Part shown: piece by piece, positions 1 to 64,000 of the stretch
How positions within the stretch are numbered: the first letter of the stretch is position 1
Layout of the letters: the number at the start of each line of letters is the position of its first letter
Origin: a virus
Direction: 5' to 3' (one strand)
Virus record (IMG/VR): IMGVR_UViG_3300024265_000030
Location: 62,001 to 126,000 of that record
DNA length: 64,000 bases
The notes under the pieces: generated by a model
Database searches by the model: none
The model's input: only the letters and a program-made list of their open reading frames with translations
Told to the model about the DNA's origin: nothing
Position numbers and translations under genes: made by a program

Positions 1-123
1 TGTAATATAGTATTCCGGGGCTTATTTATCGCATATAAAACACGGGTATACTGTATGACATGCGGAAGTAAAATTGAAGTTTCACCCACTATAAGTATAG
101 GTGAGTATATAAGTGCAGCATGA
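1..123 (+). CDS. C-terminal end of a small putative zinc-binding protein (5' truncated)
   Basis: The first reading frame is open from the left edge to a TGA at 121-123, giving 40 residues with no start inside the window. It contains a CMTCGSK motif (CxxC), the kind of half-site seen in phage zinc ribbons, and a lone Cys at its first visible residue. The next gene's GTG start overlaps its end by 11 bases, as in a packed phage operon. Function is unknown. It could be a chance open frame, but overlap and strand match its neighbours. Confidence 0.45.
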   Translation, partial: CNIVFRGLFIAYKTRVYCMTCGSKIEVSPTISIGEYISAA

Positions 124-355
124 ATTTTCTGAATGGTTTAATATTGATGATTATAAGAAACATTTAACCAGAAATATGAATGAGGTATACTTACTATACA
201 ATTTTAAAAAAGGAAATTTGTTGGTCTATATAAATGGTGTAAAAATAGATGAAATTGAAAATGTGCCTATATCCGGATCAGATATGACAAAAAAAAGTAC
301 ATTTATAATACCGTCTGTAGTTTTTAAGTATTTATCAAATGCTGAATATAATTAA
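113..355 (+). CDS. hypothetical protein, 80 aa
   Basis: I do not recognise this protein. It begins at a GTG preceded about 8 bases upstream by AGGTGA, overlaps the end of the preceding frame, and ends at 355, shortly before the strong ribosome site of the next gene. It is a small soluble alpha/beta-looking protein with no cysteines and no membrane segment. Context is a run of short rightward phage genes that are probably co-transcribed. Confidence 0.6.
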   Translation: MQHEFSEWFNIDDYKKHLTRNMNEVYLLYNFKKGNLLVYINGVKIDEIENVPISGSDMTKKSTFIIPSVVFKYLSNAEYN

Positions 356-372
356 AATAAAAGGAGAAACTT

Positions 373-612
373 ATGAGTAAAAGAATTGTAAGTGCAATAC
401 GCATACCGGCACATAAGCTTATATTTAAAATGCGGCACAGAGAACCATTTCGTAACAAGATATGCCGGTTTGTAGCCAGACATTTACCTGATAGATTAAT
501 TTATTTTGTTGTTATATGGGTGGGCGCTCAATGCTCTAGCGCTAATAATAAACCTGTGCCGGATATAACATGGCAAGATATGGCAAAACACTATGAAAAG
601 AGAGATTATTAA
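373..612 (+). CDS. hypothetical basic protein, 79 aa
   Basis: The ATG sits about 6 bases after AAAGGAG, a strong ribosome site. The N-terminal half is Arg/Lys-rich (RIPAHKL, KMRHREPFRNK), followed by a short hydrophobic stretch around residues 43-52 (IYFVVIWVG) that is too short to call a membrane helix with confidence. Its end overlaps the next gene by 20 bases. I recognise no family. Confidence 0.6.
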   Translation: MSKRIVSAIRIPAHKLIFKMRHREPFRNKICRFVARHLPDRLIYFVVIWVGAQCSSANNKPVPDITWQDMAKHYEKRDY

Positions 613-790
613 TAATCGGTTTTTAGGGATATGTCAGAAATGCGGAAATAAGGTTAGAGTAAGATTATCCGAAGAAGCTACTTTAGCCTTCAGAGTTAAA
701 GAATTAAAAAAGATAGTGGGTATATATGCCACCAATGAATGCTGCCCTGCACCAAATAGATGTAAAGGTGGTTATAAAATAAAACATTAA
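593..790 (+). CDS. putative zinc-ribbon protein, 65 aa
   Basis: The protein carries CQKCG near residue 14 and a second cysteine cluster (NECCPAPNRC) near residue 49, a typical spacing for a small four-cysteine zinc ribbon. The start is the ATG overlapping the preceding gene; no clear ribosome site precedes it, so expression may depend on translational coupling. Short zinc ribbons of this kind are common in phage early regions. The specific role is unknown. Confidence 0.55.
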   Translation: MKREIINNRFLGICQKCGNKVRVRLSEEATLAFRVKELKKIVGIYATNECCPAPNRCKGGYKIKH

Positions 791-805
791 AAGAGAGGTA
801 AGTAA

Positions 806-1183
806 GTGAAAAGTTATGGAAAAGAACTGATACTGGATATTCATGGTTGTAATGCTGCGACGTTTACCCGGAAATCTATTAAAGCATATTTCCAGGAGCT
901 GTGTATCAAAATAGATATGAAAAGGGAAAAGCTTTGCTGGTGGGACTACAAGGGACATCCGGAATTATACGAAAAAGCACCTGACCATCTTAAAGGCACT
1001 TCAGCTGTACAATTCATTAAAACATCTAACATCACCGTGCATACCCTGGATGTCAAAAAGATGGTATTGTTGAACATATTCTCATGTAAGGATTTTGATA
1101 TAGAGGAAGCTGTAGGTTTTTCAAGTGAATGGTTCAAAGGCAAGAAATGCATATACAACACTGCAAGTAGGGGAGCATTATGA
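806..1183 (+). CDS. S-adenosylmethionine decarboxylase-like (SpeD family) protein
   Basis: At 125 aa the length fits the prokaryotic AdoMet decarboxylase fold. The N-terminus (KELILDIHGCN) matches the family's first strand. Residues 64-80 (GTSAVQFIKTSNITVHT) align with the self-cleavage region, and residues 90-98 (NIFSCKDFD) carry the conserved Cys. In characterised enzymes a Glu-Ser-His segment cleaves at Ser to form the pyruvoyl cofactor. Here Ser74 is kept, but its neighbours are Thr73 and Asn75; His79 and Cys94 are kept. Some SpeD homologues have become decarboxylases for ornithine or arginine, so polyamine synthesis is likely but the substrate is open. The start is a GTG after AGAGAGGTAA. 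Its stop overlaps a 16-codon frame leading to the next gene. Confidence 0.75.
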   Translation: MKSYGKELILDIHGCNAATFTRKSIKAYFQELCIKIDMKREKLCWWDYKGHPELYEKAPDHLKGTSAVQFIKTSNITVHTLDVKKMVLLNIFSCKDFDIEEAVGFSSEWFKGKKCIYNTASRGAL

Positions 1184-1230
1184 ATGTAGAAATCCTCAAA
1201 CAGCAGCTGCATGAGGAGAGAAAGAAATGA
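1180..1230 (+). CDS. 16-codon coupling ORF between the SpeD-like and DHOD-like genes
   Basis: This frame starts at an ATG that overlaps the SpeD-like stop (ATGA at 1180-1183) and stops in a second ATGA at 1227-1230 that is the start of the next gene. A GGGGAG lies 5 bases before its start, and the ribosome site of the next gene (GAGGAGAG) lies within it. The peptide is MNVEILKQQLHEERKK. It may act as a leader that couples translation of the flanking enzymes, or it may be incidental. Confidence 0.4.
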   Translation: MNVEILKQQLHEERKK

Positions 1231-2069
1231 AATATTTCTATAGTTCTGCCTCCCAAGGATTCTTTGGTGAAGGATACGCTTGGCACAAGCCAATCCTACT
1301 GACAGAGTCAATACGAAGGTTTATCAAGAGAGAACGGACTCTGACACAGGACGGATTCTCATTCTGTACAATACCCAAGTTCCCAGACTTTCCATTCGTA
1401 TGTAAAACAATCACACTGAATCCCAAAAAAGGAACACCCTGGAGATTTACTCCTCCACCTATTACTATGATAACTCGTAGTTGTTGGAACAAGATCAGAT
1501 TGCATAACAAAGGGTTTGATTGGTTTATTAAGGAGTATACGTGGAGATTTGCTTCTGGAGAGAAATGTGGAGATCTGTATAAACTTATTCCTTCATTGTA
1601 TGGAACAACAGATGAACTTCAAAGAATGATAGATGGCTTGGAAGAGTATCTTGATTATATGATTAAAATGGTAGAAATAAATGTATCTTGTCCCAACGTA
1701 AAAGAAATAGCTGAAATCAAACTTCCGGAGTCGCCATATCCATTATCATTAAAGCTACGATATGATGATGATCCACGTAGGTATGATCTTTCTAATGTTA
1801 AAAGAATAACTTTGAACTCTATACCTGCTAGTCGCTACATTAAAGGTATGCCTGGCGGGATCTCGGGTAAACTGGCACAGAGTAGAAACTGGGACTTCAT
1901 ACGAAAGTATCAGATACAGATTGCTCCGGAGATAGCCGGATGTTCAATTACCAAGATGGAGGATATTGAAACACTAAGCAAACCCCCATATAACTGTAAA
2001 TCCATAGGATTAGGTAGTGTCTTAATGATAAACCCATGGCTTGTACTAAAGTTGAAGGAGGAAAGATAG
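1227..2069 (+). CDS. dihydroorotate dehydrogenase-like FMN protein
   Basis: This 280-aa protein shows the late motifs of the PyrD TIM barrel in order: EINVSCPNVKE (residues 150-160), LSLKLRYD (173-180), ITLNSIP (194-200), PGGISGKL (209-216) and IGLGSVLMINPWLV (260-273). In the family the NxSCPN, GGxSG and G-S phosphate-loop regions bind FMN and substrate, so a flavin-dependent oxidoreductase acting on a pyrimidine-like ring is the best guess. The N-terminal 70 residues are less typical and the protein is slightly short, so the substrate may differ. ATG is chosen because of GAGGAGAG 6-7 bases upstream. It lies between SpeD-like and DUF3326 genes, suggesting an auxiliary metabolic set. Confidence 0.7.
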   Translation: MKYFYSSASQGFFGEGYAWHKPILLTESIRRFIKRERTLTQDGFSFCTIPKFPDFPFVCKTITLNPKKGTPWRFTPPPITMITRSCWNKIRLHNKGFDWFIKEYTWRFASGEKCGDLYKLIPSLYGTTDELQRMIDGLEEYLDYMIKMVEINVSCPNVKEIAEIKLPESPYPLSLKLRYDDDPRRYDLSNVKRITLNSIPASRYIKGMPGGISGKLAQSRNWDFIRKYQIQIAPEIAGCSITKMEDIETLSKPPYNCKSIGLGSVLMINPWLVLKLKEER

Positions 2070-2167
2070 TGACATATTCGGATAGATGTAAATGTACTGA
2101 AAAGGCTGTTAGATATCTAGCACATAATTATTGTGCTACGAAGCGTAATGCATGCAATGGGGGATAA
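2069..2167 (+). CDS. small cysteine-rich protein, 32 aa
   Basis: The GTG overlaps the TAG stop of the flavoprotein gene, and a GGAGG ends 7 bases before it, so the start is well supported. The 32-residue product has four cysteines (CKC near residue 7, Cys22, Cys29) and could bind a metal. It is too short for family assignment. The stretch from its stop to about 2328 contains only short broken frames, in which I see nothing convincing. Confidence 0.5.
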   Translation: MTYSDRCKCTEKAVRYLAHNYCATKRNACNGG

Positions 2168-2328
2168 TAACGATAGTAAAATTAATCTCGAGACATTTAA
2201 ATAAATTACTGAAGATATTTATGAGATGTTAATTTATGGATGGACAGCTAAAGAGTTAGCCGGTAGTCAGAAATAAGGACATCTATTATGAAAGAAATAA
2301 CAATAATAAAACCTAAGGAGGTTACATT

Positions 2329-2448
2329 ATGCAAGAGTTTACAAAGAAGTGTCCTCGCTGTGGTGAAATAACAGTAAAGAGACAAAGTGATGCCATATAC
2401 ATATGTCATAACCCAAAGTGTGTATGGGCTGGATGGATATGGAAATAA
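2329..2448 (+). CDS. zinc-ribbon protein, 39 aa
   Basis: The ATG follows an AAGGAGG ribosome site by 6 bases. The peptide has KKCPRCGEITVKR at its start and ICHNPKCVWAGW near its end: two CxxC-type pairs (CPRC and CHNPKC), a complete four-cysteine zinc-ribbon core. It resembles the many short zinc ribbons of phage genomes that bind nucleic acid or protein partners. The function is unknown. Confidence 0.65.
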   Translation: MQEFTKKCPRCGEITVKRQSDAIYICHNPKCVWAGWIWK

Positions 2449-2502
2449 GAGAAAAGTAGAAATGCAGTACTAATAAAGTATATTTGATAGGAGGAAAATA
2501 AA

Positions 2503-2940
2503 ATGACTAATATATATTATAGATTCATTAATTGGAAGAATAGTTTATTTAAAGAAAAAATAACATGCTTACGAAGAATGCATGATCCCGATCATCGGGA
2601 GCATAAAAAAGAATTAGATTATTGGTATACACGAGGTATAAATAAAACTTGTAGTTTTTGTGGCTCCATGCACCCAGATGAGTTTTTTGACTTATGTAAA
2701 AAAGTAATTGAAAATAAAGGGCTTAATGGGTATGAAGTTTCAATGTCTGATAAGAAATATAAAATTTATGTCCGCCAACCGGGTGTTTCTAATGCAGGAG
2801 ATGGAGTTATCAAATTTTACGTTCAGCACATAAGACCAAAAGATAAAACAAAAGAATTTGAGAATATAGTAAATGAAGCAATACGTATATCTTCAGATGT
2901 GTTTAATAAAAAAATGGAAGAAAGGAGGAAAACTAAATGA
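2503..2940 (+). CDS. hypothetical protein with CSFCG motif, 145 aa
   Basis: It starts at an ATG preceded by GGAGGAAAATAAA. The middle part, TCSFCGSMHPDEF (near residues 49-61), is a motif I associate with an uncharacterised phage protein family in which CxxCGSxHPxxF recurs. The C-terminus is helical and charged. Its stop overlaps the start of the DUF3326 gene (ATGA at 2937-2940), so the two are probably translated together. The function is unknown. Confidence 0.65.
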   Translation: MTNIYYRFINWKNSLFKEKITCLRRMHDPDHREHKKELDYWYTRGINKTCSFCGSMHPDEFFDLCKKVIENKGLNGYEVSMSDKKYKIYVRQPGVSNAGDGVIKFYVQHIRPKDKTKEFENIVNEAIRISSDVFNKKMEERRKTK

Positions 2941-3986
2941 TATGTGTACTAATCATACCGACAGGGGTAGGTCTTGCAATAGGTGGAAATGCCGGTGACG
3001 CTAATCCAGTTGCTAAACTAATTGGGGCTTGTTGTGATAAGTTGATTCTTCACCCTAATGTAGTAAATGCCAGCGATATAAACGAAATGCCAGAAAATGC
3101 AGTGTATGTAGAGGGATCCATGCTTGATCGGTTTCTTAGGCAAGAAATTGAATTGAAAGAAGTCCTACGGAATAAGGTATTAGTCGTTGCTAACCTGCCT
3201 CTCAGGAGCGATACTATAAATGCTGTAAGTGCAGCCAGAGCTACTATAGGTCTGGAAGCTAGTGTCTTGGAGTTAAATACACCATTAGAAATGATTGCCG
3301 AGATGCATGAAGACGGACATGCTGGCGGCATAGTAAGAGGCTGGAAAGAATTAATTGAACAAGTTGCACCGTTTGATTTTGATGCCTTGGCGGTACACAC
3401 TCCGATAACTGTACCAAGAGAGACTGGATTAAATTATTATAAAAAAGGAGGCGTAAACCCGTGGGGCGGAGTTGAGGCAATAGCAAGCAAACTTATAGCT
3501 AATGAACTAAACAAACCGGTTGCTCATGCTCCTGTAGAAAGTTTTAATATAGATGACCAACAAGAAGTATATGATCTAGTAGTGGATCCTAGAATAGCTT
3601 CAGAGTCACTATCCAGTTGTTATTTACATTGTGTACTTAAAGGGCTGCATAAGGCACCACGTATCAGTGATCATTGTCCGGGATATGGTAGACGTATAGC
3701 TGCTCAAGAAGTCGATTTTATGGTATCACCTTTTGGTCTGTGGGGTCCTCCTCACGAAGCTTGTGCAGCATTAGATATACCTATTATATTTGTCAATGAA
3801 AATAAACCGGCTAAAGGACTCGCAAAAGAGATCCCGGAAGGCAAATATCCTAGAATATTTCAAGTTGAAAATTATATAGAGGCAGCCGGTCTAATTATGG
3901 CTCATGAAGCTGGAATTGATCCTTTATCTGTCAGAAGACCATTAGCAAATACAATAATAATAAAGGAGGTACAGAATGAAAAGTAA
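2937..3986 (+). CDS. DUF3326 family protein
   Basis: The 349-aa product begins IPTGVGLAIGGNAGDANPVAK and continues LILHPNVVNASDINEMP, sequences I recognise as the start of DUF3326, an uncharacterised family found in cyanobacteria, plastids and scattered bacteria. The early Gly-rich part and later GGVNPWGGVEA segment look like a nucleotide- or phosphate-binding fold, but no reaction is established to my knowledge. The length is close to full family length, with no sign of damage. The start overlaps the preceding stop as ATGA, with AGGAGGAAAACTAA upstream. With the SpeD-like and DHOD-like genes it forms a cluster of host-type metabolic genes, which suggests acquisition by transfer. Confidence 0.75.
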   Translation: MICVLIIPTGVGLAIGGNAGDANPVAKLIGACCDKLILHPNVVNASDINEMPENAVYVEGSMLDRFLRQEIELKEVLRNKVLVVANLPLRSDTINAVSAARATIGLEASVLELNTPLEMIAEMHEDGHAGGIVRGWKELIEQVAPFDFDALAVHTPITVPRETGLNYYKKGGVNPWGGVEAIASKLIANELNKPVAHAPVESFNIDDQQEVYDLVVDPRIASESLSSCYLHCVLKGLHKAPRISDHCPGYGRRIAAQEVDFMVSPFGLWGPPHEACAALDIPIIFVNENKPAKGLAKEIPEGKYPRIFQVENYIEAAGLIMAHEAGIDPLSVRRPLANTIIIKEVQNEK

Positions 3987-4545
3987 AACAGTAAGTATAG
4001 TTAATCTATACTGTTTTTTAATCTTAGTGGTTGTTATTGCCGGTATTTGTTTTTTAATCTTAAACTGTAAAAAAGATAAGTCTGAAATAGAACTACTTTT
4101 AACAGATACTGAGACAAAAACAACTAAAAAGGCAACAAAAGAAAAACTAAAATGGCCTAAACATTATGACGGTGAAAATTGGTGGGAAGTTGAATACAAA
4201 GAACATATCAATGTACATCATCCCTTAGGTTATGTAATTATCACTAAAATCAAAAAAGAAAACATTTCTAAGGATGAAATAGAAACATGGACTATAGACT
4301 ATGGTATTCAAAACTATGTAGAAGAAATACATTACAGTTTAAAGGCCACACACAATAATGGCGGATATGAAGAAGAAGATAATGTATTTTTACCGGATAA
4401 TGAAAATTTTCGTAATGCCTTTAGGACTGCGGAAGCTATACTCATAGCGTGGAAGTATAGTGGTAATAATCCCCTTAATACAGAAGATATAAAAAAAGCC
4501 GCAGTTAGGATGAAAGGAAGAAAGACAGGATTAATGCGTAAGTAG
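3976..4545 (+). CDS. membrane-anchored hypothetical protein, 189 aa
   Basis: An almost ideal ribosome site (AAAGGAGGTACAGA) precedes this ATG, which lies inside the last codons of the DUF3326 gene. Residues 9-29 (YCFLILVVVIAGICFLILN) form one membrane segment followed by a Lys-rich linker, so the rest (residues 50-189) probably faces outside the cytoplasm. That domain has WPKHYDGENWWEVEY and an Asp/Glu-rich middle. I recognise no family. A role at the cell envelope is inferred from topology only. Confidence 0.6.
   Translation: MKSKTVSIVNLYCFLILVVVIAGICFLILNCKKDKSEIELLLTDTETKTTKKATKEKLKWPKHYDGENWWEVEYKEHINVHHPLGYVIITKIKKENISKDEIETWTIDYGIQNYVEEIHYSLKATHNNGGYEEEDNVFLPDNENFRNAFRTAEAILIAWKYSGNNPLNTEDIKKAAVRMKGRKTGLMRK
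3994..4018 (+). terminator. weak hairpin plus T-run after the DUF3326 gene
   Basis: AGTATAG and CTATACT form a 7-bp stem with a TTAAT loop, followed by G and six Ts. It starts 8 bases after the DUF3326 stop but lies within the next gene, so it could only cause partial termination or attenuation. The stem is AT-rich and weak. Confidence 0.3.
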
Positions 4546-4590
4546 TTTGATTAAACTAAACCTTTCATATTATAAGAGAGATTTGGACAA

Positions 4591-4698
4591 ATGGGTTTAA
4601 TTCTTATAGTTGGACTTGTATTAAATTTACTAATAATAGGCACATTAATTAAATTAGCTCTAAAGCTAAGTAATAATAAAAAAGAAAGGCGATTTTAA
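4591..4698 (+). CDS. small one-helix membrane protein, 35 aa
   Basis: The ATG follows TAAGAGAGATTTGGACAA. The peptide is a single hydrophobic helix (residues 2-25, MGLILIVGLVLNLLIIGTLI) followed by a Lys/Arg-rich tail ending KKERRF, giving a positive-inside anchor. It is followed two bases later by a second small membrane peptide. Such pairs occur in phage operons as small inner-membrane proteins; the function is unknown. Confidence 0.5.
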   Translation: MGLILIVGLVLNLLIIGTLIKLALKLSNNKKERRF

Positions 4699-4700
4699 AA

Positions 4701-4814
4701 ATGTATCTTTTGTTAATTATTACTATATTAGCTGTTTTTCTTTGTGTATCTATTTATAAAGACTATAGGAGAAGTAACCCTAAGACTACTGTTAAATTTA
4801 AAAGGAAAAAATGA
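4701..4814 (+). CDS. small one-helix membrane protein, 37 aa
   Basis: It begins MYLLLIITILAVFLCVSIYK, a membrane helix with an internal Cys, followed by a basic tail (DYRRSNPKTTVKFKRKK). The stop overlaps the J-domain gene start as ATGA (4811-4814), which argues that it is really translated. The ribosome site (AAAGGCGATTTTAAAA) is modest. The function is unknown. Confidence 0.5.
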   Translation: MYLLLIITILAVFLCVSIYKDYRRSNPKTTVKFKRKK

Positions 4815-5200
4815 ACTTACAACAAGCTTTAATTATATTTAAATTAAATCTAGAGCTATACTTTAAAGGTACAAAGTCTCCGAGCGAAGTAAATCTAAAA
4901 TTAAAAAAGTTTAAAGAAGACGTTAAACAAACTTATAAACATCTGGCTCTTGCTGTGCATCCGGATATACATCCACAACTAGGGTCTGAAAGATTCAGAA
5001 AATTAACAGAAGCAAAAAAAGTGTTACTAGAATTACATATTACAGAAAGAGTAAATGAACCAACAATAACTGTCAGTAATATTTTTAATAATAGTTTTAC
5101 ACGTACAGAAGGCGCACATAGTGAAAGACATGCTAGTTGGTATACCGACTACTCTGATATTATTGATAGTTTTAAATGGTACGGCACTACATATAAATAA
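4811..5200 (+). CDS. J-domain (DnaJ-like) protein, 129 aa
   Basis: Residues about 30-75 read FKEDVKQTYKHLALAVHPDI, then FRKLTEAKKVLL. This is the helix II, HPD loop and helix III pattern of a J domain, which stimulates Hsp70/DnaK ATPase. There is no Gly/Phe region or zinc domain; the tail (residues 85-129) is unrelated to DnaJ. A phage J-protein probably redirects host DnaK for replication or assembly. AAAGGAAAAA precedes the ATG, which overlaps the previous stop. It is the last gene of the rightward left-hand block. Confidence 0.75.
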   Translation: MNLQQALIIFKLNLELYFKGTKSPSEVNLKLKKFKEDVKQTYKHLALAVHPDIHPQLGSERFRKLTEAKKVLLELHITERVNEPTITVSNIFNNSFTRTEGAHSERHASWYTDYSDIIDSFKWYGTTYK

Positions 5201-5211
5201 ATTGCATAGTG

Positions 5212-5240
5212 TTGCGTTATAGTGCTTTATAGGGTATAAT
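5212..5240 (+). promoter_or_regulatory. sigma-70 type promoter for a small RNA
   Basis: TTGCGT (5212-5217) and a perfect TATAAT (5235-5240) are 17 bases apart. Transcription would start near 5246-5248, pointing away from the J-domain gene into a non-coding stretch that ends in a terminator about 120 bases later. No rightward gene follows before leftward genes begin, so its likely product is an RNA. Confidence 0.6.
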
Positions 5241-5246
5241 ATATAG

Positions 5247-5369
5247 TATAGGAACCTACAGTCGTAGGTTTCTTCGCTTGTTTCCAGTCAGAGAATCTTT
5301 CCTCCCTGACAATGGTAAACTCAAGTATCCCACATAAGGCCGATTGTCCCCATCGGCCTTTCCTTTTTT
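5247..5369 (+). ncRNA. candidate regulatory small RNA with anti-Shine-Dalgarno loop
   Basis: The roughly 120-base transcript between this promoter and terminator folds by eye into three hairpins. First, GGAACCTAC pairs with GTAGGTTTC (5251-5259 with 5264-5272, one G-U pair). Second, a compound stem has CTTGTTTCCA (5277-5286) pairing with TGG, AAAC and AAG in 5313-5325, capped by GTCAG/CTGAC (5287-5291/5306-5310). Its 14-base loop contains TTTCCTCC (5298-5305), complementary to GGAGGAAA ribosome sites. Third is the terminator stem. I see no open frame. Known bacterial small RNAs use C-rich loops to block ribosome sites, so translational repression of phage or host genes is the inferred role. 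Confidence 0.55.
5336..5369 (+). terminator. strong intrinsic terminator
   Basis: AAGGCCGAT (5336-5344) and ATCGGCCTT (5352-5360) form a perfect 9-bp stem with a 7-base loop, followed by TCCTTTTTT. The T-run is on the right, so it stops rightward transcription (the small RNA and read-through from the J-domain gene) just before the end of the converging leftward genes. Confidence 0.8.
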
Positions 5370-5661
5370 AATAAATATTGTTTCTGTAATGTAAGTCTGT
5401 AGCCTGAGTAACAAAACTATAAATGTTTTTTAAAAGGTTAGCATCGTAGTAAGCATCTGGCTCTGGATGAAAACAAAACTGTCTAGAATCAGGGTGTCCA
5501 CACCATCTCACTACACCAATTAAATTCCTTTTAAGGGCTGTCAAGTAGCAACCCCATATAGGTGTTTCTCTATCTGCAGGACTTGAATGCTGCACAAACC
5601 TGATAATTTCATAATCAGTTTTCAAGCCTTCTGGTGGTAACTTTAATTCTTTCAACATCAT
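5368..5661 (-). CDS. hypothetical protein, 97 aa
   Basis: This is the last gene of the leftward block. Its ATGATG start overlaps the stop of the nuclease gene (TAATG) and has GAGAGG upstream, so the pair are coupled. The centre reads HSSPADRETPIWGCYLTALKR and GVVRWCGHPDSRQFCFHPEP, with conserved-looking Trp, Cys and His residues, but I do not recognise the family. It may be a small partner of the upstream PD-(D/E)XK nuclease. Confidence 0.6.
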   Translation of the reverse strand: MMLKELKLPPEGLKTDYEIIRFVQHSSPADRETPIWGCYLTALKRNLIGVVRWCGHPDSRQFCFHPEPDAYYDANLLKNIYSFVTQATDLHYRNNIY

Positions 5662-6428
5662 TAGCGTACCTCTCTTTTTTTAATATCTTCTTTTAATAGT
5701 AATTCAACCTCTTTATCCATATTTTTAACTGGCATAATTATATAAGGTGAATTTTTTGGAAAATGAATTAAGCACCCATCATGTAATTGTATATTGAAGT
5801 TAGATTTCAGTATGTTTTTATAAAACCCTAACTGAAGAGAATATTTATTAAACTCACAGTTATCAAAACCAGACAGTACCCCTAACATACTATCAAAACG
5901 GTTATCTCGTTTGATATTTTTATTTGTTTTCCAATCGACAATAAAATAAATGCCTGTTTCTTTATTTCTACATAAACAATCTATTGTTCCAGCAACGTTA
6001 TACTCTTTATGAGCTACCATAAGTTCAGTCTCTAGGATATCAACCTTATTTTTAAATGGATCCAGGAATTTATGAAATTGACTTATTCTATACCTAATAT
6101 CTGTTACAGGTAGTGTAATCTTACTATATTTCAAAAATAGATTAATATAGTAGTGTAACTCTTTACCTATTACAATTGAATAATCTTTTTTTATAAGCCA
6201 GTTTTCTTTTATTTCGTCTGTGCTTATTCCTTCTTCATCAGCTTTTATCTTAGCCCAGTAATCAGTTTTAAATTCAGGGGTATATTTATTTAGTATATCA
6301 CTAACAGCCTCGTATTGGTTTTCTCGTACATAGTAAGTATGCGTATCTGGAAGAAAATTAATATGTGGGTTTTTAAAATTCAATGTTTCCTTTTCCTTAG
6401 TATCATTGTATAATACAGGCACTTCCAT
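5661..6428 (-). CDS. PD-(D/E)XK nuclease (Cas4/RecB-like), 255 aa
   Basis: The ordered motifs of this fold are present: GKELHYYIN with His92, AGTIDCL with Asp150, IVDWKT with Asp165 and Lys167, and LQLGFYK with Gln199 and Tyr203. Asp, Asp-x-Lys and QxxxY are the metal-binding and DNA-positioning residues of Cas4/RecB-type exonucleases. No cluster of four cysteines typical of the Cas4 iron-sulphur centre is visible. Likely roles are phage recombination or DNA end processing. The region upstream of its start contains a small non-coding stretch with a rightward terminator. Its ribosome site is weak. Confidence 0.8.
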   Translation of the reverse strand: MEVPVLYNDTKEKETLNFKNPHINFLPDTHTYYVRENQYEAVSDILNKYTPEFKTDYWAKIKADEEGISTDEIKENWLIKKDYSIVIGKELHYYINLFLKYSKITLPVTDIRYRISQFHKFLDPFKNKVDILETELMVAHKEYNVAGTIDCLCRNKETGIYFIVDWKTNKNIKRDNRFDSMLGVLSGFDNCEFNKYSLQLGFYKNILKSNFNIQLHDGCLIHFPKNSPYIIMPVKNMDKEVELLLKEDIKKREVR

Positions 6429-6562
6429 ACTAGCCTACCACCACACAGCTCCTAGAGTCTAGCCCTTGCACCATACATGTCTCCGACTGCCGATAATGTC
6501 CGTATGCAAATGCCGTTTGACCTTTTGAAGCACAGGGAGGCCCGTATCGGCCTTTTTATTTT
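6421..6562 (+). ncRNA. possible second small RNA, antisense to the leftward operon
   Basis: The 127-base gap between two leftward genes ends in a rightward terminator, so something must be transcribed rightward here or through it. A TATAAT at 6409-6414 inside the start of the nuclease gene could place a transcript start near 6421, but its -35 (TTTCCT) is poor. The interval has no open frame and includes GCTCCTAG and a CTAGA-G-TCTAG palindrome. It may regulate the nuclease gene in antisense. Confidence 0.3.
6535..6562 (+). terminator. intrinsic terminator, rightward
   Basis: AGGCC (6538-6542) and GGCCT (6549-6553) form a GC stem extended by three G-U pairs, with a CGTATC loop and then TTTTATTTT. 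The T-run is only on the rightward side. It shares the GGCC/TATCGGCC theme of the terminator at 5336-5369. Confidence 0.6.
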
Positions 6563-6807
6563 AACAACTTCCTTTTGTTTTGTTGTTTAACTTTTTTAAT
6601 ACTTTTGTATACTGCACCATGCATTTTTTCACTATCCCATGCGACTTTATCTCCTAACTTAATCACATGTCCCATACAGGCATACATAGCTTTAAATAAT
6701 GTTTCAAGTTCTTCTTTATGGTACCTAGCTATGCCAGAATTAACCATAATCTCTAACTGAGCCTGAGCTAGGTGTATAGCTTTAGGGTTATATATTCCAT
6801 TAAGCAT
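6556..6807 (-). CDS. hypothetical protein, 83 aa
   Basis: A leftward gene with AAAGG 8 bases before its ATG, overlapping the upstream gene's stop by 8 bases. The sequence is mostly helical (LAQAQLEIMVNSG, EELETLFKAMYACMG) with a Lys-rich C-terminus (KKVKQQNKRKLLK). No family is recognised. Confidence 0.6.
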   Translation of the reverse strand: MLNGIYNPKAIHLAQAQLEIMVNSGIARYHKEELETLFKAMYACMGHVIKLGDKVAWDSEKMHGAVYKSIKKVKQQNKRKLLK

Positions 6808-7162
6808 GCGGAATGCCTTTGAATTTTCCCCAAATATTTTCCATCATTGCTTTAGCATGTACTATATATAACTTATCTTCAACTGAAAACATTAATGGGT
6901 TTTTAAGTAACTGACTATGTTCTTTACTATAATGATTTTTCCAAAATTCCAAAATCTCGTTAACTTTTGACACTTTGTACTTTATGCTTTCCTTTACTAT
7001 TATATGCCCTTTAAAAGTATCTAGTATACCCCTTAGAACTCCTCCCCTTCCTTCTGCTTCAGCATATTTTGTATTATCTACTAAAGCATACTTATCAATG
7101 TCTTTTTTAACTTTATTATGTTGGGAGTAAAGATACTCTAAAAAAGCAGCCCATGTTTTCAT
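6800..7162 (-). CDS. hypothetical protein, 120 aa
   Basis: This helical protein has no membrane segment or cysteine motif. It begins MKTWAAFLEYLYSQHNK and ends near GKFKGIPHA. Its end overlaps the next leftward gene. The ribosome site (AAGGAAG) lies rather far upstream of the ATG. I cannot assign a function. Its place between basic and helical small proteins suggests an early leftward transcript. Confidence 0.6.
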   Translation of the reverse strand: MKTWAAFLEYLYSQHNKVKKDIDKYALVDNTKYAEAEGRGGVLRGILDTFKGHIIVKESIKYKVSKVNEILEFWKNHYSKEHSQLLKNPLMFSVEDKLYIVHAKAMMENIWGKFKGIPHA

Positions 7163-7198
7163 TTTAACGGTTTTCTTCCTTTTTCTTTTCGTCTGATA

Positions 7199-7534
7199 TC
7201 ACGAACTGTGTCCCTTTTTTTTTCTCTCAGGAGATTTTCTATTAAGATTTAATTTTAACTTCTTACGTCTTTTTTTGTTTGCTACACTATGTGCCAGTTT
7301 TTGAACACTTATACTCCTCCCTTTTTTAGTAAACTTAGCTACCTTTCTTTTTTTTCTTCTAATGTTACCTTTCCGTTTTACTAGTTGTTCTGCTATACTT
7401 AGTGTTTCATTTTTAGAAATTGTGCCCTTTTTCTCAACTAGCTTTTCTGTAGCGGACTTTTGCTGATCTTCTTTTTTCTCAACTAACTTTTCTACTGTAG
7501 ACTTTTGTTTGTCTTCTTTTTTCTTAAAAAACAT
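7199..7534 (-). CDS. very basic repeat-containing protein, 111 aa
   Basis: The product is dominated by Lys and Arg. Its N-terminal part is a tandem repeat of about 15 residues (KEDKQKSTVEKLVEK, then KEDQQKSATEKLVEK, then a decayed third unit), and its C-terminal half is a basic tail (NIRRKKRKVAKFTKKG, NKKRRKKLKLNLNRK). Such a composition suggests binding to DNA, RNA or membrane phospholipid head groups. The ATG follows GAGGTAAAC. It sits immediately downstream of the transglycosylase-like gene. Confidence 0.6.
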   Translation of the reverse strand: MFFKKKEDKQKSTVEKLVEKKEDQQKSATEKLVEKKGTISKNETLSIAEQLVKRKGNIRRKKRKVAKFTKKGRSISVQKLAHSVANKKRRKKLKLNLNRKSPERKKKGHSS

Positions 7535-7541
7535 GTTTACC

Positions 7542-8894
7542 TCATTTTATATTTATTATAGGGGATTTAGGTTTATCGTTAAATGTTTGAAGTTTAGGTT
7601 TATTGTTAATAGGTTTTTTAGGTATATGTTTACTTTTATTACGGATATATACTATAACCTTTATAATAGCAAAGGTGGGTGCGAATGATGCAAGTAAAAG
7701 GATAGTTACTACCATTATTAAATATATGGTGATAGCTATTTTACGTTTTTTTTCTTCTTTCTCTTTTCGTAAATCCTGTGCAAGTCCTTTAAAAAGCGCT
7801 TTAGTCATTGGCCATAAATCATTATAATCCCTGAATTTACCTTTTGTAGCTAAACCATAAATTCGACGATATTTTTCATCGGTATCTATAGCTTTCTTGG
7901 CTATATGTTTTAACTGTTTATCAAACTTAGTTTCAAACTCTAATTTCATTTTTTCAATCTTATCAACATCATCCCTTAGTTGTTTTACATATTTCCAGGA
8001 TTGAATGAAATTCCATTCCTGCTTACTACATGCCCTTCGGTATTTTTCCAGATATGTTTTATCAATATTAACTTTAACACTAAACGTATTCCATTGTGAT
8101 ATATGAGCATTCCAGATATAGTAATACATAAATGGATTTCTTATATCTTCTTTAATAGTACCTACATTAAATTTAAAATACCTTGGAAGTTTAACCCCCT
8201 TTTTATAATATGGATCTATACGTCTTATACCCCAGTGACTAGCAGTAATGTATATAGGTATATCATTTCTGTACTGACGTTTAAGGCCCCACTGCAGCAC
8301 ACCTTCAACACGGGTAGCGTTTATAGGGTCTTCTAAATCTTTCGGACCTCGGTATACGATACCTAGCCGTTTTTGATAAGAGCGTGGAAGCCAGTCAAAG
8401 TATATTTTTGCTTGACCCACAGCATCCTGGTGATGTTGGTACATACCAAAAGCAGATCCATTATCCCCTACACATTCCGGACCAAAGGATGTTTCTATAC
8501 GCGCCTTTGCCATTAAGCTAAAGGTAGGTAAATCTAGTAAACGTGTAACTTCATATACTTCTTGTATGAAATCAGGTTTTTGGTATTTAGTTAATCCTTG
8601 ATCGTTCGGTTCATTTTTCCTATGATATTTTAAACCGTAACGGGCAATTATCTCTGAATAAAAAGTAGTGACTTTTATATACCGGTCATTTTCAGTAAGG
8701 ATTTTTTCATCACGTTGGCGGTCTTTTATCCTGGTAAATGTATCTATTAGGACGCTTTGCTGTTTACGTCCGTCCTGCCAGATAATTATAGACCAGATTA
8801 ATATTGAAACAGCAATAAAGAACCACGGAGAGTGGTATGTTTTTCTTATAAACTTCTTTAAAAGAAATTTAAGATACGTTTTTAATTCAGTCAT
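7542..8894 (-). CDS. membrane-anchored lytic transglycosylase-like protein, 450 aa
   Basis: Residues 24-39 form an N-terminal membrane helix (WFFIAVSILIWSIIIW) and residues about 383-415 one or two C-terminal ones. Between them, LMAKARIETSFGPE (residues 127-140), GSAFGMYQHH (146-155) and ITASHWGIRRIDPYY (216-230) resemble the SLT/goose-lysozyme fold: catalytic Glu134 in the E-[ST]-x-F motif, then the GxxQ and AxxxG regions. Cleavage of peptidoglycan from the membrane is inferred. A basic C-terminal tail ends the protein. It is not next to holin genes, so it may serve DNA entry, wall remodelling or superinfection control instead of lysis. Confidence 0.65.
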   Translation of the reverse strand: MTELKTYLKFLLKKFIRKTYHSPWFFIAVSILIWSIIIWQDGRKQQSVLIDTFTRIKDRQRDEKILTENDRYIKVTTFYSEIIARYGLKYHRKNEPNDQGLTKYQKPDFIQEVYEVTRLLDLPTFSLMAKARIETSFGPECVGDNGSAFGMYQHHQDAVGQAKIYFDWLPRSYQKRLGIVYRGPKDLEDPINATRVEGVLQWGLKRQYRNDIPIYITASHWGIRRIDPYYKKGVKLPRYFKFNVGTIKEDIRNPFMYYYIWNAHISQWNTFSVKVNIDKTYLEKYRRACSKQEWNFIQSWKYVKQLRDDVDKIEKMKLEFETKFDKQLKHIAKKAIDTDEKYRRIYGLATKGKFRDYNDLWPMTKALFKGLAQDLRKEKEEKKRKIAITIYLIMVVTILLLASFAPTFAIIKVIVYIRNKSKHIPKKPINNKPKLQTFNDKPKSPIINIK

Positions 8895-8910
8895 TTATAC
8901 CTTGTTTTTC

Positions 8911-9837
8911 CTATTGTTTAAGAATATTATACTTCCCTTTATACTTTACTAAGAAAGGAGAAAACATACCATATATCTCATGTATATCTTTTTTCATATC
9001 TTTAAGAGACTCTTCGTTTGGATTGATATCTAAAAGAGGCTCAAGATACGATGTATACAGTTTTCTCGCTTCTCTATTAGCTTCCCTAGCAGCTAAACGC
9101 CCATCAAGCTCTTTTACTTTTTTCTCAATATCATTTGACTTTTTTATAACCTGATCTGACTCACCCCATTTATTTACCTGATCCACTTCTTTCTGACTGA
9201 GTACTACTACAGAGTTTTTACCAGCAGCTTCTCTAACTTTATCACGTAAAGATTTATCAGCTACATTTCCATTCTGCTCTTTATAGAACCAATCTTGAAT
9301 CTCTTTTTGTCTTTCTACAGATAATGTTTCAAATATATTAGCCATTGTAACAAAGTCTTTATTTTTATTTATTGCTCGCGCTATGTAATCCCGGGGAGAT
9401 AATTCTGCTTCTGCCTTATTATCGTCCTTTTTACCTTTTCCTGTTTTCCAGGCACGCCTTTCTTGAAGATAAGGTATAATTTTCATTTTTAAGAAGGAGT
9501 CTACTTCTCGTCTTTCAGTATTATCAGCTAACATCCACTCAAGTTCATCATCTTCAGGAATATCAATCACACTACACAGAGTTTCTTCAAATCCTAATTC
9601 TTTTAACACCTTATACCTACGATGCCCTGATATAATATGTTTTGTTTTCCAGTTAATAACAACTGGATTTTGAACCCCACGTACACGAATGTCTTCCTTA
9701 AGTTCATCTAATTCACTTTCTTCGTGAGCTGTACGCGGCTTAGTTGGAAAAAACTCTTCATTTTTTGGATGTATTACTATCTGGTCTAAGCTTATCTTAA
9801 CAAACTTCATTTCCGAACCTAGTCCTAATTCCCGCAT
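8911..9837 (-). CDS. ParB/Srx-fold protein, 308 aa
   Basis: Residues 12-100 form a ParB-type N-terminal domain: ISLDQIVIHPKNEEF, LKEDIRVRGVQNPVVI and IISGHRRYKVLKELGFE with the GHRR nucleotide-binding motif at residues 71-74. Phage proteins of this class bind CTP or act as nucleases or adaptors for DNA methylases. The remainder is helical, with a possible HTH region (DYIARAINKNKDFVTMANIFETL) and coiled coil (EKKVKELDGRLAAREANREARKLY). No ParA partner is in the window. ATG is chosen from AAAGGAGG upstream. Confidence 0.75.
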   Translation of the reverse strand: MRELGLGSEMKFVKISLDQIVIHPKNEEFFPTKPRTAHEESELDELKEDIRVRGVQNPVVINWKTKHIISGHRRYKVLKELGFEETLCSVIDIPEDDELEWMLADNTERREVDSFLKMKIIPYLQERRAWKTGKGKKDDNKAEAELSPRDYIARAINKNKDFVTMANIFETLSVERQKEIQDWFYKEQNGNVADKSLRDKVREAAGKNSVVVLSQKEVDQVNKWGESDQVIKKSNDIEKKVKELDGRLAAREANREARKLYTSYLEPLLDINPNEESLKDMKKDIHEIYGMFSPFLVKYKGKYNILKQ

Positions 9838-9872
9838 AGATACCTCCTTTATTTATGTAACTAGTATGCGAA

Positions 9873-9904
9873 TATGTATAGGTTTAGCATGCACTCTATA
9901 CATA
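9873..9904. repeat. 9-bp inverted repeat in the gap upstream of the ParB-like gene
   Basis: TATGTATAG (9873-9881) and CTATACATA (9896-9904) are perfect inverted copies separated by 14 bases that contain GCATGC. The repeat lies in the only gap between the acidic protein gene and the ParB-like gene and could be an operator for the downstream leftward genes. Confidence 0.4.
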
Positions 9905-9912
9905 AGTGAAAA

Positions 9913-10158
9913 CTACTTTCTGTTATCATCATCATCATCTTCTCTATAAAAATCTCCTTCATCATCATCATCATCATCTTCCTCATCTTCGTTGTAGAAA
10001 TCTTCAAATTCATCCTCATCGTAAAAATTCTCTAACTCATCCTCTTCGTTTTCATCATATAAATAATCCTCTTCTTCTATGTTATTTATATCTTCCAGAG
10101 AAAGCTCTGTATCCTCCAGTATATCTTCAAAACCGTCAAAAGGTTTTTCTTCGTTCAT
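9913..10158 (-). CDS. extremely acidic protein, 81 aa
   Basis: Of 81 residues, 45 are Asp or Glu and only 4 are basic; aromatic residues (FYDEDEFEDFYNEDE) are spaced regularly through the acidic tract. This is far outside normal composition. Phage proteins with such charge are sometimes DNA mimics that block restriction or nucleoid proteins, or chaperones for basic proteins. That role here is inference only. AAGGATAAAAT precedes the ATG, and a promoter is likely just upstream. The opposite strand's His-rich frame is a shadow of this gene. Confidence 0.65.
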   Translation of the reverse strand: MNEEKPFDGFEDILEDTELSLEDINNIEEEDYLYDENEEDELENFYDEDEFEDFYNEDEEDDDDDDEGDFYREDDDDDNRK

Positions 10159-10175
10159 ATTTTATCCTTAACAGT

Positions 10176-10203
10176 AGTATAACAAATATTAGATAAAAAT
10201 CAA
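10176..10203 (-). promoter_or_regulatory. possible leftward promoter for the acidic protein gene
   Basis: Read on the minus strand, TTGATT (10203-10198) and TATACT (10181-10176) are 16 bases apart, 12 bases downstream of which lies the ribosome site of the acidic protein gene. It overlaps the end of the preceding gene. Matches are partial, in AT-rich DNA. Confidence 0.35.
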
Positions 10204-10484
10204 GCCTTAAGTTTTTTCTTTATTTCAAAATACTCCTCTAACTGAATTGAGGTATGATTAATTTCAGATAACTGAGCTATATGATACCTTTTAATTAATT
10301 TTATTACACTCCTAATCTGCTTTATTTCTTTTCGTTGAAATGTATTTAGGGCATCTGCTATTTCAAGAAACTCTCTCAAGTTTGTAACTATATCTGTAAA
10401 TATTTTATCTACGGATAATGCTTTAAATTTTAAGTTCGCTTTTTCTCTTTTAATTAGCTCTTTATCATCAATGTCATGTTTCAT
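10200..10484 (-). CDS. hypothetical helical protein, 94 aa
   Basis: The protein is charged and helical throughout (KELIKREKANLKFKALSV, LREFLEIADALNTFQRKEIKQIRSVIKLIKRY), with no recognisable motif. It starts at an ATG shortly downstream of the membrane peptide gene and follows AAAAGGAGTATAACACT. Possibly a small regulator or coiled-coil partner; the function is unknown. Confidence 0.6.
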   Translation of the reverse strand: MKHDIDDKELIKREKANLKFKALSVDKIFTDIVTNLREFLEIADALNTFQRKEIKQIRSVIKLIKRYHIAQLSEINHTSIQLEEYFEIKKKLKA

Positions 10485-10488
10485 AGTG

Positions 10489-10626
10489 TTATACTCCTTT
10501 TTTACTCAGTTTTTCTTTACTGTCTTTAGTGTATAGCTTCCCTATGAACCCGACAAATGGTTGGAGTAAGATACACACAAGTATAGGTATGATGATAAAA
10601 GGTAAATAGACTTTTTGATATTTCAT
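10489..10626 (-). CDS. small membrane protein, 45 aa
   Basis: The open frame extends further upstream, to 10731, but that extension runs across the divergent promoter region, so I place the start at the ATG at 10626 (MKYQKVYLPFIIIPILVC); an ATG at 10650 is also possible. The peptide has one membrane helix (YLPFIIIPILVCILLQPFVGFIG) and a Lys-rich tail. It is the first leftward gene, divergent from the leaderless gene at 10717. Confidence 0.45.
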   Translation of the reverse strand: MKYQKVYLPFIIIPILVCILLQPFVGFIGKLYTKDSKEKLSKKGV

Positions 10627-10681
10627 CTCTCTATTACTATATATCCTCATTTTGTAAAAAAAGTTAAGTACTTTTTTTTGG

Positions 10682-10710
10682 TTGAAAATAAATATAAATT
10701 TAAGTATAAT
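10682..10710 (+). promoter_or_regulatory. sigma-70 promoter placing the transcript start at an ATG
   Basis: TTGAAA (10682-10687) and TATAAT (10705-10710) are 17 bases apart. Transcription would start about 6-8 bases after the -10 box, at 10716-10718, which coincides with the ATG at 10717. There is no ribosome site between, so the mRNA is predicted to be leaderless. Confidence 0.6.
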
Positions 10711-10716
10711 ATAGAT

Positions 10717-11139
10717 ATGACCACAAAACATAAAGATTTTTTTAGAAACATATTATTCTTATGTGGAATAACATTAGATAATGAATATAATTTTATTTGC
10801 GCAAAATGCATTAGTAACCCTGACCATGAAAAGTATAAAAAATGCCGTAACGAATATGGTAAAATTGACCCCTTAGCACAATTTTATTGTATCATAAATT
10901 ACCATAAATACCAAGAGATAAACCCAGATATAAAATTTCAACAAGTAATGTTAATTGTAAAACAAATAGATAAAGCAATAAAAGATGGGCGAAATTTCGC
11001 CCATCTTTTAAGTCTAATAAATATAGTTAGGTTAGAATTGAAGCTATTAGATAACGGAGTATTAAACATAGAGCAGGCCACACATGAGTACAGAACAAAA
11101 ATAATATCGATCTTAGATAGATTTTTAAGCAAATTTTAG
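10717..11139 (+). CDS. putative leaderless regulatory protein, 140 aa
   Basis: The frame is open from 10615, but the promoter at 10682-10710 lies inside that extension, so the ATG at 10717 is the likely start, giving MTTKHKDFFRNILFLCG. The N-terminal half has four cysteines (FLCG, FICAKC, KKC), a possible metal site; the C-terminal half is helical. I recognise no family. Leaderless translation is classically seen for phage maintenance repressors such as lambda cI, and the gene is divergent from the leftward block and next to palindromes, so a regulatory role is inferred. A 32-bp perfect palindrome lies within its coding sequence. Confidence 0.6.
   Translation: MTTKHKDFFRNILFLCGITLDNEYNFICAKCISNPDHEKYKKCRNEYGKIDPLAQFYCIINYHKYQEINPDIKFQQVMLIVKQIDKAIKDGRNFAHLLSLINIVRLELKLLDNGVLNIEQATHEYRTKIISILDRFLSKF
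10979..11010. repeat. 32-bp perfect palindrome inside the leaderless gene
   Basis: Each 16-base arm reads TAAAAGATGGGCGAAA, with the centre between 10994 and 10995. As RNA it forms a GATGGGCG/CGCCCATC stem flanked by A-runs and T-runs, so it resembles a two-way intrinsic terminator. It lies in the codons for KDGRNFAHLL. It may attenuate the gene's own transcription or bind a dimeric protein. Confidence 0.6.
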
Positions 11140-11152
11140 AGAAATATACTAA

Positions 11153-11182
11153 AAAGTACTGGACAATTTTGTCCAGTACTTT
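11153..11182. repeat. palindrome A with TACTGGACAA half-sites
   Basis: AAAGTACTGGACAA (11153-11166) and its exact inverse (11169-11182) flank a 2-base centre (TT). It starts 13 bases after the leaderless gene's stop. It could be a terminator, although no T-run beyond three follows, or an operator: the same half-site recurs in palindrome B. Confidence 0.65.
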
Positions 11183-11204
11183 ACACATGAATCTAATTTA
11201 AGTA

Positions 11205-11236
11205 AAATCTACTGGACAAAATTGTCCAGTAGATTT
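11205..11236. repeat. palindrome B with TACTGGACAA half-sites
   Basis: AAATCTACTGGACAA (11205-11219) and its exact inverse (11222-11236) flank a 2-base centre (AA). It shares the TACTGGACAA half-site with palindrome A, with which it is centred 53 bases apart, while the outer arms differ (AAAG versus AAATC). The conserved inner half-site points to a binding protein. Confidence 0.65.
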
Positions 11237-11438
11237 GTATGCTATTTCTTAAGTATTCAGCTATTTTTAGTAATAAATAACTATTTTAGTGAATTTTCTA
11301 GGGAAGATTTTTGGTACGCCATTGTTTCTCTTTTAATGTCTATGTAAATTTAAGGAATTCGGGTGTTTTCGGAATTTTGCAGAACTCCGTCACGGTATAG
11401 GCTAGACTACGGGTGGTTCAGCTGAACTATGGTTCAAC

Positions 11439-11500
11439 TACGTTTCATCTTAGTTCAACTATGTTCAGCAGATATTGAACTAAGATGAACTAAATACGTA
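11439..11500. repeat. long interrupted inverted repeat
   Basis: TTCATCTTAGTTCAA (11444-11458) pairs perfectly with TTGAACTAAGATGAA (11475-11489), and an outer TACGT (11439-11443) pairs with ACGTA (11496-11500) after a 6-base bulge. The 16-base centre contains another GTTCA box. The DNA could form a cruciform or the RNA a stable hairpin. Confidence 0.6.
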
Positions 11501-11519
11501 CCTAGATGATACGAAGTAG

Positions 11520-11572
11520 TACACGGTAAAAATCGAAGCGATTTTACCGTGTAGGGAAACGCTTCGCGTTTC
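11520..11572. repeat. two adjacent hairpins
   Basis: TACACGGTAAAAATCG (11520-11535) pairs with CGATTTTACCGTGTA (11539-11553), with one bulged A and a 3-base loop. Three bases later GAAACGC (11556-11562) pairs with GCGTTTC (11566-11572) around a TTC loop. Neither is followed by a proper T-run, so terminators are unlikely. Confidence 0.6.
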
Positions 11573-11751
11573 AAATCTTTTGAGGAAACCACTTTATAGG
11601 ATGAATACTATCTCTGTTTGAACTCGTCTGAACTTTGAACTTGAATATTAATCTTTTTAAGTGTTTTGTCATATAACATGTCTGTCGATAATTGGTAGAT
11701 ATGTAGGGGAGATACAGTGTGTATACATTATTACTGCTGCCGTGTTTTTCG

Positions 11752-11780
11752 TTGACAATTTAACATATGTAGTATATAAT
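11752..11780 (+). promoter_or_regulatory. perfect consensus sigma-70 promoter for the structural block
   Basis: TTGACA (11752-11757) and TATAAT (11775-11780) are exactly 17 bases apart. Transcription should start near 11787, and the first small gene starts at 11798 with TAGGA in between, so the leader is very short. It is the only strong rightward promoter I see ahead of the fibre genes, and may drive much of the morphogenesis block. Confidence 0.75.
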
Positions 11781-11797
11781 TAATTATAGGATTAAAA

Positions 11798-11884
11798 ATG
11801 CCGGATCCGCGAGTAATTTTAAGTGATATAGACTTACAAGGTAATAAAATACTTAATGCTGAAATTGAGCATTTAGAAAAATAA
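11798..11884 (+). CDS. 28-aa fibre-like peptide
   Basis: The ATG lies 6 bases after TAGGA and about 11 bases after the predicted transcript start. The peptide (ILSDIDLQGNKILNAEIE) resembles the first residues of phage tail-fibre proteins, in which a DxxGNKIxN motif recurs. It stops after 28 residues. It could be the remnant of a truncated fibre gene or a real short adaptor. Confidence 0.5.
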   Translation: MPDPRVILSDIDLQGNKILNAEIEHLEK

Positions 11885-11905
11885 AAGAAAGTTAAAAATA
11901 TTATA

Positions 11906-12022
11906 ATGTTGAACGGGGTGCTAACTTATGCTTTAGATGAGTTGCCTTTGAGTAGTGAGGCGGTTCAGTGTTTTATAATTTGTCTTATACCTGAAATAGT
12001 AGTAAAGAGGTTTATTGAGTGA
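11906..12022 (+). CDS. 38-aa hypothetical protein
   Basis: The frame starts MLNGVLTYALDELPLSSEAVQ and ends overlapping the next gene's start (GTGA at 12019-12022), as typical coupled phage genes do. No good ribosome site precedes its ATG, so confidence is limited. There are two cysteines and a hydrophobic stretch (CFIICLIPEIVV). Function unknown. Confidence 0.4.
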   Translation: MLNGVLTYALDELPLSSEAVQCFIICLIPEIVVKRFIE

Positions 12023-12324
12023 ATCTTTATGATGACTTAAATATACTACAAAATGTATTAATAAATTTTGTATCAGAGAGGGTAAGTACGTTTCCAGCTG
12101 ATGCAAGAAGAGGAAGAGTAATTTTCCATATAGGATTAAAGTATTTGTTTGTATGTAAGAACGGGGTGGAAGATGCAAATGATACAACTTTAATAGCAAA
12201 TTGGGTTGGTGGAAAAGTAATGATAGACGGAATGAGTAGTGAAGGAGAGAATAGAGGAAAAATCTTAATTACAGATGGTGCAGATGGGTATCTTTTTGGT
12301 GATTGTGACGGCGGTACAATATAA
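12019..12324 (+). CDS. putative virion/tail-fibre associated protein, 101 aa
   Basis: A GTG start with AAGAGG 8 bases upstream. The sequence has TFPADARRGRVIFHIGLKYLFVCKNG and ends in Gly/Asp-rich turns (ITDGADGYLFGDCDGG). The first part resembles the small strand-turn modules in phage fibre proteins that begin with a PxxARxGRxxF pattern followed by a single-strand attachment region. By place in the cluster it is a fibre or appendage component; the assignment is by pattern and context. Confidence 0.5.
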   Translation: MNLYDDLNILQNVLINFVSERVSTFPADARRGRVIFHIGLKYLFVCKNGVEDANDTTLIANWVGGKVMIDGMSSEGENRGKILITDGADGYLFGDCDGGTI

Positions 12325-12340
12325 AAAAGGAGTGTGAAAT

Positions 12341-13546
12341 ATGGCAGAACTAATTAAATTATTAATTTTAAGAGGAACAGAGGCACAGATAACAAGTGCA
12401 AGTAATGATGTTGGTAAACCTTATCTTGCTACAGATACAAAGAGAGTTTATATATCAGATGGAACTACAAAGCATTTAGTAGGTAAAGTTTTTTTTGGTC
12501 TTGATGCAAATAAGCCAACTGCAGCCGCATTGTTAACTGGTATGGTATATGTAGCAACTGATACAACTAAAACCTATTATTGTAATGGGACAGCTTGGGT
12601 TGTAGCAAGTGTTACAGAATTGTCAGATATGACAGGAGACCTTGATGATATTTCAGATGGTTCTACCTATGGAAAAGTTAAGAATACTGAATTGTCAAGT
12701 GGTCAAGTAGCACAGATAAGAGCGGTTACTGGTACACAAGATATTACGGGTGATACTTTAAAAGCCCATTTGGATAATCTCACAAAACATAGATTAATTA
12801 ATGATGGTGGAAATGGAACGACGGAACTCTGGAGTGCTAATAAGATTGATTCTGAGCTTAATGCTGCTTCTTCTGGACAAAGTAGACAGCCAAAAGTAAT
12901 TGATTTTGTTGATTGTACTGGAATACCACCAACAGAAGTTGAAGGAGATAGATATTTACTTGATTTTGCTGTTGGTACAGTGCATGCAAATTGGGATGGA
13001 GCTGATAAAGGAGATTTAGTTCAGTTTGAAAGTTCTGCCTGGGTGATAAAAATTGATGCTTCGGATGCTACTAAGGAAGGGACTATCACTTACGTAGATG
13101 ACGAAAATGAAGATAGGATTCTTGTTAACGATGGCACACCTGATTGGGAATCAAGACCTACTGCTATCACAGCTCATAATGATTTAGGTGGACTAGATAC
13201 AGGAAGTTATCGTCACTTAACTGCTCAAGAAAAAAAAGAAGCAACTCAGGCTGCCGGAACTGATAATGAATCGGGACTTATGACGGATACTGATAAAGAT
13301 AAATTAGACGGGATTGAAGCAGGAGCTGATGATAATCAAGATATTACTGCACAAAAGGGAACAAAAAGAACAGATGCAAATCCTGCTAATGGTGATGCAA
13401 TTATTGAAGTTGATTTTGAAGATACGGGAACAAATATATTAGCTGTGTTAAAAGGAGCTGGAAACGGAGTCGCTGGAACTTCTGATCAAGCAGCAAGACG
13501 GGATCATCAACATAGATTAATTGACGTTGATGCTGGAACTCTTTAA
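12341..13546 (+). CDS. tail fibre protein, 401 aa
   Basis: The N-terminus (LILRGTEAQITSASNDVGKPYLATDTKRVYISDGT) matches the RGTxAQ...YxATDTxxxYxxDG module of tail tropism-determinant and fibre N-termini, repeated around residue 52 (MVYVATDTTKTYYCNGTAW). Further on there is a WxGADKGDLVQFESSAW attachment-like segment (residues about 215-235) and the fibre repeat DKDKLDGIEAGADDNQ (near residue 325), a motif of trimeric fibre shafts. Strong ribosome site AAAAAGGAG. It probably forms part of the host-recognition fibre together with the next genes. Confidence 0.75.
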   Translation: MAELIKLLILRGTEAQITSASNDVGKPYLATDTKRVYISDGTTKHLVGKVFFGLDANKPTAAALLTGMVYVATDTTKTYYCNGTAWVVASVTELSDMTGDLDDISDGSTYGKVKNTELSSGQVAQIRAVTGTQDITGDTLKAHLDNLTKHRLINDGGNGTTELWSANKIDSELNAASSGQSRQPKVIDFVDCTGIPPTEVEGDRYLLDFAVGTVHANWDGADKGDLVQFESSAWVIKIDASDATKEGTITYVDDENEDRILVNDGTPDWESRPTAITAHNDLGGLDTGSYRHLTAQEKKEATQAAGTDNESGLMTDTDKDKLDGIEAGADDNQDITAQKGTKRTDANPANGDAIIEVDFEDTGTNILAVLKGAGNGVAGTSDQAARRDHQHRLIDVDAGTL

Positions 13547-13559
13547 TTAAAAATAAATT

Positions 13560-13760
13560 ATGGCTAGAAATTTATATGTAAAAATCCTACGTGCTACAAA
13601 GACTCAATTAGAAAATTATGGAAGTTATCCTCTTGCAGAGGGAGAACTAGCACTTGATACAACAGACAAAGAATTGTATATTGGGACTGGAAGCACTAAC
13701 AAAAAGCTTGGTGGTGTTGGTGCTGAAATGAAAAGATGGCGTTTATGGTTAGGAGCATAA
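13560..13760 (+). CDS. short fibre-module protein, 66 aa
   Basis: Residues 7-48 (KILRATKTQLENYGSYPLAEGELALDTTDKELYIGTGSTNK) are one copy of the same N-terminal fibre module as in the preceding protein. The C-terminus is a short basic tail (MKRWRLWLGA). No clear ribosome site precedes the ATG, so it may be translated by reinitiation after the fibre gene. It may be an adaptor or a fragment of a once longer fibre. Confidence 0.6.
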   Translation: MARNLYVKILRATKTQLENYGSYPLAEGELALDTTDKELYIGTGSTNKKLGGVGAEMKRWRLWLGA

Positions 13761-13761
13761 T

Positions 13762-14457
13762 ATGATATTATTGGATACAAGTACAAAATTAGAACTCAAA
13801 CTAAATGCAACTCCTTCGACTGAATTAGATTGGTTGTCTGTTTATATTGATACAACTAATGATGTTGCAAAACATAATGATGGAGTATCAAACGGGACTA
13901 CTGATGTTATTATGGTAGCTGCACCTAGTGCCGATAAACGTCTTGTTCGTTATTTAAATATATATAATAAGGATTCCTCTCCACAAACAATTACAATCAA
14001 AATAGATGATGGCGTTAATGAAAGAATATTGATTAAGCAAATACTAGAGCCAGAAAGTACATTAATTTATGACTCACAAGCTGGATGGTATACCGTTCCT
14101 ATTTATGTTGATAAAAAAGTAACAAAAACTATAGTAGTTGAAGCACCTGGAGTAAATGATAATAAATATATAGGGTTTACTCATAAACCTATAACCGTCT
14201 CGGAAATCAGAGCAGTACTAGTCGGTAGTTCTAATCCTTCTGTAACATGGACAATAAGATATGGATCTGACCGAAGTTCTGGTGGTACTGAAATAGTAGT
14301 TGATGGAACAACTACAACGAGTACGACAACAGGAAGTGATGTAACAAGTTTTACTAATGATACTATACCAGCAGATAATCACTATTGGTTAGTACTTACC
14401 GTAGTAAGTGGTATAGTAAATGAATTAGCTGTTACACCAGTTTTTAATTATACGTAA
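13762..14457 (+). CDS. putative fibre/virion structural protein, 231 aa
   Basis: AGGAG lies 6 bases before the ATG. The protein is all-beta in appearance. Residues about 55-105 (RLVRYLNIYNKDSSPQTITIKIDDG, EPESTLIYDSQAGW) follow a pattern I associate with phage appendage proteins, and the C-terminal half is Thr/Ser-rich (GTTTTSTTTGSDVTSFTN), as in fibre tips. No enzyme motif is seen. Its last 15 codons resemble the non-coding stretch directly downstream. Confidence 0.6.
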   Translation: MILLDTSTKLELKLNATPSTELDWLSVYIDTTNDVAKHNDGVSNGTTDVIMVAAPSADKRLVRYLNIYNKDSSPQTITIKIDDGVNERILIKQILEPESTLIYDSQAGWYTVPIYVDKKVTKTIVVEAPGVNDNKYIGFTHKPITVSEIRAVLVGSSNPSVTWTIRYGSDRSSGGTEIVVDGTTTTSTTTGSDVTSFTNDTIPADNHYWLVLTVVSGIVNELAVTPVFNYT

Positions 14458-14512
14458 GGTAAAGCACAAAGTGGATTGTTAACGAATTAGCTATTACCCA
14501 GTATGGGATTAT
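14458..14512 (+). pseudogene. decayed duplication of the preceding gene's 3' end
   Basis: AGTGG...GTTAACGAATTAGCTATTAC in this gap parallels AGTGG...GTAAATGAATTAGCTGTTAC at the end of the preceding gene, about 70 bases upstream. The copy has lost its reading frame. It looks like a tandem duplication of the last ~35 bases that has since decayed. Confidence 0.4.
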
Positions 14513-14529
14513 GATTGAGGAGATATAAT

Positions 14530-15159
14530 ATGGCTAAATATGAAATATTAATTGGCGGAAAAGATCAACAGAAAGCACATCGGTATAATAAAGGTGATAT
14601 ATTGTCTATACATCCTTGGATACGTAAAAGCACAACAGAAGTAGATCATTATGAAAATCAAGTTATTAATGGACTTACTAAAAGAGTTCCAATAATGAAA
14701 GATTTGGATGAAGGAGTTGATTGGGGTTTGAAAGAAATTAAAAAAGGGTTGGTTGTAATAGTTGAATCAAATAAAACGATAGAAGAAATGAGACAATATA
14801 CAGGTTCTATACATGAGCATAAAATATCATTTGAAAAAATAACAACACAGCAATTAAGTATACTAAGTGATGAAGATCAAAAAAATTATCAATTATATAA
14901 AGACTGTCATAGTAGGGTTGATTTAGTTGAATTAAGAAAAACAATTACAGATTTAAATGATGCACAAATGGAAAATGAAACAGTTATATATCAACCATGT
15001 AAAAAATCTAGCCAATTAATAGCAAAGTTTTATGGAAATAATAACAATCGCTTACTTGAAGCGAAAGATGTTAACACAGTTAGTGTTGTAGCAGCTAAAG
15101 AAGCTGAAATAAATATTAATATAAATAGTATTAATCTAATTAAATCAAATATGGAATAA
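14530..15159 (+). CDS. hypothetical protein in the fibre cluster, 209 aa
   Basis: The frame is open from 14515, but the ATG at 14530 follows GAGGAGATATAAT and gives MAKYEILIGGKDQQKAHRYN, so I prefer it. The N-terminal 50 residues (KYEILIGGKDQQKAHRYNKGDILSIHP) look like a small beta domain, the rest helical and charged, possibly a chaperone or linker for the adjacent tailspike. No family is recognised. Confidence 0.55.
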   Translation: MAKYEILIGGKDQQKAHRYNKGDILSIHPWIRKSTTEVDHYENQVINGLTKRVPIMKDLDEGVDWGLKEIKKGLVVIVESNKTIEEMRQYTGSIHEHKISFEKITTQQLSILSDEDQKNYQLYKDCHSRVDLVELRKTITDLNDAQMENETVIYQPCKKSSQLIAKFYGNNNNRLLEAKDVNTVSVVAAKEAEINININSINLIKSNME

Positions 15160-15162
15160 TAA

Positions 15163-17019
15163 ATGTCAAGTAGTAGACGTAATGCAGTAAATGAAAATAT
15201 TTCAACCTATGATAGTGCTGGAGGAAAAGATTATTCGGACTTGGGTGTATGGGAAAGTTTTACTGATATTGACCTCGTATCTGCTGCACAGTCTGAAGTG
15301 CTTGAGTGTTACAAAGGTGTACATGATGATGATGTGAATATGGTAGGATCAATAAATAATTCTTCATATCATAGAATTATCCGACCGGCTCCAGGAGAAG
15401 GACATAACGGGATTCCAAAACTTGATGGAACTGTAGTAGCGTTTTCTAATACATCGAATCTTAGTCCGTTTTGGTTGGCTGAAAATTATGCACAAATACA
15501 AGATTTAGTTTTAAAGTCAACCGTCAACGAAGCAGCCGATCGTTTTGTCATTGTTATGGATGACATCTATGATTATCAAAAGGCAATAGGATGTTTGGTT
15601 GTAGACAGCACAAATACTGGTTCAGGATCACTACTTGTTGGAATTTTATTTTATAATAATCATTTCATAATAAATTGCTTAATTCATAATTGTGAGCGAG
15701 TAGGGTTTGGAGGTCTTAACGCTGGAGGAACAGGCCTTTGTTATAATTGTGGTTCTGATAGCAATGATGTTGGATTCCAATCAAATGTTCAAGTCACAAT
15801 TGTAACAAATTGTGTGTCTTCAAATAATACGACATTAGATTGGGATACCGCCGCTGGTGGTTCTTTTACAACAACGACGTGTACTGCAGAAAATGATACA
15901 CCGGTATTTAATGATGCTGCAAATGATGATCTTAGACTTGATGAAACTGATTATATATGTAGAAAGAAGGGTACTGATTTAAGTTCCGATGGAGTATTTG
16001 CTTTCGATGATGATATAATGTTTAATACTAGAACTTTTTGGGATATTGGATTTCATGCAAATTTTGATTTATCATCTCGAATAAAAGCAACAAATGAAAA
16101 TGTAAGTACTTATGATTCAGCAGGTGGAAAAGATTATAGTGATCTTTCTGTTTGGGAAGCATTTACTGATATTGACCTCGTATCTGCTGCACAGTCTGAA
16201 GTGCTTGAATGCTATAAAGGTGCACATGATGATAATATTACTTTTAGTGGAGCCACAACTAATATATCTTATTTTCGTATAATAAGAGCAGCAAGTAGCG
16301 AAGGACATTCAGGTGTTCCATTAAGTGATGGATCATGTGTTGAATTTCACAATACTGGTAATGTAGAATTGATTTATCTCAATGAAGAATATGCTATAGC
16401 ACAAGATTTAGTTGGAAAGTTAACACAAAATACAGGTGGTCAAAATGCATGTTTTAGAATAGCTGGTCCAAGTGCAAAATCGGTTGGGTGTATTGCATAT
16501 GATTCCACAAATGCTGGTGCTGGTAATTTAGATGGATTTCAGCTGTATGACCATAATACCATAATAGTTAATTGTTTAGCTCATAACGTGAAATCAAGAG
16601 GGGCTATGTACACTATGGGTGGTGGTAATACAGGATATATATATAGTTGCACTTTTACGAATAATGGTACAACAGGAGTATTTCAATGGACAGGTACAGC
16701 AATAGGAAAAAATATTTTAGCCAGTGAGAATGCTATAGATTTTGCAGGTACAATTACGAAAACAACATGTAATGCGGAGGGATCAAACCCTGTATATAGA
16801 GATGCTGCAAATAATGATTTTAGATTATCCGGGGTAGATACAATTGGAAGAAATAACGGTACGGATTTAAGTGGTGTTGCTCCTGAAAGTGAGGCAGTAT
16901 TTCCATTTAATGACGATATACATGATAGAACTATGGGAGGTTCTAAGCCTGGTAAAAATAGAGTGGGGTTATGGGGTATAGGATTTTATCAATTTTATAG
17001 TAGAGCTTATGTAACATAA
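15163..17019 (+). CDS. tailspike-like beta-helix protein with internal duplication, 618 aa
   Basis: The protein is built from two copies of one unit. Residues about 6-300 and 307-605 both begin NxSTYDSAGGKDYSDLxVWE, continue FTDIDLVSAAQSEVLECYKG and then show Asn/Gly/Cys-rich strands (INCLIHNCERVGFGG, VNCLAHNVKSRGAM) typical of right-handed parallel beta-helices in tailspikes that bind or cleave surface glycans. Each unit ends RxxGTDLSSDG/RNNGTDLSGV then FPFNDDI. No catalytic residues can be assigned by eye. The two units share a 47-bp exact DNA repeat. Confidence 0.7.
   Translation: MSSSRRNAVNENISTYDSAGGKDYSDLGVWESFTDIDLVSAAQSEVLECYKGVHDDDVNMVGSINNSSYHRIIRPAPGEGHNGIPKLDGTVVAFSNTSNLSPFWLAENYAQIQDLVLKSTVNEAADRFVIVMDDIYDYQKAIGCLVVDSTNTGSGSLLVGILFYNNHFIINCLIHNCERVGFGGLNAGGTGLCYNCGSDSNDVGFQSNVQVTIVTNCVSSNNTTLDWDTAAGGSFTTTTCTAENDTPVFNDAANDDLRLDETDYICRKKGTDLSSDGVFAFDDDIMFNTRTFWDIGFHANFDLSSRIKATNENVSTYDSAGGKDYSDLSVWEAFTDIDLVSAAQSEVLECYKGAHDDNITFSGATTNISYFRIIRAASSEGHSGVPLSDGSCVEFHNTGNVELIYLNEEYAIAQDLVGKLTQNTGGQNACFRIAGPSAKSVGCIAYDSTNAGAGNLDGFQLYDHNTIIVNCLAHNVKSRGAMYTMGGGNTGYIYSCTFTNNGTTGVFQWTGTAIGKNILASENAIDFAGTITKTTCNAEGSNPVYRDAANNDFRLSGVDTIGRNNGTDLSGVAPESEAVFPFNDDIHDRTMGGSKPGKNRVGLWGIGFYQFYSRAYVT
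15259..15305 (+). repeat. 47-bp exact direct repeat, copy 1
   Basis: Starts TTTACTGATATTGACCTC. It is identical to 16162-16208, 903 bases (301 codons) away in the same gene, while the flanking sequences of the two units differ at many third positions. The identity exceeds what protein conservation needs. Confidence 0.8.
16162..16208 (+). repeat. 47-bp exact direct repeat, copy 2
   Basis: Identical to 15259-15305. The two copies encode FTDIDLVSAAQSEVL in the two tailspike units, in the same frame. They could mediate deletion or gene conversion within the gene. Confidence 0.8.
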
Positions 17020-17098
17020 TAGTAGTAAATAAAGTAGGAAGGATGGTGAAAAAGTTTAGCGTAAAGATGTTATAGGTAATTTTAAGGGAGGTTTGGTT

Positions 17099-17605
17099 AT
17101 GAATAGTAGTTATAGATTAAAATGGTTAACTTTATGTTTTATGATGGGTTTTGTATATCTCAGTATAGAGGTAGTGTTTCGGGCTATTATTGGGGATATG
17201 GTAGGAGTACATAAGTTAATCTTCTGGAGTCTTGGTGGTTGGACTACATTGTGGATGCTTCCCGTAGGCGGGATATGTGGTGTACTACTTGGACTGCTGA
17301 ATGAGATTAAAATATTAAAAAAGTGTATCGTATTAACCCAGTGTTTAATTGGTACGTTTATAGTTTTGTTTGTGGAGTTACTACTAGGTATTATTTTTAA
17401 TTTAGGTTTTGGTTTGTCGTTATGGACATATGCTGGTTGGTCATATAATATATTAGGTCAGATATGTTTACCTTTTGCGATCATATGGTTTTTCTTATGC
17501 CCTTTTGTATTTTGGTTGGATGATTTTTTGCGGTTTGCTTTATATGGCGAAGATGCAAAGTACTCTGTGTTAGTTCCTTATAGAAAATTATTTACTTTAA
17601 AGTGA
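17099..17605 (+). CDS. integral membrane protein resembling the CmpB 'ABC-transporter type IV' family, 168 aa
   Basis: GGGAGG lies 7 bases before the ATG at 17099. Four or five hydrophobic segments are visible (WLTLCFMMGFVYLSI, LWMLPVGGICGVLLGLL, CLIGTFIVLFVELLLGIIF, GQICLPFAIIWFFLCPFVFWL). The C-terminal signature LWTYAGWSYNILGQICLPFAIIWFFLCP followed by LDD matches my memory of the PF06541 family, which also appears in phages of Firmicutes. It lies right after the fibre genes and before small holin-like proteins, so a lysis-related role is possible but unproven. Confidence 0.55.
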   Translation: MNSSYRLKWLTLCFMMGFVYLSIEVVFRAIIGDMVGVHKLIFWSLGGWTTLWMLPVGGICGVLLGLLNEIKILKKCIVLTQCLIGTFIVLFVELLLGIIFNLGFGLSLWTYAGWSYNILGQICLPFAIIWFFLCPFVFWLDDFLRFALYGEDAKYSVLVPYRKLFTLK

Positions 17606-17613
17606 GGTATACG

Positions 17614-17943
17614 GTGTTTACTTTGGGGGATACTGTTACCATCTGTGTGATTGTCTTTGCTGCCGGAGGCAGTTACGCTCTTTTAAAGAAAGATGTAATT
17701 TTCATTAAAATAGTTTTAAGTTATTGGTTTGGGTCTGGAAAAGAAGGAGAAGAAGGTAGTGGCATTAAACGATTAAAATTATACATTCAGCAAGAGCTGA
17801 GTGTAATGGATAAACGATATGAAGAACGATTTATAATTTTAGAAAGAAGAGTTAAAGCGTTAGAGGAGATTGCCGGGTTAATTGAAAAAGCTCAACAATA
17901 TGAGTTTAAAATTAATAAACATAGAAATAATAAACATAAATAA
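17614..17943 (+). CDS. membrane protein with coiled-coil tail, 109 aa
   Basis: Two GTG starts are possible: 17602, overlapping the previous stop, and 17614, which has GAGG six bases upstream and is preferred. One membrane helix (TVTICVIVFAAGGSYALL) is followed by a long charged coiled coil (LKLYIQQELSVMDKRYEERFIILERRVKALEE). This layout recalls phage holin-like or Rz-type spanning proteins. The function is unknown. Confidence 0.5.
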   Translation: MFTLGDTVTICVIVFAAGGSYALLKKDVIFIKIVLSYWFGSGKEGEEGSGIKRLKLYIQQELSVMDKRYEERFIILERRVKALEEIAGLIEKAQQYEFKINKHRNNKHK

Positions 17944-17951
17944 AGGTCTAT

Positions 17952-18212
17952 ATGTTAAAAACATATATTCTTAACCTTATAAAAAAAGAGTTTGGGCATG
18001 AAGCCTTTAAACTATTTAAAGATAATGATGATGAGGATACTATAAAGATTATACTAAAAGCTCTTGTTAACAATAAACTTAAATCGAAATATATTTCTAT
18101 AAAACAGGCTGCAACCTGTTTGCGACTTATTAAGTATTTGGAAAAGAACGGTGTCCTAGATAAAGACACTTTAAAGATGATAAATGGTATTGATTATAAA
18201 GAATTTGAATAA
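17952..18212 (+). CDS. hypothetical protein, 86 aa
   Basis: A soluble helical protein (ILNLIKKEFGHEAFKLFKDNDDEDTIKIILKALVNN) with two charged helical halves and no recognised motif. AAAGG lies a few bases before the ATG. It is surrounded by membrane proteins that may belong to the lysis module, so it could be an antiholin-like regulator, but nothing in the sequence demonstrates that. Confidence 0.55.
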   Translation: MLKTYILNLIKKEFGHEAFKLFKDNDDEDTIKIILKALVNNKLKSKYISIKQAATCLRLIKYLEKNGVLDKDTLKMINGIDYKEFE

Positions 18213-18232
18213 CTTAGAGGAGGAAAATAATT

Positions 18233-18451
18233 ATGAAATTACAAGATAATATTTCTTATGGTAAACAAATAGTTAATAGAGTTAAAGAAATACCTTTAAA
18301 ACTTTGCAGTATGTCTTTTTTAACTTGGGCTTTATTGTTATTCCTGTGGACAAAAGGAAAAATAGATTTTCAGGGTATTGACTTTTTAGTGTTTACTGCA
18401 GCTGTTATAGGTATTAAAGCTTATAAGGCAATAAAAGAAAAGGGGGAGTAG
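18233..18451 (+). CDS. holin-like small membrane protein, 72 aa
   Basis: The ATG follows GAGGAGGAAAATAATT. Residues about 25-40 (CSMSFLTWALLLFLW) and 46-63 (GIDFLVFTAAVIGIKAYKA) form two membrane helices joined by a short KGKIDF turn, with a charged C-terminus (IKEKGE): the size and topology of class II holins. It ends in TAG, overlapping the next gene's GTG. No endolysin is adjacent; the transglycosylase-like gene is at 7.5-8.9 kb. Confidence 0.5.
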   Translation: MKLQDNISYGKQIVNRVKEIPLKLCSMSFLTWALLLFLWTKGKIDFQGIDFLVFTAAVIGIKAYKAIKEKGE

Positions 18452-18675
18452 TGGCGGATTATATTTATACCCCATATAAACATGTGCAGTCTACAGCTTC
18501 AGCGGAGTGGACGGTTATTCATCGTAAAAAAAGATCAGTAACTTTATCTATATTTGATGATTCTGGTAAACCCGTGTTTGCTTCCTGGGAGCCGATCGAT
18601 GATAGCACACTGGTAGTAAGGTTTAAAAAGAACGGTGTAGATTTTGCTATGTCTGGTCATTGTGAGGTATTTTGA
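18451..18675 (+). CDS. small beta-rich virion accessory protein, 74 aa
   Basis: A GTG start inside the preceding TAG (gaGTAGTGg), with AAGGGGGAG just upstream. The sequence (YTPYKHVQSTASAEWTVIHRKKR, SVTLSIFDDSGKPVFASWEPID) follows a pattern I associate with phage neck/tail appendage proteins in which HxxxxxxxxWxIxH precedes an Ig-like strand pair. The next gene overlaps its stop. Probably a virion component. Confidence 0.5.
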   Translation: MADYIYTPYKHVQSTASAEWTVIHRKKRSVTLSIFDDSGKPVFASWEPIDDSTLVVRFKKNGVDFAMSGHCEVF

Positions 18676-19121
18676 TGGTTTATACTACTATAGATAATCC
18701 TGTATATCCTTTAGGTAGATTTCCTACCGATCTTATTGGTGAGGATGTATATTATAAAATAGTTAATCATGCGAATACTGTTGTTGTTGCAAGGACAGCT
18801 ACGGGTGTTGTTGAGGTAGGGTATGGGGCTTATGGTATTTTACTTTCTTTTGATACGGTAGGGAATTTTGTTATTATTTTTGATATTGATGGTACCGATT
18901 ATGTAGCTTCTGAGAGTATTAACGTTACATTAAATCCGGATGAAAGTAGGGATAATGTAAAACGTGAATTTCAGCAATATAATGCTGATAAGTCTGTTAA
19001 GAAAGTAAGGATACTGAAAGCGAGGGACGGTGATTTTAATAATCCTGATATTATAAAAGAATTGACATTTGAATATAATACCGATAAGACAATTAGTGTT
19101 ATGAAAGAGGAGGTATTGTGA
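18675..19121 (+). CDS. putative Ig-like virion protein, 148 aa
   Basis: The ATG overlaps the previous TGA (TGATG). The N-terminal two-thirds are beta-strand rich (YPLGRFPTDLIGEDVYYKIVNHANTVVVAR, YGILLSFDTVGNFVIIFDIDG). This resembles the Ig-like domains attached to baseplates or fibres of Gram-positive phages. The C-terminal part (VKREFQQYNADKSVKKVRILKARDGDFNN) looks like the start of a linker. Context places it in a baseplate or decoration group with its neighbours. Confidence 0.5.
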   Translation: MVYTTIDNPVYPLGRFPTDLIGEDVYYKIVNHANTVVVARTATGVVEVGYGAYGILLSFDTVGNFVIIFDIDGTDYVASESINVTLNPDESRDNVKREFQQYNADKSVKKVRILKARDGDFNNPDIIKELTFEYNTDKTISVMKEEVL

Positions 19122-19321
19122 GTTATAGTTCCAGGGAGCAAAGTTTACCTTTAGCTACAGAAGGGTATGTGCTAGGTGTAAGAGAAAGATTTATTCAGAA
19201 TACTAAACTATCGGATGGTATTGTAGCGCAAGCTAATATAGCTGTTAAAGATGTAAAGATTGTCACACTTCGTATAAGTGCTCCTTCAAAGCGATTAAAT
19301 TTAAGTCTGAGTAAGAATTAA
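19118..19321 (+). CDS. hypothetical protein, 67 aa
   Basis: The GTG has a GAGGAGG ribosome site just upstream, overlapping the previous stop (GTGA). The small protein (SYSSREQSLPLATEGYVLGVRERF, then VAVKDVKIVTLRISAPSKRLNLSLSKN-like strands) has no recognised motif. It is probably part of the same accessory-protein set. Confidence 0.5.
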   Translation: MSYSSREQSLPLATEGYVLGVRERFIQNTKLSDGIVAQANIAVKDVKIVTLRISAPSKRLNLSLSKN

Positions 19322-19332
19322 GGTGGTTAATT

Positions 19333-19692
19333 ATGGCTAAACTAGCAGAGGTTGAGGTATACGCTAATGATACAAAACTTTATTTAGAAATTACATTAGA
19401 TGACGGAGATACGACTAATCCTCAGCCAATTGATTTAACTGATGTAATGTATATTCTTATTAAGGTGGCTGATAGTTTTGATGCAGAAACAAATCATTTT
19501 GTTGGTGAGTGTGAGATTGTCGGGGATCCTGCGGATGGTAGTATTCGGTATAAATTTTTATCAGGTGAGCTGGAGAGGGGCGGCTGGGTAGGAGAAATAT
19601 CGTTAGTTTATAATGATTATGAGGTTCAGACAATGGGTCATTTTAAGCTGAAAGTTAAACCTGATTTACCAAATAATATTGTAGGATATTGA
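19333..19692 (+). CDS. BppU-N-like Ig-fold protein, 119 aa
   Basis: The pattern VYANDTKLYLEITLDDGDTTNPQPIDLTDVMYILIKVADS, then GEISLVYNDYEVQTMGHFKLKVKPDL, matches the N-terminal domain of baseplate upper proteins (BppU_N), which anchors fibres to the baseplate in phages of Gram-positive bacteria. Here only this domain is present, as a free protein. AAGGTGGTTAATT precedes the ATG. A fibre-anchoring role is inferred from the fold pattern. Confidence 0.55.
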   Translation: MAKLAEVEVYANDTKLYLEITLDDGDTTNPQPIDLTDVMYILIKVADSFDAETNHFVGECEIVGDPADGSIRYKFLSGELERGGWVGEISLVYNDYEVQTMGHFKLKVKPDLPNNIVGY

Positions 19693-19695
19693 TTT

Positions 19696-20082
19696 ATGGT
19701 ATTAGTTAGTGTAGGTCTTTTTTTATTAGCGGTATCCCTGGTTTTTTCGATAGTACTTTTTTGTATGTCCTTGTCTAAGATAAAGATTGGAGGTACTATA
19801 AATGTAAACATACCTCAGAACGGATATCATAAATTTGCAGGTGTTGATCCTGCTCAAGGTAAAGATAGGTCTGAAATGACAATGGTCGAACATCCCGGAC
19901 CAGATGGTAGTACGATTAGTTATCCTACAGCTGTTCCGGATATGAGTATACTTGATAGTGCTAAAGTTGAAACTAATATGGATTCGGAAACATTAATTAT
20001 TAAAGGTAATACCAAGGGTAGCGATATTAAAAGTGCTGCAGCAGAACTTAAAAAAACTAAAAGTAGCAAGGGGTTAAAATGA
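19696..20082 (+). CDS. membrane-anchored hypothetical protein, 128 aa
   Basis: One N-terminal membrane helix (residues 2-27, VLVSVGLFLLAVSLVFSIVLFCM) is followed by a polar domain (KIKIGGTINVNIPQNGYHKFAGVDPAQGKDR) and a Lys-rich tail (SAAAELKKTKSSKGLK). The stop overlaps the start of the actin-like gene (ATGA), so the two are coupled. It may link a membrane to the actin-like protein, but this is inference from pairing only. Confidence 0.5.
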   Translation: MVLVSVGLFLLAVSLVFSIVLFCMSLSKIKIGGTINVNIPQNGYHKFAGVDPAQGKDRSEMTMVEHPGPDGSTISYPTAVPDMSILDSAKVETNMDSETLIIKGNTKGSDIKSAAAELKKTKSSKGLK

Positions 20083-21092
20083 AGGGTTTAGATATTGGGA
20101 CAGCATTTATTGTTTGTATGGAGCAAGGTACTGAGGGGAACCAGGTAGTTCGTAGTGAGAGAGATGCTTTTTTTGAAGTACCTCCAGGTGAGTTTACAAA
20201 AAATATGCTTAACCAGTCTGGGGTTAATTATGTTAAGATGGACGACAAACTATATGTTATTGGTGATAAAGCTATGGAATTTGCAGAGGTGTTTGGTAGT
20301 GAAGCGCGTAGGCCACTTGCTCGTGGCTATATCAGCCCACGAGAAAAAGAAGCGCTTCCTATTTTAAATCAGATTATTAAGGCTGTAGCCGGTAAAATAA
20401 ATGAAAAAAATGAGAAATTGATATTTTCGGTACCTGCGGATACTATTGATGATTTTCAGAGACAGAATGCCTTGGTATACCACAGAGAGAGTATAGCTAC
20501 ACTTATAAGACATATCGGGTTTGAGCCTATTGCACTTAATGAAGGTTTAGCGGTTATTTATTCTGAACTAAAAGATTATCAATTTAGCGGCCTAAGTTTA
20601 AGCTATGGAGCCGGAATGGTAAATTTTTGTGCGTCTTGGCTATCAGTGCCTATTCCTGAGCTTACTTTTGCAATAGGTAGGGGCGGTGACTGGGTAGATG
20701 AAAGTGCTGCCCGAGCTTTAGATGAGAGTATTGCAGTAGTTTGCGGGATGAAAGAATCTCCAAATGAATTTAATCTTAATGATAATTATGAATCTGGTAT
20801 TCCTCAGGCATTAAGTATTTATTATAAAGAACTTATCAGGTATACACTAATGACCTTAGAACGTGCATTTTATAAAATAAAAAGGCGGTTTCCTAAACCG
20901 ATACCTATTGTTATAAGTGGAGGAACTACATCTCCTCCTGGATTTTTGAACCTATTTACCGAGATGACAAGAAAATGTATCTTTTCTAATTTTAAAGGAG
21001 ATAGGATAGAGATAGGGGATATAATCCAGGCCGGTAATCCATTGTACTCTGTAGCTCAAGGTTGTATGATTAAGGGTGTGATAGATGGGTAA
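20079..21092 (+). CDS. actin-like ATPase (ParM/Alp-type), 337 aa
   Basis: The three nucleotide-binding elements of the actin/Hsp70 fold are visible: KGLDIGTAF (phosphate 1, residues 2-10), LSYGAGMVNF (phosphate 2, residues 174-183) and PIVISGGTTSPPGF (adenosine, residues 276-289). The length of 337 aa matches bacterial actin homologues such as ParM and Alp. Roles of phage actins include DNA segregation and positioning of replication or assembly sites. It has a coupled membrane-anchored gene upstream and is within the morphogenesis block, which is unusual for a segregation gene. Confidence 0.75.
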   Translation: MKGLDIGTAFIVCMEQGTEGNQVVRSERDAFFEVPPGEFTKNMLNQSGVNYVKMDDKLYVIGDKAMEFAEVFGSEARRPLARGYISPREKEALPILNQIIKAVAGKINEKNEKLIFSVPADTIDDFQRQNALVYHRESIATLIRHIGFEPIALNEGLAVIYSELKDYQFSGLSLSYGAGMVNFCASWLSVPIPELTFAIGRGGDWVDESAARALDESIAVVCGMKESPNEFNLNDNYESGIPQALSIYYKELIRYTLMTLERAFYKIKRRFPKPIPIVISGGTTSPPGFLNLFTEMTRKCIFSNFKGDRIEIGDIIQAGNPLYSVAQGCMIKGVIDG

Positions 21093-21372
21093 TAACGAAA
21101 ACGAAATTGGTAGTTTAGGTGAATCTCAGATAACTAAGCAGGAAGAAAAAGTTATTATACCACAAAGGTTAGTAGGTAAGGATGTTGTTAACTGCCCTAT
21201 AGCAGCTGCTGCAGAGTCAGTTGTACTTGTAGATTTTTGTAAAAATATATGTTCTCATTTTGTTAAATTTATTGAAGATGAGAAATATGGTAATAGGGTT
21301 GAGTGTAAATACCCTAGATTTATAAAAGTTATTAATGTTTACGGAAAAGAAAAGTCAACTACCTTTACCTAA
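21085..21372 (+). CDS. hypothetical protein apparently interrupted by the IscB element, 95 aa
   Basis: The ATG overlaps the actin-like gene by 8 bases. The protein has PIAAAAESVVLVDFCKNICSHFVKF with a CxxxC pair and ends YGKEKSTTFT; the last residues lie in the left end of the IscB element. If the DNA between two GAAAAG copies (21349-21354 and 22834-22839) is removed, its frame continues directly into the membrane protein after the element, giving one 203-aa protein. I therefore suspect it is the 5' part of a split gene, although a separate gene cannot be excluded. Confidence 0.55.
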   Translation: MGNNENEIGSLGESQITKQEEKVIIPQRLVGKDVVNCPIAAAAESVVLVDFCKNICSHFVKFIEDEKYGNRVECKYPRFIKVINVYGKEKSTTFT

Positions 21373-21436
21373 AGGGTAGGGGCTTGAGTAGTGATGCTCA
21401 ACGCAAGGGTTGATTAGGGAGCTAAAAGGAAATTTT
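21355..21436 (+). ncRNA. candidate omega-RNA left scaffold upstream of iscB
   Basis: In IscB systems the guide RNA is encoded directly upstream of iscB and its guide comes from the flank outside the element's left end. The two hairpins here (21359-21379 and 21382-21404, with TAAAGGGTAGGGGCTTG between them) sit exactly there and recall the 'CTAAA...GGGGCTTG' look of omega-RNA leaders. The right end of the RNA is unclear and could extend into the iscB coding sequence to about 21610. Confidence 0.45.
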
Positions 21437-22783
21437 ATGCAGAAGTTATTAGTAAAGTTAAAGAACACACCTACGGATGCTTCACAAGTCTGTAGCTCTG
21501 TAAATTCTGTATTAAACAAAGAGGGCACTCTTAGTGTGCAGAATAAAGTACTGGCTAATAACAATCCCGAAGTGAATCGAGTCTCTACAAACAAGACGCT
21601 CGTTAAAAGTAAAGTGTTTGTGCTTAACAAACAAGGTTTACCATTAATGCCCTGTAGTTATGCTAAGTCTAAAAGAATGGTTAAAAAGGGAGGAGCGAAA
21701 GTAGTTAAAAGATATCCCTTTACAATCCAATTAACATTTGATTGTGAAAACAAAACCCAAGATATTACTTTAGGTATTGATACGGGTTTTGGTAACATTG
21801 GGTTTAGTGCTGTTTCAGAAAAGGAAGAATTAATTTCAGGAACTTTAAAACTCGATGGAAGAACTAAAGAAAGATTAGATGAAAGAAGAATGTATCGAAG
21901 ATGTAGAAGAAACAAATTGTGGTACAGGAAAGCAAGATTTAGTAATCGAAAGAAAAAAGAAGGATGGTTACCTCCTTCAACCCAAAGACGGTATGATACA
22001 CATTTGAATTTAATTAACGGGTTGAAAAAGATACTGCCCATCACTTTAATTACTGTTGAAGTAGCAAAGTTTGATATCCAGAAGATAGAGAATCCAGATA
22101 TCCAAGGAAAAGAATACCAGCAAGGTAATTTGTACGAATATCAAAATACAAGAAGTTACTTAATGGCTAGAGAAAAGGGTAAGTGCCAGTTATGTAGTAA
22201 AGATTTTAAAGGTCAACCAAGTCACCTACACCACTGTAAACAACGAAATGAAGCGGGTAGTAATAGACCTGAAAACTTAGCCTTACTTCATAAAGTATGT
22301 CACACGAAGCTACACAGAAAAGGATTAAAACTATTTAAACCAAAAGAATATAAGGCCAATATATTTATGTCTATTATAAACAAAAGGTTCTGGAAAGATG
22401 TTTCTAATTTAAAAGTTACTTACGGTAATACAACATTTGTTGATAGAAATAATTTAGAGTTAGAAAAATCTCATGTTAACGACGCTTTTGTTATTGCTAA
22501 CGGTTCTAGTCAGAGAAGGTGTAAAGCGTTTAGTATACTTCAAAAGCGTAGAGCGAATCGAGCGTTGCAGTTAAATAGAAAAGGATTTAAACTTTCTATT
22601 CGTAAACAGAGATATAACTTACAGCCGCATGACTTAGTTAAAGTTAATAACCTTATTTGCACTGTTATTGGAACTCATTGCAAAGGTACTAGAGTTATGA
22701 TTAATAAATTGGATAGAAAAGTTAGTGAGTCAATTAAAAATATAGAATGGAGTTTTCATTTTGGAAGTTTTACATATAATTAA
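21437..22783 (+). CDS. iscB: IscB RNA-guided nuclease (RuvC plus HNH), 448 aa
   Basis: The domains of IscB appear in order, counted from the ATG at 21437. An unusual 58-residue N-terminal extension comes first, then the PLMP domain (VFVLNKQGLPLMPC, 60-73), RuvC-I (LGIDTGFGNIG, Asp115), an Arg-rich bridge helix (150-172), RuvC-II (ITVEVAKFD, Glu208), HNH (CQLC 250-253, HLHH 263-266, Asn280, CHTKLH 288-293), RuvC-III (SHVNDAFVI, His346 and Asp349), and a C-terminal target-motif-binding region. Catalytic residues look intact. The start is chosen from AAAGGA 7 bases upstream; the classical IscB start would be near residue 58. IscB is the ancestor family of Cas9. Confidence 0.85.
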   Translation: MQKLLVKLKNTPTDASQVCSSVNSVLNKEGTLSVQNKVLANNNPEVNRVSTNKTLVKSKVFVLNKQGLPLMPCSYAKSKRMVKKGGAKVVKRYPFTIQLTFDCENKTQDITLGIDTGFGNIGFSAVSEKEELISGTLKLDGRTKERLDERRMYRRCRRNKLWYRKARFSNRKKKEGWLPPSTQRRYDTHLNLINGLKKILPITLITVEVAKFDIQKIENPDIQGKEYQQGNLYEYQNTRSYLMAREKGKCQLCSKDFKGQPSHLHHCKQRNEAGSNRPENLALLHKVCHTKLHRKGLKLFKPKEYKANIFMSIINKRFWKDVSNLKVTYGNTTFVDRNNLELEKSHVNDAFVIANGSSQRRCKAFSILQKRRANRALQLNRKGFKLSIRKQRYNLQPHDLVKVNNLICTVIGTHCKGTRVMINKLDRKVSESIKNIEWSFHFGSFTYN

Positions 22784-22791
22784 AAAGGAGA

Positions 22792-22839
22792 GTGACAGTT
22801 TCTCTGTTGCTTAAAGGCGACAGTTTCCTTGTCGAAAAG
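22792..22839 (+). repeat. right-end hairpins of the IscB element
   Basis: Two short stems (GACAG/CTGTT and CGACA/TGTCG) share a 9-base direct repeat, GACAGTTTC, at 22794 and 22819. They lie between the iscB stop and the GAAAAG next to the downstream ATG. This matches the subterminal structured ends of IS200/IS605 elements. Confidence 0.45.
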
Positions 22840-22842
22840 GTT

Positions 22843-23181
22843 ATGATCGATCAAAACTTAGAAAGTATCACTTCTACGGTAGCTACTTTTATTGATCATT
22901 GGTGGGCATGGCTAGTACCTGTTGTAATAATGTTTATATTAAGGAGATACATATCTAATTTATGGTATCGTATCGTAATGAAATTAAGCGAGGCTCCTTA
23001 TGCGAGTATAGGTAATGTGATTCAATTTCAGGAGAACGGTACAAAATGGAAAATAGTAGGATTTACGCGACACAGCGTTTATCTTAAGAACGCAGAGAAA
23101 GAGAAGAATGGTAACCTTGCTTTAATGCGGGTTCCTATAGACAAGTACTATAATAGTATATTTATTTATAAGAAGGTATAG
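22843..23181 (+). CDS. membrane protein, possibly the 3' part of a gene split by the IscB element, 112 aa
   Basis: The frame is open from 22792, but the first part is inside the element's right end. I place the start at the ATG at 22843 (MIDQNLESITSTVA), although only AAAAGG two bases away precedes it, too close for a good ribosome site. One membrane helix (WWAWLVPVVIMFILRRYI) is followed by a small beta domain (GNVIQFQENGTKWKIVGFTRHSVYLKN), a layout resembling the MscS-like single-helix plus beta domain. The poor start and the matching phase with 21085-21354 suggest a broken gene. Confidence 0.5.
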   Translation: MIDQNLESITSTVATFIDHWWAWLVPVVIMFILRRYISNLWYRIVMKLSEAPYASIGNVIQFQENGTKWKIVGFTRHSVYLKNAEKEKNGNLALMRVPIDKYYNSIFIYKKV

Positions 23182-23184
23182 CTT

Positions 23185-24210
23185 ATGGGTGAGTTAAGGA
23201 ATAAGTATAGAGATATGGAGACGGGGCAGTTTGATAGTGTATTAAAGCCGGAGGACGAGGCTTACATTATTAATAATTATTTAAACATGACGGACGCAGA
23301 GATGGCTACTCAGTTAAAAGTAAACATGCAAGTAATCCAGAATTTTAGAAGTAAAAAGGGTTTAATGAAAATGTCTTATTCTTATGAGAGCGCTTTTGGT
23401 GGGGTAATGAAAGATGTCGAGAATAACCCACAGGATAAAATGAAAGAGAAAATAGAAAAAAGTGAAGGCGGGGGTATTAAGCAGGGTAAAGGTAAGGAAA
23501 AACAAAAAAAGAAAAATGTCTCTGAGTTTTCTTACGAAGATGAAAAAAAAGCATTAAGAAAGTACTTATCTTTAGATATCAAAAAGTTAATTCCGTCTCA
23601 GTATTTAAAAGATATAGGCACACAAGATGAATTTGTAGATAAGTTTATAATTCTTAGAAAGAGTTTTAACGATGGTGAGTGGAGGGATTTTATTGCTCAT
23701 TGGATGAGATATATGAAGGAGCATCAATATGATTTTAATGTAGCTGAAGACTTTGATGATTTATCAGGATTGATAAGGGAATTAATTATTCAATCAAATA
23801 TATTTGATAGAAATAAAAATGCGCGTACTAGTGATGCGTTTTTTTCAATATATATGAAGCAGTTTAATGAGTCTGTAAGTAGACAGAAACGATACCAGGA
23901 TAATTTAAAACTTTCCAGGAAATCTAGAAAAAGTGAAAAGGATTATGATAAAGAATCTTTTGTTGAAATAGTAGCTATGTTTGATAATGAGGAGACACGT
24001 AAAGTGATGGCTCAGGCAGATAAAGAGGATAATGTTGAGTTACTTAATTATATGGACAAAATAAGAAAAAAAATGAGAGAGGAGGTTCCGGAAGGTACTG
24101 AAATTGACGGACAGGAATCTTCTTTGCTAATGGGTATAAGCGAAGAAAAAGTTCAAGATATAGTAGATAAAGGTATTGATGTCTTAGAGAAGGAGAAGAT
24201 TGAAAAATGA
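23185..24210 (+). CDS. putative small terminase subunit, 341 aa
   Basis: Residues 20-60 (LKPEDEAYIINNYLNMTDAEMATQLKVNMQVIQNFRSKKGL) form a Myb/HTH-like DNA-binding domain of the kind found in phage terminase small subunits. A Lys/Gly-rich linker (residues 90-112, KQGKGKEKQKKK) follows, then a mostly helical C-terminal region (EFSYEDEKKALRKYLSLDIKK onward). It lies directly before the large terminase with a 4-base overlap, which is the strongest argument. It is longer than typical small subunits. Confidence 0.6.
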   Translation: MGELRNKYRDMETGQFDSVLKPEDEAYIINNYLNMTDAEMATQLKVNMQVIQNFRSKKGLMKMSYSYESAFGGVMKDVENNPQDKMKEKIEKSEGGGIKQGKGKEKQKKKNVSEFSYEDEKKALRKYLSLDIKKLIPSQYLKDIGTQDEFVDKFIILRKSFNDGEWRDFIAHWMRYMKEHQYDFNVAEDFDDLSGLIRELIIQSNIFDRNKNARTSDAFFSIYMKQFNESVSRQKRYQDNLKLSRKSRKSEKDYDKESFVEIVAMFDNEETRKVMAQADKEDNVELLNYMDKIRKKMREEVPEGTEIDGQESSLLMGISEEKVQDIVDKGIDVLEKEKIEK

Positions 24211-26045
24211 TGGGTGAGAGGAAGGGTTTATCTGAGTCTGAAATAAGGATGATTAAATATTTTCGTATACGTCCTGACAGGGCTGCGGAAATGTTATTAG
24301 GTATTGATTTTTTACCTTTTCAAAGATTACTTATTTTTATAGGTTGGTACTTTCCTTTTGTTTTAAATATACTGACTAGAGGTGCTGGTAAGACTTTTAT
24401 GTTAGCTACTTTAGCATTACTCAGGGCTATGCTGTATTCTAATCAGAAGGTTGGGTTACTGGCGGCTTCCTTTAGACAATCAAAGCTACTTTTCGCTGAA
24501 ATTTATAGGATATATATGAAGTCTGCGCTTTTACAAGGTATGGCGGAGAAGCCTCCTGTACGTGGTACGGATCTATGCTATTTTAATCTTAAAAATGGAT
24601 CTGAAATTCAGGCATTACCTTTGGGTGATGGTGAGAAAATTAGAGGAGCGCGTTTTTACTATATAGTACTGGATGAGTTAGCTCAAATTCCGGAAATTAT
24701 CCTTAATATTGTTATAATAGGTATGACAGCAACAAAGCAGGACCCTATTAAAAGCGCAAGAATGGAGGCTTTGAAAAAGAGATTAAAAAAGGAGGGGAAA
24801 GTACCTTCTAGGAGTATACAGCTGGTTTCAGAATTAACTAAGAATTATCTAATAGGTGCTTCTACAGCTTATTACCAATTTAATCATCTTTTTAAAATGC
24901 TAAAAAATTATATAAGGGTTATAAAGGATAAAGTCATAGCTGAAAATGGTATGGATTTATGGAAGCTGTATGCAGTATACAAGTTATCGTATAAGATGAT
25001 ACCTGAGGGATTCATGTCTATAGAATCGATAATGATGGCTAAGGAAAAAATGTCGAGCATGCAGTTTAACATGGAATATAATTGTTTATTTCCTGCGGAG
25101 AGTGGGGGTTTTTTTCCGGCTCAGATTGTAATGAATGCTTATACACATAATGGACAGATACATTTTGAGCTTGCAGGGGATGGTAACGCTGCATATATAC
25201 TTTTTTGTGACCCGGCAAGAACTAGTGACAACTGTACTTTTTCTATTAATAAAATATTATCTACTACAGAAGCTACCCGGTATGCGTGTGTTTGTGTAGA
25301 GGTACTTCAGGGTAGAAAGTTCCAAGAGGCTATGGAAAGGATTAGGGATATATGCCGTAGGTTTAATATTGTTAGAATCGCTATGGATCAGGGCGGTGGT
25401 GGATTAGCTATAAAAGATCTATTAAATGATCTTGATAAATGTCCGGAAGGTGAAGAATTAATTTGGGATTTTGAAGATCCGGCCTCTTACTTAGATGAGG
25501 AGATGCAGTTTAAAAAACCTGGATTACATATCTTGCATTTAGTTAATTTTAACCCTGCTTATTTGACGGAAGCTAATCATGGCTTATTATCCTCTTTAGA
25601 AAGAAAAGAATATGTATTTCCTACACCGTTAGGTACAGAGGATTTGATGAATAAAGGTGAGAAGGAAGCAGAGCAATTAGAAAATGTAGAGACAGAGATG
25701 CTTGTCGCTAAAAATGAGATGATAAACATTGTATTAACTAGAACACCAAAGGGATCTCCTCACTGGGATACACCAGCGAAAGGACAAAGAAAAGATAGAT
25801 ATACTGCTATTATGGGAGGCTGTAAAGAATGTAAAGATTTTATTAAGCCTGAAAATAGTGAAGAAGTAACTATAGATTTACCAACGGGAGGTTGGGCAGG
25901 TAAAGCAAGTTTGAGTACAAAGAAGGAGTTAGGTGTCGGAGCTGCTGATCTTACCCAAGGAGGAATTAAGTTTTCAGAAGCAGCAGAGAGAAGAAAAAGA
26001 TTAGTTTATGCTAAAAAATTATCAGAGATAGCTGAGTTAAATTAA
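24207..26045 (+). CDS. terminase large subunit (DNA packaging ATPase and nuclease), 612 aa
   Basis: The ATPase motifs are clear: Walker A TRGAGKT (residues 57-63), Walker B IVLDELAQ (residues 153-160), with a coupling motif region after it. The nuclease half shows the RNase H-like acidic residues in FCDPARTSDN (near residue 335), RIAMDQGGGGLA (near 390) and KDRYTAIMGG near residue 530. It drives genome packaging into the prohead and cuts the concatemer. The C-terminal 80 residues include a Gly-rich linker. Two ATGs are adjacent at the start (24207 and 24210). Confidence 0.9.
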   Translation: MMGERKGLSESEIRMIKYFRIRPDRAAEMLLGIDFLPFQRLLIFIGWYFPFVLNILTRGAGKTFMLATLALLRAMLYSNQKVGLLAASFRQSKLLFAEIYRIYMKSALLQGMAEKPPVRGTDLCYFNLKNGSEIQALPLGDGEKIRGARFYYIVLDELAQIPEIILNIVIIGMTATKQDPIKSARMEALKKRLKKEGKVPSRSIQLVSELTKNYLIGASTAYYQFNHLFKMLKNYIRVIKDKVIAENGMDLWKLYAVYKLSYKMIPEGFMSIESIMMAKEKMSSMQFNMEYNCLFPAESGGFFPAQIVMNAYTHNGQIHFELAGDGNAAYILFCDPARTSDNCTFSINKILSTTEATRYACVCVEVLQGRKFQEAMERIRDICRRFNIVRIAMDQGGGGLAIKDLLNDLDKCPEGEELIWDFEDPASYLDEEMQFKKPGLHILHLVNFNPAYLTEANHGLLSSLERKEYVFPTPLGTEDLMNKGEKEAEQLENVETEMLVAKNEMINIVLTRTPKGSPHWDTPAKGQRKDRYTAIMGGCKECKDFIKPENSEEVTIDLPTGGWAGKASLSTKKELGVGAADLTQGGIKFSEAAERRKRLVYAKKLSEIAELN

Positions 26046-26055
26046 AGGAGCGGGT

Positions 26056-28194
26056 ATGGTAAAAAACGGTAAGGATACTGGAGTTGCCCAAAAACATAAA
26101 ACGGGGACTAAAATTGATTATGATAAGGGGGAAGTGTCTGTAGAACTTCCTTATTTAGAAAGACATGATCAAGCTTCGTACCATAGAGCTGATGACTACG
26201 AGACAGAGATAGGTGGAGGTTCTTCAACTTTTCGTAAAAGGGCGTATTCGAATATCAAGTCTAAAATAAGTCAGGCTCAGGATTATTATATAAAAGATTC
26301 TTTAGCAAGAAGGTTTATTGAGTTGATGGCTCAATTTTCAGCTACTTCAGTACAGTTAAAAGGCGCACAAAAGTACAAAGTTTTTTTTAATCAATGGATG
26401 AAGGTTGTAGGCATGCCTACTATTTTAAAAAAGATATTTAAAGAATTTTATAGAAGTTCAAATGTGCATACAATTAAATGTACCCTTCCTTTTAAAGGCA
26501 AATTTAAAAAAGGAGAGAAATTAGATATAGATATCCTGAAGGGTTTTAAGACTGACGGACGGTTAGGTAATTTTGATAATGCTAAGTATAAGATCGATTT
26601 AGCTAGATATATAAGAGGTGGTGAATCAACAGATATAGCGGCTAGAAAATTAAATTGGTCTAATAAGATGATCCCCTGGCGGTATACAGTTTTAAACCCT
26701 TTGCAAATTGAAAAATATGGAGATTCTACTTTTAGGTTAGAAGAAACATACTGGACCCCGAGTAGCTCACTAAGGCATTTAATATTAGAGATTGAGGCTG
26801 ATAAAGGAAAAGCCAGAAGAAAAAAATTAGAGCCTATTATTAAATCTATTCCTGCTATGTTATACCAACAGTTAAAAGATGGTAAATCAAAAATAGAATT
26901 ATTCCCTCATTTTTATTCTCCAATATATAGACTAAAAGATGATTATGAGAGCGATGGTGAGCCTTTGATGACTCCTATCTTTGATCATCTCTTTAGAAAG
27001 AACCAAATGAGAGAAGCTGATATTCGAGTTATTAATTCTGTGATTAATAAAATATTATTAATAAGGGTAGGTAGTGACAAATTTCCAGCTAAGAAAAAAC
27101 AGTTGGAGGCTATCTCTGCTATATTTCAAGAGCCTTCACATGTTCTTGAATTAATATGGAATCATTGTATTGATGTTAAGTGGGTTGATGTTCAGACAGA
27201 GTTCTTAAATGACGATAAATATAATTCTGTAGATAAAGACATCAAAGAGGGATTCGGGGTAACAGAAGTTTTATTAGGCACAGCAAAAGATAATAAAGGA
27301 AATCCTTTTGTATCGTTAAGAGGGTTAGTTGAAAATATGGCTGACGGTCAGGAATCTGTTTCTGAATGGTTACAAGAGGAGTTTGAAGATATAGGCGATA
27401 CTTTACAGCTGGACACTGTTCCAGAGCCGCATTTAACGACTATTAATCTTGAGGATAAGGTTAATCTTTTTAAGATATACCAAGGTATGGTAGATAGAGG
27501 TATTTTATCTAATGAAACAGTTTGTGAGCTTATGGGAGAGGACTGGAGAAGAAATCTTGCACAAATTAAAAAAGAGTCTAAACAGAGAGAAGAAGGCATA
27601 TTGCCTTTGATGGGGTCACCTTATCAGAAAGGAACTGAGTCTCCTTCAACAGTAGCGCCTGGTGATAAAGTTCCAGGAGATCCTAATGTACCTACAGGAG
27701 TAAAGCCTAAGTCAGAAATCACACCACAAGAGAGAAGAGGGTCTCAAGGAAAACCGGTAGGTAAACAAGGTCCTTTACAGACTCCGCGAAAAAGTCCTCG
27801 TATGAAAGCAGCAGCGGAAGCAGCAGTATTAGACGGGAGTGATGTTTTAACTGCTGATGAATTGATAGGGTATGCTAATCAGGCAGTTAAGAAATTGTAC
27901 GACAGCTATAATACAGGCGGAAAAGATTTTAAAGCTATATACAACGATGTAGCGCTTGATTTATATAAAATACCTTCAAAGGATATAGCTTTTTTTATTA
28001 GCAATGGCGGATATAAAATTAATGGAGAAATTGATTTAAATTCTGATTTGTATAAAAATGTAGTGTCGGATATTAGGGGTATGGCCAGTACTTATATCTC
28101 TAAGTGGAAAAGAAATAACGTAGGTAAAAATATGTCGCCAGATGTTTCTCTAAGTATATTAGCTGATTCTTGGGCTGCATGTGTACCTGTTTAA
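26056..28194 (+). CDS. portal protein, 712 aa
   Basis: This gene follows the terminase with AAAGGAGCGGGT before the ATG, in the normal portal position. The length (712 aa) fits large siphovirus portals. The centre contains the long helical segments and conserved-looking Trp/Pro patterns of portals (NKMIPWRYTVLNPLQIEKYGDS, SLRGLVENMADGQESVSEWLQ). The C-terminal 150 residues after a Pro/Gly-rich linker (GTESPSTVAPGDKVPGDPNVP) form an extra domain of unknown role. It forms the dodecameric DNA gate at one head vertex. The call is by position, size and pattern. Confidence 0.75.
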   Translation: MVKNGKDTGVAQKHKTGTKIDYDKGEVSVELPYLERHDQASYHRADDYETEIGGGSSTFRKRAYSNIKSKISQAQDYYIKDSLARRFIELMAQFSATSVQLKGAQKYKVFFNQWMKVVGMPTILKKIFKEFYRSSNVHTIKCTLPFKGKFKKGEKLDIDILKGFKTDGRLGNFDNAKYKIDLARYIRGGESTDIAARKLNWSNKMIPWRYTVLNPLQIEKYGDSTFRLEETYWTPSSSLRHLILEIEADKGKARRKKLEPIIKSIPAMLYQQLKDGKSKIELFPHFYSPIYRLKDDYESDGEPLMTPIFDHLFRKNQMREADIRVINSVINKILLIRVGSDKFPAKKKQLEAISAIFQEPSHVLELIWNHCIDVKWVDVQTEFLNDDKYNSVDKDIKEGFGVTEVLLGTAKDNKGNPFVSLRGLVENMADGQESVSEWLQEEFEDIGDTLQLDTVPEPHLTTINLEDKVNLFKIYQGMVDRGILSNETVCELMGEDWRRNLAQIKKESKQREEGILPLMGSPYQKGTESPSTVAPGDKVPGDPNVPTGVKPKSEITPQERRGSQGKPVGKQGPLQTPRKSPRMKAAAEAAVLDGSDVLTADELIGYANQAVKKLYDSYNTGGKDFKAIYNDVALDLYKIPSKDIAFFISNGGYKINGEIDLNSDLYKNVVSDIRGMASTYISKWKRNNVGKNMSPDVSLSILADSWAACVPV

Positions 28195-28199
28195 AAATT

Positions 28200-28221
28200 G
28201 TTGATAAACTGTTGATAAACT
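28200..28221. repeat. 11-bp tandem direct repeat before a promoter
   Basis: GTTGATAAACT occurs twice back to back (28200-28210 and 28211-28221), two bases before the -35 box of the next promoter. One helical turn per copy places both on one DNA face, as for a regulator's operator. Confidence 0.5.
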
Positions 28222-28222
28222 A

Positions 28223-28251
28223 TAGACAAATTCTGTTTTATAGTGTATAAT
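28223..28251 (+). promoter_or_regulatory. sigma-70 promoter for the capsid genes
   Basis: TAGACA (28223-28228) and TATAAT (28246-28251) are 17 bases apart, with a start expected near 28258 and a 45-base leader before the zinc-ribbon gene. It would boost transcription of the scaffold and capsid genes. Confidence 0.55.
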
Positions 28252-28302
28252 TGTTTATAGAGAGAGACAGTACGGCGGAAATAAATAAAAAGGAGAGGAT
28301 AT

Positions 28303-28491
28303 ATGCAAGCACGATGTATGAGATGTAAAGATAATAGGGATATGAAAGATGTTCAAATTGTTAAAACAAAAAGAGGCGGTTTTATGGCTAAAGGAAAATG
28401 CATTCAGTGTGAGTGTGGGATGTGTAAAATTATGTCAAAAGACCAAGCCTCTCAACTAGCGACTGAACTTAGTATTCAGTTACCAGCATAA
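28303..28491 (+). CDS. DUF5679-like zinc-ribbon protein, 62 aa
   Basis: The pattern CMRCKDNRDMKDVQIVKTKRGGFMAKGKCIQCECGMCKIM follows the DUF5679 layout: CxxC, then MKD, then GKCxxCGxxM. Four to six cysteines form a zinc ribbon. AAAAGGAGAGGATAT precedes the ATG. Small DUF5679 proteins are frequent in phages and archaeal viruses; no function is known. Confidence 0.65.
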   Translation: MQARCMRCKDNRDMKDVQIVKTKRGGFMAKGKCIQCECGMCKIMSKDQASQLATELSIQLPA

Positions 28492-28523
28492 AAAGTAAAT
28501 AATTAAAAAAAAGGAGAAGGCTG

Positions 28524-29003
28524 ATGAAAAAGTTAATTTTTATTTTGATTGTATTAAGTGTGTTTTTTATGTTTGCTGAGGATTTACTAATTGAAAGGTT
28601 ACATACACCTGTATGGAAAACTGTTAATGATAGTAAAGGCTTTAATCGTTTAATCGATATTGCTCTTCCCGGTGAGAAATACTCTATTGTTGAAGAAAAG
28701 GTGTCTTGGTATTTTGTGGAGATTCTTACACTGTCTAAACATGTAGGTATTAAGTGTTGGGTATGGGCGGGTAAAAAAGATAAACCTATAGTAGTTAAAA
28801 AGGACGGTAAATTTTATATTGGGCAAAAAGGTGTTACTGCACGTAGTAGGCCTGTAACAGTAAAAAGTACTGAATTAGGTAAACATATACTCAACGGTTC
28901 GGAAATCAAGATTATAAAGAAGAAAGTATTAAAAGTTAAAGTTAAATTATGTGATGGAAATGAAGGCTGGGTATTTATAGCTAATGGTAAAATAATTCAA
29001 TAG
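28524..29003 (+). CDS. exported protein with two SH3-like domains, 159 aa
   Basis: A signal peptide (MKKLIFILIVLSVFFMFAED) is followed by two bacterial-SH3-like units: residues about 32-90 (VWKTVNDSKGFNRLIDIALPGEKYSIVEEKVSWYFVEI) and about 103-157 (KGVTARSRPVTVKSTELGKHILNGSEIKIIKKK ... GNEGWVFIANGK). SH3 domains in exported phage proteins usually bind the peptidoglycan or cell wall. Its place in the capsid block is odd. It may affect the host envelope or superinfection; this is inference. Confidence 0.55.
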   Translation: MKKLIFILIVLSVFFMFAEDLLIERLHTPVWKTVNDSKGFNRLIDIALPGEKYSIVEEKVSWYFVEILTLSKHVGIKCWVWAGKKDKPIVVKKDGKFYIGQKGVTARSRPVTVKSTELGKHILNGSEIKIIKKKVLKVKVKLCDGNEGWVFIANGKIIQ

Positions 29004-29013
29004 GGAGGCATCT

Positions 29014-29550
29014 ATGCCAGTGGGACCTTATCCTACATTTGATGTTTGTGTAGCAGCTCAACAAAAAAAAGGTAAGTCTAAAAAGTCTGCGCAAGCTATT
29101 TGCGGAGCAATAGAGCAAAGGACTAAGAAAGGAAAGGAAACCGGTTCTTTTACTGAAGCTAAAATAGTTTATGATTTGGTGAAGGCTGAAGTAGGTATAG
29201 ATAGTTCTGCAGTATGGAAGCCTGCACGGAAGAATGATCTTCCAGATGCAGCATTTGCATATGTTGAATCAGGAAAAAAGGAAAAGATAAATGGTAAGAC
29301 ACTTACTAAGCCAAGGAGTAAAAGACATTTACCGCATCACACTTTTGCAGTAAAAACAGGAAGTGAAAGTGATACAATAGATAAACCTCATCTTAGAAAT
29401 GCGTTAGCTCGTGTTTCTCAGACAGGCATAGGCATATCACCAACGGCTAAAGTTAGTGCTGAACGTCATTTAAGAAGACATGCTAATGCTTTGAAAATAG
29501 GTGAAGGTGACGACAAGAAAGTACAAAAATTAAAAAATAAGGATAAGTAA
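29014..29550 (+). CDS. head-associated protein preceding the protease gene, 178 aa
   Basis: GGGAGGCATCT precedes the ATG. The N-terminus (GPYPTFDVCVAAQQKKGKSKKSAQAICGAIEQRTKKG) is a short Lys-rich helical unit seen in phage prohead-protease regions, and the rest (LPDAAFAYVESGKKEKINGK, RHLPHHTF, PHLRNALARVSQTGI, ERHLRRHANAL) is a second module with conserved LPDxxFA and HLRNALAR patterns. I do not recall a proven function. It overlaps the next gene's start. Probably packaged or involved in head maturation. Confidence 0.55.
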   Translation: MPVGPYPTFDVCVAAQQKKGKSKKSAQAICGAIEQRTKKGKETGSFTEAKIVYDLVKAEVGIDSSAVWKPARKNDLPDAAFAYVESGKKEKINGKTLTKPRSKRHLPHHTFAVKTGSESDTIDKPHLRNALARVSQTGIGISPTAKVSAERHLRRHANALKIGEGDDKKVQKLKNKDK

Positions 29551-31169
29551 TGTCAGACATTATTAAAACTCCGGATTACTTTAATATCCCTATACAGTCT
29601 GTTGATTATGCTAAGGACTTAGATGAGGTACCGTTTTTTGAAAAAAGATCGAGTGTTTTACAGCAGATAATGCCTGAGAAGCAAGTAGACCTTGCTTATG
29701 GTACGGCTTTATATGTATCTCAAGGCGGGAATAAAAACGGTTATTATTTCTCTAACCATTTATTGTTAGCTAATTATAAAACAGGTTTATTAAAGCCTAT
29801 TAACGTAGGACATAGTGCCGAGTTTATAGTAGGTGTTGTTTATGATGTGGCTTTGTCTAAAAAAGGAGATACAGATAATCCCGAACCTAAATTTAGTTTA
29901 ATTGAAGATTCAAGAGTTAAGGTAACATCCGACAAAGGAATCTATACTGAGGGATATAGAGGTGAGGTTGATGTTTGGACCCACTTCGTATTATTTAAAA
30001 TAATTTACCCAGGTGTTGTAGAGGTTTTAAAAGAAAATGTTTCAGGTAATATGGAGTATGATAAATACTTTATGTCTATGGAAATTCTTTTTGACGATTA
30101 TAAATATTTATGGGATGAGGATGAAGCTACAGCTTTTGATCGTACTTATAAAAATCAATACCTTGATGAGTATATAGGTAAAACTTTCGAAGGAAGAAAA
30201 TTATTTAAGATGTATACAGGCCCGGTGGCGTTTGGCGGAGGCGGGATAGTAAGTGATCCTGCTGAATCTAGAGCAGTATTGGCAGATGTTGCTAATAAAG
30301 ATGTTGCAGCTACAAATCTCTCCATTAAAAAAGATGGAGATTTGTATAAAGTTTACAGTCTCAATGGTAGTGAAATGGGTAGAAAAGAGGATAAGGACAG
30401 GGCGGACAATAATAAGAAAAATTCTAATAAGGAGGAATTAATTATGGCAGACGACAAAATCGATGTTGCAAAGATGGTTCAAGACGTTGAGAATAATGTT
30501 CTTGAGAGAGTTAAATCGTTGCAAGCTGTTGAAAAACTTGATAAAGCTTCTGCGACAATTGCAGCTCAAAAAGAAGAAATTACTTCTTTAACTAAGAACT
30601 TACAGGATGTATCTGCTGCAAGTGACGATGCTATACATGAAGCTGAAGGATCATTAGAAGAATCTAATTCTAAGCTCGACGAATCTAATACTAAAATTAC
30701 TGAACTTGAGAATAAAAATAAAGAGCTTGAGAATAATCAGATGACTGAAGAAGATAAAAAAGAACTTGCTGATTATCGTATCCATAAACTTTCTACAGAG
30801 CGGTTAGAGGATCTTTCTAGTAAAAAGATCATTATTCCTGAAGATAAGAAAGGTGAAGTTATGGAAAAACTTGGTAAATTTTCTAATGAAGAGTATAGTG
30901 CTTATGTTTCTGCGTTAGAGATGGCCGGGGTTAAAGATGAAGCCGCTAATAAAGGTGCGGCAGGTAAAGATACAGCAGGATCTAAAGATACCGGGAAAAC
31001 TGGTGCGGAAGGTAAGGCAGCTGATAAAATTCTTTCTAACGCAAGTGTTACTCCTGATGCTGATTTGCAGCAGGATACAGCATCAGCAGATGCAAAAAGT
31101 GTTAACTTCAAAAGTGCGCTTAGAAGTGTAACGACTCGAACTAAAGAAAACCCTCGTGGGGGTCGTTAA
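29550..31169 (+). CDS. prohead protease/scaffold fusion-type protein, 539 aa
   Basis: Residues 1-250 look like a globular alpha/beta domain in prohead-protease position (PINVGHSAEFIVGVVYDVAL, WTHFVLFKIIYPGVVEVLKEN), although I cannot point to a catalytic triad with confidence. The region 298-539 is a typical scaffold: long coiled coil (SLEESNSKLDESNTKITELENKNKELENN) and an Ala/Lys-rich end. A strong internal ribosome site and ATG at 30444 mark a nested scaffold gene in the same frame. The closing sequence VTTRTKENPRGGR is a likely basic tail that contacts capsid protein. Confidence 0.6.
   Translation: MSDIIKTPDYFNIPIQSVDYAKDLDEVPFFEKRSSVLQQIMPEKQVDLAYGTALYVSQGGNKNGYYFSNHLLLANYKTGLLKPINVGHSAEFIVGVVYDVALSKKGDTDNPEPKFSLIEDSRVKVTSDKGIYTEGYRGEVDVWTHFVLFKIIYPGVVEVLKENVSGNMEYDKYFMSMEILFDDYKYLWDEDEATAFDRTYKNQYLDEYIGKTFEGRKLFKMYTGPVAFGGGGIVSDPAESRAVLADVANKDVAATNLSIKKDGDLYKVYSLNGSEMGRKEDKDRADNNKKNSNKEELIMADDKIDVAKMVQDVENNVLERVKSLQAVEKLDKASATIAAQKEEITSLTKNLQDVSAASDDAIHEAEGSLEESNSKLDESNTKITELENKNKELENNQMTEEDKKELADYRIHKLSTERLEDLSSKKIIIPEDKKGEVMEKLGKFSNEEYSAYVSALEMAGVKDEAANKGAAGKDTAGSKDTGKTGAEGKAADKILSNASVTPDADLQQDTASADAKSVNFKSALRSVTTRTKENPRGGR
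30444..31169 (+). CDS. nested scaffold protein, internal in-frame start, 241 aa
   Basis: GGAGG (30431-30435) lies 8 bases before an ATG in frame with the larger gene, inside the linker between its globular domain and coiled coil. The product begins MADDKIDVAKMVQDVENN and consists only of the scaffold part. This matches the arrangement of lambda C and Nu3, in which the protease and scaffold share a C-terminus. Confidence 0.65.
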   Translation: MADDKIDVAKMVQDVENNVLERVKSLQAVEKLDKASATIAAQKEEITSLTKNLQDVSAASDDAIHEAEGSLEESNSKLDESNTKITELENKNKELENNQMTEEDKKELADYRIHKLSTERLEDLSSKKIIIPEDKKGEVMEKLGKFSNEEYSAYVSALEMAGVKDEAANKGAAGKDTAGSKDTGKTGAEGKAADKILSNASVTPDADLQQDTASADAKSVNFKSALRSVTTRTKENPRGGR

Positions 31170-31216
31170 TTTATTTAACGATTTTAATTTAAATACTAAT
31201 ATAGGAGGAAATAATC

Positions 31217-31858
31217 ATGCCAGTGAATCCAGTTGTTAATTATAGACAAATTAACCGGTATTCTAAGCAGTTCGAGCCGATAGACGGAGATTTTGTTAAA
31301 GAGGGATATTTTAAGATCCCTGCGGCAGAGATCGAAGCTCTCGGTTATGGTGATGCTGAAGATGTTCCGGAAGGTATTGCCGTAAAACTAGCTGTTCCCG
31401 GTTCTTCACAGACGAAAAATTCTGTGTATGTACAATATGAGGAAGGCGATCTGGAAATCTGTGATACAGATGATGCAGAGGTTTACGGTGTAACAGTCCA
31501 GAGAATTATTCCAGTAGGAACAAACTTTCCTTATAAAAGGAAAGAATATTCATCTGCAGTTTTTCGTGGTGAGTATGTTGGTGTAGTAACAGGTCATTTC
31601 ATCGCAATGTTAATGGGAATTCACCTTGAGACAGGAGTAGGAACAACAGTTCCCGCAGTTAAAGATTATTTGTATGTAGGAGATAAAGGTATGCTCTCCT
31701 TAGACGGAGAAAATGGAGCCGGCTCTACCGGTAAGAAAGTTGCCCGAATTTTATCTAGAGATAGGTTGCCTAGACAGTTTAGTGATGGTGCAGTAAAAGC
31801 TGGTTCAACTCATAAAGAAGTGATGGTTAAATGTTTCTTAACGGAGAATCCGTCGTAA
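31217..31858 (+). CDS. putative capsid decoration/head stabilisation protein, 213 aa
   Basis: ATAGGAGGAAATAATC precedes the ATG. The protein lies between scaffold and capsid genes, the place of lambda D-type decoration proteins. It is beta-rich, with GSSQTKNSVYVQYEEGDLEICDTDDAEVYGV and YLYVGDKGMLSLDGENGAG, patterns seen in head decoration proteins. At 213 aa it is longer than lambda D. The call is mainly from position and beta composition. Confidence 0.6.
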   Translation: MPVNPVVNYRQINRYSKQFEPIDGDFVKEGYFKIPAAEIEALGYGDAEDVPEGIAVKLAVPGSSQTKNSVYVQYEEGDLEICDTDDAEVYGVTVQRIIPVGTNFPYKRKEYSSAVFRGEYVGVVTGHFIAMLMGIHLETGVGTTVPAVKDYLYVGDKGMLSLDGENGAGSTGKKVARILSRDRLPRQFSDGAVKAGSTHKEVMVKCFLTENPS

Positions 31859-31884
31859 GACGCGGATAATACAGGAGGAATAAC

Positions 31885-32832
31885 ATGAGAAACGATTTAT
31901 TGTTGAAAATTGAATCTGGTGACGCGTTATCTGATTCTGAGAAACGTGAACTTTTCATGGAGATGGGCAAAAACAGTCGTGAGGCTGAAGAGCTCAGAAA
32001 AGATTTCGCAGCGTCCAGGGGTGAGTTACTATTACCGGTATTAAGGCAACAATCACTAATTAGGCAAATATTTAGAGAATCTTTTACTAACGGACAACAA
32101 ATACCTTATCCTATCAGATCTAAGAGGATTAGAGCTGCTTGGTTTATGGCTAGTATATCAGGTGTTCCACAAAGAACAGCTGAACAAGATGAGATGGTGT
32201 TTCCAACTTTTTATATAAAAGGTGGAGCTCGTTGGTATCTTGATTATGCTAGAGCAGGAAATTACGAGTTAATTGAAGAACTCGAAAATGACCAAATGGA
32301 CGAAGTAGCATACAAAGAAAATCTAGCCGGATGGACACTTATAAAAGCTGCTGAAGCTTCTGGTGACATGCTTGTCATTGATAAGATTTCTGCTGAGACA
32401 GGTTTCACAGTTAAAGTAATGGTAGAAATCATTACTAACTTGGAAGAGCAGGACGATAAGAGACAGATATCAGATATATATCTTTCTCCGAGACGCTATA
32501 ACGATATTCTCAATTGGGCTAAGTTAGACGTTGAACAGTTAGACGATGGCACAAGACGAGAGATATTTAGTAGAGGTCCTGAAGCTGTAGCCAATATTCT
32601 CAGAAGCTGGGGTGTAGCTTTTCATAAAGTTTTTGATCCTGAATTTGTAGATGATACTAAATGCTATTGTTTTCAAGGCAGTAGATTTGGTGTTATGCCT
32701 GTTGACAAGCGATGGGAAACAGTGCATGACGATCAAGCTAAGATGACCTGGGAAGATGGATGGATTGGGCGTGAACAGGTTGGTTTCGGTATTACCGATT
32801 TACCATCTGGTTGCGTTTATAAATTTGCATAA
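31885..32832 (+). CDS. major capsid protein (HK97-fold), 315 aa
   Basis: The gene follows the decoration gene with ACAGGAGGAATAAC before the ATG and is followed by a terminator-like hairpin, as for a highly expressed gene. The N-arm is helical and charged, then LLLPVLRQQSLIRQIFRESFTNGQQIPYPI marks the start of the core and DIYLSPRRYNDIL the P-domain region. The C-terminus has the SRFGVMPVDKRWETVHD and EQVGFGITDLPSG strands seen in HK97-type capsid proteins. At 315 aa it is of normal size. It forms the icosahedral head. Confidence 0.75.
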   Translation: MRNDLLLKIESGDALSDSEKRELFMEMGKNSREAEELRKDFAASRGELLLPVLRQQSLIRQIFRESFTNGQQIPYPIRSKRIRAAWFMASISGVPQRTAEQDEMVFPTFYIKGGARWYLDYARAGNYELIEELENDQMDEVAYKENLAGWTLIKAAEASGDMLVIDKISAETGFTVKVMVEIITNLEEQDDKRQISDIYLSPRRYNDILNWAKLDVEQLDDGTRREIFSRGPEAVANILRSWGVAFHKVFDPEFVDDTKCYCFQGSRFGVMPVDKRWETVHDDQAKMTWEDGWIGREQVGFGITDLPSGCVYKFA

Positions 32833-32847
32833 ATTTAAATAGTAGGG

Positions 32848-32880
32848 AAGAGGGTTCTTTAGTAGGGGCCCTCTTTACTT
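32848..32880 (+). terminator. terminator-like hairpin after the capsid gene
   Basis: AAGAGGG (32848-32854) pairs with CCCTCTT (32869-32875), with a 14-base loop containing a GGGGCC stretch, followed by TACTTATT. It may reduce read-through after the capsid gene; the T-run is imperfect. Confidence 0.5.
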
Positions 32881-32895
32881 ATTAAAGGAGCAGGT

Positions 32896-33426
32896 ATGGC
32901 AGTAGTAAAAGATGTAACAGTTGAAAAACCTGAAGAACCTAAGCCTTTGGGTTTTAAGGACAGGGTTGAAAATACAGGTAAGTTTGCTAAGGTAGAAGAA
33001 GCCATAAGGCAAGTACCTAGACATAGAGACTTGAATCAATTACCCAAATATAAGCATTTACTCAAAGACGCGGATGATCCAAAAAAATTAGTGTCTAAGG
33101 GGTATAGTGAGATTGAGAAAGCTGTAAATAGATATTATCAAGAGAAAAACATTAATGCTTTACAGGTATTTTTACAAAACTTTATGTATTTTCCTCGTGA
33201 CTTGGTAAAAATGGCTGAAAAGTATTACGATGAACTAGCTAGGAGGCAAGACTCTTCAACGGGAGGTGCTTTCACTATAGAAGAACTGAAAGAAAAAAAG
33301 CTTATTGAGTTGATGACTTTGGGAAATAAGTTAGGATTGTTTTTTCAAAATGGAAAAACAAAAGAAGCGATGATAGAGGCGATCATGACCATGCAAAAGA
33401 TAAATGTAAGGAGAAGAAAAGTCTAA
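32896..33426 (+). CDS. putative head protein with SAP/Rho-N-like C-terminus, 176 aa
   Basis: AAAGGAGCAGGT precedes the ATG. Residues about 135-172 (FTIEELKEKKLIELMTLGNKLGLFFQNGKTKEAMIEAIMTM) match the helix-loop-helix pattern of SAP and Rho-N domains (LKxxxLxxLxxxLGL...KxxLIxxI), which bind DNA. The first part is charged and helical. It lies between the capsid gene and the neck genes and may bind the packaged DNA or help connect the head. Its stop overlaps the next start. Confidence 0.55.
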   Translation: MAVVKDVTVEKPEEPKPLGFKDRVENTGKFAKVEEAIRQVPRHRDLNQLPKYKHLLKDADDPKKLVSKGYSEIEKAVNRYYQEKNINALQVFLQNFMYFPRDLVKMAEKYYDELARRQDSSTGGAFTIEELKEKKLIELMTLGNKLGLFFQNGKTKEAMIEAIMTMQKINVRRRKV

Positions 33427-34187
33427 TGGCAGCTACTGTAGATACTGAATCAGTTGAGACAGAAGTTCTTATTCTTCGGGCTACCGGAGATGAAAGGATA
33501 AGTTATTTGCAGAAATATCCGACTGTGCCCTATGAGGACTCTTTTGCATTAAAAATATATAAAAGGCCTTTAGGTGTAACAGATCCAACAAGATTAATAG
33601 TAAATACTGATTTTGTAATGGATGACGAGAATGCTACAGTCCAGTATCTGACAGATTTTAGTGAAGATGATTATGTTTATATACAAGACTATGAGTATGA
33701 AACTATCTATCATAAGTATATATCCTCTTTAAGAGATACGGTAGGAGATAATAACTTTATTAATTTGCGCTACGGAGCAGACACCCTAATTCGTTACTTT
33801 CATAAAGCGATCTTTGAAAAAATAGTTCCTGTTTCTGATTGGGTATTTACTTTGGATGAGGATGTTAGTAGGGTTGAAGAAAGTATAGATAATATAAAAT
33901 TGGATTTTATCGTTGATTTTGCTGCTTTAATGCTTCAGAGGGCTGAGTTAAAAACAGCGCTGCGAAGAGCGATAGTAATTAGCGATGCTACATCTAGACT
34001 TGATACTACAAAGCATTTGAAGATAATGCAGGATCAGGTTATTAAAGACGAAGAAACTTTAGCATATACTTTAGATCAATATTTAATAACATCAGGGATG
34101 TTGGATGGTAGTCTATTACTAGCGATAAAGGGCTCTATTAAAGCTAGAACTATTATAGACTATGCAGGTAATGCTATATTAGTATAG
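33426..34187 (+). CDS. putative head completion/connector protein, 253 aa
   Basis: The ATG overlaps the previous TAA (TAATG). The protein has an N-terminal beta segment (RLIVNTDFVMDDENATVQYLTDFSEDDYVYIQDY) and a long helical C-terminal part (DFIVDFAALMLQRAELKTALRRAIVISDATSRLDTTKH). The size and place between capsid and tail genes suggest an adaptor between portal and tail. I cannot assign a family. It ends in TAG, 8 bases before the next gene. Confidence 0.55.
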   Translation: MAATVDTESVETEVLILRATGDERISYLQKYPTVPYEDSFALKIYKRPLGVTDPTRLIVNTDFVMDDENATVQYLTDFSEDDYVYIQDYEYETIYHKYISSLRDTVGDNNFINLRYGADTLIRYFHKAIFEKIVPVSDWVFTLDEDVSRVEESIDNIKLDFIVDFAALMLQRAELKTALRRAIVISDATSRLDTTKHLKIMQDQVIKDEETLAYTLDQYLITSGMLDGSLLLAIKGSIKARTIIDYAGNAILV

Positions 34188-34195
34188 GATAATAT

Positions 34196-34717
34196 ATGGC
34201 AGAACAATTAGTAGATGAGAATACTTTCTTTTTATATAAGGAAGGCATGGCCAGTATGAGGGAGACTCTTGGAAGAAGGATTATTGTTAAACTTCCTTCT
34301 ATTGTTCAGGATTGTCCTAATTGTTCATGGGATGATGTTAACCAGAGAAGTTCTGGTATGTATGACCCAATATATCCTTACCCGGCTAGTATTCCCGGAC
34401 CAAAATCATTTAAAGGAAGATGCCCCGTTTGTAAAGGTAAAGGTAAAGTTGCTTATTCTGAACAAAGTAAGAGAATAAAAGGTCAGTGTACATGGCTAGA
34501 AGGTAAGGCACGAACAGTAACGGTTGGCGGTAAGACATATGATACTGATATAAAAGCCTCCAATATAGATATTCGATTTTATGATATAGTTGAAAAAGCT
34601 GACTCATTTATAGTTGACGGTCAAGAAGTAGACTTAGCCTTTAAGCCTTTAAAAGAGGGTTTACGAGATTTAATTAAGTTTACAGCGTATTTTACTCATA
34701 GTAAACTTAGTACTTAA
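34196..34717 (+). CDS. neck protein with zinc-binding CxxC pairs, 173 aa
   Basis: Two cysteine pairs are visible, DCPNCSW (residues 38-44) and GRCPVCKGKGKV (residues 78-89), which together form a zinc site resembling the CxxCxGxG type of DnaJ zinc fingers. The sequence between them is Pro/Tyr-rich (YDPIYPYPASIPGPKSF). The remainder (DIKASNIDIRFYDIVEKADSFIVDGQEVDL) fits an adaptor fold. Its place among neck genes suggests a head-tail joining role. Confidence 0.6.
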   Translation: MAEQLVDENTFFLYKEGMASMRETLGRRIIVKLPSIVQDCPNCSWDDVNQRSSGMYDPIYPYPASIPGPKSFKGRCPVCKGKGKVAYSEQSKRIKGQCTWLEGKARTVTVGGKTYDTDIKASNIDIRFYDIVEKADSFIVDGQEVDLAFKPLKEGLRDLIKFTAYFTHSKLST

Positions 34718-34727
34718 GAGGTAAACC

Positions 34728-35057
34728 TTGATACTAGAAAAGAATATAGCGCAGGCTTTACTGGAAATTAAGACAGAGGTTAGAAATAATATTCTAGAAC
34801 AGTTAGAGAAGGGGGCTACGTTACATTTTTCAGGTTACTGGGTTTCTGTTGATACCGTTACAGAGCTTTTTAATAGTATGCAGGTATTTGTTGAAAGAGA
34901 TTCAGTAGTAGTTAATAAGAGTGATGTACCGGCTTTAGTACCGGTAAAGGTATTAAATGTTTTTGAGGTGATTCTAATTGAAAGTGTTAGAGCTGTAATT
35001 AAAGGAGATAATGTACCAAAGTATACAATACCAGAAATTGAGAGGTTGGTAACATAA
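34728..35057 (+). CDS. hypothetical neck-region protein, 109 aa
   Basis: The best start is a TTG at 34728 preceded by AAGAGGTAAACC; no suitable ATG is near. The product is a small mixed protein (EKNIAQALLEIKTEVRNNILEQLEKG, then VSVDTVTELFNSMQVFVERD), possibly a minor tail-attachment protein by position. No family is recognised. Confidence 0.5.
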   Translation: MILEKNIAQALLEIKTEVRNNILEQLEKGATLHFSGYWVSVDTVTELFNSMQVFVERDSVVVNKSDVPALVPVKVLNVFEVILIESVRAVIKGDNVPKYTIPEIERLVT

Positions 35058-35058
35058 C

Positions 35059-35856
35059 ATGGCTTTTAGTGAAATTAAGTTAGTTGATCTTAATATTTTT
35101 CACCATATTCGCGAACAAGTATTATATTCTTCTCCGCCTCTAGGAGAAGAGGATGTATCTTTTGATGAATACATAGAGGATGATATTTTAGACGCGACTG
35201 AAATACTTGAATTAGGTATTACTGTAAAAAGCCATAAAGCGTATCGTTCGTCTAATAGAAATTGGATTTATTATGACACCAAAGATATTGAGATTGTAAT
35301 TAAAAAAAACGGATATGTTATTGGTTCTTCAGATTATATAGTTAATTATAACGAAGGTATTATAGTATTTACTGATCAATTTGCAGGAACTCTTGATGAT
35401 GTTGATGATATAACAGCAGACTATTACTGTATGACTGTAAATGTTATGGATGGCTATCCATACGATAAATTAAAGAAGCCTGAGTTTCAGAACAACCTTC
35501 CGGTTGTTGCTGTTGAATATATGGACGGTGTACCAGTACCGTATGAACTTGGGGGAACGGAAGAAGAACTGAGGTCTTTTACACTACATGTGTTAGCATC
35601 CTCAGATTCGGAAAGAGATGATCTAGCAGGTATAATAGCTAAAAGTTTAAAAGCTTCGATACCTATAATAGATTATAGGCAGGGTATGCCTCTGAACTTT
35701 GACGGTAGTAAAAATTCAGAGTTCGGGTACGGTATACTTGATAAAGGAAGAATCTTATTTGAGAATATTCGTAACAGGACTATTCGTCTTGAGGATCCAT
35801 TACCTATACAAAGGTTTTGGAATGTTATAACCCTTAGTACAAGGAGCTTTATTTAA
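35059..35856 (+). CDS. putative tail completion/neck protein, 265 aa
   Basis: The ATG is one base after the previous stop. The centre (KDIEIVIKKNGYVIGSSDYIVNYNEGIIVFTDQFAG) is a beta sandwich-like unit. The second half (PVVAVEYMDGVPVPYELGGTEEELRSFTLHVLASSDSERDDLAGIIAKSLKASIPIIDY) resembles the tail terminator fold, in which an alpha/beta domain with SDxERDxL controls tail length and joins the head. A tail-terminator role is inferred from pattern and position directly before the tail-tube gene. Confidence 0.55.
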   Translation: MAFSEIKLVDLNIFHHIREQVLYSSPPLGEEDVSFDEYIEDDILDATEILELGITVKSHKAYRSSNRNWIYYDTKDIEIVIKKNGYVIGSSDYIVNYNEGIIVFTDQFAGTLDDVDDITADYYCMTVNVMDGYPYDKLKKPEFQNNLPVVAVEYMDGVPVPYELGGTEEELRSFTLHVLASSDSERDDLAGIIAKSLKASIPIIDYRQGMPLNFDGSKNSEFGYGILDKGRILFENIRNRTIRLEDPLPIQRFWNVITLSTRSFI

Positions 35857-36050
35857 TGGTTTTAAAGTGTAATGCCTGTGAGGCTATAGTAAGGCCTAGG
35901 AATACATCAAAAGTATGTCCTAAGTGTAGTAAGGGTGTTTTAGAAGAGATGAATTTCCATGAGGAAAAAAAAGAACCCATTTCGATAGAGACAATTTTTG
36001 AGAGAAAAGCTGAAAATGCTAATATTAAAGTGAACGAAAAAATACTTTAG
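35856..36050 (+). CDS. zinc-ribbon protein, 64 aa
   Basis: The ATG overlaps the preceding TAA. CNACEAIVRPRNTSKVCPKCSKG contains two CxxC pairs 14 residues apart, a complete zinc-ribbon core, followed by an acidic helical tail. The gene sits between neck and tail-tube genes; its role in assembly is unknown. Confidence 0.65.
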   Translation: MVLKCNACEAIVRPRNTSKVCPKCSKGVLEEMNFHEEKKEPISIETIFERKAENANIKVNEKIL

Positions 36051-36062
36051 GAGGTAAACATT

Positions 36063-37763
36063 ATGAGTCGTGAAGTAAGAAATATTTATCCTGGTGAGTG
36101 TCTGTTTCTTAATGACACCCAGGTATTGAGAGTTCAGACATTTGGAGCTTCAACAACTCTAAATTCTGAAGACGTGAATGAACTTGGTAATTTGGAAATT
36201 GTCGAAATTGTGGATAATGTTCCGGCAGTTGCAATTACCTTAGATACTTTCTGTCATGGAAGTATTGCGACAGTAGCTCTTCTTGCAGGAAAAGACCCAC
36301 TTAATACAAGATATGTAAGAGCTGCAGATTTTGAATCAGCGTCAGTTGATATTTACGCGCCAATTATTCAAGGTGCAGATTACGGTAAAACTAATACCGA
36401 GGCTGCAGCGGGCACATTAGATATCTACCGTACCATGTATATTGATAACGCTTTTGTAAATTCTCAAACAATGACTTTTAATACGACAGCAATAGCTACT
36501 GAGAATTATGCAATGGAATCGGATAATAAAGCATGGTATTTTAATGATGGTGCAAGTGTTGTTCGTGGTCAGGTTAACATCTCAACAGGAGATACTGATT
36601 ATGATACATCTGAGCTTACACTTGATTCAGGTAAAACAGCTGATGATGATACACTAATGACACAGCTCAATGATGGTAGTTACACACTAGCTACAGATTT
36701 AGACCAGCAAAAGATTATAAAAGTTATTGATGCTACAGATGGATTTACTGTGCTGAAAGAACTTACATCTGCCGGTAGTGTTGCTAATGGAGCTGGTGAT
36801 CCTGCAGGTTTTGTAGCTGGACAATTTTATATTGAACAGCATCTTTCTATTGAGAGACCTACAGGTAACCCAGTTGGTGAAACTATCCATATTCATACGG
36901 ATGATGCAGTAACTTATGATACTGAAATACTTGATGTAAGGTATATTGCTAAGAAAGGTGGGGCTTATTTTAGTCCTGATGCTAGTTTTATTTCTGGTTT
37001 AAGACTTGGTCAGACTCAGATTTATCTAGCGCCTTTTTTATCTGGAACAACTAAAATTGATCCTGCTGATGAGATATTTTGGAGGATGATAAGTTCTACA
37101 ATTACAGTAACACTTACTAGAGAACCACTATTAGAGCTTGGTCATTTTAGACCTTACTCAAGGCCTTTAACATTCCCTATACCTGTTACAGTTGCATCTG
37201 AAGCTACAGATGCAGACACAGAAATGTTTGCAAAACTTTGTGGTAAAGATTTTGATACAGATACAGAAATATCTATTGATGATCTTTTAAAGGATCAGAA
37301 CCTTATAGTTAAATTGTACAGGTATACTGATGTTCAAAGGAGAAAGATTGCAGCGGCTTTAGTAAATGATGGAGGTAAAAATATTACAGGATTTAATGTA
37401 AGTGATACCTCGTTTGATGAAGATACTTGTGATCTTCCAGCATATGGTGGCGCAGGTATTGATGATAGTGTCACTGTAGGTAGTGAGACATACTATACAC
37501 ATGATCTTGCTCCTTTGCTGACAATAGTTGTTAAAAGATTAATACCTACCGGTGAAAATCAAAATCTTGCTATTGGTGGAAATGCTACGCAGACGTTTGA
37601 TTTTAGAGCTGATAATGCTACTGTTGGTATTGGCGGAGCCAATGAGCTTTGTATCGGATCTTACGGTACAAACCAGGGGGCTGGCGTTGATACTTCAGAG
37701 ATTGTAGCAGGCGCTCATGGCTGGCAGGCTTTTAAGTACAGCGGAACTGATGCTGATATTTAA
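36063..37763 (+). CDS. major tail (tube) protein candidate, 566 aa
   Basis: AGGAGGTAAACATT precedes the ATG and a strong terminator follows the gene, as for an abundant virion protein. The N-terminus (NELGNLEIVEIVDNVPAVAITLDTFCHGSIATVALLAG) has the beta-hairpin look of tube proteins. A beta-rich insertion (residues about 115-260) probably forms an outward domain. The length, 566 aa, is large for a tube protein but fits one with extra surface domains. It is directly upstream of the chaperone genes. Confidence 0.65.
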   Translation: MSREVRNIYPGECLFLNDTQVLRVQTFGASTTLNSEDVNELGNLEIVEIVDNVPAVAITLDTFCHGSIATVALLAGKDPLNTRYVRAADFESASVDIYAPIIQGADYGKTNTEAAAGTLDIYRTMYIDNAFVNSQTMTFNTTAIATENYAMESDNKAWYFNDGASVVRGQVNISTGDTDYDTSELTLDSGKTADDDTLMTQLNDGSYTLATDLDQQKIIKVIDATDGFTVLKELTSAGSVANGAGDPAGFVAGQFYIEQHLSIERPTGNPVGETIHIHTDDAVTYDTEILDVRYIAKKGGAYFSPDASFISGLRLGQTQIYLAPFLSGTTKIDPADEIFWRMISSTITVTLTREPLLELGHFRPYSRPLTFPIPVTVASEATDADTEMFAKLCGKDFDTDTEISIDDLLKDQNLIVKLYRYTDVQRRKIAAALVNDGGKNITGFNVSDTSFDEDTCDLPAYGGAGIDDSVTVGSETYYTHDLAPLLTIVVKRLIPTGENQNLAIGGNATQTFDFRADNATVGIGGANELCIGSYGTNQGAGVDTSEIVAGAHGWQAFKYSGTDADI

Positions 37764-37774
37764 TTAATTGTATA

Positions 37775-37812
37775 CTCAAGGCAAGATACTTCTTGCCTTG
37801 AGTTTTATTTTA
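37775..37812 (+). terminator. strong intrinsic terminator after the tail-tube gene
   Basis: CTCAAGGCAAG (37775-37785) and CTTGCCTTGAG (37792-37802) form a perfect 11-bp stem with a 6-base loop, followed by TTTTATTTTA. The downstream chaperone and tape-measure genes would be reached by partial read-through, fitting the low amounts needed. Confidence 0.85.
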
Positions 37813-37824
37813 AAGGAGAAATCC

Positions 37825-38115
37825 ATGAATGAAGGTAAGGGTAAGGACATGGTTCCAGACGGAACAGGGCTTTTATATGGTTATTTTGAACAAATGTATA
37901 AAGGTATGTTTGAAAAACAATTAGATATTTTAGAGTATATACTCATCTTGACAGCACCAAAAGATAAAGATGAAATGTTTGTTAAACTTAAATCTAAAAT
38001 ATTAAGGCTAGGGAATAATTCATTGCGTCAAGTACAAGATGAATTAAGGAAATATGATATTAGACCGAAGGATGTGGTACATGATATTGTTGTACCACCA
38101 CAGAATCGGAATTAA
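37825..38115 (+). CDS. hypothetical tail-region protein, 96 aa
   Basis: The frame is open from 37768, across the terminator, but AAAGGAG precedes the ATG at 37825, which gives MNEGKGKDMVPDGTGLLYG and is preferred. The protein is helical and charged (YFEQMYKGMFEKQLDILEYILILT). It lies just before the chaperone genes. No family is recognised. Confidence 0.55.
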   Translation: MNEGKGKDMVPDGTGLLYGYFEQMYKGMFEKQLDILEYILILTAPKDKDEMFVKLKSKILRLGNNSLRQVQDELRKYDIRPKDVVHDIVVPPQNRN

Positions 38116-38132
38116 TTAAAAAGGAGAAGGCT

Positions 38133-38906
38133 ATGGCAGACAATGAGAAAAAATTGGCTGAGGAAACTAAAGAAACACCGACCGCACCTCCGGGATCACC
38201 AAGTCCAGAGGCTGCAACTACAGGTGAAGTTATTGAAGACGAAAAGGCACGTAAATTTACTTGGGTAGATAATCAGGGCGCTAAACTTAACCTAAATATT
38301 CGTAGGCCTACAGGTGAAGAAGTACAGGCTAGTGATTGGGAATATGCAAGGATATTTAACGAGGCTATCCAGGAAGGGATTATCCCGCGAGCTGCTCTTA
38401 TTTCCATATTACAGGAAAGAGGTATCAACTTTGATAAACAGCAGGAAGAAGTAACTGTAATGCAGGATGAGTTGAATGCTTTAATAACTGAATTAGAGGA
38501 AGTTCGTAAGAAAGAGGATAAGGGTAAGGTTACTGAAGTAAAAGACGACATAAAGGATTTACGTGATAAGCTAATAGTTAAAAGGACTGCAATTTCTGAT
38601 TATACGAGAAATTGTGCTGAGAGTATGGCAAATGATGCAAGAGATGTATTCGTATTAGCTACTATTTTGGAAAAAGATGGAGAGTCTTTTTTTAATTCAA
38701 AACAGATAGGTACTAGACAGGCTATGCGGGAGAGATTGAAAAAGTTCCAGAAAGACGAATACACTACACTACGGCTGCAGGGCTCTTATGAGTTTATGAC
38801 ATTTGCTAACGGGTTGCCTTCTAACTTTATGGAGCAGTTTCCAGAGAGACAATCAGAGAAATGGGAAACTACTACTAAAGGTAAACAGAAAGCTGCTAGT
38901 AAATGA
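38133..38906 (+). CDS. tail assembly chaperone-like protein 1, 257 aa
   Basis: AAAAAGGAGAAGGCT precedes the ATG. After a Pro/Glu-rich start, residues about 48-80 (FTWVDNQGAKLNLNIRRPTGEEVQASDWEYARIFNEAI) resemble the start of siphovirus tail chaperones; a coiled-coil insertion (LITELEEVRKKED) follows. It sits between tail-tube and tape-measure genes, the position of lambda G and T. It is paralogous to the next gene. Chaperones bind and protect the tape measure before tube assembly. Confidence 0.55.
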   Translation: MADNEKKLAEETKETPTAPPGSPSPEAATTGEVIEDEKARKFTWVDNQGAKLNLNIRRPTGEEVQASDWEYARIFNEAIQEGIIPRAALISILQERGINFDKQQEEVTVMQDELNALITELEEVRKKEDKGKVTEVKDDIKDLRDKLIVKRTAISDYTRNCAESMANDARDVFVLATILEKDGESFFNSKQIGTRQAMRERLKKFQKDEYTTLRLQGSYEFMTFANGLPSNFMEQFPERQSEKWETTTKGKQKAASK

Positions 38907-39943
38907 GTGTAGTCCTTAACGACGAAGAGGTAAGACTATATTTTTCAGAGATAGCTACTGGGACAAGGACTATTACTGTTAAGAACAGTAAAGGCAAGGA
39001 ACTACTAGGAATATTAAGACAACCTACCGCTCTAGAGTATAGAGTAGGGGCGGAAATATATAAAGATACTTTTGAAGATAGTATCGTTAACAATATAAGA
39101 ACCAGAAAACAATTAGAGACTGATTTTATTAAACAGTATAACTTTTTAACTGAAGCAGAACTGTCTAAGCTCTCTAGGTTAGAATCAGAATTAAAGGTAC
39201 TAAGAAAGCAATTAATAAGACTTTCTGGTGAGCCGATTTTAGTCAGGCAGAGAAGAGAAGACCTAGATAAGAAAGAAATAGAGTACTACACTTTATTTTC
39301 AAAAAGAGCTAAGTACTACACAGAAACAGCAGAGTATCAGGCTGAGTCTACAGAGATGTTTCACTATGCTAAATTTTGTATATCTTTGTGGAAGACTACA
39401 GAAAGTTTTCTGGTCGAAAGAGATGATGTATTACGAAGACAAGCTATCCAACAACTTACTTCTTTTGTTCGCGGTTTTGATCAAGGAACCCTCAGGGCTT
39501 TAGCACGAAATCCTATTATTAGAACTCGGTGGAGAGCATCGAAAAAGACCGGTAATCCATTTTTTGGGATACCTATGCAAGGAGGAAATCAGTTTTTAGG
39601 TAGTCCTTCTGCATATTGGACACCAGATCAGATTGGTATGAGTTCCTGGCTTATGTACTATGATGATGTTACTGAAGCTTTTGAGGCTCCGGAATGGTTA
39701 TTAAAAGACGATGAAAAGCTTGACCGCTGGGTTGAGAAGAAAATGGAGGCCAAGGAGCGAGAAAGGATTAAAAAACTGGGTGTAGGGTCTGACAGAGATG
39801 CTTATGATCACGAAGAGGTTATTGTTTTTGGTGATGATAAGGATTTACTATTTGGCGAGGGTTCTCCTTATACGCCTAAATGGGATAAAGGAAAATCTGG
39901 AGATAATATTTCAGACCAGAAATCTATTTTAGGGAACAACTAA
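38903..39943 (+). CDS. tail assembly chaperone-like protein 2, 346 aa
   Basis: The start overlaps the previous stop (ATGA). Residues about 30-60 (GKELLGILRQPTALEYRVGAEIYKDTFEDSI) align with the RRPTGEEVQASDWEYARIFNEAI segment of chaperone 1, and both then have a coiled coil and a helical domain with Tyr/Ala-rich turns. A frameshifted fusion with gene 1 is not possible: the codon before this ATG is TAA in this frame. The C-terminal third (residues about 215-346) is unique. It is probably a second chaperone for the giant tape measure. Confidence 0.55.
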   Translation: MSVVLNDEEVRLYFSEIATGTRTITVKNSKGKELLGILRQPTALEYRVGAEIYKDTFEDSIVNNIRTRKQLETDFIKQYNFLTEAELSKLSRLESELKVLRKQLIRLSGEPILVRQRREDLDKKEIEYYTLFSKRAKYYTETAEYQAESTEMFHYAKFCISLWKTTESFLVERDDVLRRQAIQQLTSFVRGFDQGTLRALARNPIIRTRWRASKKTGNPFFGIPMQGGNQFLGSPSAYWTPDQIGMSSWLMYYDDVTEAFEAPEWLLKDDEKLDRWVEKKMEAKERERIKKLGVGSDRDAYDHEEVIVFGDDKDLLFGEGSPYTPKWDKGKSGDNISDQKSILGNN

Positions 39944-42900
39944 ATGCCTGAAGAATTAATACGTATTGATTTAACCGAGATGTCTGAGCTTAGGGACCTA
40001 GTTCAATCTTTACGTGGTATAAAAGATGTCTTTTTAACTTTCTCAAAAGCCGTGAGTACTCCGTCCGGAGGTAAAGCTACAGTAGGGGAAATATCAATTA
40101 AAAACCTCATTAAAAAGTTTGACCAAGAGTTTAGTGCTTTCACTAAAAAGTTTGGAGAAGGTGCTAAGGAGTTTAAGGTTAAAGGTATTGATGAGGCTCG
40201 CCGTAAAATTCAAGGTTTTTCCGGATCTATCGGTAAAATGGTCCAGGCCGTAGGAGAAATAGATAAATCTATAAAATCTATAACAGCAGCAAGTCTTAAA
40301 CTTAAAAAATCACCGGAACTTAAAAAAGCTAGAGATACCCTCGAAAAAGAATTAAATAATATTTTTACAAAGTATATGTCTTTAAATGTTGATGATGTTA
40401 TTAGAACAGCTGAAAAAACAGGGAAAAAATTAAATGATTATTTTAAAACTATAAATGATAGATTGGCTGAAACTGGTAAGGGGATAGAAAAACAGATTCA
40501 AGATTTACCAAAACCTAAAGCTAAGGTTACTAAAGGTAGTCAGGGAGTTGTAGGAAAGGCTAAAGAAGGTATTAAGAAAATAGAAGAAAAAGAACAGACT
40601 TATATTTCAGAGCTGGACGAAAGAGTAACAGGTACCCTAGATGTTTTACATAAGAGATCTATAGATCAAATAGATGCTTTGATTAAAGAAGTAAGAGGCA
40701 CTACTCCTGCGGGGGCTACTGCGAGATTTGCTGAGGCAGGGAGAACGGGTGTTTTAAAAACAATCAGCGCTATTAAGAAAGGTATTCAGATATCTCAGAA
40801 AGGGTTAACTAAGTTAGTAGATAAGGCTCTAAATTTACAGAAATTAAATGAAGTGATAGGTAGGAGTACAAAACAAGTTCAAAGACTTGAAAACGAGATT
40901 AAAAATATAGAGAGAACTATACAACCTGAGGAAGCTGAGGGTATTATAGCAAGACGGGAACGATGGATAACAGCATTAAATAACCAGATTAAAAAGTTTA
41001 CGGAAGCACGCACTACAGTCTGGAATGAAATAAGTAAGAAGTTGTCAAGTGCTGCTATAGGCGATGTCAAAGAATTTGCAAAACTGTTAGAGACAATAAA
41101 TGATATACGTTTCTACAGTAGACTTACACGTAGATTAGAAAGAAGGGGGATTTCTCCAGAATCTTTAAATCGTGTTAGAACAACATTCGGGGCATTTGAG
41201 TTTGAGGGGAAATTTTATGAGAATATTAATTTAATAACAAAGGGTCTTATTGCTACTGCTAAGACCAGTGTAGAAGAAGTAGGTTTTGCTATCAGTGAGC
41301 AGATAGGCCAGTATGGAAAAACTGTAACAAAATTACGTTTGGGCTTTACGAGAGGAAGAGCCCCTAGAGAAATGTTTAAAGTTACAGAAGCTATTTCTGG
41401 TATTACACGAGGTTTAGGCGGATTACCTGGTGCTAAGTTTGGTAAGGTATCGGCAGGGGCAAAAGAGGATGTTGTTGGAAAATTATTAAACAGTATAGCT
41501 ATGCAGGTAGCTCAACGAGCAAAGTCTGAGGTTAGTGTAAGCGGAATGGCAGTGAGCGGTTTAGATGTAGAGAAAGCGGCTGATGAAATAGCTACAGCTA
41601 TTATTACTCCTTTTTCAGGTTATTTGTTAGCTAAAAGGCCGGAGATAGGAAAAGCGGTTATACCCTCAGGAAGACCAGATTTAATGAAGCTAGATGATCT
41701 TGCCAGGTATATGGTTAGAGAAGCAATGCCTACGGCTATGAGAAAGAAGTTTCAGGTTACCATAAGTAAATTTTTTGAGCAAGCAGGTGATATAGGTAGA
41801 ATAAAAACTGAATTTATGAGGGTTATGGGTATGGTAGGACCTGCTGAAACAGCAGGTGCAAGTTATGAAGGTTATATACGGGAGATGGAAGCACAGGCTA
41901 AACTATTTATCGATCAACAAGAGTATACACGAGAGTTTGCGCCGACTATACAAGCAGCTATAGATGCTTATATATCCGGAGGAAGTCAGGTATTTGAAAG
42001 AGTTGTAAATTTATTAAAGATACGAACACAGAAGTTTTTAGTTGAAATAATAAAGCTTATTCAGAATAGGGTTCAGTTACCTATTGCTGAAGCTATGGCT
42101 AAGTATAGAAAAGAAGTACAGCAGAGATTTGTTGAGATGCTGGTAGCGGGATTTAGGAAAGAACAGGGAAAAGTACAAAAGTTAGCATCCGGTAGGGCGA
42201 TGCAGTCTGGACTAATAAGCGGCGCATCGGCTACTGAAGAACAGTGGACAGCACCTTCTGCATTTTCGATTACAACTCCAGGACAGACACCAAAGATAGA
42301 AAGAGAGCTTAGGAGTATGATATTCAACCTGATGTCTTATTCCCTTAGGGGTAAGTCGCTAAAGGGCACTAGGTTTATCTCTGATTTTGTTCCAAAGATT
42401 TTAAAAGAAACGGAAGCTGCAGAAGTAGGTATGCCTGGTAAGCAATTAATAACAACACAGGCCCTAATAGAGAGAATAAAGACATCAAAAGGGGAGGATG
42501 CAGAACAAGCAAAAAGACTTATTGAACAGGTTACGGTGTTACCGGAAGAGGAGTTTAAAAGATTTAAATTTATAGCAGAGACCCTTAAGTTATACATTAC
42601 AAAAAAAGGTGAGTTTACTAAAAGAGGGCAGGAGATGATGAAGCGTGTTATGGGAAATGCTAGAAGACTAACCAGAGGTGGCGGTATTTCTACACAATAT
42701 CAATCTTTCTTGAAAGTGATGTTTGAGGAGGTTTTAAATATAGAGCGAGAAAGTGTTTTTGCTCAGATGATAGATCCTGCACAGATGGAGGCATTTTTAT
42801 CTCATGAAAAGGTAGCGTCTCAAAAATTAGTAGCTAATATAGTTAGTAGGATAGAAAGGTTTCCGAAGGGTAAAATGAAAACAGGCCTTTTGACTTATGC

Positions 42901-44173
42901 TGATATGAAAGAGAGACAGAGAAAAATTGCGGAAGAAAAGTTAAAGCGGGTAGGTGATATTATAAAGAAATATACGGCTATTGGATTTTCACCAACTCTC
43001 ATTAGGAGACTAATTGCTACGACTGAAAAAGAACAGGAAGTTTTTGATAGAGAAGTTGTGGCGTTAGAGAATGTAATTAAAAGAGGCGGTGCTGTAGCGT
43101 ATGAGTATTTTCCTACGCAGCAGATTGTAGAAAAACATAGGCAGGAAGCATTAGCTATCAGGGGGCTTGAAGAGGCTGAGAATGTAAGTAATAAAAGACT
43201 ACAGAGAGCTTTTCAGAAAATCAGTAAAGTATTTCAGGAAGGTGCAGGTTTTAAAGAGATAAGACAAATGATATCAGATGTTTATAAAAGAGGAGATAGA
43301 GAAACTGTATCTCGCTACGATAAGGCTATAACCGCACTATCCTCTATACATAAAGAAAACATACAGAATGTTGGTAAAATACTTATTCCTGCAATAGTGC
43401 AGTTTTTTGTAGGCGATATGGAGAACTTGGAGCAAGTATTAAGAACATTAGCTTTAATATCGGGAGGAGCTGCTACCGCAGAAAGGTACGGGAATATAAG
43501 GTCTTTAGTTGGTGAATTTTTAGGAATTTCACGAAAAGAGTACGGGCGTTTAGATAAATCTTTAAAATCAGGGAATAAGCAGGCAGTAAAGGCAGTTCGG
43601 GATAGATTAGTGACTTTATTTACTCCGAAGATAATGGATCTTGGAAAAAGTTTGGAGGATTTTTATATACAGATGAGTGCAGACTTAGCTAATCTTGTTA
43701 CTACAAACTTAGTTAGTTGGTTTACTGCTCAGAAAGAAGGGTTGGGTAAAACATTCGGTGCAATAGCGATGCGTGTAAGACAGCTAGGCAGGATGCGTGT
43801 TAAAGGTGAAACTATAGGTATGATAGAGCCGTCAGGATTCTTACCAGGAACTACCGGAGAAATACCTATTGAAACTATAAGACAAGAACAAAGATTATTA
43901 GGAGCAAGAGGAAGAAAACCGACAGGGGAGGTACCTGTTTCTTATGCACCGGCGGTTAAAGGGCTAGATGATATTCTTAGGGAGTTAACTGAAGAATTTA
44001 AACTAACTAAAGAGGCTGTGTCAGTACTTCGTGCCTTTATGGAAACTAAATTTTCAGGAAGAGAGGTTGTGGCTATACGTGGTAGAGCAGGAGTAACTAC
44101 TCCAGGAAGAGGCGGGCCTTCAGCTTTTGGTGCTTTTGCAGGTAAAGATATTGAATATGGTTTTAAAATATAG
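39944..44173 (+). CDS. tape-measure N-terminal part, 1409 aa
   Basis: The product is almost entirely helical, rich in Lys, Ile and Glu (LIKKFDQEFSAFTKKFGEG, ELKKARDTLEKELNNIFTKYMS), with no enzyme motif visible, as expected for a tape-measure protein. It begins directly after the chaperone stop (TAAATG). It ends in TAG, and the next 5019-codon frame is in the same phase 12 bases later, so the two may be one protein of about 6433 residues if the TAG is read through. Alternatively, they are two adjacent rods of a split tape measure. Confidence 0.65.
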   Translation: MPEELIRIDLTEMSELRDLVQSLRGIKDVFLTFSKAVSTPSGGKATVGEISIKNLIKKFDQEFSAFTKKFGEGAKEFKVKGIDEARRKIQGFSGSIGKMVQAVGEIDKSIKSITAASLKLKKSPELKKARDTLEKELNNIFTKYMSLNVDDVIRTAEKTGKKLNDYFKTINDRLAETGKGIEKQIQDLPKPKAKVTKGSQGVVGKAKEGIKKIEEKEQTYISELDERVTGTLDVLHKRSIDQIDALIKEVRGTTPAGATARFAEAGRTGVLKTISAIKKGIQISQKGLTKLVDKALNLQKLNEVIGRSTKQVQRLENEIKNIERTIQPEEAEGIIARRERWITALNNQIKKFTEARTTVWNEISKKLSSAAIGDVKEFAKLLETINDIRFYSRLTRRLERRGISPESLNRVRTTFGAFEFEGKFYENINLITKGLIATAKTSVEEVGFAISEQIGQYGKTVTKLRLGFTRGRAPREMFKVTEAISGITRGLGGLPGAKFGKVSAGAKEDVVGKLLNSIAMQVAQRAKSEVSVSGMAVSGLDVEKAADEIATAIITPFSGYLLAKRPEIGKAVIPSGRPDLMKLDDLARYMVREAMPTAMRKKFQVTISKFFEQAGDIGRIKTEFMRVMGMVGPAETAGASYEGYIREMEAQAKLFIDQQEYTREFAPTIQAAIDAYISGGSQVFERVVNLLKIRTQKFLVEIIKLIQNRVQLPIAEAMAKYRKEVQQRFVEMLVAGFRKEQGKVQKLASGRAMQSGLISGASATEEQWTAPSAFSITTPGQTPKIERELRSMIFNLMSYSLRGKSLKGTRFISDFVPKILKETEAAEVGMPGKQLITTQALIERIKTSKGEDAEQAKRLIEQVTVLPEEEFKRFKFIAETLKLYITKKGEFTKRGQEMMKRVMGNARRLTRGGGISTQYQSFLKVMFEEVLNIERESVFAQMIDPAQMEAFLSHEKVASQKLVANIVSRIERFPKGKMKTGLLTYADMKERQRKIAEEKLKRVGDIIKKYTAIGFSPTLIRRLIATTEKEQEVFDREVVALENVIKRGGAVAYEYFPTQQIVEKHRQEALAIRGLEEAENVSNKRLQRAFQKISKVFQEGAGFKEIRQMISDVYKRGDRETVSRYDKAITALSSIHKENIQNVGKILIPAIVQFFVGDMENLEQVLRTLALISGGAATAERYGNIRSLVGEFLGISRKEYGRLDKSLKSGNKQAVKAVRDRLVTLFTPKIMDLGKSLEDFYIQMSADLANLVTTNLVSWFTAQKEGLGKTFGAIAMRVRQLGRMRVKGETIGMIEPSGFLPGTTGEIPIETIRQEQRLLGARGRKPTGEVPVSYAPAVKGLDDILRELTEEFKLTKEAVSVLRAFMETKFSGREVVAIRGRAGVTTPGRGGPSAFGAFAGKDIEYGFKI
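44171..44173 (+). other. in-frame TAG separating the two tape-measure ORFs
   Basis: The reading is AAA ATA TAG TTA AAA GAT TAC ATG AAA. The downstream frame is in the same phase, and the downstream ATG has only AAAGA as a weak ribosome site. The downstream bases do not match the known CARYYA read-through context. TAG ends several other genes here with overlapping starts, so it is not generally reassigned. Confidence 0.7.
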
Positions 44174-44185
44174 TTAAAAGATTAC

Positions 44186-47100
44186 ATGAAACGGCTAGGC
44201 TATACTGTTGAGGGTAAAGCAGCAACAACTGGAACTAAAATACATGATATCTTAGAAGGTGTTTTTTTAGAGTACTCAAAGCGTATCGGAACTCAGATGG
44301 TAACTGAACAACCAGTAACAACTGTAGGTACTAGAGAAGGCGCTGCTGCTAAAACATCATTATTGGGTTTTGGTAGAATTGATATACTTGGTATATTTAA
44401 AGGTTACGGTGAGATATTTAAGGCATTAGGGGCTATGCCTGCTTTAGTAGATATTAAGACAGTAACTCGTCTTGAGGCTTTTGATGCAGAGGGATTTAAG
44501 ACTCAGATTAGTGCGTATGTAGAAATGTTTAAAGTTTTGGTAAAGATGAATCCTGATAAATATCCTGAACTACAAGATGCTTTAAAACTAATGGGCGGTA
44601 GGGAAGTTACTGCTGTACGAAACTCCATTGTAAATATTCAAAGTATTGTTAAGGATATTACGCAGTTACAAGCTGCGGCTCTTGTTATAGATAGGGAGGC
44701 ATTTGAGGCAGCTATTAAAAAAGCCGGTTTTAAGAGTATTGATCAACTAAGGTTTTTGGTATTAGCCGGTAAAATAACTAACGAGCAGGTGAAACGACTT
44801 ATAACGATTGTTAATCAGGTAGGTAAGGTTGAGGTTTTTGGTTTAAAAGATTTGCCTGATATTGAGAGATTGATGATTCCTGCTTATAGAGCAATAGTGG
44901 CTTTTGAACAAGTTAATAAAGTGTTAGGTAATATTTCCGGAGAAATAACAAAGAGGTTTGTAGAGTATAAGGGTAGACGTGTAGAGCATATAGACGAGGC
45001 TCTTCTTGCTAAAAATTTAAGGGAGCTAGGGTTGCCGTTTATTAAAGATGCGGAAAAGCTAAAAAGGGTCGCAAAAGAACAAAAGGTATCTATGGGAGAA
45101 GTAAAGGATGCTATAAAAAGAGCAACTGTAACGGTAACTAGCCAAGTTCCGGAACGTGAATTTAAGGATTTTTATGCACAGTTAAAAGAGAGGTTACTGA
45201 CACAATTAAAAACTTTAACTGGTTTTTCTAATATAAAACAGTATTTAGGTGAATATATCGGTAGGCAGCAGATAGGTGGTAGGGCAGGTGTTGCTGCATT
45301 GCCAGCACCAGGAAGGGTAGGGGTAGAAAAAGAGAGAGTGCAAGTATCAGCTGAAACAGCAAAAATGACGGGTGAAGAAGCAAAGGCTTACGGAAACATT
45401 ATAGGAAGTGTTGAAACTTTAACCGGTAAGTTAAAAGAAAAGACCGGCGCTCTTGAAGCAGAGATGGCTATTTTAAAGGAAGAAGCTACTATTTTTGTTT
45501 CAATTACACAGACAGCGGAAAGTTTGGTTAAGTACCTGAGAGGTACAGAGAAATTATCTTCTGTAATTAAATCAGCTTCACAGGTTCTTAGCTTGTTTGG
45601 ACTGAGTGAGAAAGAGGTAGGAAAAGTAGTTAAAAACTTAGGAAAAACTGTCGGAAAGATGGAAGAGTTAAAATCAGCAACATCTAAGGTAAAAGATACT
45701 GTGGAAGGTACAGCTCAGGGATTTGATAGAGTAAATAAAAGTGCAACTGATTCGTCCAAAACTATAGATGATATGCTGGGCGGTATGTTTAATTTAGGTA
45801 GCGGGACTGCGAGTGTTGAAGAAAAGATTAAGTCAATGACAAGTGAAGCAGGCAGGTACGCTACTATGATGAACAGTGCTGTTACTTTTTCTAAAAATGA
45901 ATCTGCAAATAGAGAGCAGATTAAAGCTAAGCTTAGTGATGCTTTATCACATATTGAAAAATACGAACAGTTAGCGAATAGGCTTTCAGAACATTCTAAA
46001 AATAATGTAGATGCAGCTAAAGCGGAATTTACAGCACGTCAGAGAATTGCACAGATATACGAGCGTGCTTCTGAGTTTGGATTAAGGACGGAATCTGAAC
46101 TAGCAGAGAAGATAGATCTTAGAAATAAAAAACAACGAGATTTATCAAGACAAGCTAATGAGTACTTTACACAGTTAGGTAGGATCAGAACTGCATCTGC
46201 AGACGCTAACATACCCCTACATGAAAGACTTGAGAGTCTTAGAGAGGCTATACGTGCCTTAAATCAGTATGCAGACGTAGTTAAATCGCTTTCTCAGGTT
46301 GAGGGAGAGGGCTTAGCAACAGCATCTAGACGACAACAGTTTGCAATGCGTAGATCTCAGATAGGGGAAGCTTTAGGGGGATTACAAGCAGAGTTTAAGA
46401 GAGGGGCTGATCCTGCAGGGGAATTAACGAGACATATAGGGAAGCAGATATCGCAGTTTAATGAAGAAATGTTATTATCTGGAAGAGCTTATGCTCAATT
46501 AACTAAAGAATCAGGAGGGGCTATAAGAGAAAACTTAAATGTGATTCGTAAAGTAACTGATCAACAAGGTAAGCAGCTACTTATGGTTGAAGGTATAGCA
46601 ACAGCTCAGGGTAAAGTAACTACACAGGTAAAAGAGACAGCATCTGTGTATGCTGGAACTGTAGCTAATCAGATGAAAAATATTATGGCTAGACTGGCGA
46701 AGTGGGGGAGTGGTGCTTTTTTATATTTTGGTGTTATGCGTGGTGCTAGGGATGCTGTTCGTGCAATAACAGAAATGGAAAGCGCTATTACTTCGTTAAG
46801 GCAAGTTATGAATCAGTCTAATACTGATTTTATGGCTATGTCAGAGCAAGCTTACGCTCTAGCTGTGTCCTACGCAACACCTATTAAAGATTTAATGAAA
46901 ACTATGTTAGAGTTTGCGCGGCAGGGCCTTAACCAGGAAGAGGTAATAGAGGCTTCACGGGTAGCTACTCTAGCAGCTAATGTAACAGTCTTAAATGCAA
47001 CGCTGGCTATGGACACACTTACAGCTGCTACACGTCAGTATAATATATCTGCAATGGATTCTATAAAAGTTCTTGATGCCTGGAATTTAGTAGCTAATAG

Positions 47101-50100
47101 GAATGCTGTTACTGCAAAGGATTTGGGTGGGGCGATGAAACAGGCAGGTAGTATAGCTAAATTAATGGGGCTTGGTTTTGAGGAACTCACAGGTATCATG
47201 GCTGCATTACAGGAGACTACCAGAAGAGGTGGACCTACAATCGGACGTGCAATTAGGTTTATGTTAGTTCATTTAAGAACAGATGAAACAGAGAAAGCTT
47301 TAACTGATTTAGGTATTTCTATAAGAAAGACAGCCGGAGAATATAGAACAGCTTCATCTGTATTTAAGGAAGTAGCTGAGAGGTGGAGAGAATTAACAAG
47401 TGCTCAAAAGTACCAAGTTTCTTATGCTATAGGGCACGTAAGGTTTGGTGCATTTGTAGCTGCAATGTTTGAGAATTGGGCTAAGGTTACTAAAGCTACA
47501 ACAGAAGCTACTTACGCTCATGGATCTGCAATGGCAGAAAATGAAATAGCTATGCAGGCGTTTAAGAAACAAGTAACAGGTTTACGTAATGAATGGGAGG
47601 CTTTTATTTATTCTTTTGGTAGAACAGGTATCTTAGGTATACTACGTGGATTTCTTTCAATAGGTAAGGGTATCTTAGGTGTATTTGATAAACTGCCAGG
47701 GGTTATAAAGACTACAATTTCTGTCTTGGGTACATCTGCTGTTTTATTTATGGGACTTAGTCGATTTTTACGATGGTATTTTAGTATTGATTTATCAGAT
47801 GTTATTCGCAGGTGGGGATTAAGAGCGGCAGGAAAAGAGGCGGCAAAAACTATAGGTTTTTTAAAGAATGTTTCTTCAGTAGCTATTGGTAAAAATATAT
47901 CTGAGACAGAAACACTAGCAATGGCACAAAACACAGTAACAGGATCTGTGCAGGGAACAAATGTTTTATATACTACGAGTCTTGGCCTCCTTAACTCTAT
48001 GACTTTAGCTACAAGGGAGTTAGCGGTTGCTCAGGGTTTAGTTACTGGGGGCACGACAAAAGTAGCTATGCAGACGTTACCCTCTACCCTTGTGATGCAA
48101 AGAGGGAGACTTGCACCTACTTCAGCAAGAACGATAAAGGAGAGCGTAGCAGTAGCGGGTACGGGTGCAGCAGTCAAAAGATCATTATTTCAGAAGAGTA
48201 CTTTTAGAGAAACATTTCGTGCAGCTAGGGTATCCGGGAAAGCTACAGGAAATAGATGGGGTAATGCTTTTATGGCTGCAACCTGGTTAAGGGTTAAGGG
48301 TTTAGGTAAGGGATCTTTTTGGAAGGGTTTAGGTTTAGCTTTAACTAAGGTAGGAGGTACTTTAGCAGGATTTTTAACTAGTCCTCTTGGGATTGTAGCG
48401 GCAGCTATAGCAGGTACTACAGCAGCCCTATGGGGATTTAGGAAAGTAACAGATAACACATCTAAAATTATAATTGAAAAAAACAAAAAGTTAATTAACG
48501 AACTTCAGCAGTCTTTAAATGAGGCTAAAATAGCTATTGTTTCTTATACAACGGCTTTAGAGAATATCGCTACGGGTGCTAGGGTTGATTTAAGTGCTAT
48601 TGAAAGAGAGAAGAAATTAAGATCAGATATAGCTTCCCGGTTTCCTGGGTTAGTGAAAGGTTATACAGATTACGGGGATGCTATTCTTGAGTCTTCAAAC
48701 AGGGTTGGTGTACTTAAAAAAAGAATGGAAGAGTTAGCCACAGTAAAAGCTGTAGAACTAATAGGTATACAGTTAGAGGAAGTTAGTGTTATATTAAGAG
48801 ATCTATCAGACCCGAGAGTAGGCAGAAATATTTTAACTTATTTACCGGCCAGTCTGGGTTTGTTGGATAGTACTATAGACAAACTAAGAAAAAATATTAA
48901 AGAATATAATAATCTACGAGAAGCTTACAATGAGGCATTTAAAAGAGGTTATGATGTTACTACTATTAGAAAAAATATGGGTGAGATTGCTGAGGAGATT
49001 AGAGAGGGAACCAAGGTAGTAAATACTTCTTTTATTCAGGCAGAAAATAGAATGAGAAGTATAGCAAAGATGGGCGGAACTGCTGCAGTTGAGGCAATTG
49101 GGAGGGCATTACAAACAAACTCATCAAATCTGGAAATTTATATAACTAGTATAGTTCAAAGTTTAGGTACGGAAGATGTTTTAAAAGGATTCAGAGCATT
49201 TTTTGTTAAAACATTTGGCCCGGACTTAGGTACGATTATAAAAGATTCTGTTAGGAATATACCTTTACCAGCTTTAAAAGAGTCGGCGGAGGCTATATCA
49301 AAAGCTATTTCCGATTCTTTATTAACAAATATAGACGTTAAGGGGTCTACCCGAAAGGCAGTTAGAAAAATAGTTAAAGATTTAGAAGATGCGATTAGGG
49401 GTGAAGATTATCAGGAAGCTTTGTTATCGGCTATGGAAGGTATATATGAAATCAGGGGAAAACTAAGCGATAATGCGGTACAGAAATTAACTAGTAAGAT
49501 GGGCGAGTTTGCTATAGTTTTCGCAAAAAAGATAGAAGGCGATGCGAAAGAACATAGAAAAATGTTTATTAAGACTACCGAGGGGTATGCTATAATAGAT
49601 GAAGAAGCTATAGCAAACATATTTGGAGGTAAAGATATAGATTTAGAGCTTATTAAAAAGAAAAAAGAATTTATAATGAAATACAAAAAGTCTGGCGATG
49701 TGATTGATATGATTGAAGAAATGCAGCGAGAGAAAGGTAAGTGGGAAGGAGATACATACGTTATTAAAGTAGGTATTAAACCAGATGAAGTATACTTTAA
49801 TAAACTTAAAGTGGCGATGGACGCTGTTAAGGGTTATTCTGCATACCTTAAAGTGATGGATCAGTATTTAACTGGAATTAGTGCAACAGAAAAAAACAGA
49901 GTAAGTATGATGAAGGATGCTTATTCTATAGGTACGAAGTCAGCAAAAGAATACGCTAATATACTTGATGCTTTGGAAATTAAAATCAAAAAGAACTTAA
50001 GTAGGTTTGGTGGTTTAATGGGTGCTGGTCCGGAATTTAAAAGGGAGATGCTTGATATTACAAGATTAAGAGCAGAAGCAGAATTAACTGTTAATAAGTA

Positions 50101-53100
50101 TAATCAGTGGCGTTCCTTAAAGAATAGAATGTTAGCAGATCCTGCAGCATTTCAAAAGGATACACACGCAGTAAGAACCTTTAAGAATTTAATAGGAGAT
50201 ATCCAGGCTAGTTATAAAACATTACCGAGAGAAGCGCAGGAAATGTACAGGGGTGTTTTTAAAGATATAGATAAAGTTTTAATCGATGAAGACCAGGTAG
50301 AGAAGAATAAAGAAAAGATTTTAGGTGCAATTAGGGATATAGCTGATAAGGCTAAATATAAAGGTGTATTAACTTTTGAAACAATTGATACACGTGTTTT
50401 TGATAAAGCCATAGATGAAATATATAAAAAGTTTAGGGACACTTCAGCCCTTACATCAAAAGACGTAGAAAGTATAATAAATAAAATCCCTATAGATACA
50501 GGGGCTGTAATTAATGCTGAAATAGATAATATGAGAAAAAAAATAAATACGATGAAGAAAGAGCAGTTTCCCGGGCTATTCGGTACTATTTCAGAAAGTG
50601 ACATAAATTATTTTAAACAGCTAAATACGCTATATGGAGAATTAGAGAAAAAAAGAAGAACTGCTAAGGTTTTAGGTAAGGCTTTACCATTTATTCCTAA
50701 AAAAACTGATTTAGATGCAGTTAGTAAATCTCTAGATAGTTTAATAAAAGAACATGGAGCAAGACTTGCATCAGGAGTTTCAGTAGATATTAGTAAAAGT
50801 GTTTTACCGCGTTTGAAAAAAGAGTTAGAAGCAGTGCAACTGATGAAAATGGAATTTAAATTAGATGAAGCACAGGCCGCTAAGCAGGCAGTAGGTGCGG
50901 CTGAATTATTTAAATCCGCTTTTACAAGAGAATTACATGAGAGGGTAGGAGAAGAAGCAGGAGGAAAACTTGCTTTAGGTACAGTAAAGGGGCTTCAGCG
51001 TGGTTTAACGGTTTTAGGAGGTACTAATTTTTATAGACTATTAGCAGGTACAATGAAGATAGATAAAGTAGCTAATCAGTTAATAAGATCAGGTCAAAAA
51101 GCATTTGAGAAAGCTAGTAGAGGACGAGGTGGTACTGATACGATGACTGCTATACTAGGTTTAACTCAACAGAATATAGGCGAAGCATTAAGGACAGCTA
51201 ATTTAGGAGGAGTAGCTATAAACGCAGCTAGTCAGATATGGGATGAATATTTAAGCAGGGCCAGGGACGGAAGTACAGAGAGTATTGCAGTTTTTACAGA
51301 AACAATAAAAGCTTTTTCTAAGGCCGCAGGGAATACAACGGGAGAAATGTTAGACAACATAACAAAACAAATGGAAGAGGGCATGAGGCCTGATGTAGCT
51401 TTTATGGATATGGTTAAAAGCCTTGGTTTAGCCCCTGAGGATTTAAGACTTATACAACAACAATCAACAAAAATGCTTTCGACTATTACAGCTATACAGA
51501 AGGGTATGGGAGATGCAGCGAGTGACTACTCTAAGTCTTTAACAGAGTCAGGTAAAAAGTCTAGACTGGAAATAGTTAGTTTGTTAAGTGAGTCTTTAAA
51601 TATAGCTAAATATTATGAAAAAAGAAGAGACGAGGCTATAAAGGACATGAAGGAGTATGTAACTACTCTAGTAAGCTATAGTAAAGAATTGACTTCTGGA
51701 GTAGGTGTGTCTTTTGCTGAATTTTCAGAAAAGATGGGTGGGCATCTTGGTGGTATACGTAAGATGTTAAATATATTTTCAAAATCTACTGAAGCAGAAG
51801 TAAGAGGGTGGGCTAAAGCTTTAAAGGAGATTTTAGGTAGAAAGTTTGTAGAGGCTTTTACAGGTTTTAATATCCAGGCGATAAAGCAGTCTATTAATGC
51901 AATAAGGGATGCCTTAGCTACTGAAGAATTTGAAGAAACCGGTTACGCTGGCATGACAGCATTGGCGAGTCAAATAAAGAAATTAGGTATAGCTTTAGCT
52001 AAAACAGCAATAAAGTTCCCAGAAGTTAAAACGTGGGGTAAAATGGTTAAGGAGGCTTTTGATAAAAAGACAGTGGCTGAAGCGGAAGCAATGGGAAAAG
52101 CATTAATAAAGTTAGGAAATGAAACAGATGAGTTACGTAAGAGGCGGGATTATTTAAAAAAAGGACCACCTGCAGGGGCAAAGGTTATATTTTTTGATCC
52201 TGCTAGTGTTAACGAATTAGATGAACAAATAAAACAGAATGAGATACGCTACACTAGGTTAAAAACTCAACTAGTAGCAGGATCTACAGCAATGAAAAGT
52301 TATTTTGAGGATACGTCGAAAGAATTTAATGAGTTATTTAGGGTACTTGGTTATACAGATAAACAGATTAAAGTATCTGATAAAAATTTACAGGCTTTAG
52401 GCTTAACAGGTATACGGGCAGCTTATGCTGTTATTCAGCAGCAGATTAGTTGGATTAAAATGAATAAGTCTTTATCTGATTTTGTAACAGTTGCTGACCT
52501 GTACACAGATATAGGTTTGGTAAATAGAATAGGTGAATTGACTCCTGTTATTTCTGCTACAGAAGAAGTGCTTACCGCATTAAAAAAGGAGTATATAAGT
52601 AACACTGAAAAGTTAAGGGAATACACGGAACAAACAGAAGATTTTATTAAAGTGCAAGAGAGACAAAAAATAATAGTGGAAACGGTAAAAGATGTAGAGA
52701 ACTGGAGGGAAAGATTAGTAGGGTTTGAAAGTATGAGATCTTCGTATTCAGATTTAAATAAAAGTTTAAATTTATTAGATGCTCAAACAAAGGTATATCA
52801 GTCTAGTTTAGATTCTGTAAGTAAAACTGCTGATTATTTTAAAACAACAATTGATAAACTGATTGAATCTTCATTACGTTCCGGAGAGTGGGGTTGGGAT
52901 AAAGTTCCGCCACTTATAAAAAGCTCTATAAGTCAGCTAGAGTCTTACTACTCAGAACTGTTAGCTTTACAGAGACAGCAGGATGTTATTTATAACCAGG
53001 TAGATAGACTAGGCGATGCATGGGTGGATGCGCTACATGCCCCTGATGAAGAACAAACACTTTTGAAGTCTATAACAGATAGTTTTAAACAATTAAGAAG

Positions 53101-56100
53101 AGATGCATCAAGAAATTTTATACAGCCTGTTCTTGATGACTGGAAGAACTTATTTGCTGGAACTGTACCTATCAAAGATATACAAGTAGATGCAAGTGCG
53201 GAAATAAAGTTTATAGTAGCAGAGATTAAAAGATTAGAAGAAAATATTAGAAGCGAGAAAGGTGTATTCGAGGAAGTTTTTTTAGGTGATCTAAAAAAGG
53301 CATTAGGTATTTTAAATGAGAACGACACTATACAAGCACTTAATAGCATGAGTAAGGTTATTAACAATATATTACTGGGTAAGGGGGGTGTGGTAAGTGC
53401 ACCTGTACCCCTTAAAAAGGCAAGTGGGGTTGTACTAACTGCTGCTCAGGGAGTAGTGGATGGAAGGTCTGGAGGTCAGTTAGGTCACGCTGTAGCTAAG
53501 GAAGGTAGTGTTTTAGCTGAACTTCATCCAGGAGAAATAGTTGTACCAGCTCGGTTAGCAGGAGGGGTACCCTCTTACATAACTAATCAATTACCTGTTT
53601 ATGATGGATTTTCTTCAGGGATACGTATGGCTGAGGGTGGTGTATTAACCGAAGAAGAAAATCTTAAAAAAGCAAAACAGGTTGCTGATAGTTTATTTAA
53701 TAAAGGTCTTTTTCTGGAAGCTGTATCTGCGTATAGAGGTATACTAAAGGTAAGGCCTAATGATCGGGATGTTAATTTAAACCTTAATAGATTACTAAGT
53801 CAAAATGCCTTTAGTGATCCTTCTATAAAATTAGAAAGAGAAAAAGATATAGCTAAACACCCCGAGATAGAAGAAAAAATAAAGGAGGCTAATCTTCTCT
53901 ACAGATCACAGGAGTATAAGAAGGCGCTTGATATTTTTACAGGCATAAGGTTTAAATACAAAGATATTGAACAAGATAGTAAGTGGCTTACGTATGGTTT
54001 TATAGAGAGGATAAAGACATTTATTGAATATAATAAACCCGGGGATGTAGCAGGTCTGATTAAGGAAAAGCCGGAATTAGGTAAGGCTCTTGATCCGCGG
54101 GATATGAATTTAGAGGATGTAGAGTTGTTGGCACGAAGTTCTTCAAGTAAAAAAGAATTGAAATCTATACTGAGTGAGATACCCCTGGATAACCATAATG
54201 TTCGTTTAGGTATGGAATCTTTGATAAAGGAGAAATCTTATTTTTATAAATTATTTGAAAGGCTAAAAAAATGGGGTGCAGTTAGGTCTGAAGTAAGTTT
54301 CGCAAAAGAAATGATGAAGTCACTTAATAAAGAAGCTGTAGTTGATTACTTAGGGATAGAAAAATTTAAGAGATATTTTCCTAAGATACCAATTACTAGT
54401 AAACAATTTGCTTCAGGTATTAGAATGGTTGAAGGTGGACAGTTACCCTTACCCAGAGCAGCAGTAAGAGGAAGATTTACACAGGAGGAAAAAGAGAAAC
54501 AAGCTGAGAATCGTTGGAAAGTAATGGCAAAGATAGCTTCTGCAGCTTGGAAGTTGGGCGGAAAAGGTGTTACAGGGTTTATGGGTTTAATAAGTTCTGC
54601 TCTTAAGAAAGAGATAACTCTTCCTGAAATGAATAATCAGTTAACTAAAGATCAGTTAGAGATGAGGGACGCGATAATGCGTGGTTTCGGAGGTAAGTAT
54701 AAAACAGCAGATACGAAAACTGACCTTAATTTTTGGAAAGATGTATATAGGGGTTTAGGGATTATGGGTAAAGGTCTTTCTACGGGATGGAAGGGATTTA
54801 TTAAATTTATAAAAGATCATATGAGTTTAAAAGAAATATATTTAGGTGCTAGGGCACAGCAAGGGCAACCAACTGCACTTGATATAGCTGCTGGTCGTGC
54901 TTCTGGTTTACGTTTATCTGAAGGTGGACAGTTAGGCCATGCTGTTGCCGCTGCGGGTGAAGTAGCTGCAACATTACATCCAGGTGAGATAGTTGTACCG
55001 GCTCATCTTGCAGGGGGAGTGCCGTATAATATTGTAAATAAGTTACCGGTTTATGACGGGTTTTCTTCCGGTGTACGTATGCAGGGCGGAGGTAGTATAG
55101 GGGGGGTTACTGAAGTTAAAAGTGAATTAGATAAATCTTTTGCTAAGTTAGTGATAGGTTTTAAAGCAGCTGCATTGAACATGGAAGTATCAGATAAGGT
55201 TTTTAGACAGAATTTGGAAGCTCAACGGAGTACTAACAGGAGCATGGAAGATGTAGGCAGGAACATGGAGGTAGTAAGTAAGGGTTATAAAAAAAGAGCT
55301 GCTGTTTCTGCTTCTCCTGAGGATAGTAGGAGTAGTGCTATACGCATAGATACAGACAGTATGGTTTCTAAAGGCAGTGTAGGTGGAGGAGGAGCTTCTC
55401 TAGAGATAGGTATGGTTAAAGCTACAGATGTTATAAAAGGATTTAATACTATTCTAAGTAAACAGGAAGACAAAGTTAAGGAGTTAACAGACGCTTATAC
55501 AAAACTTAAACAAGAAACAGGCGATCTTAAAACAGCTTCTAAAGAGGCGAAGGAGGCATTAGCAAAAGCTGATTGGGAGAAAGCTATTAATCAAGTTGGA
55601 TTAGGTTTATTGCATGCGACTGAATTTGTTGCTAAGAAGGCTGAGCCTGTGCTTGTGGGTGGTTTTCAGGCAATAGTAGCCGGTATGAGCGGAAGTGCTG
55701 AAGTGTTAGCTATGGCTAGAGAAAAGTTAGGGGTAGAAATGGGTAAGCGTGAAAAGCAAGTTAGAGAAGAATTAGCAGGGAAAGCTGTAAAGAAAGAGGA
55801 AAAGAAACAAGTAACAAGAAGAGCTACTGAAATAACAGAAACAATAGGTATTCAAAAAGCCTCCGGAATAAAAATGCATTTAGGAAAGGCAGAAGGGGAG
55901 CGAAAAGACATAAGCCTATCAGCAGAAGACATGGTAAAGACAGTAATGCTAAGTACAGAGGACTATGCAAATGCCTTGTCTAATTTAAGAGACCCCGACA
56001 CTGTAGATGCCCTGAATGCTTTACAAATTCAAATGATAGGGGTTAGCGATAAAGCTTACAAAACAGCAGAGGCTGAACTTGTGAATGCTAAGGCTAAAAA

Positions 56101-59100
56101 AGAAGCTGAAACAGCGACTCAGAAAGCTAGTGAAAAACAGTTAGAAGCTGCGAAAAAAAGTGATGCTTTTGGAAAAGCTATGGGAACGGTTATTGCAACG
56201 CTGGAGGTTGGTATAGGTCAGCAAATGATGAAGGATTTTAAAACATTAGCAGAAGATATAAGTTTAACAATCGGCGGAATAACACTTCAAGGGACAGGTA
56301 AGACAACAGGTACCCGAATGAAAGAAGCCGGATTAGAAGACTTTCAGATGAAGACTGCTGCAGATAGGCCAGAAGTGCAAGAATCTGTTTCTGGAGGAGG
56401 TGCGGTTGGTGCGGTTGTAGGTAAGCAGCTAGGTACTACTGCGGGTGCAGCTCTAGGGGCTGCATTAGGTGGTCCTGCAGGAGCTAAGATAGGTGCTGCA
56501 ATTGGTGATGTAGCTGGTGATATACTAGGATCTGTAGTAGGTTCTTGGTTAGGGGAATTATTTGCTCCAAAGGAAACAGAAGAAGAAAAACAGAAAAGGG
56601 AAATTGAGTCAGCTATTAACTCTGCTAAGTTATTTGGTTCTGCTTTAGATAGTTTAAGCTCGGTAACAGCTTTAGCTACGGAGAGTATGAGTGTAGTTTT
56701 TGACGATATGAAAGGTAAAATTGGGGAAGCTATAACTTCCTTTGGTAGAGGACTTGAAGATGGAAAATTACTTATTAGTACTTTTGGAAAGGAGTACATA
56801 AAAACGACAGATAATGTTAAAGATGCGGCTGGTAATATAACTCAGTTTGGTACTGTCGATATAGACTATGATAAAATAAAATCTGATTATGAGGATTTGA
56901 GTGTACAGATAAATGAAGCATCTTCTGCGGCACAGTTTAGTGCTGAGGGATTTAAGAAGGCAGCGGCTACAGGAGGAGAAGCTTCTTTTGTAAGTGAGGA
57001 AGGAGAGGAGACAGGACTTTACGATTTATTGATCGATATAACAGATCAGATGAGTGAGTCTTTTGATTTACTGGATTCACAGGCAATAAAGACATCAGCT
57101 ACTTTAAACCTATTTGGCGGTGTTATGACTGCAGCGGGTGGTAATGTAAAAGAAGCCGGACGTGCGATGATGGGTATGGTTGTTGAAGGCTACAAGGTAG
57201 TAGAAGTTTTTAAAGATATGGGTGAAGGTGGTGGTAAGAAGTTAAACTTTGATGCGCTGTTAGGACCTACAATGGCTGAGATAGGTGCTATGATGGCTGA
57301 TTCCGAACTTATAGGGGCTCAAAGAGATGCCTCTAATGCAATGCGAGATTTATATACAGAACAGGCTGGTGTTGAGGCTAAACAGGATGTTAAAGAGGAT
57401 AAAAGTTTTTTATTTTGGAAATGGAAGGGTAAAGAAGATGATCCTATTAAGGTTGCTGAAAGAAATAAGGCTATATTGGACGCTCAAAAGAATGCTGCGG
57501 CTTCTGCATCAGAGGCAGCGGCTTTAGATAAAAAGATAGCAGACCTTAAGAAGGAAGTTGAAAAAAAGACACAAGAAGCAATTTCTAAGATGGACGAATA
57601 CGCTAAGACTATTAATGATTTAATGACTACTGGTGTTGCTTCTAGAGAGGCGTGGGGTATGGTAGGTAGTATGTTTCAGAGTATGGGAGGTCTTGCTAGT
57701 GAGTTTGATATGTTGGCTGATGCTTTTGGTCAGGCAGGTCAAGATATTGGAGGTCTTTTTTCCGGGGTTGGTGTTGCAGGCGGTTTATCTCTATTACCTG
57801 AGGGTGATGTTAATCGTGCATCTAAGATATTAACAAGTTCAACACAGGAAGGTTTAAATCAGTATAATAAAATAATAAAAGGTCAGGCTGATAATTTTGC
57901 GAAATCAAGCGATAAGCTAGTTTCTTCTACCGGAGATATGTTAGCTTTATCTGCTGAGCAGGTTTCTACGTTGTTAGGTGTATCTCAAGAAGTTGCTCAG
58001 CAGTTGGCCGGTATGAGTTTACGAGAAATATATCAGGAATATAGAAACTTCTTACAAGGTGAAGCTCAGAAGAGTGTAGAGTTGCAAAGAAAAGAATTAG
58101 ATATGCTTGCCAATGTAACTGTTACTGGCTTTGATTCTATCATGTTTACTCATCAGGATTATTTGCAGGCAATGAGTGATACTTTATCACAGTGGGCGGC
58201 AGATAATGATTTAATAAAACAGGGAATAGGAGAAGCTATAGATAAGTTTAGTACAACAGCAGAGTATATAGCTAAAGATGTATTTGCTACATCTATATCT
58301 GGACTAGGAAGTGATCTTGCTGGGATTTTTGATGTTTTTGGTAACGCACCAAAAGAAAGTTTGCAGTTATTTACTGAAACAGGCCGAGGTCAGTTAGAAG
58401 TTTCAGGTGCAGCAAAAGAGTTTTACGGAGAACAGCTAAAACTTATGTCTGATCAGATTCAAGCAATAAAAGATATGCAGTTAGCTAATGTAGCAGGTAT
58501 GCACTCTTTAGCTTCAGAGGTAGGAACTGCAGTCGTAGGGCAGGGTCCTGCAGTTGCTGCTGCAATGGGAAGACTAACATCTGCAACTACTTTTGGTAGT
58601 GCTACTTACGGAGAAGCATTGATTGCTGAGGATTTGGCTATTTTGGAGGAGGCAATTCAAAGTGGTAATTTATCTCAGGATGAGCAATTACGTTTACAAG
58701 GACGTTTGTTTTCCCTTAATTCAGATATAGCTAAAACAAACCTTGATATATCTCAAAAAGAATCGGAGTTGATTAATTTAGGTCAAGAGTCAAATGACTT
58801 ATTGAATAGACAGATAGATGCTTATCAAAAAGAGTTTGGGAAACCAGGGTTAGAAAAGGAATTTATTCAACGTAACATGGAGTTTCTACGTAATATGCAG
58901 CAGTCTATTAACAGGGCAACTGGAGGAGTATTTACTACAGAGACTGGTGATATTTCACGAATATCAGAAGCTGAATGGGTGGCATTACAGGGAGTAGGTG
59001 AAGGTCAGTTTCAAATAGCTCAGACATTAGAAGAGTTTGAGAAGTTATATGGTCAGAAGATTGATCGAGGACCTAAAGAGGTTGCTACTTATGCTACTGT

Positions 59101-59245
59101 AAGACCTATAACTAATAATATAGATATTCGTATTGATGCTGACTTTATTGATCCTTCTCAGTTAGATGCCGATAGACAACGTAGTCTTGCATTAATGGTT
59201 AAAGACGCTTTAATTGAAGAAGGTTTTAGATACTCAACAGATTAA
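44186..59245 (+). CDS. giant tape-measure protein with N-terminal nuclease domain, 5019 aa
   Basis: Residues 1-125 carry PD-(D/E)XK motifs: GTKIHDILE (His20, Glu24), GRIDILG (Asp66), LVDIKT (Asp89, Lys91) and QISAY (Gln108, Tyr112). A TP901-type tape-measure core follows (residues about 829-1180, with MESAITSLRQVMNQ, LAANVTVLNATLAMDT, GPTIGRAIRFM). Hydrophobic segments lie near 1145-1200 and 1388-1420. HPGEIVVP repeat units occur near residues 3113 and 3597, a TPR-like region between them (3158-3265), and a glycine-zipper segment near 4068-4128. It sets tail length; at roughly 0.15 nm per residue the tail would be about 0.75 micrometres, or nearly 1 micrometre if joined to the preceding ORF. 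Confidence 0.85.
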   Translation: MKRLGYTVEGKAATTGTKIHDILEGVFLEYSKRIGTQMVTEQPVTTVGTREGAAAKTSLLGFGRIDILGIFKGYGEIFKALGAMPALVDIKTVTRLEAFDAEGFKTQISAYVEMFKVLVKMNPDKYPELQDALKLMGGREVTAVRNSIVNIQSIVKDITQLQAAALVIDREAFEAAIKKAGFKSIDQLRFLVLAGKITNEQVKRLITIVNQVGKVEVFGLKDLPDIERLMIPAYRAIVAFEQVNKVLGNISGEITKRFVEYKGRRVEHIDEALLAKNLRELGLPFIKDAEKLKRVAKEQKVSMGEVKDAIKRATVTVTSQVPEREFKDFYAQLKERLLTQLKTLTGFSNIKQYLGEYIGRQQIGGRAGVAALPAPGRVGVEKERVQVSAETAKMTGEEAKAYGNIIGSVETLTGKLKEKTGALEAEMAILKEEATIFVSITQTAESLVKYLRGTEKLSSVIKSASQVLSLFGLSEKEVGKVVKNLGKTVGKMEELKSATSKVKDTVEGTAQGFDRVNKSATDSSKTIDDMLGGMFNLGSGTASVEEKIKSMTSEAGRYATMMNSAVTFSKNESANREQIKAKLSDALSHIEKYEQLANRLSEHSKNNVDAAKAEFTARQRIAQIYERASEFGLRTESELAEKIDLRNKKQRDLSRQANEYFTQLGRIRTASADANIPLHERLESLREAIRALNQYADVVKSLSQVEGEGLATASRRQQFAMRRSQIGEALGGLQAEFKRGADPAGELTRHIGKQISQFNEEMLLSGRAYAQLTKESGGAIRENLNVIRKVTDQQGKQLLMVEGIATAQGKVTTQVKETASVYAGTVANQMKNIMARLAKWGSGAFLYFGVMRGARDAVRAITEMESAITSLRQVMNQSNTDFMAMSEQAYALAVSYATPIKDLMKTMLEFARQGLNQEEVIEASRVATLAANVTVLNATLAMDTLTAATRQYNISAMDSIKVLDAWNLVANRNAVTAKDLGGAMKQAGSIAKLMGLGFEELTGIMAALQETTRRGGPTIGRAIRFMLVHLRTDETEKALTDLGISIRKTAGEYRTASSVFKEVAERWRELTSAQKYQVSYAIGHVRFGAFVAAMFENWAKVTKATTEATYAHGSAMAENEIAMQAFKKQVTGLRNEWEAFIYSFGRTGILGILRGFLSIGKGILGVFDKLPGVIKTTISVLGTSAVLFMGLSRFLRWYFSIDLSDVIRRWGLRAAGKEAAKTIGFLKNVSSVAIGKNISETETLAMAQNTVTGSVQGTNVLYTTSLGLLNSMTLATRELAVAQGLVTGGTTKVAMQTLPSTLVMQRGRLAPTSARTIKESVAVAGTGAAVKRSLFQKSTFRETFRAARVSGKATGNRWGNAFMAATWLRVKGLGKGSFWKGLGLALTKVGGTLAGFLTSPLGIVAAAIAGTTAALWGFRKVTDNTSKIIIEKNKKLINELQQSLNEAKIAIVSYTTALENIATGARVDLSAIEREKKLRSDIASRFPGLVKGYTDYGDAILESSNRVGVLKKRMEELATVKAVELIGIQLEEVSVILRDLSDPRVGRNILTYLPASLGLLDSTIDKLRKNIKEYNNLREAYNEAFKRGYDVTTIRKNMGEIAEEIREGTKVVNTSFIQAENRMRSIAKMGGTAAVEAIGRALQTNSSNLEIYITSIVQSLGTEDVLKGFRAFFVKTFGPDLGTIIKDSVRNIPLPALKESAEAISKAISDSLLTNIDVKGSTRKAVRKIVKDLEDAIRGEDYQEALLSAMEGIYEIRGKLSDNAVQKLTSKMGEFAIVFAKKIEGDAKEHRKMFIKTTEGYAIIDEEAIANIFGGKDIDLELIKKKKEFIMKYKKSGDVIDMIEEMQREKGKWEGDTYVIKVGIKPDEVYFNKLKVAMDAVKGYSAYLKVMDQYLTGISATEKNRVSMMKDAYSIGTKSAKEYANILDALEIKIKKNLSRFGGLMGAGPEFKREMLDITRLRAEAELTVNKYNQWRSLKNRMLADPAAFQKDTHAVRTFKNLIGDIQASYKTLPREAQEMYRGVFKDIDKVLIDEDQVEKNKEKILGAIRDIADKAKYKGVLTFETIDTRVFDKAIDEIYKKFRDTSALTSKDVESIINKIPIDTGAVINAEIDNMRKKINTMKKEQFPGLFGTISESDINYFKQLNTLYGELEKKRRTAKVLGKALPFIPKKTDLDAVSKSLDSLIKEHGARLASGVSVDISKSVLPRLKKELEAVQLMKMEFKLDEAQAAKQAVGAAELFKSAFTRELHERVGEEAGGKLALGTVKGLQRGLTVLGGTNFYRLLAGTMKIDKVANQLIRSGQKAFEKASRGRGGTDTMTAILGLTQQNIGEALRTANLGGVAINAASQIWDEYLSRARDGSTESIAVFTETIKAFSKAAGNTTGEMLDNITKQMEEGMRPDVAFMDMVKSLGLAPEDLRLIQQQSTKMLSTITAIQKGMGDAASDYSKSLTESGKKSRLEIVSLLSESLNIAKYYEKRRDEAIKDMKEYVTTLVSYSKELTSGVGVSFAEFSEKMGGHLGGIRKMLNIFSKSTEAEVRGWAKALKEILGRKFVEAFTGFNIQAIKQSINAIRDALATEEFEETGYAGMTALASQIKKLGIALAKTAIKFPEVKTWGKMVKEAFDKKTVAEAEAMGKALIKLGNETDELRKRRDYLKKGPPAGAKVIFFDPASVNELDEQIKQNEIRYTRLKTQLVAGSTAMKSYFEDTSKEFNELFRVLGYTDKQIKVSDKNLQALGLTGIRAAYAVIQQQISWIKMNKSLSDFVTVADLYTDIGLVNRIGELTPVISATEEVLTALKKEYISNTEKLREYTEQTEDFIKVQERQKIIVETVKDVENWRERLVGFESMRSSYSDLNKSLNLLDAQTKVYQSSLDSVSKTADYFKTTIDKLIESSLRSGEWGWDKVPPLIKSSISQLESYYSELLALQRQQDVIYNQVDRLGDAWVDALHAPDEEQTLLKSITDSFKQLRRDASRNFIQPVLDDWKNLFAGTVPIKDIQVDASAEIKFIVAEIKRLEENIRSEKGVFEEVFLGDLKKALGILNENDTIQALNSMSKVINNILLGKGGVVSAPVPLKKASGVVLTAAQGVVDGRSGGQLGHAVAKEGSVLAELHPGEIVVPARLAGGVPSYITNQLPVYDGFSSGIRMAEGGVLTEEENLKKAKQVADSLFNKGLFLEAVSAYRGILKVRPNDRDVNLNLNRLLSQNAFSDPSIKLEREKDIAKHPEIEEKIKEANLLYRSQEYKKALDIFTGIRFKYKDIEQDSKWLTYGFIERIKTFIEYNKPGDVAGLIKEKPELGKALDPRDMNLEDVELLARSSSSKKELKSILSEIPLDNHNVRLGMESLIKEKSYFYKLFERLKKWGAVRSEVSFAKEMMKSLNKEAVVDYLGIEKFKRYFPKIPITSKQFASGIRMVEGGQLPLPRAAVRGRFTQEEKEKQAENRWKVMAKIASAAWKLGGKGVTGFMGLISSALKKEITLPEMNNQLTKDQLEMRDAIMRGFGGKYKTADTKTDLNFWKDVYRGLGIMGKGLSTGWKGFIKFIKDHMSLKEIYLGARAQQGQPTALDIAAGRASGLRLSEGGQLGHAVAAAGEVAATLHPGEIVVPAHLAGGVPYNIVNKLPVYDGFSSGVRMQGGGSIGGVTEVKSELDKSFAKLVIGFKAAALNMEVSDKVFRQNLEAQRSTNRSMEDVGRNMEVVSKGYKKRAAVSASPEDSRSSAIRIDTDSMVSKGSVGGGGASLEIGMVKATDVIKGFNTILSKQEDKVKELTDAYTKLKQETGDLKTASKEAKEALAKADWEKAINQVGLGLLHATEFVAKKAEPVLVGGFQAIVAGMSGSAEVLAMAREKLGVEMGKREKQVREELAGKAVKKEEKKQVTRRATEITETIGIQKASGIKMHLGKAEGERKDISLSAEDMVKTVMLSTEDYANALSNLRDPDTVDALNALQIQMIGVSDKAYKTAEAELVNAKAKKEAETATQKASEKQLEAAKKSDAFGKAMGTVIATLEVGIGQQMMKDFKTLAEDISLTIGGITLQGTGKTTGTRMKEAGLEDFQMKTAADRPEVQESVSGGGAVGAVVGKQLGTTAGAALGAALGGPAGAKIGAAIGDVAGDILGSVVGSWLGELFAPKETEEEKQKREIESAINSAKLFGSALDSLSSVTALATESMSVVFDDMKGKIGEAITSFGRGLEDGKLLISTFGKEYIKTTDNVKDAAGNITQFGTVDIDYDKIKSDYEDLSVQINEASSAAQFSAEGFKKAAATGGEASFVSEEGEETGLYDLLIDITDQMSESFDLLDSQAIKTSATLNLFGGVMTAAGGNVKEAGRAMMGMVVEGYKVVEVFKDMGEGGGKKLNFDALLGPTMAEIGAMMADSELIGAQRDASNAMRDLYTEQAGVEAKQDVKEDKSFLFWKWKGKEDDPIKVAERNKAILDAQKNAAASASEAAALDKKIADLKKEVEKKTQEAISKMDEYAKTINDLMTTGVASREAWGMVGSMFQSMGGLASEFDMLADAFGQAGQDIGGLFSGVGVAGGLSLLPEGDVNRASKILTSSTQEGLNQYNKIIKGQADNFAKSSDKLVSSTGDMLALSAEQVSTLLGVSQEVAQQLAGMSLREIYQEYRNFLQGEAQKSVELQRKELDMLANVTVTGFDSIMFTHQDYLQAMSDTLSQWAADNDLIKQGIGEAIDKFSTTAEYIAKDVFATSISGLGSDLAGIFDVFGNAPKESLQLFTETGRGQLEVSGAAKEFYGEQLKLMSDQIQAIKDMQLANVAGMHSLASEVGTAVVGQGPAVAAAMGRLTSATTFGSATYGEALIAEDLAILEEAIQSGNLSQDEQLRLQGRLFSLNSDIAKTNLDISQKESELINLGQESNDLLNRQIDAYQKEFGKPGLEKEFIQRNMEFLRNMQQSINRATGGVFTTETGDISRISEAEWVALQGVGEGQFQIAQTLEEFEKLYGQKIDRGPKEVATYATVRPITNNIDIRIDADFIDPSQLDADRQRSLALMVKDALIEEGFRYSTD
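53474..53641 (+). repeat. HPGEIVVP module, copy 1
   Basis: Encodes GGQLGHAV, LHPGEIVVPA, LAGGVP and LPVYDGFSSGIRMAEGG. It is closely similar at protein and DNA level to 54925-55091. Glycine-rich PGEIVVP motifs are typical of C-terminal parts of tape-measure proteins. Confidence 0.75.
54925..55091 (+). repeat. HPGEIVVP module, copy 2
   Basis: Encodes the same module as 53474-53641 with changes such as AHLAGGVPYNIVNK and FSSGVRMQGGG. About 1.45 kb, including a TPR-like region, lies between the two copies. This indicates an internal duplication, or insertion of the TPR-like region into an older repeat array. Confidence 0.75.
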
Positions 59246-59255
59246 GGAACTATAA

Positions 59256-61316
59256 ATGGCTAATATAATATTACCTTATGGATGGCAGACGACAGGAATC
59301 AACAGATGGAGAATTGGTCCGTATGCGGCTTTTGGGAAAGGTCTGGAAAAAGATATAGACGGAACTGAGTATAAGCATTTGTTAGAAGTAGACAGCGTTG
59401 ATCATTCTCCTGTGTATGGGGATGTGGATGTAAAAAGTGAAGAAGAAAATAACTTTGAACTTTTATATAAAGATCAGAATAATAGTCCGGATTACCCTAA
59501 CAATTTAGATTTAATAGATGACTTCCGTAATTATATAAATTCGGAACCTTTATATGTGTACAATGTTTTAAATTCAGAACCGACTAATTTAACAGTACAT
59601 ACTGAGTTTGGCCCTATTATTCTTGGGGATGCTACGATGTATCCACTTGACTGCCCAGTCATTTTTATTATCAGTAAATCCGGAGTTATTAAAACTTATA
59701 TAGATGATTACACACTTGAGGATTACGATTCTGCTAGTAAAGATAGATTAGCAGTTTATCCTGCTAATATTTTAATGAGTAATGAAATTGTTATAAACTC
59801 TTTTCCTGCATACCCTGCGTTTGAGTGGGAGGACGGGGATACAGTATTAATTTCTTATGTTTATTTTCATCATACTGACATGCTACGGGATAAAAAAGAT
59901 TATACTGCTTGGTCGAGTGCAAAGGGCAGGATAAGTTCTTATGTATCTATCGATGTTAGTCCTGCAGGTAACGTTGGATTGTTACAGGAGATTAATAACG
60001 TAGAGCTTGTAGCTTCTGATATAAATTTACCGATAGGTGCCACAGAGTATATTGTACAAGCAGGTATACCCGATACATTTGGTAATATACAATATAAAGT
60101 ATTAGCGAGTGGTAATTTGCCAGCGATAGTATCCGGTGAAAGTTATGTAATAAAATTTGATGCTATTAGTTTAAGATACCTGAGAGTTATTTTAATGGGA
60201 TCTTCAGTTGGTAATTATATGACAGTAGATATACACAGTACTGATCCTACGTTATCTGCTAGTTTAACAGCAGATGATTTATACAATATAACGCTTGTAC
60301 CTTACTATGTTAATGCTGATGTAACAGATGTTCAGAATACACTTTTAAGAGGCACCCCTATAACTGCTAAGGATATCAAGCATGATAATATAGGTAAGAT
60401 GTATGTTCCCCAGTATAATGTGTATGATGTTGCAGAGAGAAGGCATTACGTTTTATCTCATTTTGATTTAAGAATAGGCACTTCATTTATATACAGTGGG
60501 TTACCGAGTAGCTTTTTGAGATCAGATGCGTACACTATAGGAGGTATAGGTAAGGTTGCTATTGCTGATATATCTGAGATAGCGGGCGCAGATGTGTATT
60601 TACCAATAAAATATGATTTAGTTTCTCGAAATAGTGCTTCTGATCGTTATTTTAGAACCATGTTTGGCAATATAGATACCTTTAAATTATTTTTAGTAGC
60701 TGTTACAGGCAGTGAGGTTGAACTAACTGAAACATATGATTATTTAGTGGATACTGTTACGGGTAACATAGACTACATGACCGGTTTAAATAGCGGAGAA
60801 TCTTTAAAAGCTATGTATACCTTTGATGTTGTTAAGTCTAATGAAGTAGATACACCGGAAAAATATCTTAACTTTATAAGGGCTCATAGTCATTTAGAAT
60901 CTATAAATTATTCTGAAGTAAAGGTTTTTTTAAGTAATTATTTTCTTGATTTTGTACCTAATAACGAGTTACACGTATATGAGTTTGAGATTAATCCGGA
61001 ACAGTTATCTGATACTACGGGGTCAAAGGCTGGGTTAGTAGCATTGCTAGATGGATCTCATATTAAACAGTATTTCGGAAGCAGTAAATCGAGATGGAAC
61101 TTATCCGGAAATAAAATAAGTGCTACTATGTATAGCAAACTTAAAGAATTTGAGGCTACAAAAGAGCCGCTTGGTATTGTTGATGATATGCTTGAGTTAA
61201 AAAGGATAGTAATAGTACCAGGTAGTTTAAAAGCACAGAGAAGAAGAACTACATTAGGCGAGCAGGAAGGTATGACTACAAGTTGGTCATACTCTATGGA
61301 CGTTCAGGAGGTTTAA
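59256..61316 (+). CDS. distal tail/baseplate protein, 686 aa
   Basis: AAGGA lies 7 bases before the ATG. Directly after the tape measure is the place of the distal tail protein, which caps the tube and nucleates the baseplate. The N-terminus (PYGWQTTGINRWRIGPYAAFGKGLEKDIDG) and the C-terminal region (KEPLGIVDDMLELKRIVIVPGSLKAQRRRTTLGEQEG) are beta-rich with few motifs. The length, 686 aa, suggests a Dit core with extra domains. The call is by position. Confidence 0.55.
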   Translation: MANIILPYGWQTTGINRWRIGPYAAFGKGLEKDIDGTEYKHLLEVDSVDHSPVYGDVDVKSEEENNFELLYKDQNNSPDYPNNLDLIDDFRNYINSEPLYVYNVLNSEPTNLTVHTEFGPIILGDATMYPLDCPVIFIISKSGVIKTYIDDYTLEDYDSASKDRLAVYPANILMSNEIVINSFPAYPAFEWEDGDTVLISYVYFHHTDMLRDKKDYTAWSSAKGRISSYVSIDVSPAGNVGLLQEINNVELVASDINLPIGATEYIVQAGIPDTFGNIQYKVLASGNLPAIVSGESYVIKFDAISLRYLRVILMGSSVGNYMTVDIHSTDPTLSASLTADDLYNITLVPYYVNADVTDVQNTLLRGTPITAKDIKHDNIGKMYVPQYNVYDVAERRHYVLSHFDLRIGTSFIYSGLPSSFLRSDAYTIGGIGKVAIADISEIAGADVYLPIKYDLVSRNSASDRYFRTMFGNIDTFKLFLVAVTGSEVELTETYDYLVDTVTGNIDYMTGLNSGESLKAMYTFDVVKSNEVDTPEKYLNFIRAHSHLESINYSEVKVFLSNYFLDFVPNNELHVYEFEINPEQLSDTTGSKAGLVALLDGSHIKQYFGSSKSRWNLSGNKISATMYSKLKEFEATKEPLGIVDDMLELKRIVIVPGSLKAQRRRTTLGEQEGMTTSWSYSMDVQEV

Positions 61317-64000
61317 TTGGCGTACCCACTACAGTTAGCTACAAAACGTGAACTAGAAAGTAAAGCACAAGATATTAAGTTTTTTGTTGAATTGGATTGG
61401 ATGAGAAATAGATGGGAATATAATATAGATTCCTATGACGCTTGGGTTCAGTTTAGGGAAGTTATTTATTTATTTAATAGTTCTGTTTCGAGTGCAACTA
61501 CCGACACACTAACGCTAAATGATAGTATGAGTGGTAGTAATATGTATATAGGAAAATATTTATTAATTAGAGAAGGAGGGGCAGAAGGGCAGCTAAGAAA
61601 AATTGAATCTCATACAACAGAGGTTATAACTTTAGAAAATTCATTTGATATTGTTCCTTATGCGGGTGTATCTGCAAGTGTTATCAATATACTTGGCGTT
61701 AATGACATAGATAGTAATTCAAGAATAGGCGCTAGTGCGTTTAATTCTTTTGGTGTTACTGCTCTTCAGGACAATATTGGTAGTGGGACAGTTGCCAATG
61801 TTGCTTATACACTATCTGCTCAATCTGATATCTGGACATTAATATGTATAACTTCTGAGGAGATTGATGGGGTACAGACAGCTAGGTTTTTAGTTAAAGG
61901 TGAAACTAATGGATTACAGGAAGATGCTTTTTCTGATATAAGTTATAATAACGGACTTATATCTTTTACAGTAGAAAGCGGTAGTCGTGATTTTGAAGAG
62001 GGTGATACATTTATTTTAAGGCCAGCCTTAACTACAAAAAAAGATGATGCCGGTGATTTTCAGGAAGCTACTGTTTTTAGTGGTACAGATTATACTTCTG
62101 CTCCGCTATTATACGGTGGGCCTGATTTTTTAGCATGGGATGAAATAACATGGGAAGGTTCAAATGTTGAAGTTTATGTAAGAACAAGTAATAGTGATAC
62201 TGAGCCAACTTGGTCAAGATGGAGTTTAGCTATTAAGGATCAAATTATATCTGGTGAACAATTAGGGATGTATTTACAGATTAGAGTAAAGCTTATACCC
62301 CCTACGCCGACTACGCAGCCTATAATATACGGTTTAAAGATTAAATATAAAGTAAAGGCACATACTAATTTTACTAGTCACTACCAGCATGTCTATGGTT
62401 TTAACAGAATAAAGAGTATTAGGGTTAGTAGGAGTAAGTCAGAAGCGTTGGAGGGTTATTCTGCTGCTGATATGAATATAACATGGGATAACAGTGATGG
62501 TAGTTTTAGTAAAGAGAATGTAGACAGTCCTTACTTTGGTTATTTAAGACCGAATATAGGGGTTAAAATATATACCGGTTTTAGTGAAGAGCTTATCCCC
62601 CGTCTTGATGGATTTATAGGCGGATTTAACGTACAGGCCGGAGGTAGAAGTTTTACTACACGAGGTAAAGATAGAATTAAATTATTAATAAAAAAGAAAA
62701 TCAAAAAAGGTGATGCCGGTTTTAGGTCTTGGACAAATCAGACATTAGCTTTTTTAGTTAAAATACTTGCTTTAGATTCTGATTTTCCATTAGAGGATTT
62801 AGACCTGTTTGATTTAGTTGTTAACCCTGAAATATCATATGTTACTTTTAAAGGTAAACATGCATGGGAGGCAATTCAGGCCTTGGCTACAGGTGCTTTA
62901 GCAGATGTATTTGCAACAGAGAATGGTAAGTTAAAAGTTATTGATAAGTTTAGCCCTAAGTATAGTATTCCGGCACCTGGTATATACACAGACGGTGCAG
63001 ATTATTTAAATATTATACATAATGATTATTTTAAACAGGTTGTTTTTAGTGTTATGTATAAACAGGCAAATGTTTTGTACAGTTACTTAAACAGTGAGCT
63101 CCAGTTAATAACCGAAGGTGTTTTTGGTATGACGTATGTATACAATGATGATTTTCAATCAGGCAGGGAAAGGCATAATATATGGTTTACTAGTGAAAAT
63201 ACTTTGTATAGATTACTGGGCTCTTTAACAGAGATAGGATTTGAAGAGATAGCTAACATACAAACTATTGATATTAACATTAAATTTACTAACCTAAGTG
63301 TTTATAATAAAATTTATAAGGATTTGATAGGTGGGTATGTAAGTAAAAATACAGAAGTCGATACGGCTACTGCGAATCTCATTACAGTTAAGGACAACTT
63401 AGGGGTAGTGGACACGTATAAAGGTGATTACGTGCTGATTAAAAGTGGGGTAGAGTCTGGTAATATGCGTCAGATAAAGACGCATACTAGCCTTGTAATT
63501 ACACTTGAGACTTCTTTTGATACTGTTTTAGTTGCTGATGTAGACATAGATATCATAGAACTTCCGAAACGTACTATAGCAGATTTAATTTATTATGCAG
63601 GTGTATTTGGTATTATTCTTTCTGATAGGTTATCTTACTATAAATATTCTGTTAGAGATACAGAGAATATAACAGAAGAGTTTCAAGCTGTTGATTTTGA
63701 AGATCATACGGATTCTCAATTAGATCCGTATGAGTATAACACTGCAACAGGCATTCTATATAAAAATTCAAAACTGAATTTAGAAAAAGAGTCTTCTGGT
63801 AAATTTGATACAGAAGTCTTTAAGGTGTCAGTTAGTGATGGTTCTTTAACTAAATTACAGTACGATGATACATTTAACGGTAATCAGTTTTTCTTTGTTC
63901 CAGAGGGTGAGACTGTTACAGAAGGTAATGGTGAGGAAGGAGGTTACAGAGTACCTTGGAGTGGAAACGGATTTAAGTCTGGCTACGCGCAAAGTCCTTC
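61317..64000 (+). CDS. baseplate hub/tail-associated protein, 3' truncated by the window edge
   Basis: A TTG start follows CAGGAGGTTTAA and the preceding stop; the frame then stays open to the end of the window (at least 894 codons). The N-terminal 350 residues are beta-rich with FVELDWMRNRWEYN near the start and a TWSRWSLAIKD attachment-like segment. Later, GKHAWEAIQALATGALADVFATENGKLKVI is the alpha/beta motif of phage hub proteins of the gp27/Tal kind. A role in the baseplate hub fits the position after the distal tail gene. No catalytic domain is seen before the edge. Confidence 0.65.
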   Translation, partial: MAYPLQLATKRELESKAQDIKFFVELDWMRNRWEYNIDSYDAWVQFREVIYLFNSSVSSATTDTLTLNDSMSGSNMYIGKYLLIREGGAEGQLRKIESHTTEVITLENSFDIVPYAGVSASVINILGVNDIDSNSRIGASAFNSFGVTALQDNIGSGTVANVAYTLSAQSDIWTLICITSEEIDGVQTARFLVKGETNGLQEDAFSDISYNNGLISFTVESGSRDFEEGDTFILRPALTTKKDDAGDFQEATVFSGTDYTSAPLLYGGPDFLAWDEITWEGSNVEVYVRTSNSDTEPTWSRWSLAIKDQIISGEQLGMYLQIRVKLIPPTPTTQPIIYGLKIKYKVKAHTNFTSHYQHVYGFNRIKSIRVSRSKSEALEGYSAADMNITWDNSDGSFSKENVDSPYFGYLRPNIGVKIYTGFSEELIPRLDGFIGGFNVQAGGRSFTTRGKDRIKLLIKKKIKKGDAGFRSWTNQTLAFLVKILALDSDFPLEDLDLFDLVVNPEISYVTFKGKHAWEAIQALATGALADVFATENGKLKVIDKFSPKYSIPAPGIYTDGADYLNIIHNDYFKQVVFSVMYKQANVLYSYLNSELQLITEGVFGMTYVYNDDFQSGRERHNIWFTSENTLYRLLGSLTEIGFEEIANIQTIDINIKFTNLSVYNKIYKDLIGGYVSKNTEVDTATANLITVKDNLGVVDTYKGDYVLIKSGVESGNMRQIKTHTSLVITLETSFDTVLVADVDIDIIELPKRTIADLIYYAGVFGIILSDRLSYYKYSVRDTENITEEFQAVDFEDHTDSQLDPYEYNTATGILYKNSKLNLEKESSGKFDTEVFKVSVSDGSLTKLQYDDTFNGNQFFFVPEGETVTEGNGEEGGYRVPWSGNGFKSGYAQSP

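What the first reader, a model, noticed from the sequence alone, without database searches (positions are those of the whole stretch)
44186..44560. PD-(D/E)XK nuclease at the start of the giant tape-measure ORF
His20, Asp66, Asp89-x-Lys91 and Gln108-x-x-x-Tyr112 form a complete Cas4/RecB-type active site. A DNA nuclease in a tape-measure protein, which is ejected ahead of or with the phage DNA, could attack the host chromosome, trim the phage end or fight host defence. I know of no described nuclease of this class fused to a tape measure.
Basis: partly seen in the sequence, partly recalled or inferred. Interest (0 to 1): 0.8.

Follow-up and report, generated by a model that had tools for sequence, protein, structure and literature searches.

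The report
Nuclease domain inside phage tape-measure protein
A phage's giant tail-ruler protein, which is probably shot into the host along with the viral DNA, carries what looks like a complete DNA-cutting enzyme site; I found no description of this combination in a phage, but neither the fold nor any activity is proven.

Summary
PHROG 298 ('exonuclease') matches at E=1e-5. The core pattern with exact spacing has 26 other matches in 2.9 million viral contigs; 19 of the 23 scanned are PD-(D/E)XK exonucleases by Pfam.

Two corrections. The domain is not at a protein start: a near-identical sister contig has no stop where the window has TAG, so the protein has about 6,433 residues (39944-59245), with the motifs at 1434-1525 in an N-terminal extension of about 2,200 residues; 79 other tape-measure ORFs have at most 852 before the core. 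And it is not Cas4: the protein has no cysteine.

Against: no nuclease match in Pfam, NCBIfam, PADLOC or PDB sequences; both AlphaFold2 models failed (mean pLDDT 43-44); home-made HMMER profiles miss it; no diverged homologue, so conservation is untested. Closest precedent: Tme, a tape-measure-related contractile-injection effector with an unrelated endonuclease. Verdict: probable co-injected nuclease, new variant of a known kind; substrate unknown.

The parts
39944..59245 (+). tape-measure protein gene, about 6,433 codons plus stop; one open frame in the sister contig as far as that contig reaches; in the window split by one TAG
   Evidence: PF10145 E=1.2e-27; PHROG tape-measure families
39944..44173 (+). 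upstream ORF (1,409 aa) = N-terminal part of the same protein; no recognised domain (only sub-threshold matches to coiled-coil-type Pfam families)
   Evidence: no tblastn match at E<=0.1 in 50,697 phage records
44164..44174 (+). locally divergent stretch holding the in-frame TAG (44171-44173); an intact allele exists in the sister contig
44186..44660 (+). putative RecB-type PD-(D/E)XK nuclease domain (approximate limits, my estimate; P0001 residues about 1415-1572)
   Evidence: PHROG 298 E=1.5e-5 / 1e-5; motif pattern; hhalign decoy tests
44231..44245 (+). motif I, G-T-K-I-H (His20 = residue 1434)
   Evidence: PHROG 298 positions 103-118, E=0.515 in the sister contig
44372..44383 (+). motif II, G-R-I-D (Asp66 = residue 1480)
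   Evidence: G and D invariant in alignments A3 and A8
44450..44458 (+). motif III, D-I-K (Asp89, Lys91 = residues 1503, 1505)
44504..44518 (+). motif IV, Q-I-S-A-Y (Gln107, Tyr111 = residues 1521, 1525)
46625..47944 (+). conserved tape-measure core (PhageMin_Tail and flanks), starting at residue 2228
5661..6428 (-). separate stand-alone PHROG 298 exonuclease of the same phage (255 aa)

Best explanation
The window belongs to a long-tailed phage, probably of the siphovirus type (inferred). Its tape-measure protein has a long N-terminal extension (about 2,200 residues before the tape-measure core), and a RecB-type PD-(D/E)XK nuclease domain is embedded in it at about residues 1415-1570. Shown: the motif set and its spacing, the profile match, one continuous frame in a sister contig, the tape-measure core about 650 residues further on. 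Inferred: the domain folds as PD-(D/E)XK and cuts DNA with metal held by D1480 and D1503; it lies in the head-proximal part of the tail tube, is ejected with the tape measure just ahead of the genome, refolds in the cell, and resects free DNA ends at the entry site. Nucleases of this class usually act on ends or on single strands (recalled), and the first ends it would meet are the phage's own leading end and broken host DNA. I put host or competitor DNA and the phage's own end at about equal odds.
For: PHROG 298 E=1.5e-5 and 1e-5 on the D-DxK-QxxxY segment, with a weak in-frame match of the His motif at the right profile position (E=0.515). The same profile segment finds ORFs of AddA/AddB size (about 1,100-1,300 aa; the naming is my inference) in a search where 224 of 299 genomes of one phylum matched. 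Exact motif spacing: 27 stretches in viral contigs; of 23 others scanned, 19 match PF12705, though several of the 19 are close relatives of each other. The five windows that hold DxK and QxxxY rank 1-5 of 503 and 1-5 of 363 (combined profile). The sister contig reads through. In phage 80alpha the tape-measure N-termini lie against the tail completion protein that meets the DNA end (PMC11661146, passages). Tme shows that a tape-measure relative can carry a working endonuclease (PMC11126660, passages).
Against: No nuclease family in Pfam at E<=1 (the only Pfam matches over the domain are sub-threshold ones to FAD_binding_5, E=0.015, and TssC, E=0.06), none in NCBIfam or PADLOC, none among PDB sequences (best is an aspartate racemase, E=0.046), none to PF12705 at E<=10 or PHROG 69 at E<=1. 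In the whole-record search the PHROG 298 match is only 20.2 bits, below the 24-48 bits of the rows listed. HMMER profiles built here do not find it (one search aligns only the His motif, E=0.68); hhalign with the 19-member profile alone ranks it 9th of 363, and even the best hhalign probability is 14%. AlphaFold2 mean pLDDT 42.8 and 43.6, Foldseek nothing relevant. The His-to-GxID distance is 43 residues against 78-124 in 18 comparison nucleases. No diverged homologue of the domain was found. A nuclease riding ahead of the genome could endanger the phage's own DNA, and a folded domain in three or more copies may not fit in the tube (inference).
Confidence: 0.55

Rival explanations
1. The domain descends from a RecB-type nuclease but now serves as a structural or DNA-binding module of the tape measure (for example gripping the DNA end), without cutting.
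For: Tape-measure proteins are under structural constraint (general knowledge); the segment between His and Asp is short; the family-level signal is weak.
Against: The residues H, D, D, K, Q, Y are all kept, which a dead domain would be expected to lose.
Confidence: 0.18
2. There is no nuclease: a mixed alpha/beta stretch of a 6,433-residue protein resembles the motif by chance.
For: Only one library profile supports it; a loose form of the motif appears in 24 of 500 shuffles and in 3 of 79 other tape-measure ORFs; 4 of 23 pattern matches scanned are not PF12705 proteins; AlphaFold2 gave no confident fold.
Against: Strict motif in 0 of 500 shuffles and 0 of 79 ORFs; PHROG 298 E=1e-5; top-ranked windows in two of three decoy tests.
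Confidence: 0.2
3. The TAG at 44171 is a true gene boundary: a separate 1,409-aa protein, then a tape measure that starts at ATG 44186 with the nuclease at its N-terminus. (This concerns the gene, not the domain, so it does not exclude the other readings.)
For: TAG is used as a stop elsewhere in the window (it ends 7 of the 48 genes that I took as real, one of them the split gene itself); no tRNA was found that could read it.
Against: Same frame on both sides, no ribosome-binding site before ATG 44186, sister contig without the stop.
Confidence: 0.1
4. The nuclease is a relic of a homing element (intron- or intein-borne) that landed in the tape-measure gene.
For: Tape-measure genes are frequently interrupted by homing endonuclease genes (PMC10448857, passages).
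Against: The frame is continuous in the sister contig and the window has no extra sequence relative to it; the motif set is that of RecB-type exonucleases, not of a usual homing class (recalled); no intein family in Pfam.
Confidence: 0.03

Closest known systems
Tme, tape-measure-related endonuclease effector of the Streptomyces davawensis contractile injection system (PMC11126660, passages read)
   Same: Large protein with remote tape-measure homology and a DNA-cutting domain, loaded in a tail-like injection system
   Different: EndA-type nuclease (DRGH and H-N-N motifs) at the C-terminus and a DUF4157 domain, in a bacterial system; here a PD-(D/E)XK motif set in an N-terminal extension of a phage tape measure
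PHROG 298 exonucleases (including the phage's own stand-alone copy at 5661-6428 and AddA/AddB-sized proteins)
   Same: H, GxxD, DxK, QxxxY in order; profile match at E=1e-5
   Different: Those are separate or helicase-sized enzymes; the stand-alone copy and the embedded domain show no significant BLAST similarity to each other (E=0.46)
PF12705 PDDEXK_1 / Cas4-like phage exonucleases
   Same: Identical core motif spacing in 19 of the 23 scanned matches to the pattern
   Different: The tape-measure domain does not match PF12705 and has no cysteine for an Fe-S cluster
Tape-measure protein of mycobacteriophage TM4 with a peptidoglycan-hydrolase motif (PMC1796659; title and start of abstract seen in the listing)
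   Same: An enzyme motif inside a tape measure
   Different: Acts on the cell wall, not on DNA
Staphylococcal nuclease domain in the hub protein of the phage-like element BtI1 (PMC2147016, passages read)
   Same: A nuclease domain fused to a tail structural protein
   Different: Hub protein and another nuclease fold
Polyvalent proteins of phages and conjugative elements (PMC5512222, abstract start and passages)
   Same: Large protein thought to be delivered with the DNA
   Different: 2 to 15 domains each; here one enzymatic domain is recognised, inside a tape measure

Membership tests
PD-(D/E)XK superfamily, RecB-type with QxxxY | D then (D/E)-x-K | tested here: met
   Asp66 and Asp89-x-Lys91; invariant in alignments A3 and A8
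PD-(D/E)XK superfamily, RecB-type with QxxxY | upstream GxxxH and downstream QxxxY | tested here: met
   G-T-K-I-H and Q107-I-S-A-Y111. Upstream GxxxH is seen in 18 of 19 comparison nucleases (the other is cut off) and also in 1 of 4 non-nucleases
PD-(D/E)XK superfamily, RecB-type with QxxxY | alpha-beta core fold | tested here: inconclusive
   AlphaFold2 mean pLDDT 42.8 (one sequence) and 43.6 (six sequences); Foldseek best E 3.7, nothing relevant
PD-(D/E)XK superfamily, RecB-type with QxxxY | match to a family profile | tested here: met
   PHROG 298 E=1e-5, 26 bits; but none in Pfam, NCBIfam or PADLOC
PF12705 PDDEXK_1 | score above the family cut-off | tested here: not met
   no match at E<=10
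Cas4 / AddB with Fe-S cluster | four cysteines | tested here: not met
   no cysteine in P0001
Tail tape-measure protein | tape-measure core domain | tested here: met
   PF10145 E=1.2e-27; PHROG 4211 E=8.6e-81
Tail tape-measure protein | very long gene in the tail cluster, behind tail-tube and chaperone-like genes | tested here: inconclusive
   longest ORF of the window, behind 36063-39943; the supposed tube and chaperone genes had no informative profile match
Tme-type tape-measure-related effectors | DUF4157 and C-terminal EndA-type nuclease | tested here: not met
   no such Pfam match at E<=1 in the pieces covering 39944-59245
Polyvalent protein | several different effector domains in one polypeptide | tested here: not met
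   only the nuclease-like domain recognised (Pfam on the whole protein; PHROGs on 39944-53001 only)

The most novel reading that the evidence does not exclude
A phage carries an active PD-(D/E)XK nuclease inside its tape-measure protein, injects it ahead of its genome through the tail tube, and uses it on DNA at the moment of entry: the first phage tail ruler that is also a DNA-cutting weapon or end-processing enzyme.
Probability: 0.35. Interest if true: 0.8.

Novelty: new variant of a known kind. Interest (0 to 1): 0.52.

Why it matters
If true, a tape measure would do more than set tail length and help DNA cross the membrane: it would deliver a nuclease before any phage gene is expressed. 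That raises a directly testable question (what does it cut, and why not its own genome) and would tie phage tape measures to the nuclease-bearing effector of a contractile injection system, for which a tape-measure origin has been proposed (PMC11126660, passages). It also bears on defences such as SNIPE, which cleaves phage DNA during injection and associates with the lambda tape measure (PMC13190303, abstract read).

Tried and rejected
Single-sequence AlphaFold2 of 337 residues and AlphaFold2 with six aligned sequences both failed; Foldseek on the second model gave nothing relevant. Search for diverged homologues: exact-peptide scans of viral contigs with the domain, the terminase, the tape-measure core, the stand-alone exonuclease and the capsid protein returned only the sister contig, except one 15.8-kb contig (L151) with a 75% identical capsid protein; it ends 375 codons into its tape measure and shows only weak similarity there (blastp E=2.8e-8 with SEG and composition correction off; phmmer E=1). 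These scans need an exact 8-residue word, so moderately diverged relatives can be missed. The domain had no confirmed relative in genome contigs and no tblastn match at E<=1 in phage records. Stop-codon recoding was set aside: TAG is a stop elsewhere and no tRNA was found in the record, searched in pieces (a gene across a piece boundary could be missed). Paralogy with the stand-alone exonuclease at 5661-6428: no significant BLAST similarity (E=0.46). A beta-propensity profile did not clearly single out the domain (the H, D and K labels printed there are one residue off, corrected). Home-made HMMER profiles missed the domain.

Rows dropped before counts: of 27 stretches one is the sister contig (L156); two with stops in the core (L163, L166) and L177 (same core as L161) were left out, so 23 others were scanned. 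Several of the 19 nucleases are close relatives of each other, so they are not 19 independent cases. That L152, L159, L161 and L174 are the four non-nucleases was judged by eye from their cores; the tool gave counts, not names. The 80 loci include the sister contig; the 79 others were used for the motif counts, but only 23 records were given to the PHROG search. In one search, 43 sequences made the profile; 36 of these, chosen by the motif, made the core profile. One search lists only part of its matches. In one search two of the 13 tape measures (L014, L021) align only from a later point of the core, and the L014 gene is split in its record.

Full report
What was checked. The window is bases 62001-126000 of a 180,316-base virus record. 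H20, D66, D89 and K91 are correctly placed; the Gln and Tyr are residues 107 and 111, one less than stated. The protein is a tape measure: PF10145 matches at E=1.2e-27, 13 PHROG tape-measure families match (best E=8.6e-81), and 171 phage records have a tblastn match to the core region at E<=1e-5.

The gene boundary. The stop TAG at 44171 lies in the same frame as the upstream 1,409-aa ORF, and ATG 44186 follows 12 bases later without a ribosome-binding site. A second contig, IMGVR_UViG_3300009788_000095, differs from the window at 13 of 16,576 compared bases, but 8 of the 13 fall within 44164-44174, and there the frame has no stop from the start at 39944 to the end of that piece at window position 52761. 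A longer overlapping piece of the same contig reads as one open frame from that start to the contig's end, 5,507 residues. So an intact allele exists; the window's TAG is either a sequence or assembly error or a true variant. The natural protein would then have about 6,433 residues (the last part read from the window only), and the putative nuclease is internal. Recoding of TAG is unlikely: it ends 7 of the 48 genes that I took as real in the window, the split gene among them, and no tRNA was found in the window or in the rest of the record taken in pieces.

The architecture is unusual in itself. The tape-measure core starts at residue 2228 here. In the 13 phage tape measures fetched, the BLAST alignment to it begins at residue 2-659 of the open frame (two of them align only from later in the core). 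In the 79 other ORFs from viral contigs at most 852 residues lie before it (any frames cut by a contig end are included). Residues 1-1409 have no tblastn match at E<=0.1 in 50,697 phage records.

Is it a nuclease? For: (1) PHROG 298 (exonuclease) at E=1.5e-5 in the window and 1e-5 in the sister contig. Searching the whole record with that profile finds two places: this one (E=2.2e-5, 20.2 bits) and a stand-alone gene at 5661-6428 (E=3.2e-29). In the sister contig the His-motif stretch also matches at the proper profile position, weakly (E=0.515). (2) The same profile segment picks up many ORFs of about 1,100-1,300 aa, the size of AddA/AddB (my inference), in a search where 224 of 299 genomes had a match; the listed rows score 24-48 bits, more than the tape measure's 20.2, and none lies in an ORF above 1,743 aa. 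Stand-alone exonuclease-like ORFs of two phages score 19.1 and 18.1 bits in the same kind of search. (3) A DNA pattern that encodes only GxID, DxK and QxxxY with the exact spacing found here has 27 matches in viral contigs. One is the sister contig. Of 23 others scanned, 19 match PF12705 and 19 match PHROG 69 exonuclease at E<=0.001, so the spacing predicts this enzyme class well, although several of the 19 are close relatives of each other. Upstream GxxxH is present in 18 of the 19 nucleases (the other is cut off), in 1 of the 4 non-nucleases, and in the tape measure. (4) hhalign against a 36-member profile built without the tape measure: the five windows that hold DxK and QxxxY rank 1-5 of 503, the others being windows of this and other tape measures and shuffles; the margin is small, 22.4 against 20.4 for the best other, a shuffle. 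Against a 55-member profile they rank 1-5 of 363: four score 26.0-26.4 and one 22.1, against 20.3 for the best other; the hhalign probability is still only 14%.

Against: no nuclease family in Pfam at E<=1 (sub-threshold FAD_binding_5 E=0.015 and TssC E=0.06 are the only Pfam matches over the domain), NCBIfam or PADLOC, and no nuclease among PDB sequences. No match to PF12705 at E<=10 or to PHROG 69 at E<=1. HMMER profiles built here do not find the domain, or only its His motif at E=0.68, and hhalign with the 19-member profile alone ranks it 9th of 363. Two AlphaFold2 runs gave mean pLDDT 42.8 and 43.6. The second shows helices and short strands around the motifs in the expected order, but at that confidence this is not evidence, and Foldseek found nothing relevant. 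The His-to-GxID distance is 43 residues against 78-124 in the comparison set. There is no diverged homologue, so conservation of the residues is untested.

Is it elsewhere? PHROG 298 was not found inside a tape-measure ORF in 13 phage records or in 23 records of viral contigs; its matches there lie in ORFs of 245-371 aa. The nearest relative, L151, has ten proteins 41-75% identical to those of the window but ends 375 codons into its tape measure.

How it would work. In phage 80alpha three tape-measure N-termini are modelled against the tail completion protein, which meets the DNA end, and the C-termini sit at the baseplate (PMC11661146, passages). If that orientation holds here, the domain lies in the head-proximal quarter of the protein and would leave late, shortly before the DNA. 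RecB-type nucleases usually act on DNA ends or single strands (recalled). I therefore think the most likely mechanism is resection of DNA ends at the entry site, on host or competitor DNA or on the phage's own leading end. I cannot choose between these from sequence. Every step after the motif and the reading frame is inference. A folded domain in three copies inside a tube is a difficulty; it may travel unfolded.

Comparison with the literature. Eight searches of the held library showed, in the listed titles and abstract starts and the passages I read, no phage tape measure with a PD-(D/E)XK domain; several of these searches matched more papers than were listed, and most subscription papers are not held. 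The closest case is Tme (PMC11126660, passages): tape-measure-related, with an EndA-type C-terminal endonuclease, in a contractile injection system. A related tape-measure-like effector, Sle1, is described in a paper whose text does not contain the word nuclease (PMC13277306, passages). BtI1 has a staphylococcal nuclease domain in a tail hub protein (PMC2147016, passages). Tape-measure genes are often interrupted by homing endonuclease genes (PMC10448857, passages), but nothing is inserted here relative to the sister contig.

Verdict. A probable (not proven) RecB-type nuclease domain embedded in the N-terminal extension of a phage tape measure: a new variant of a known kind. Not Cas4, and not at the start of the protein.

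Noticed in passing
window 21354-22783 +: An IscB-like protein (PF14239 RRXRR E=2.5e-60, HNH E=3.5e-8; the name IscB is my reading) with a HEARO RNA at 21354-21582 (RF02033, 116.7 bits), inside a phage genome, two genes before the terminase gene.
   Followed up: partly
window 20079-21092 +: Volactin family (actin-like) protein (PF25216, E=4.6e-70), shortly before the IscB-like gene.
   Followed up: no
window 5661-6428 -: A second, stand-alone PHROG 298 exonuclease (E=3.2e-29) in the same phage, with no significant BLAST similarity to the tape-measure domain.
   Followed up: partly
window 8911-9837 -: ParB_N protein (PF02195, E=5e-10) near the exonuclease gene.
   Followed up: no
window 44164-44174: The two near-identical contigs differ at 8 positions within 11 bases here, against 5 in the other 16.6 kb compared; the register agrees on both sides, which looks like two compensating small indels.
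   Followed up: partly
window 53000-59245 + (C-terminal part of P0001): Repeated segments of the type GQLGHAVA..GE...LHPGEIVVPA.LAGGVP in the C-terminal part of the tape measure.
   Followed up: no
L151 (IMGVR_UViG_3300030616_000109): A relative with capsid 75% and tail-tube-like protein 69% identical whose tape-measure N-terminus is nearly unrecognisable: the tape measure seems to diverge far faster than its neighbours.
   Followed up: partly
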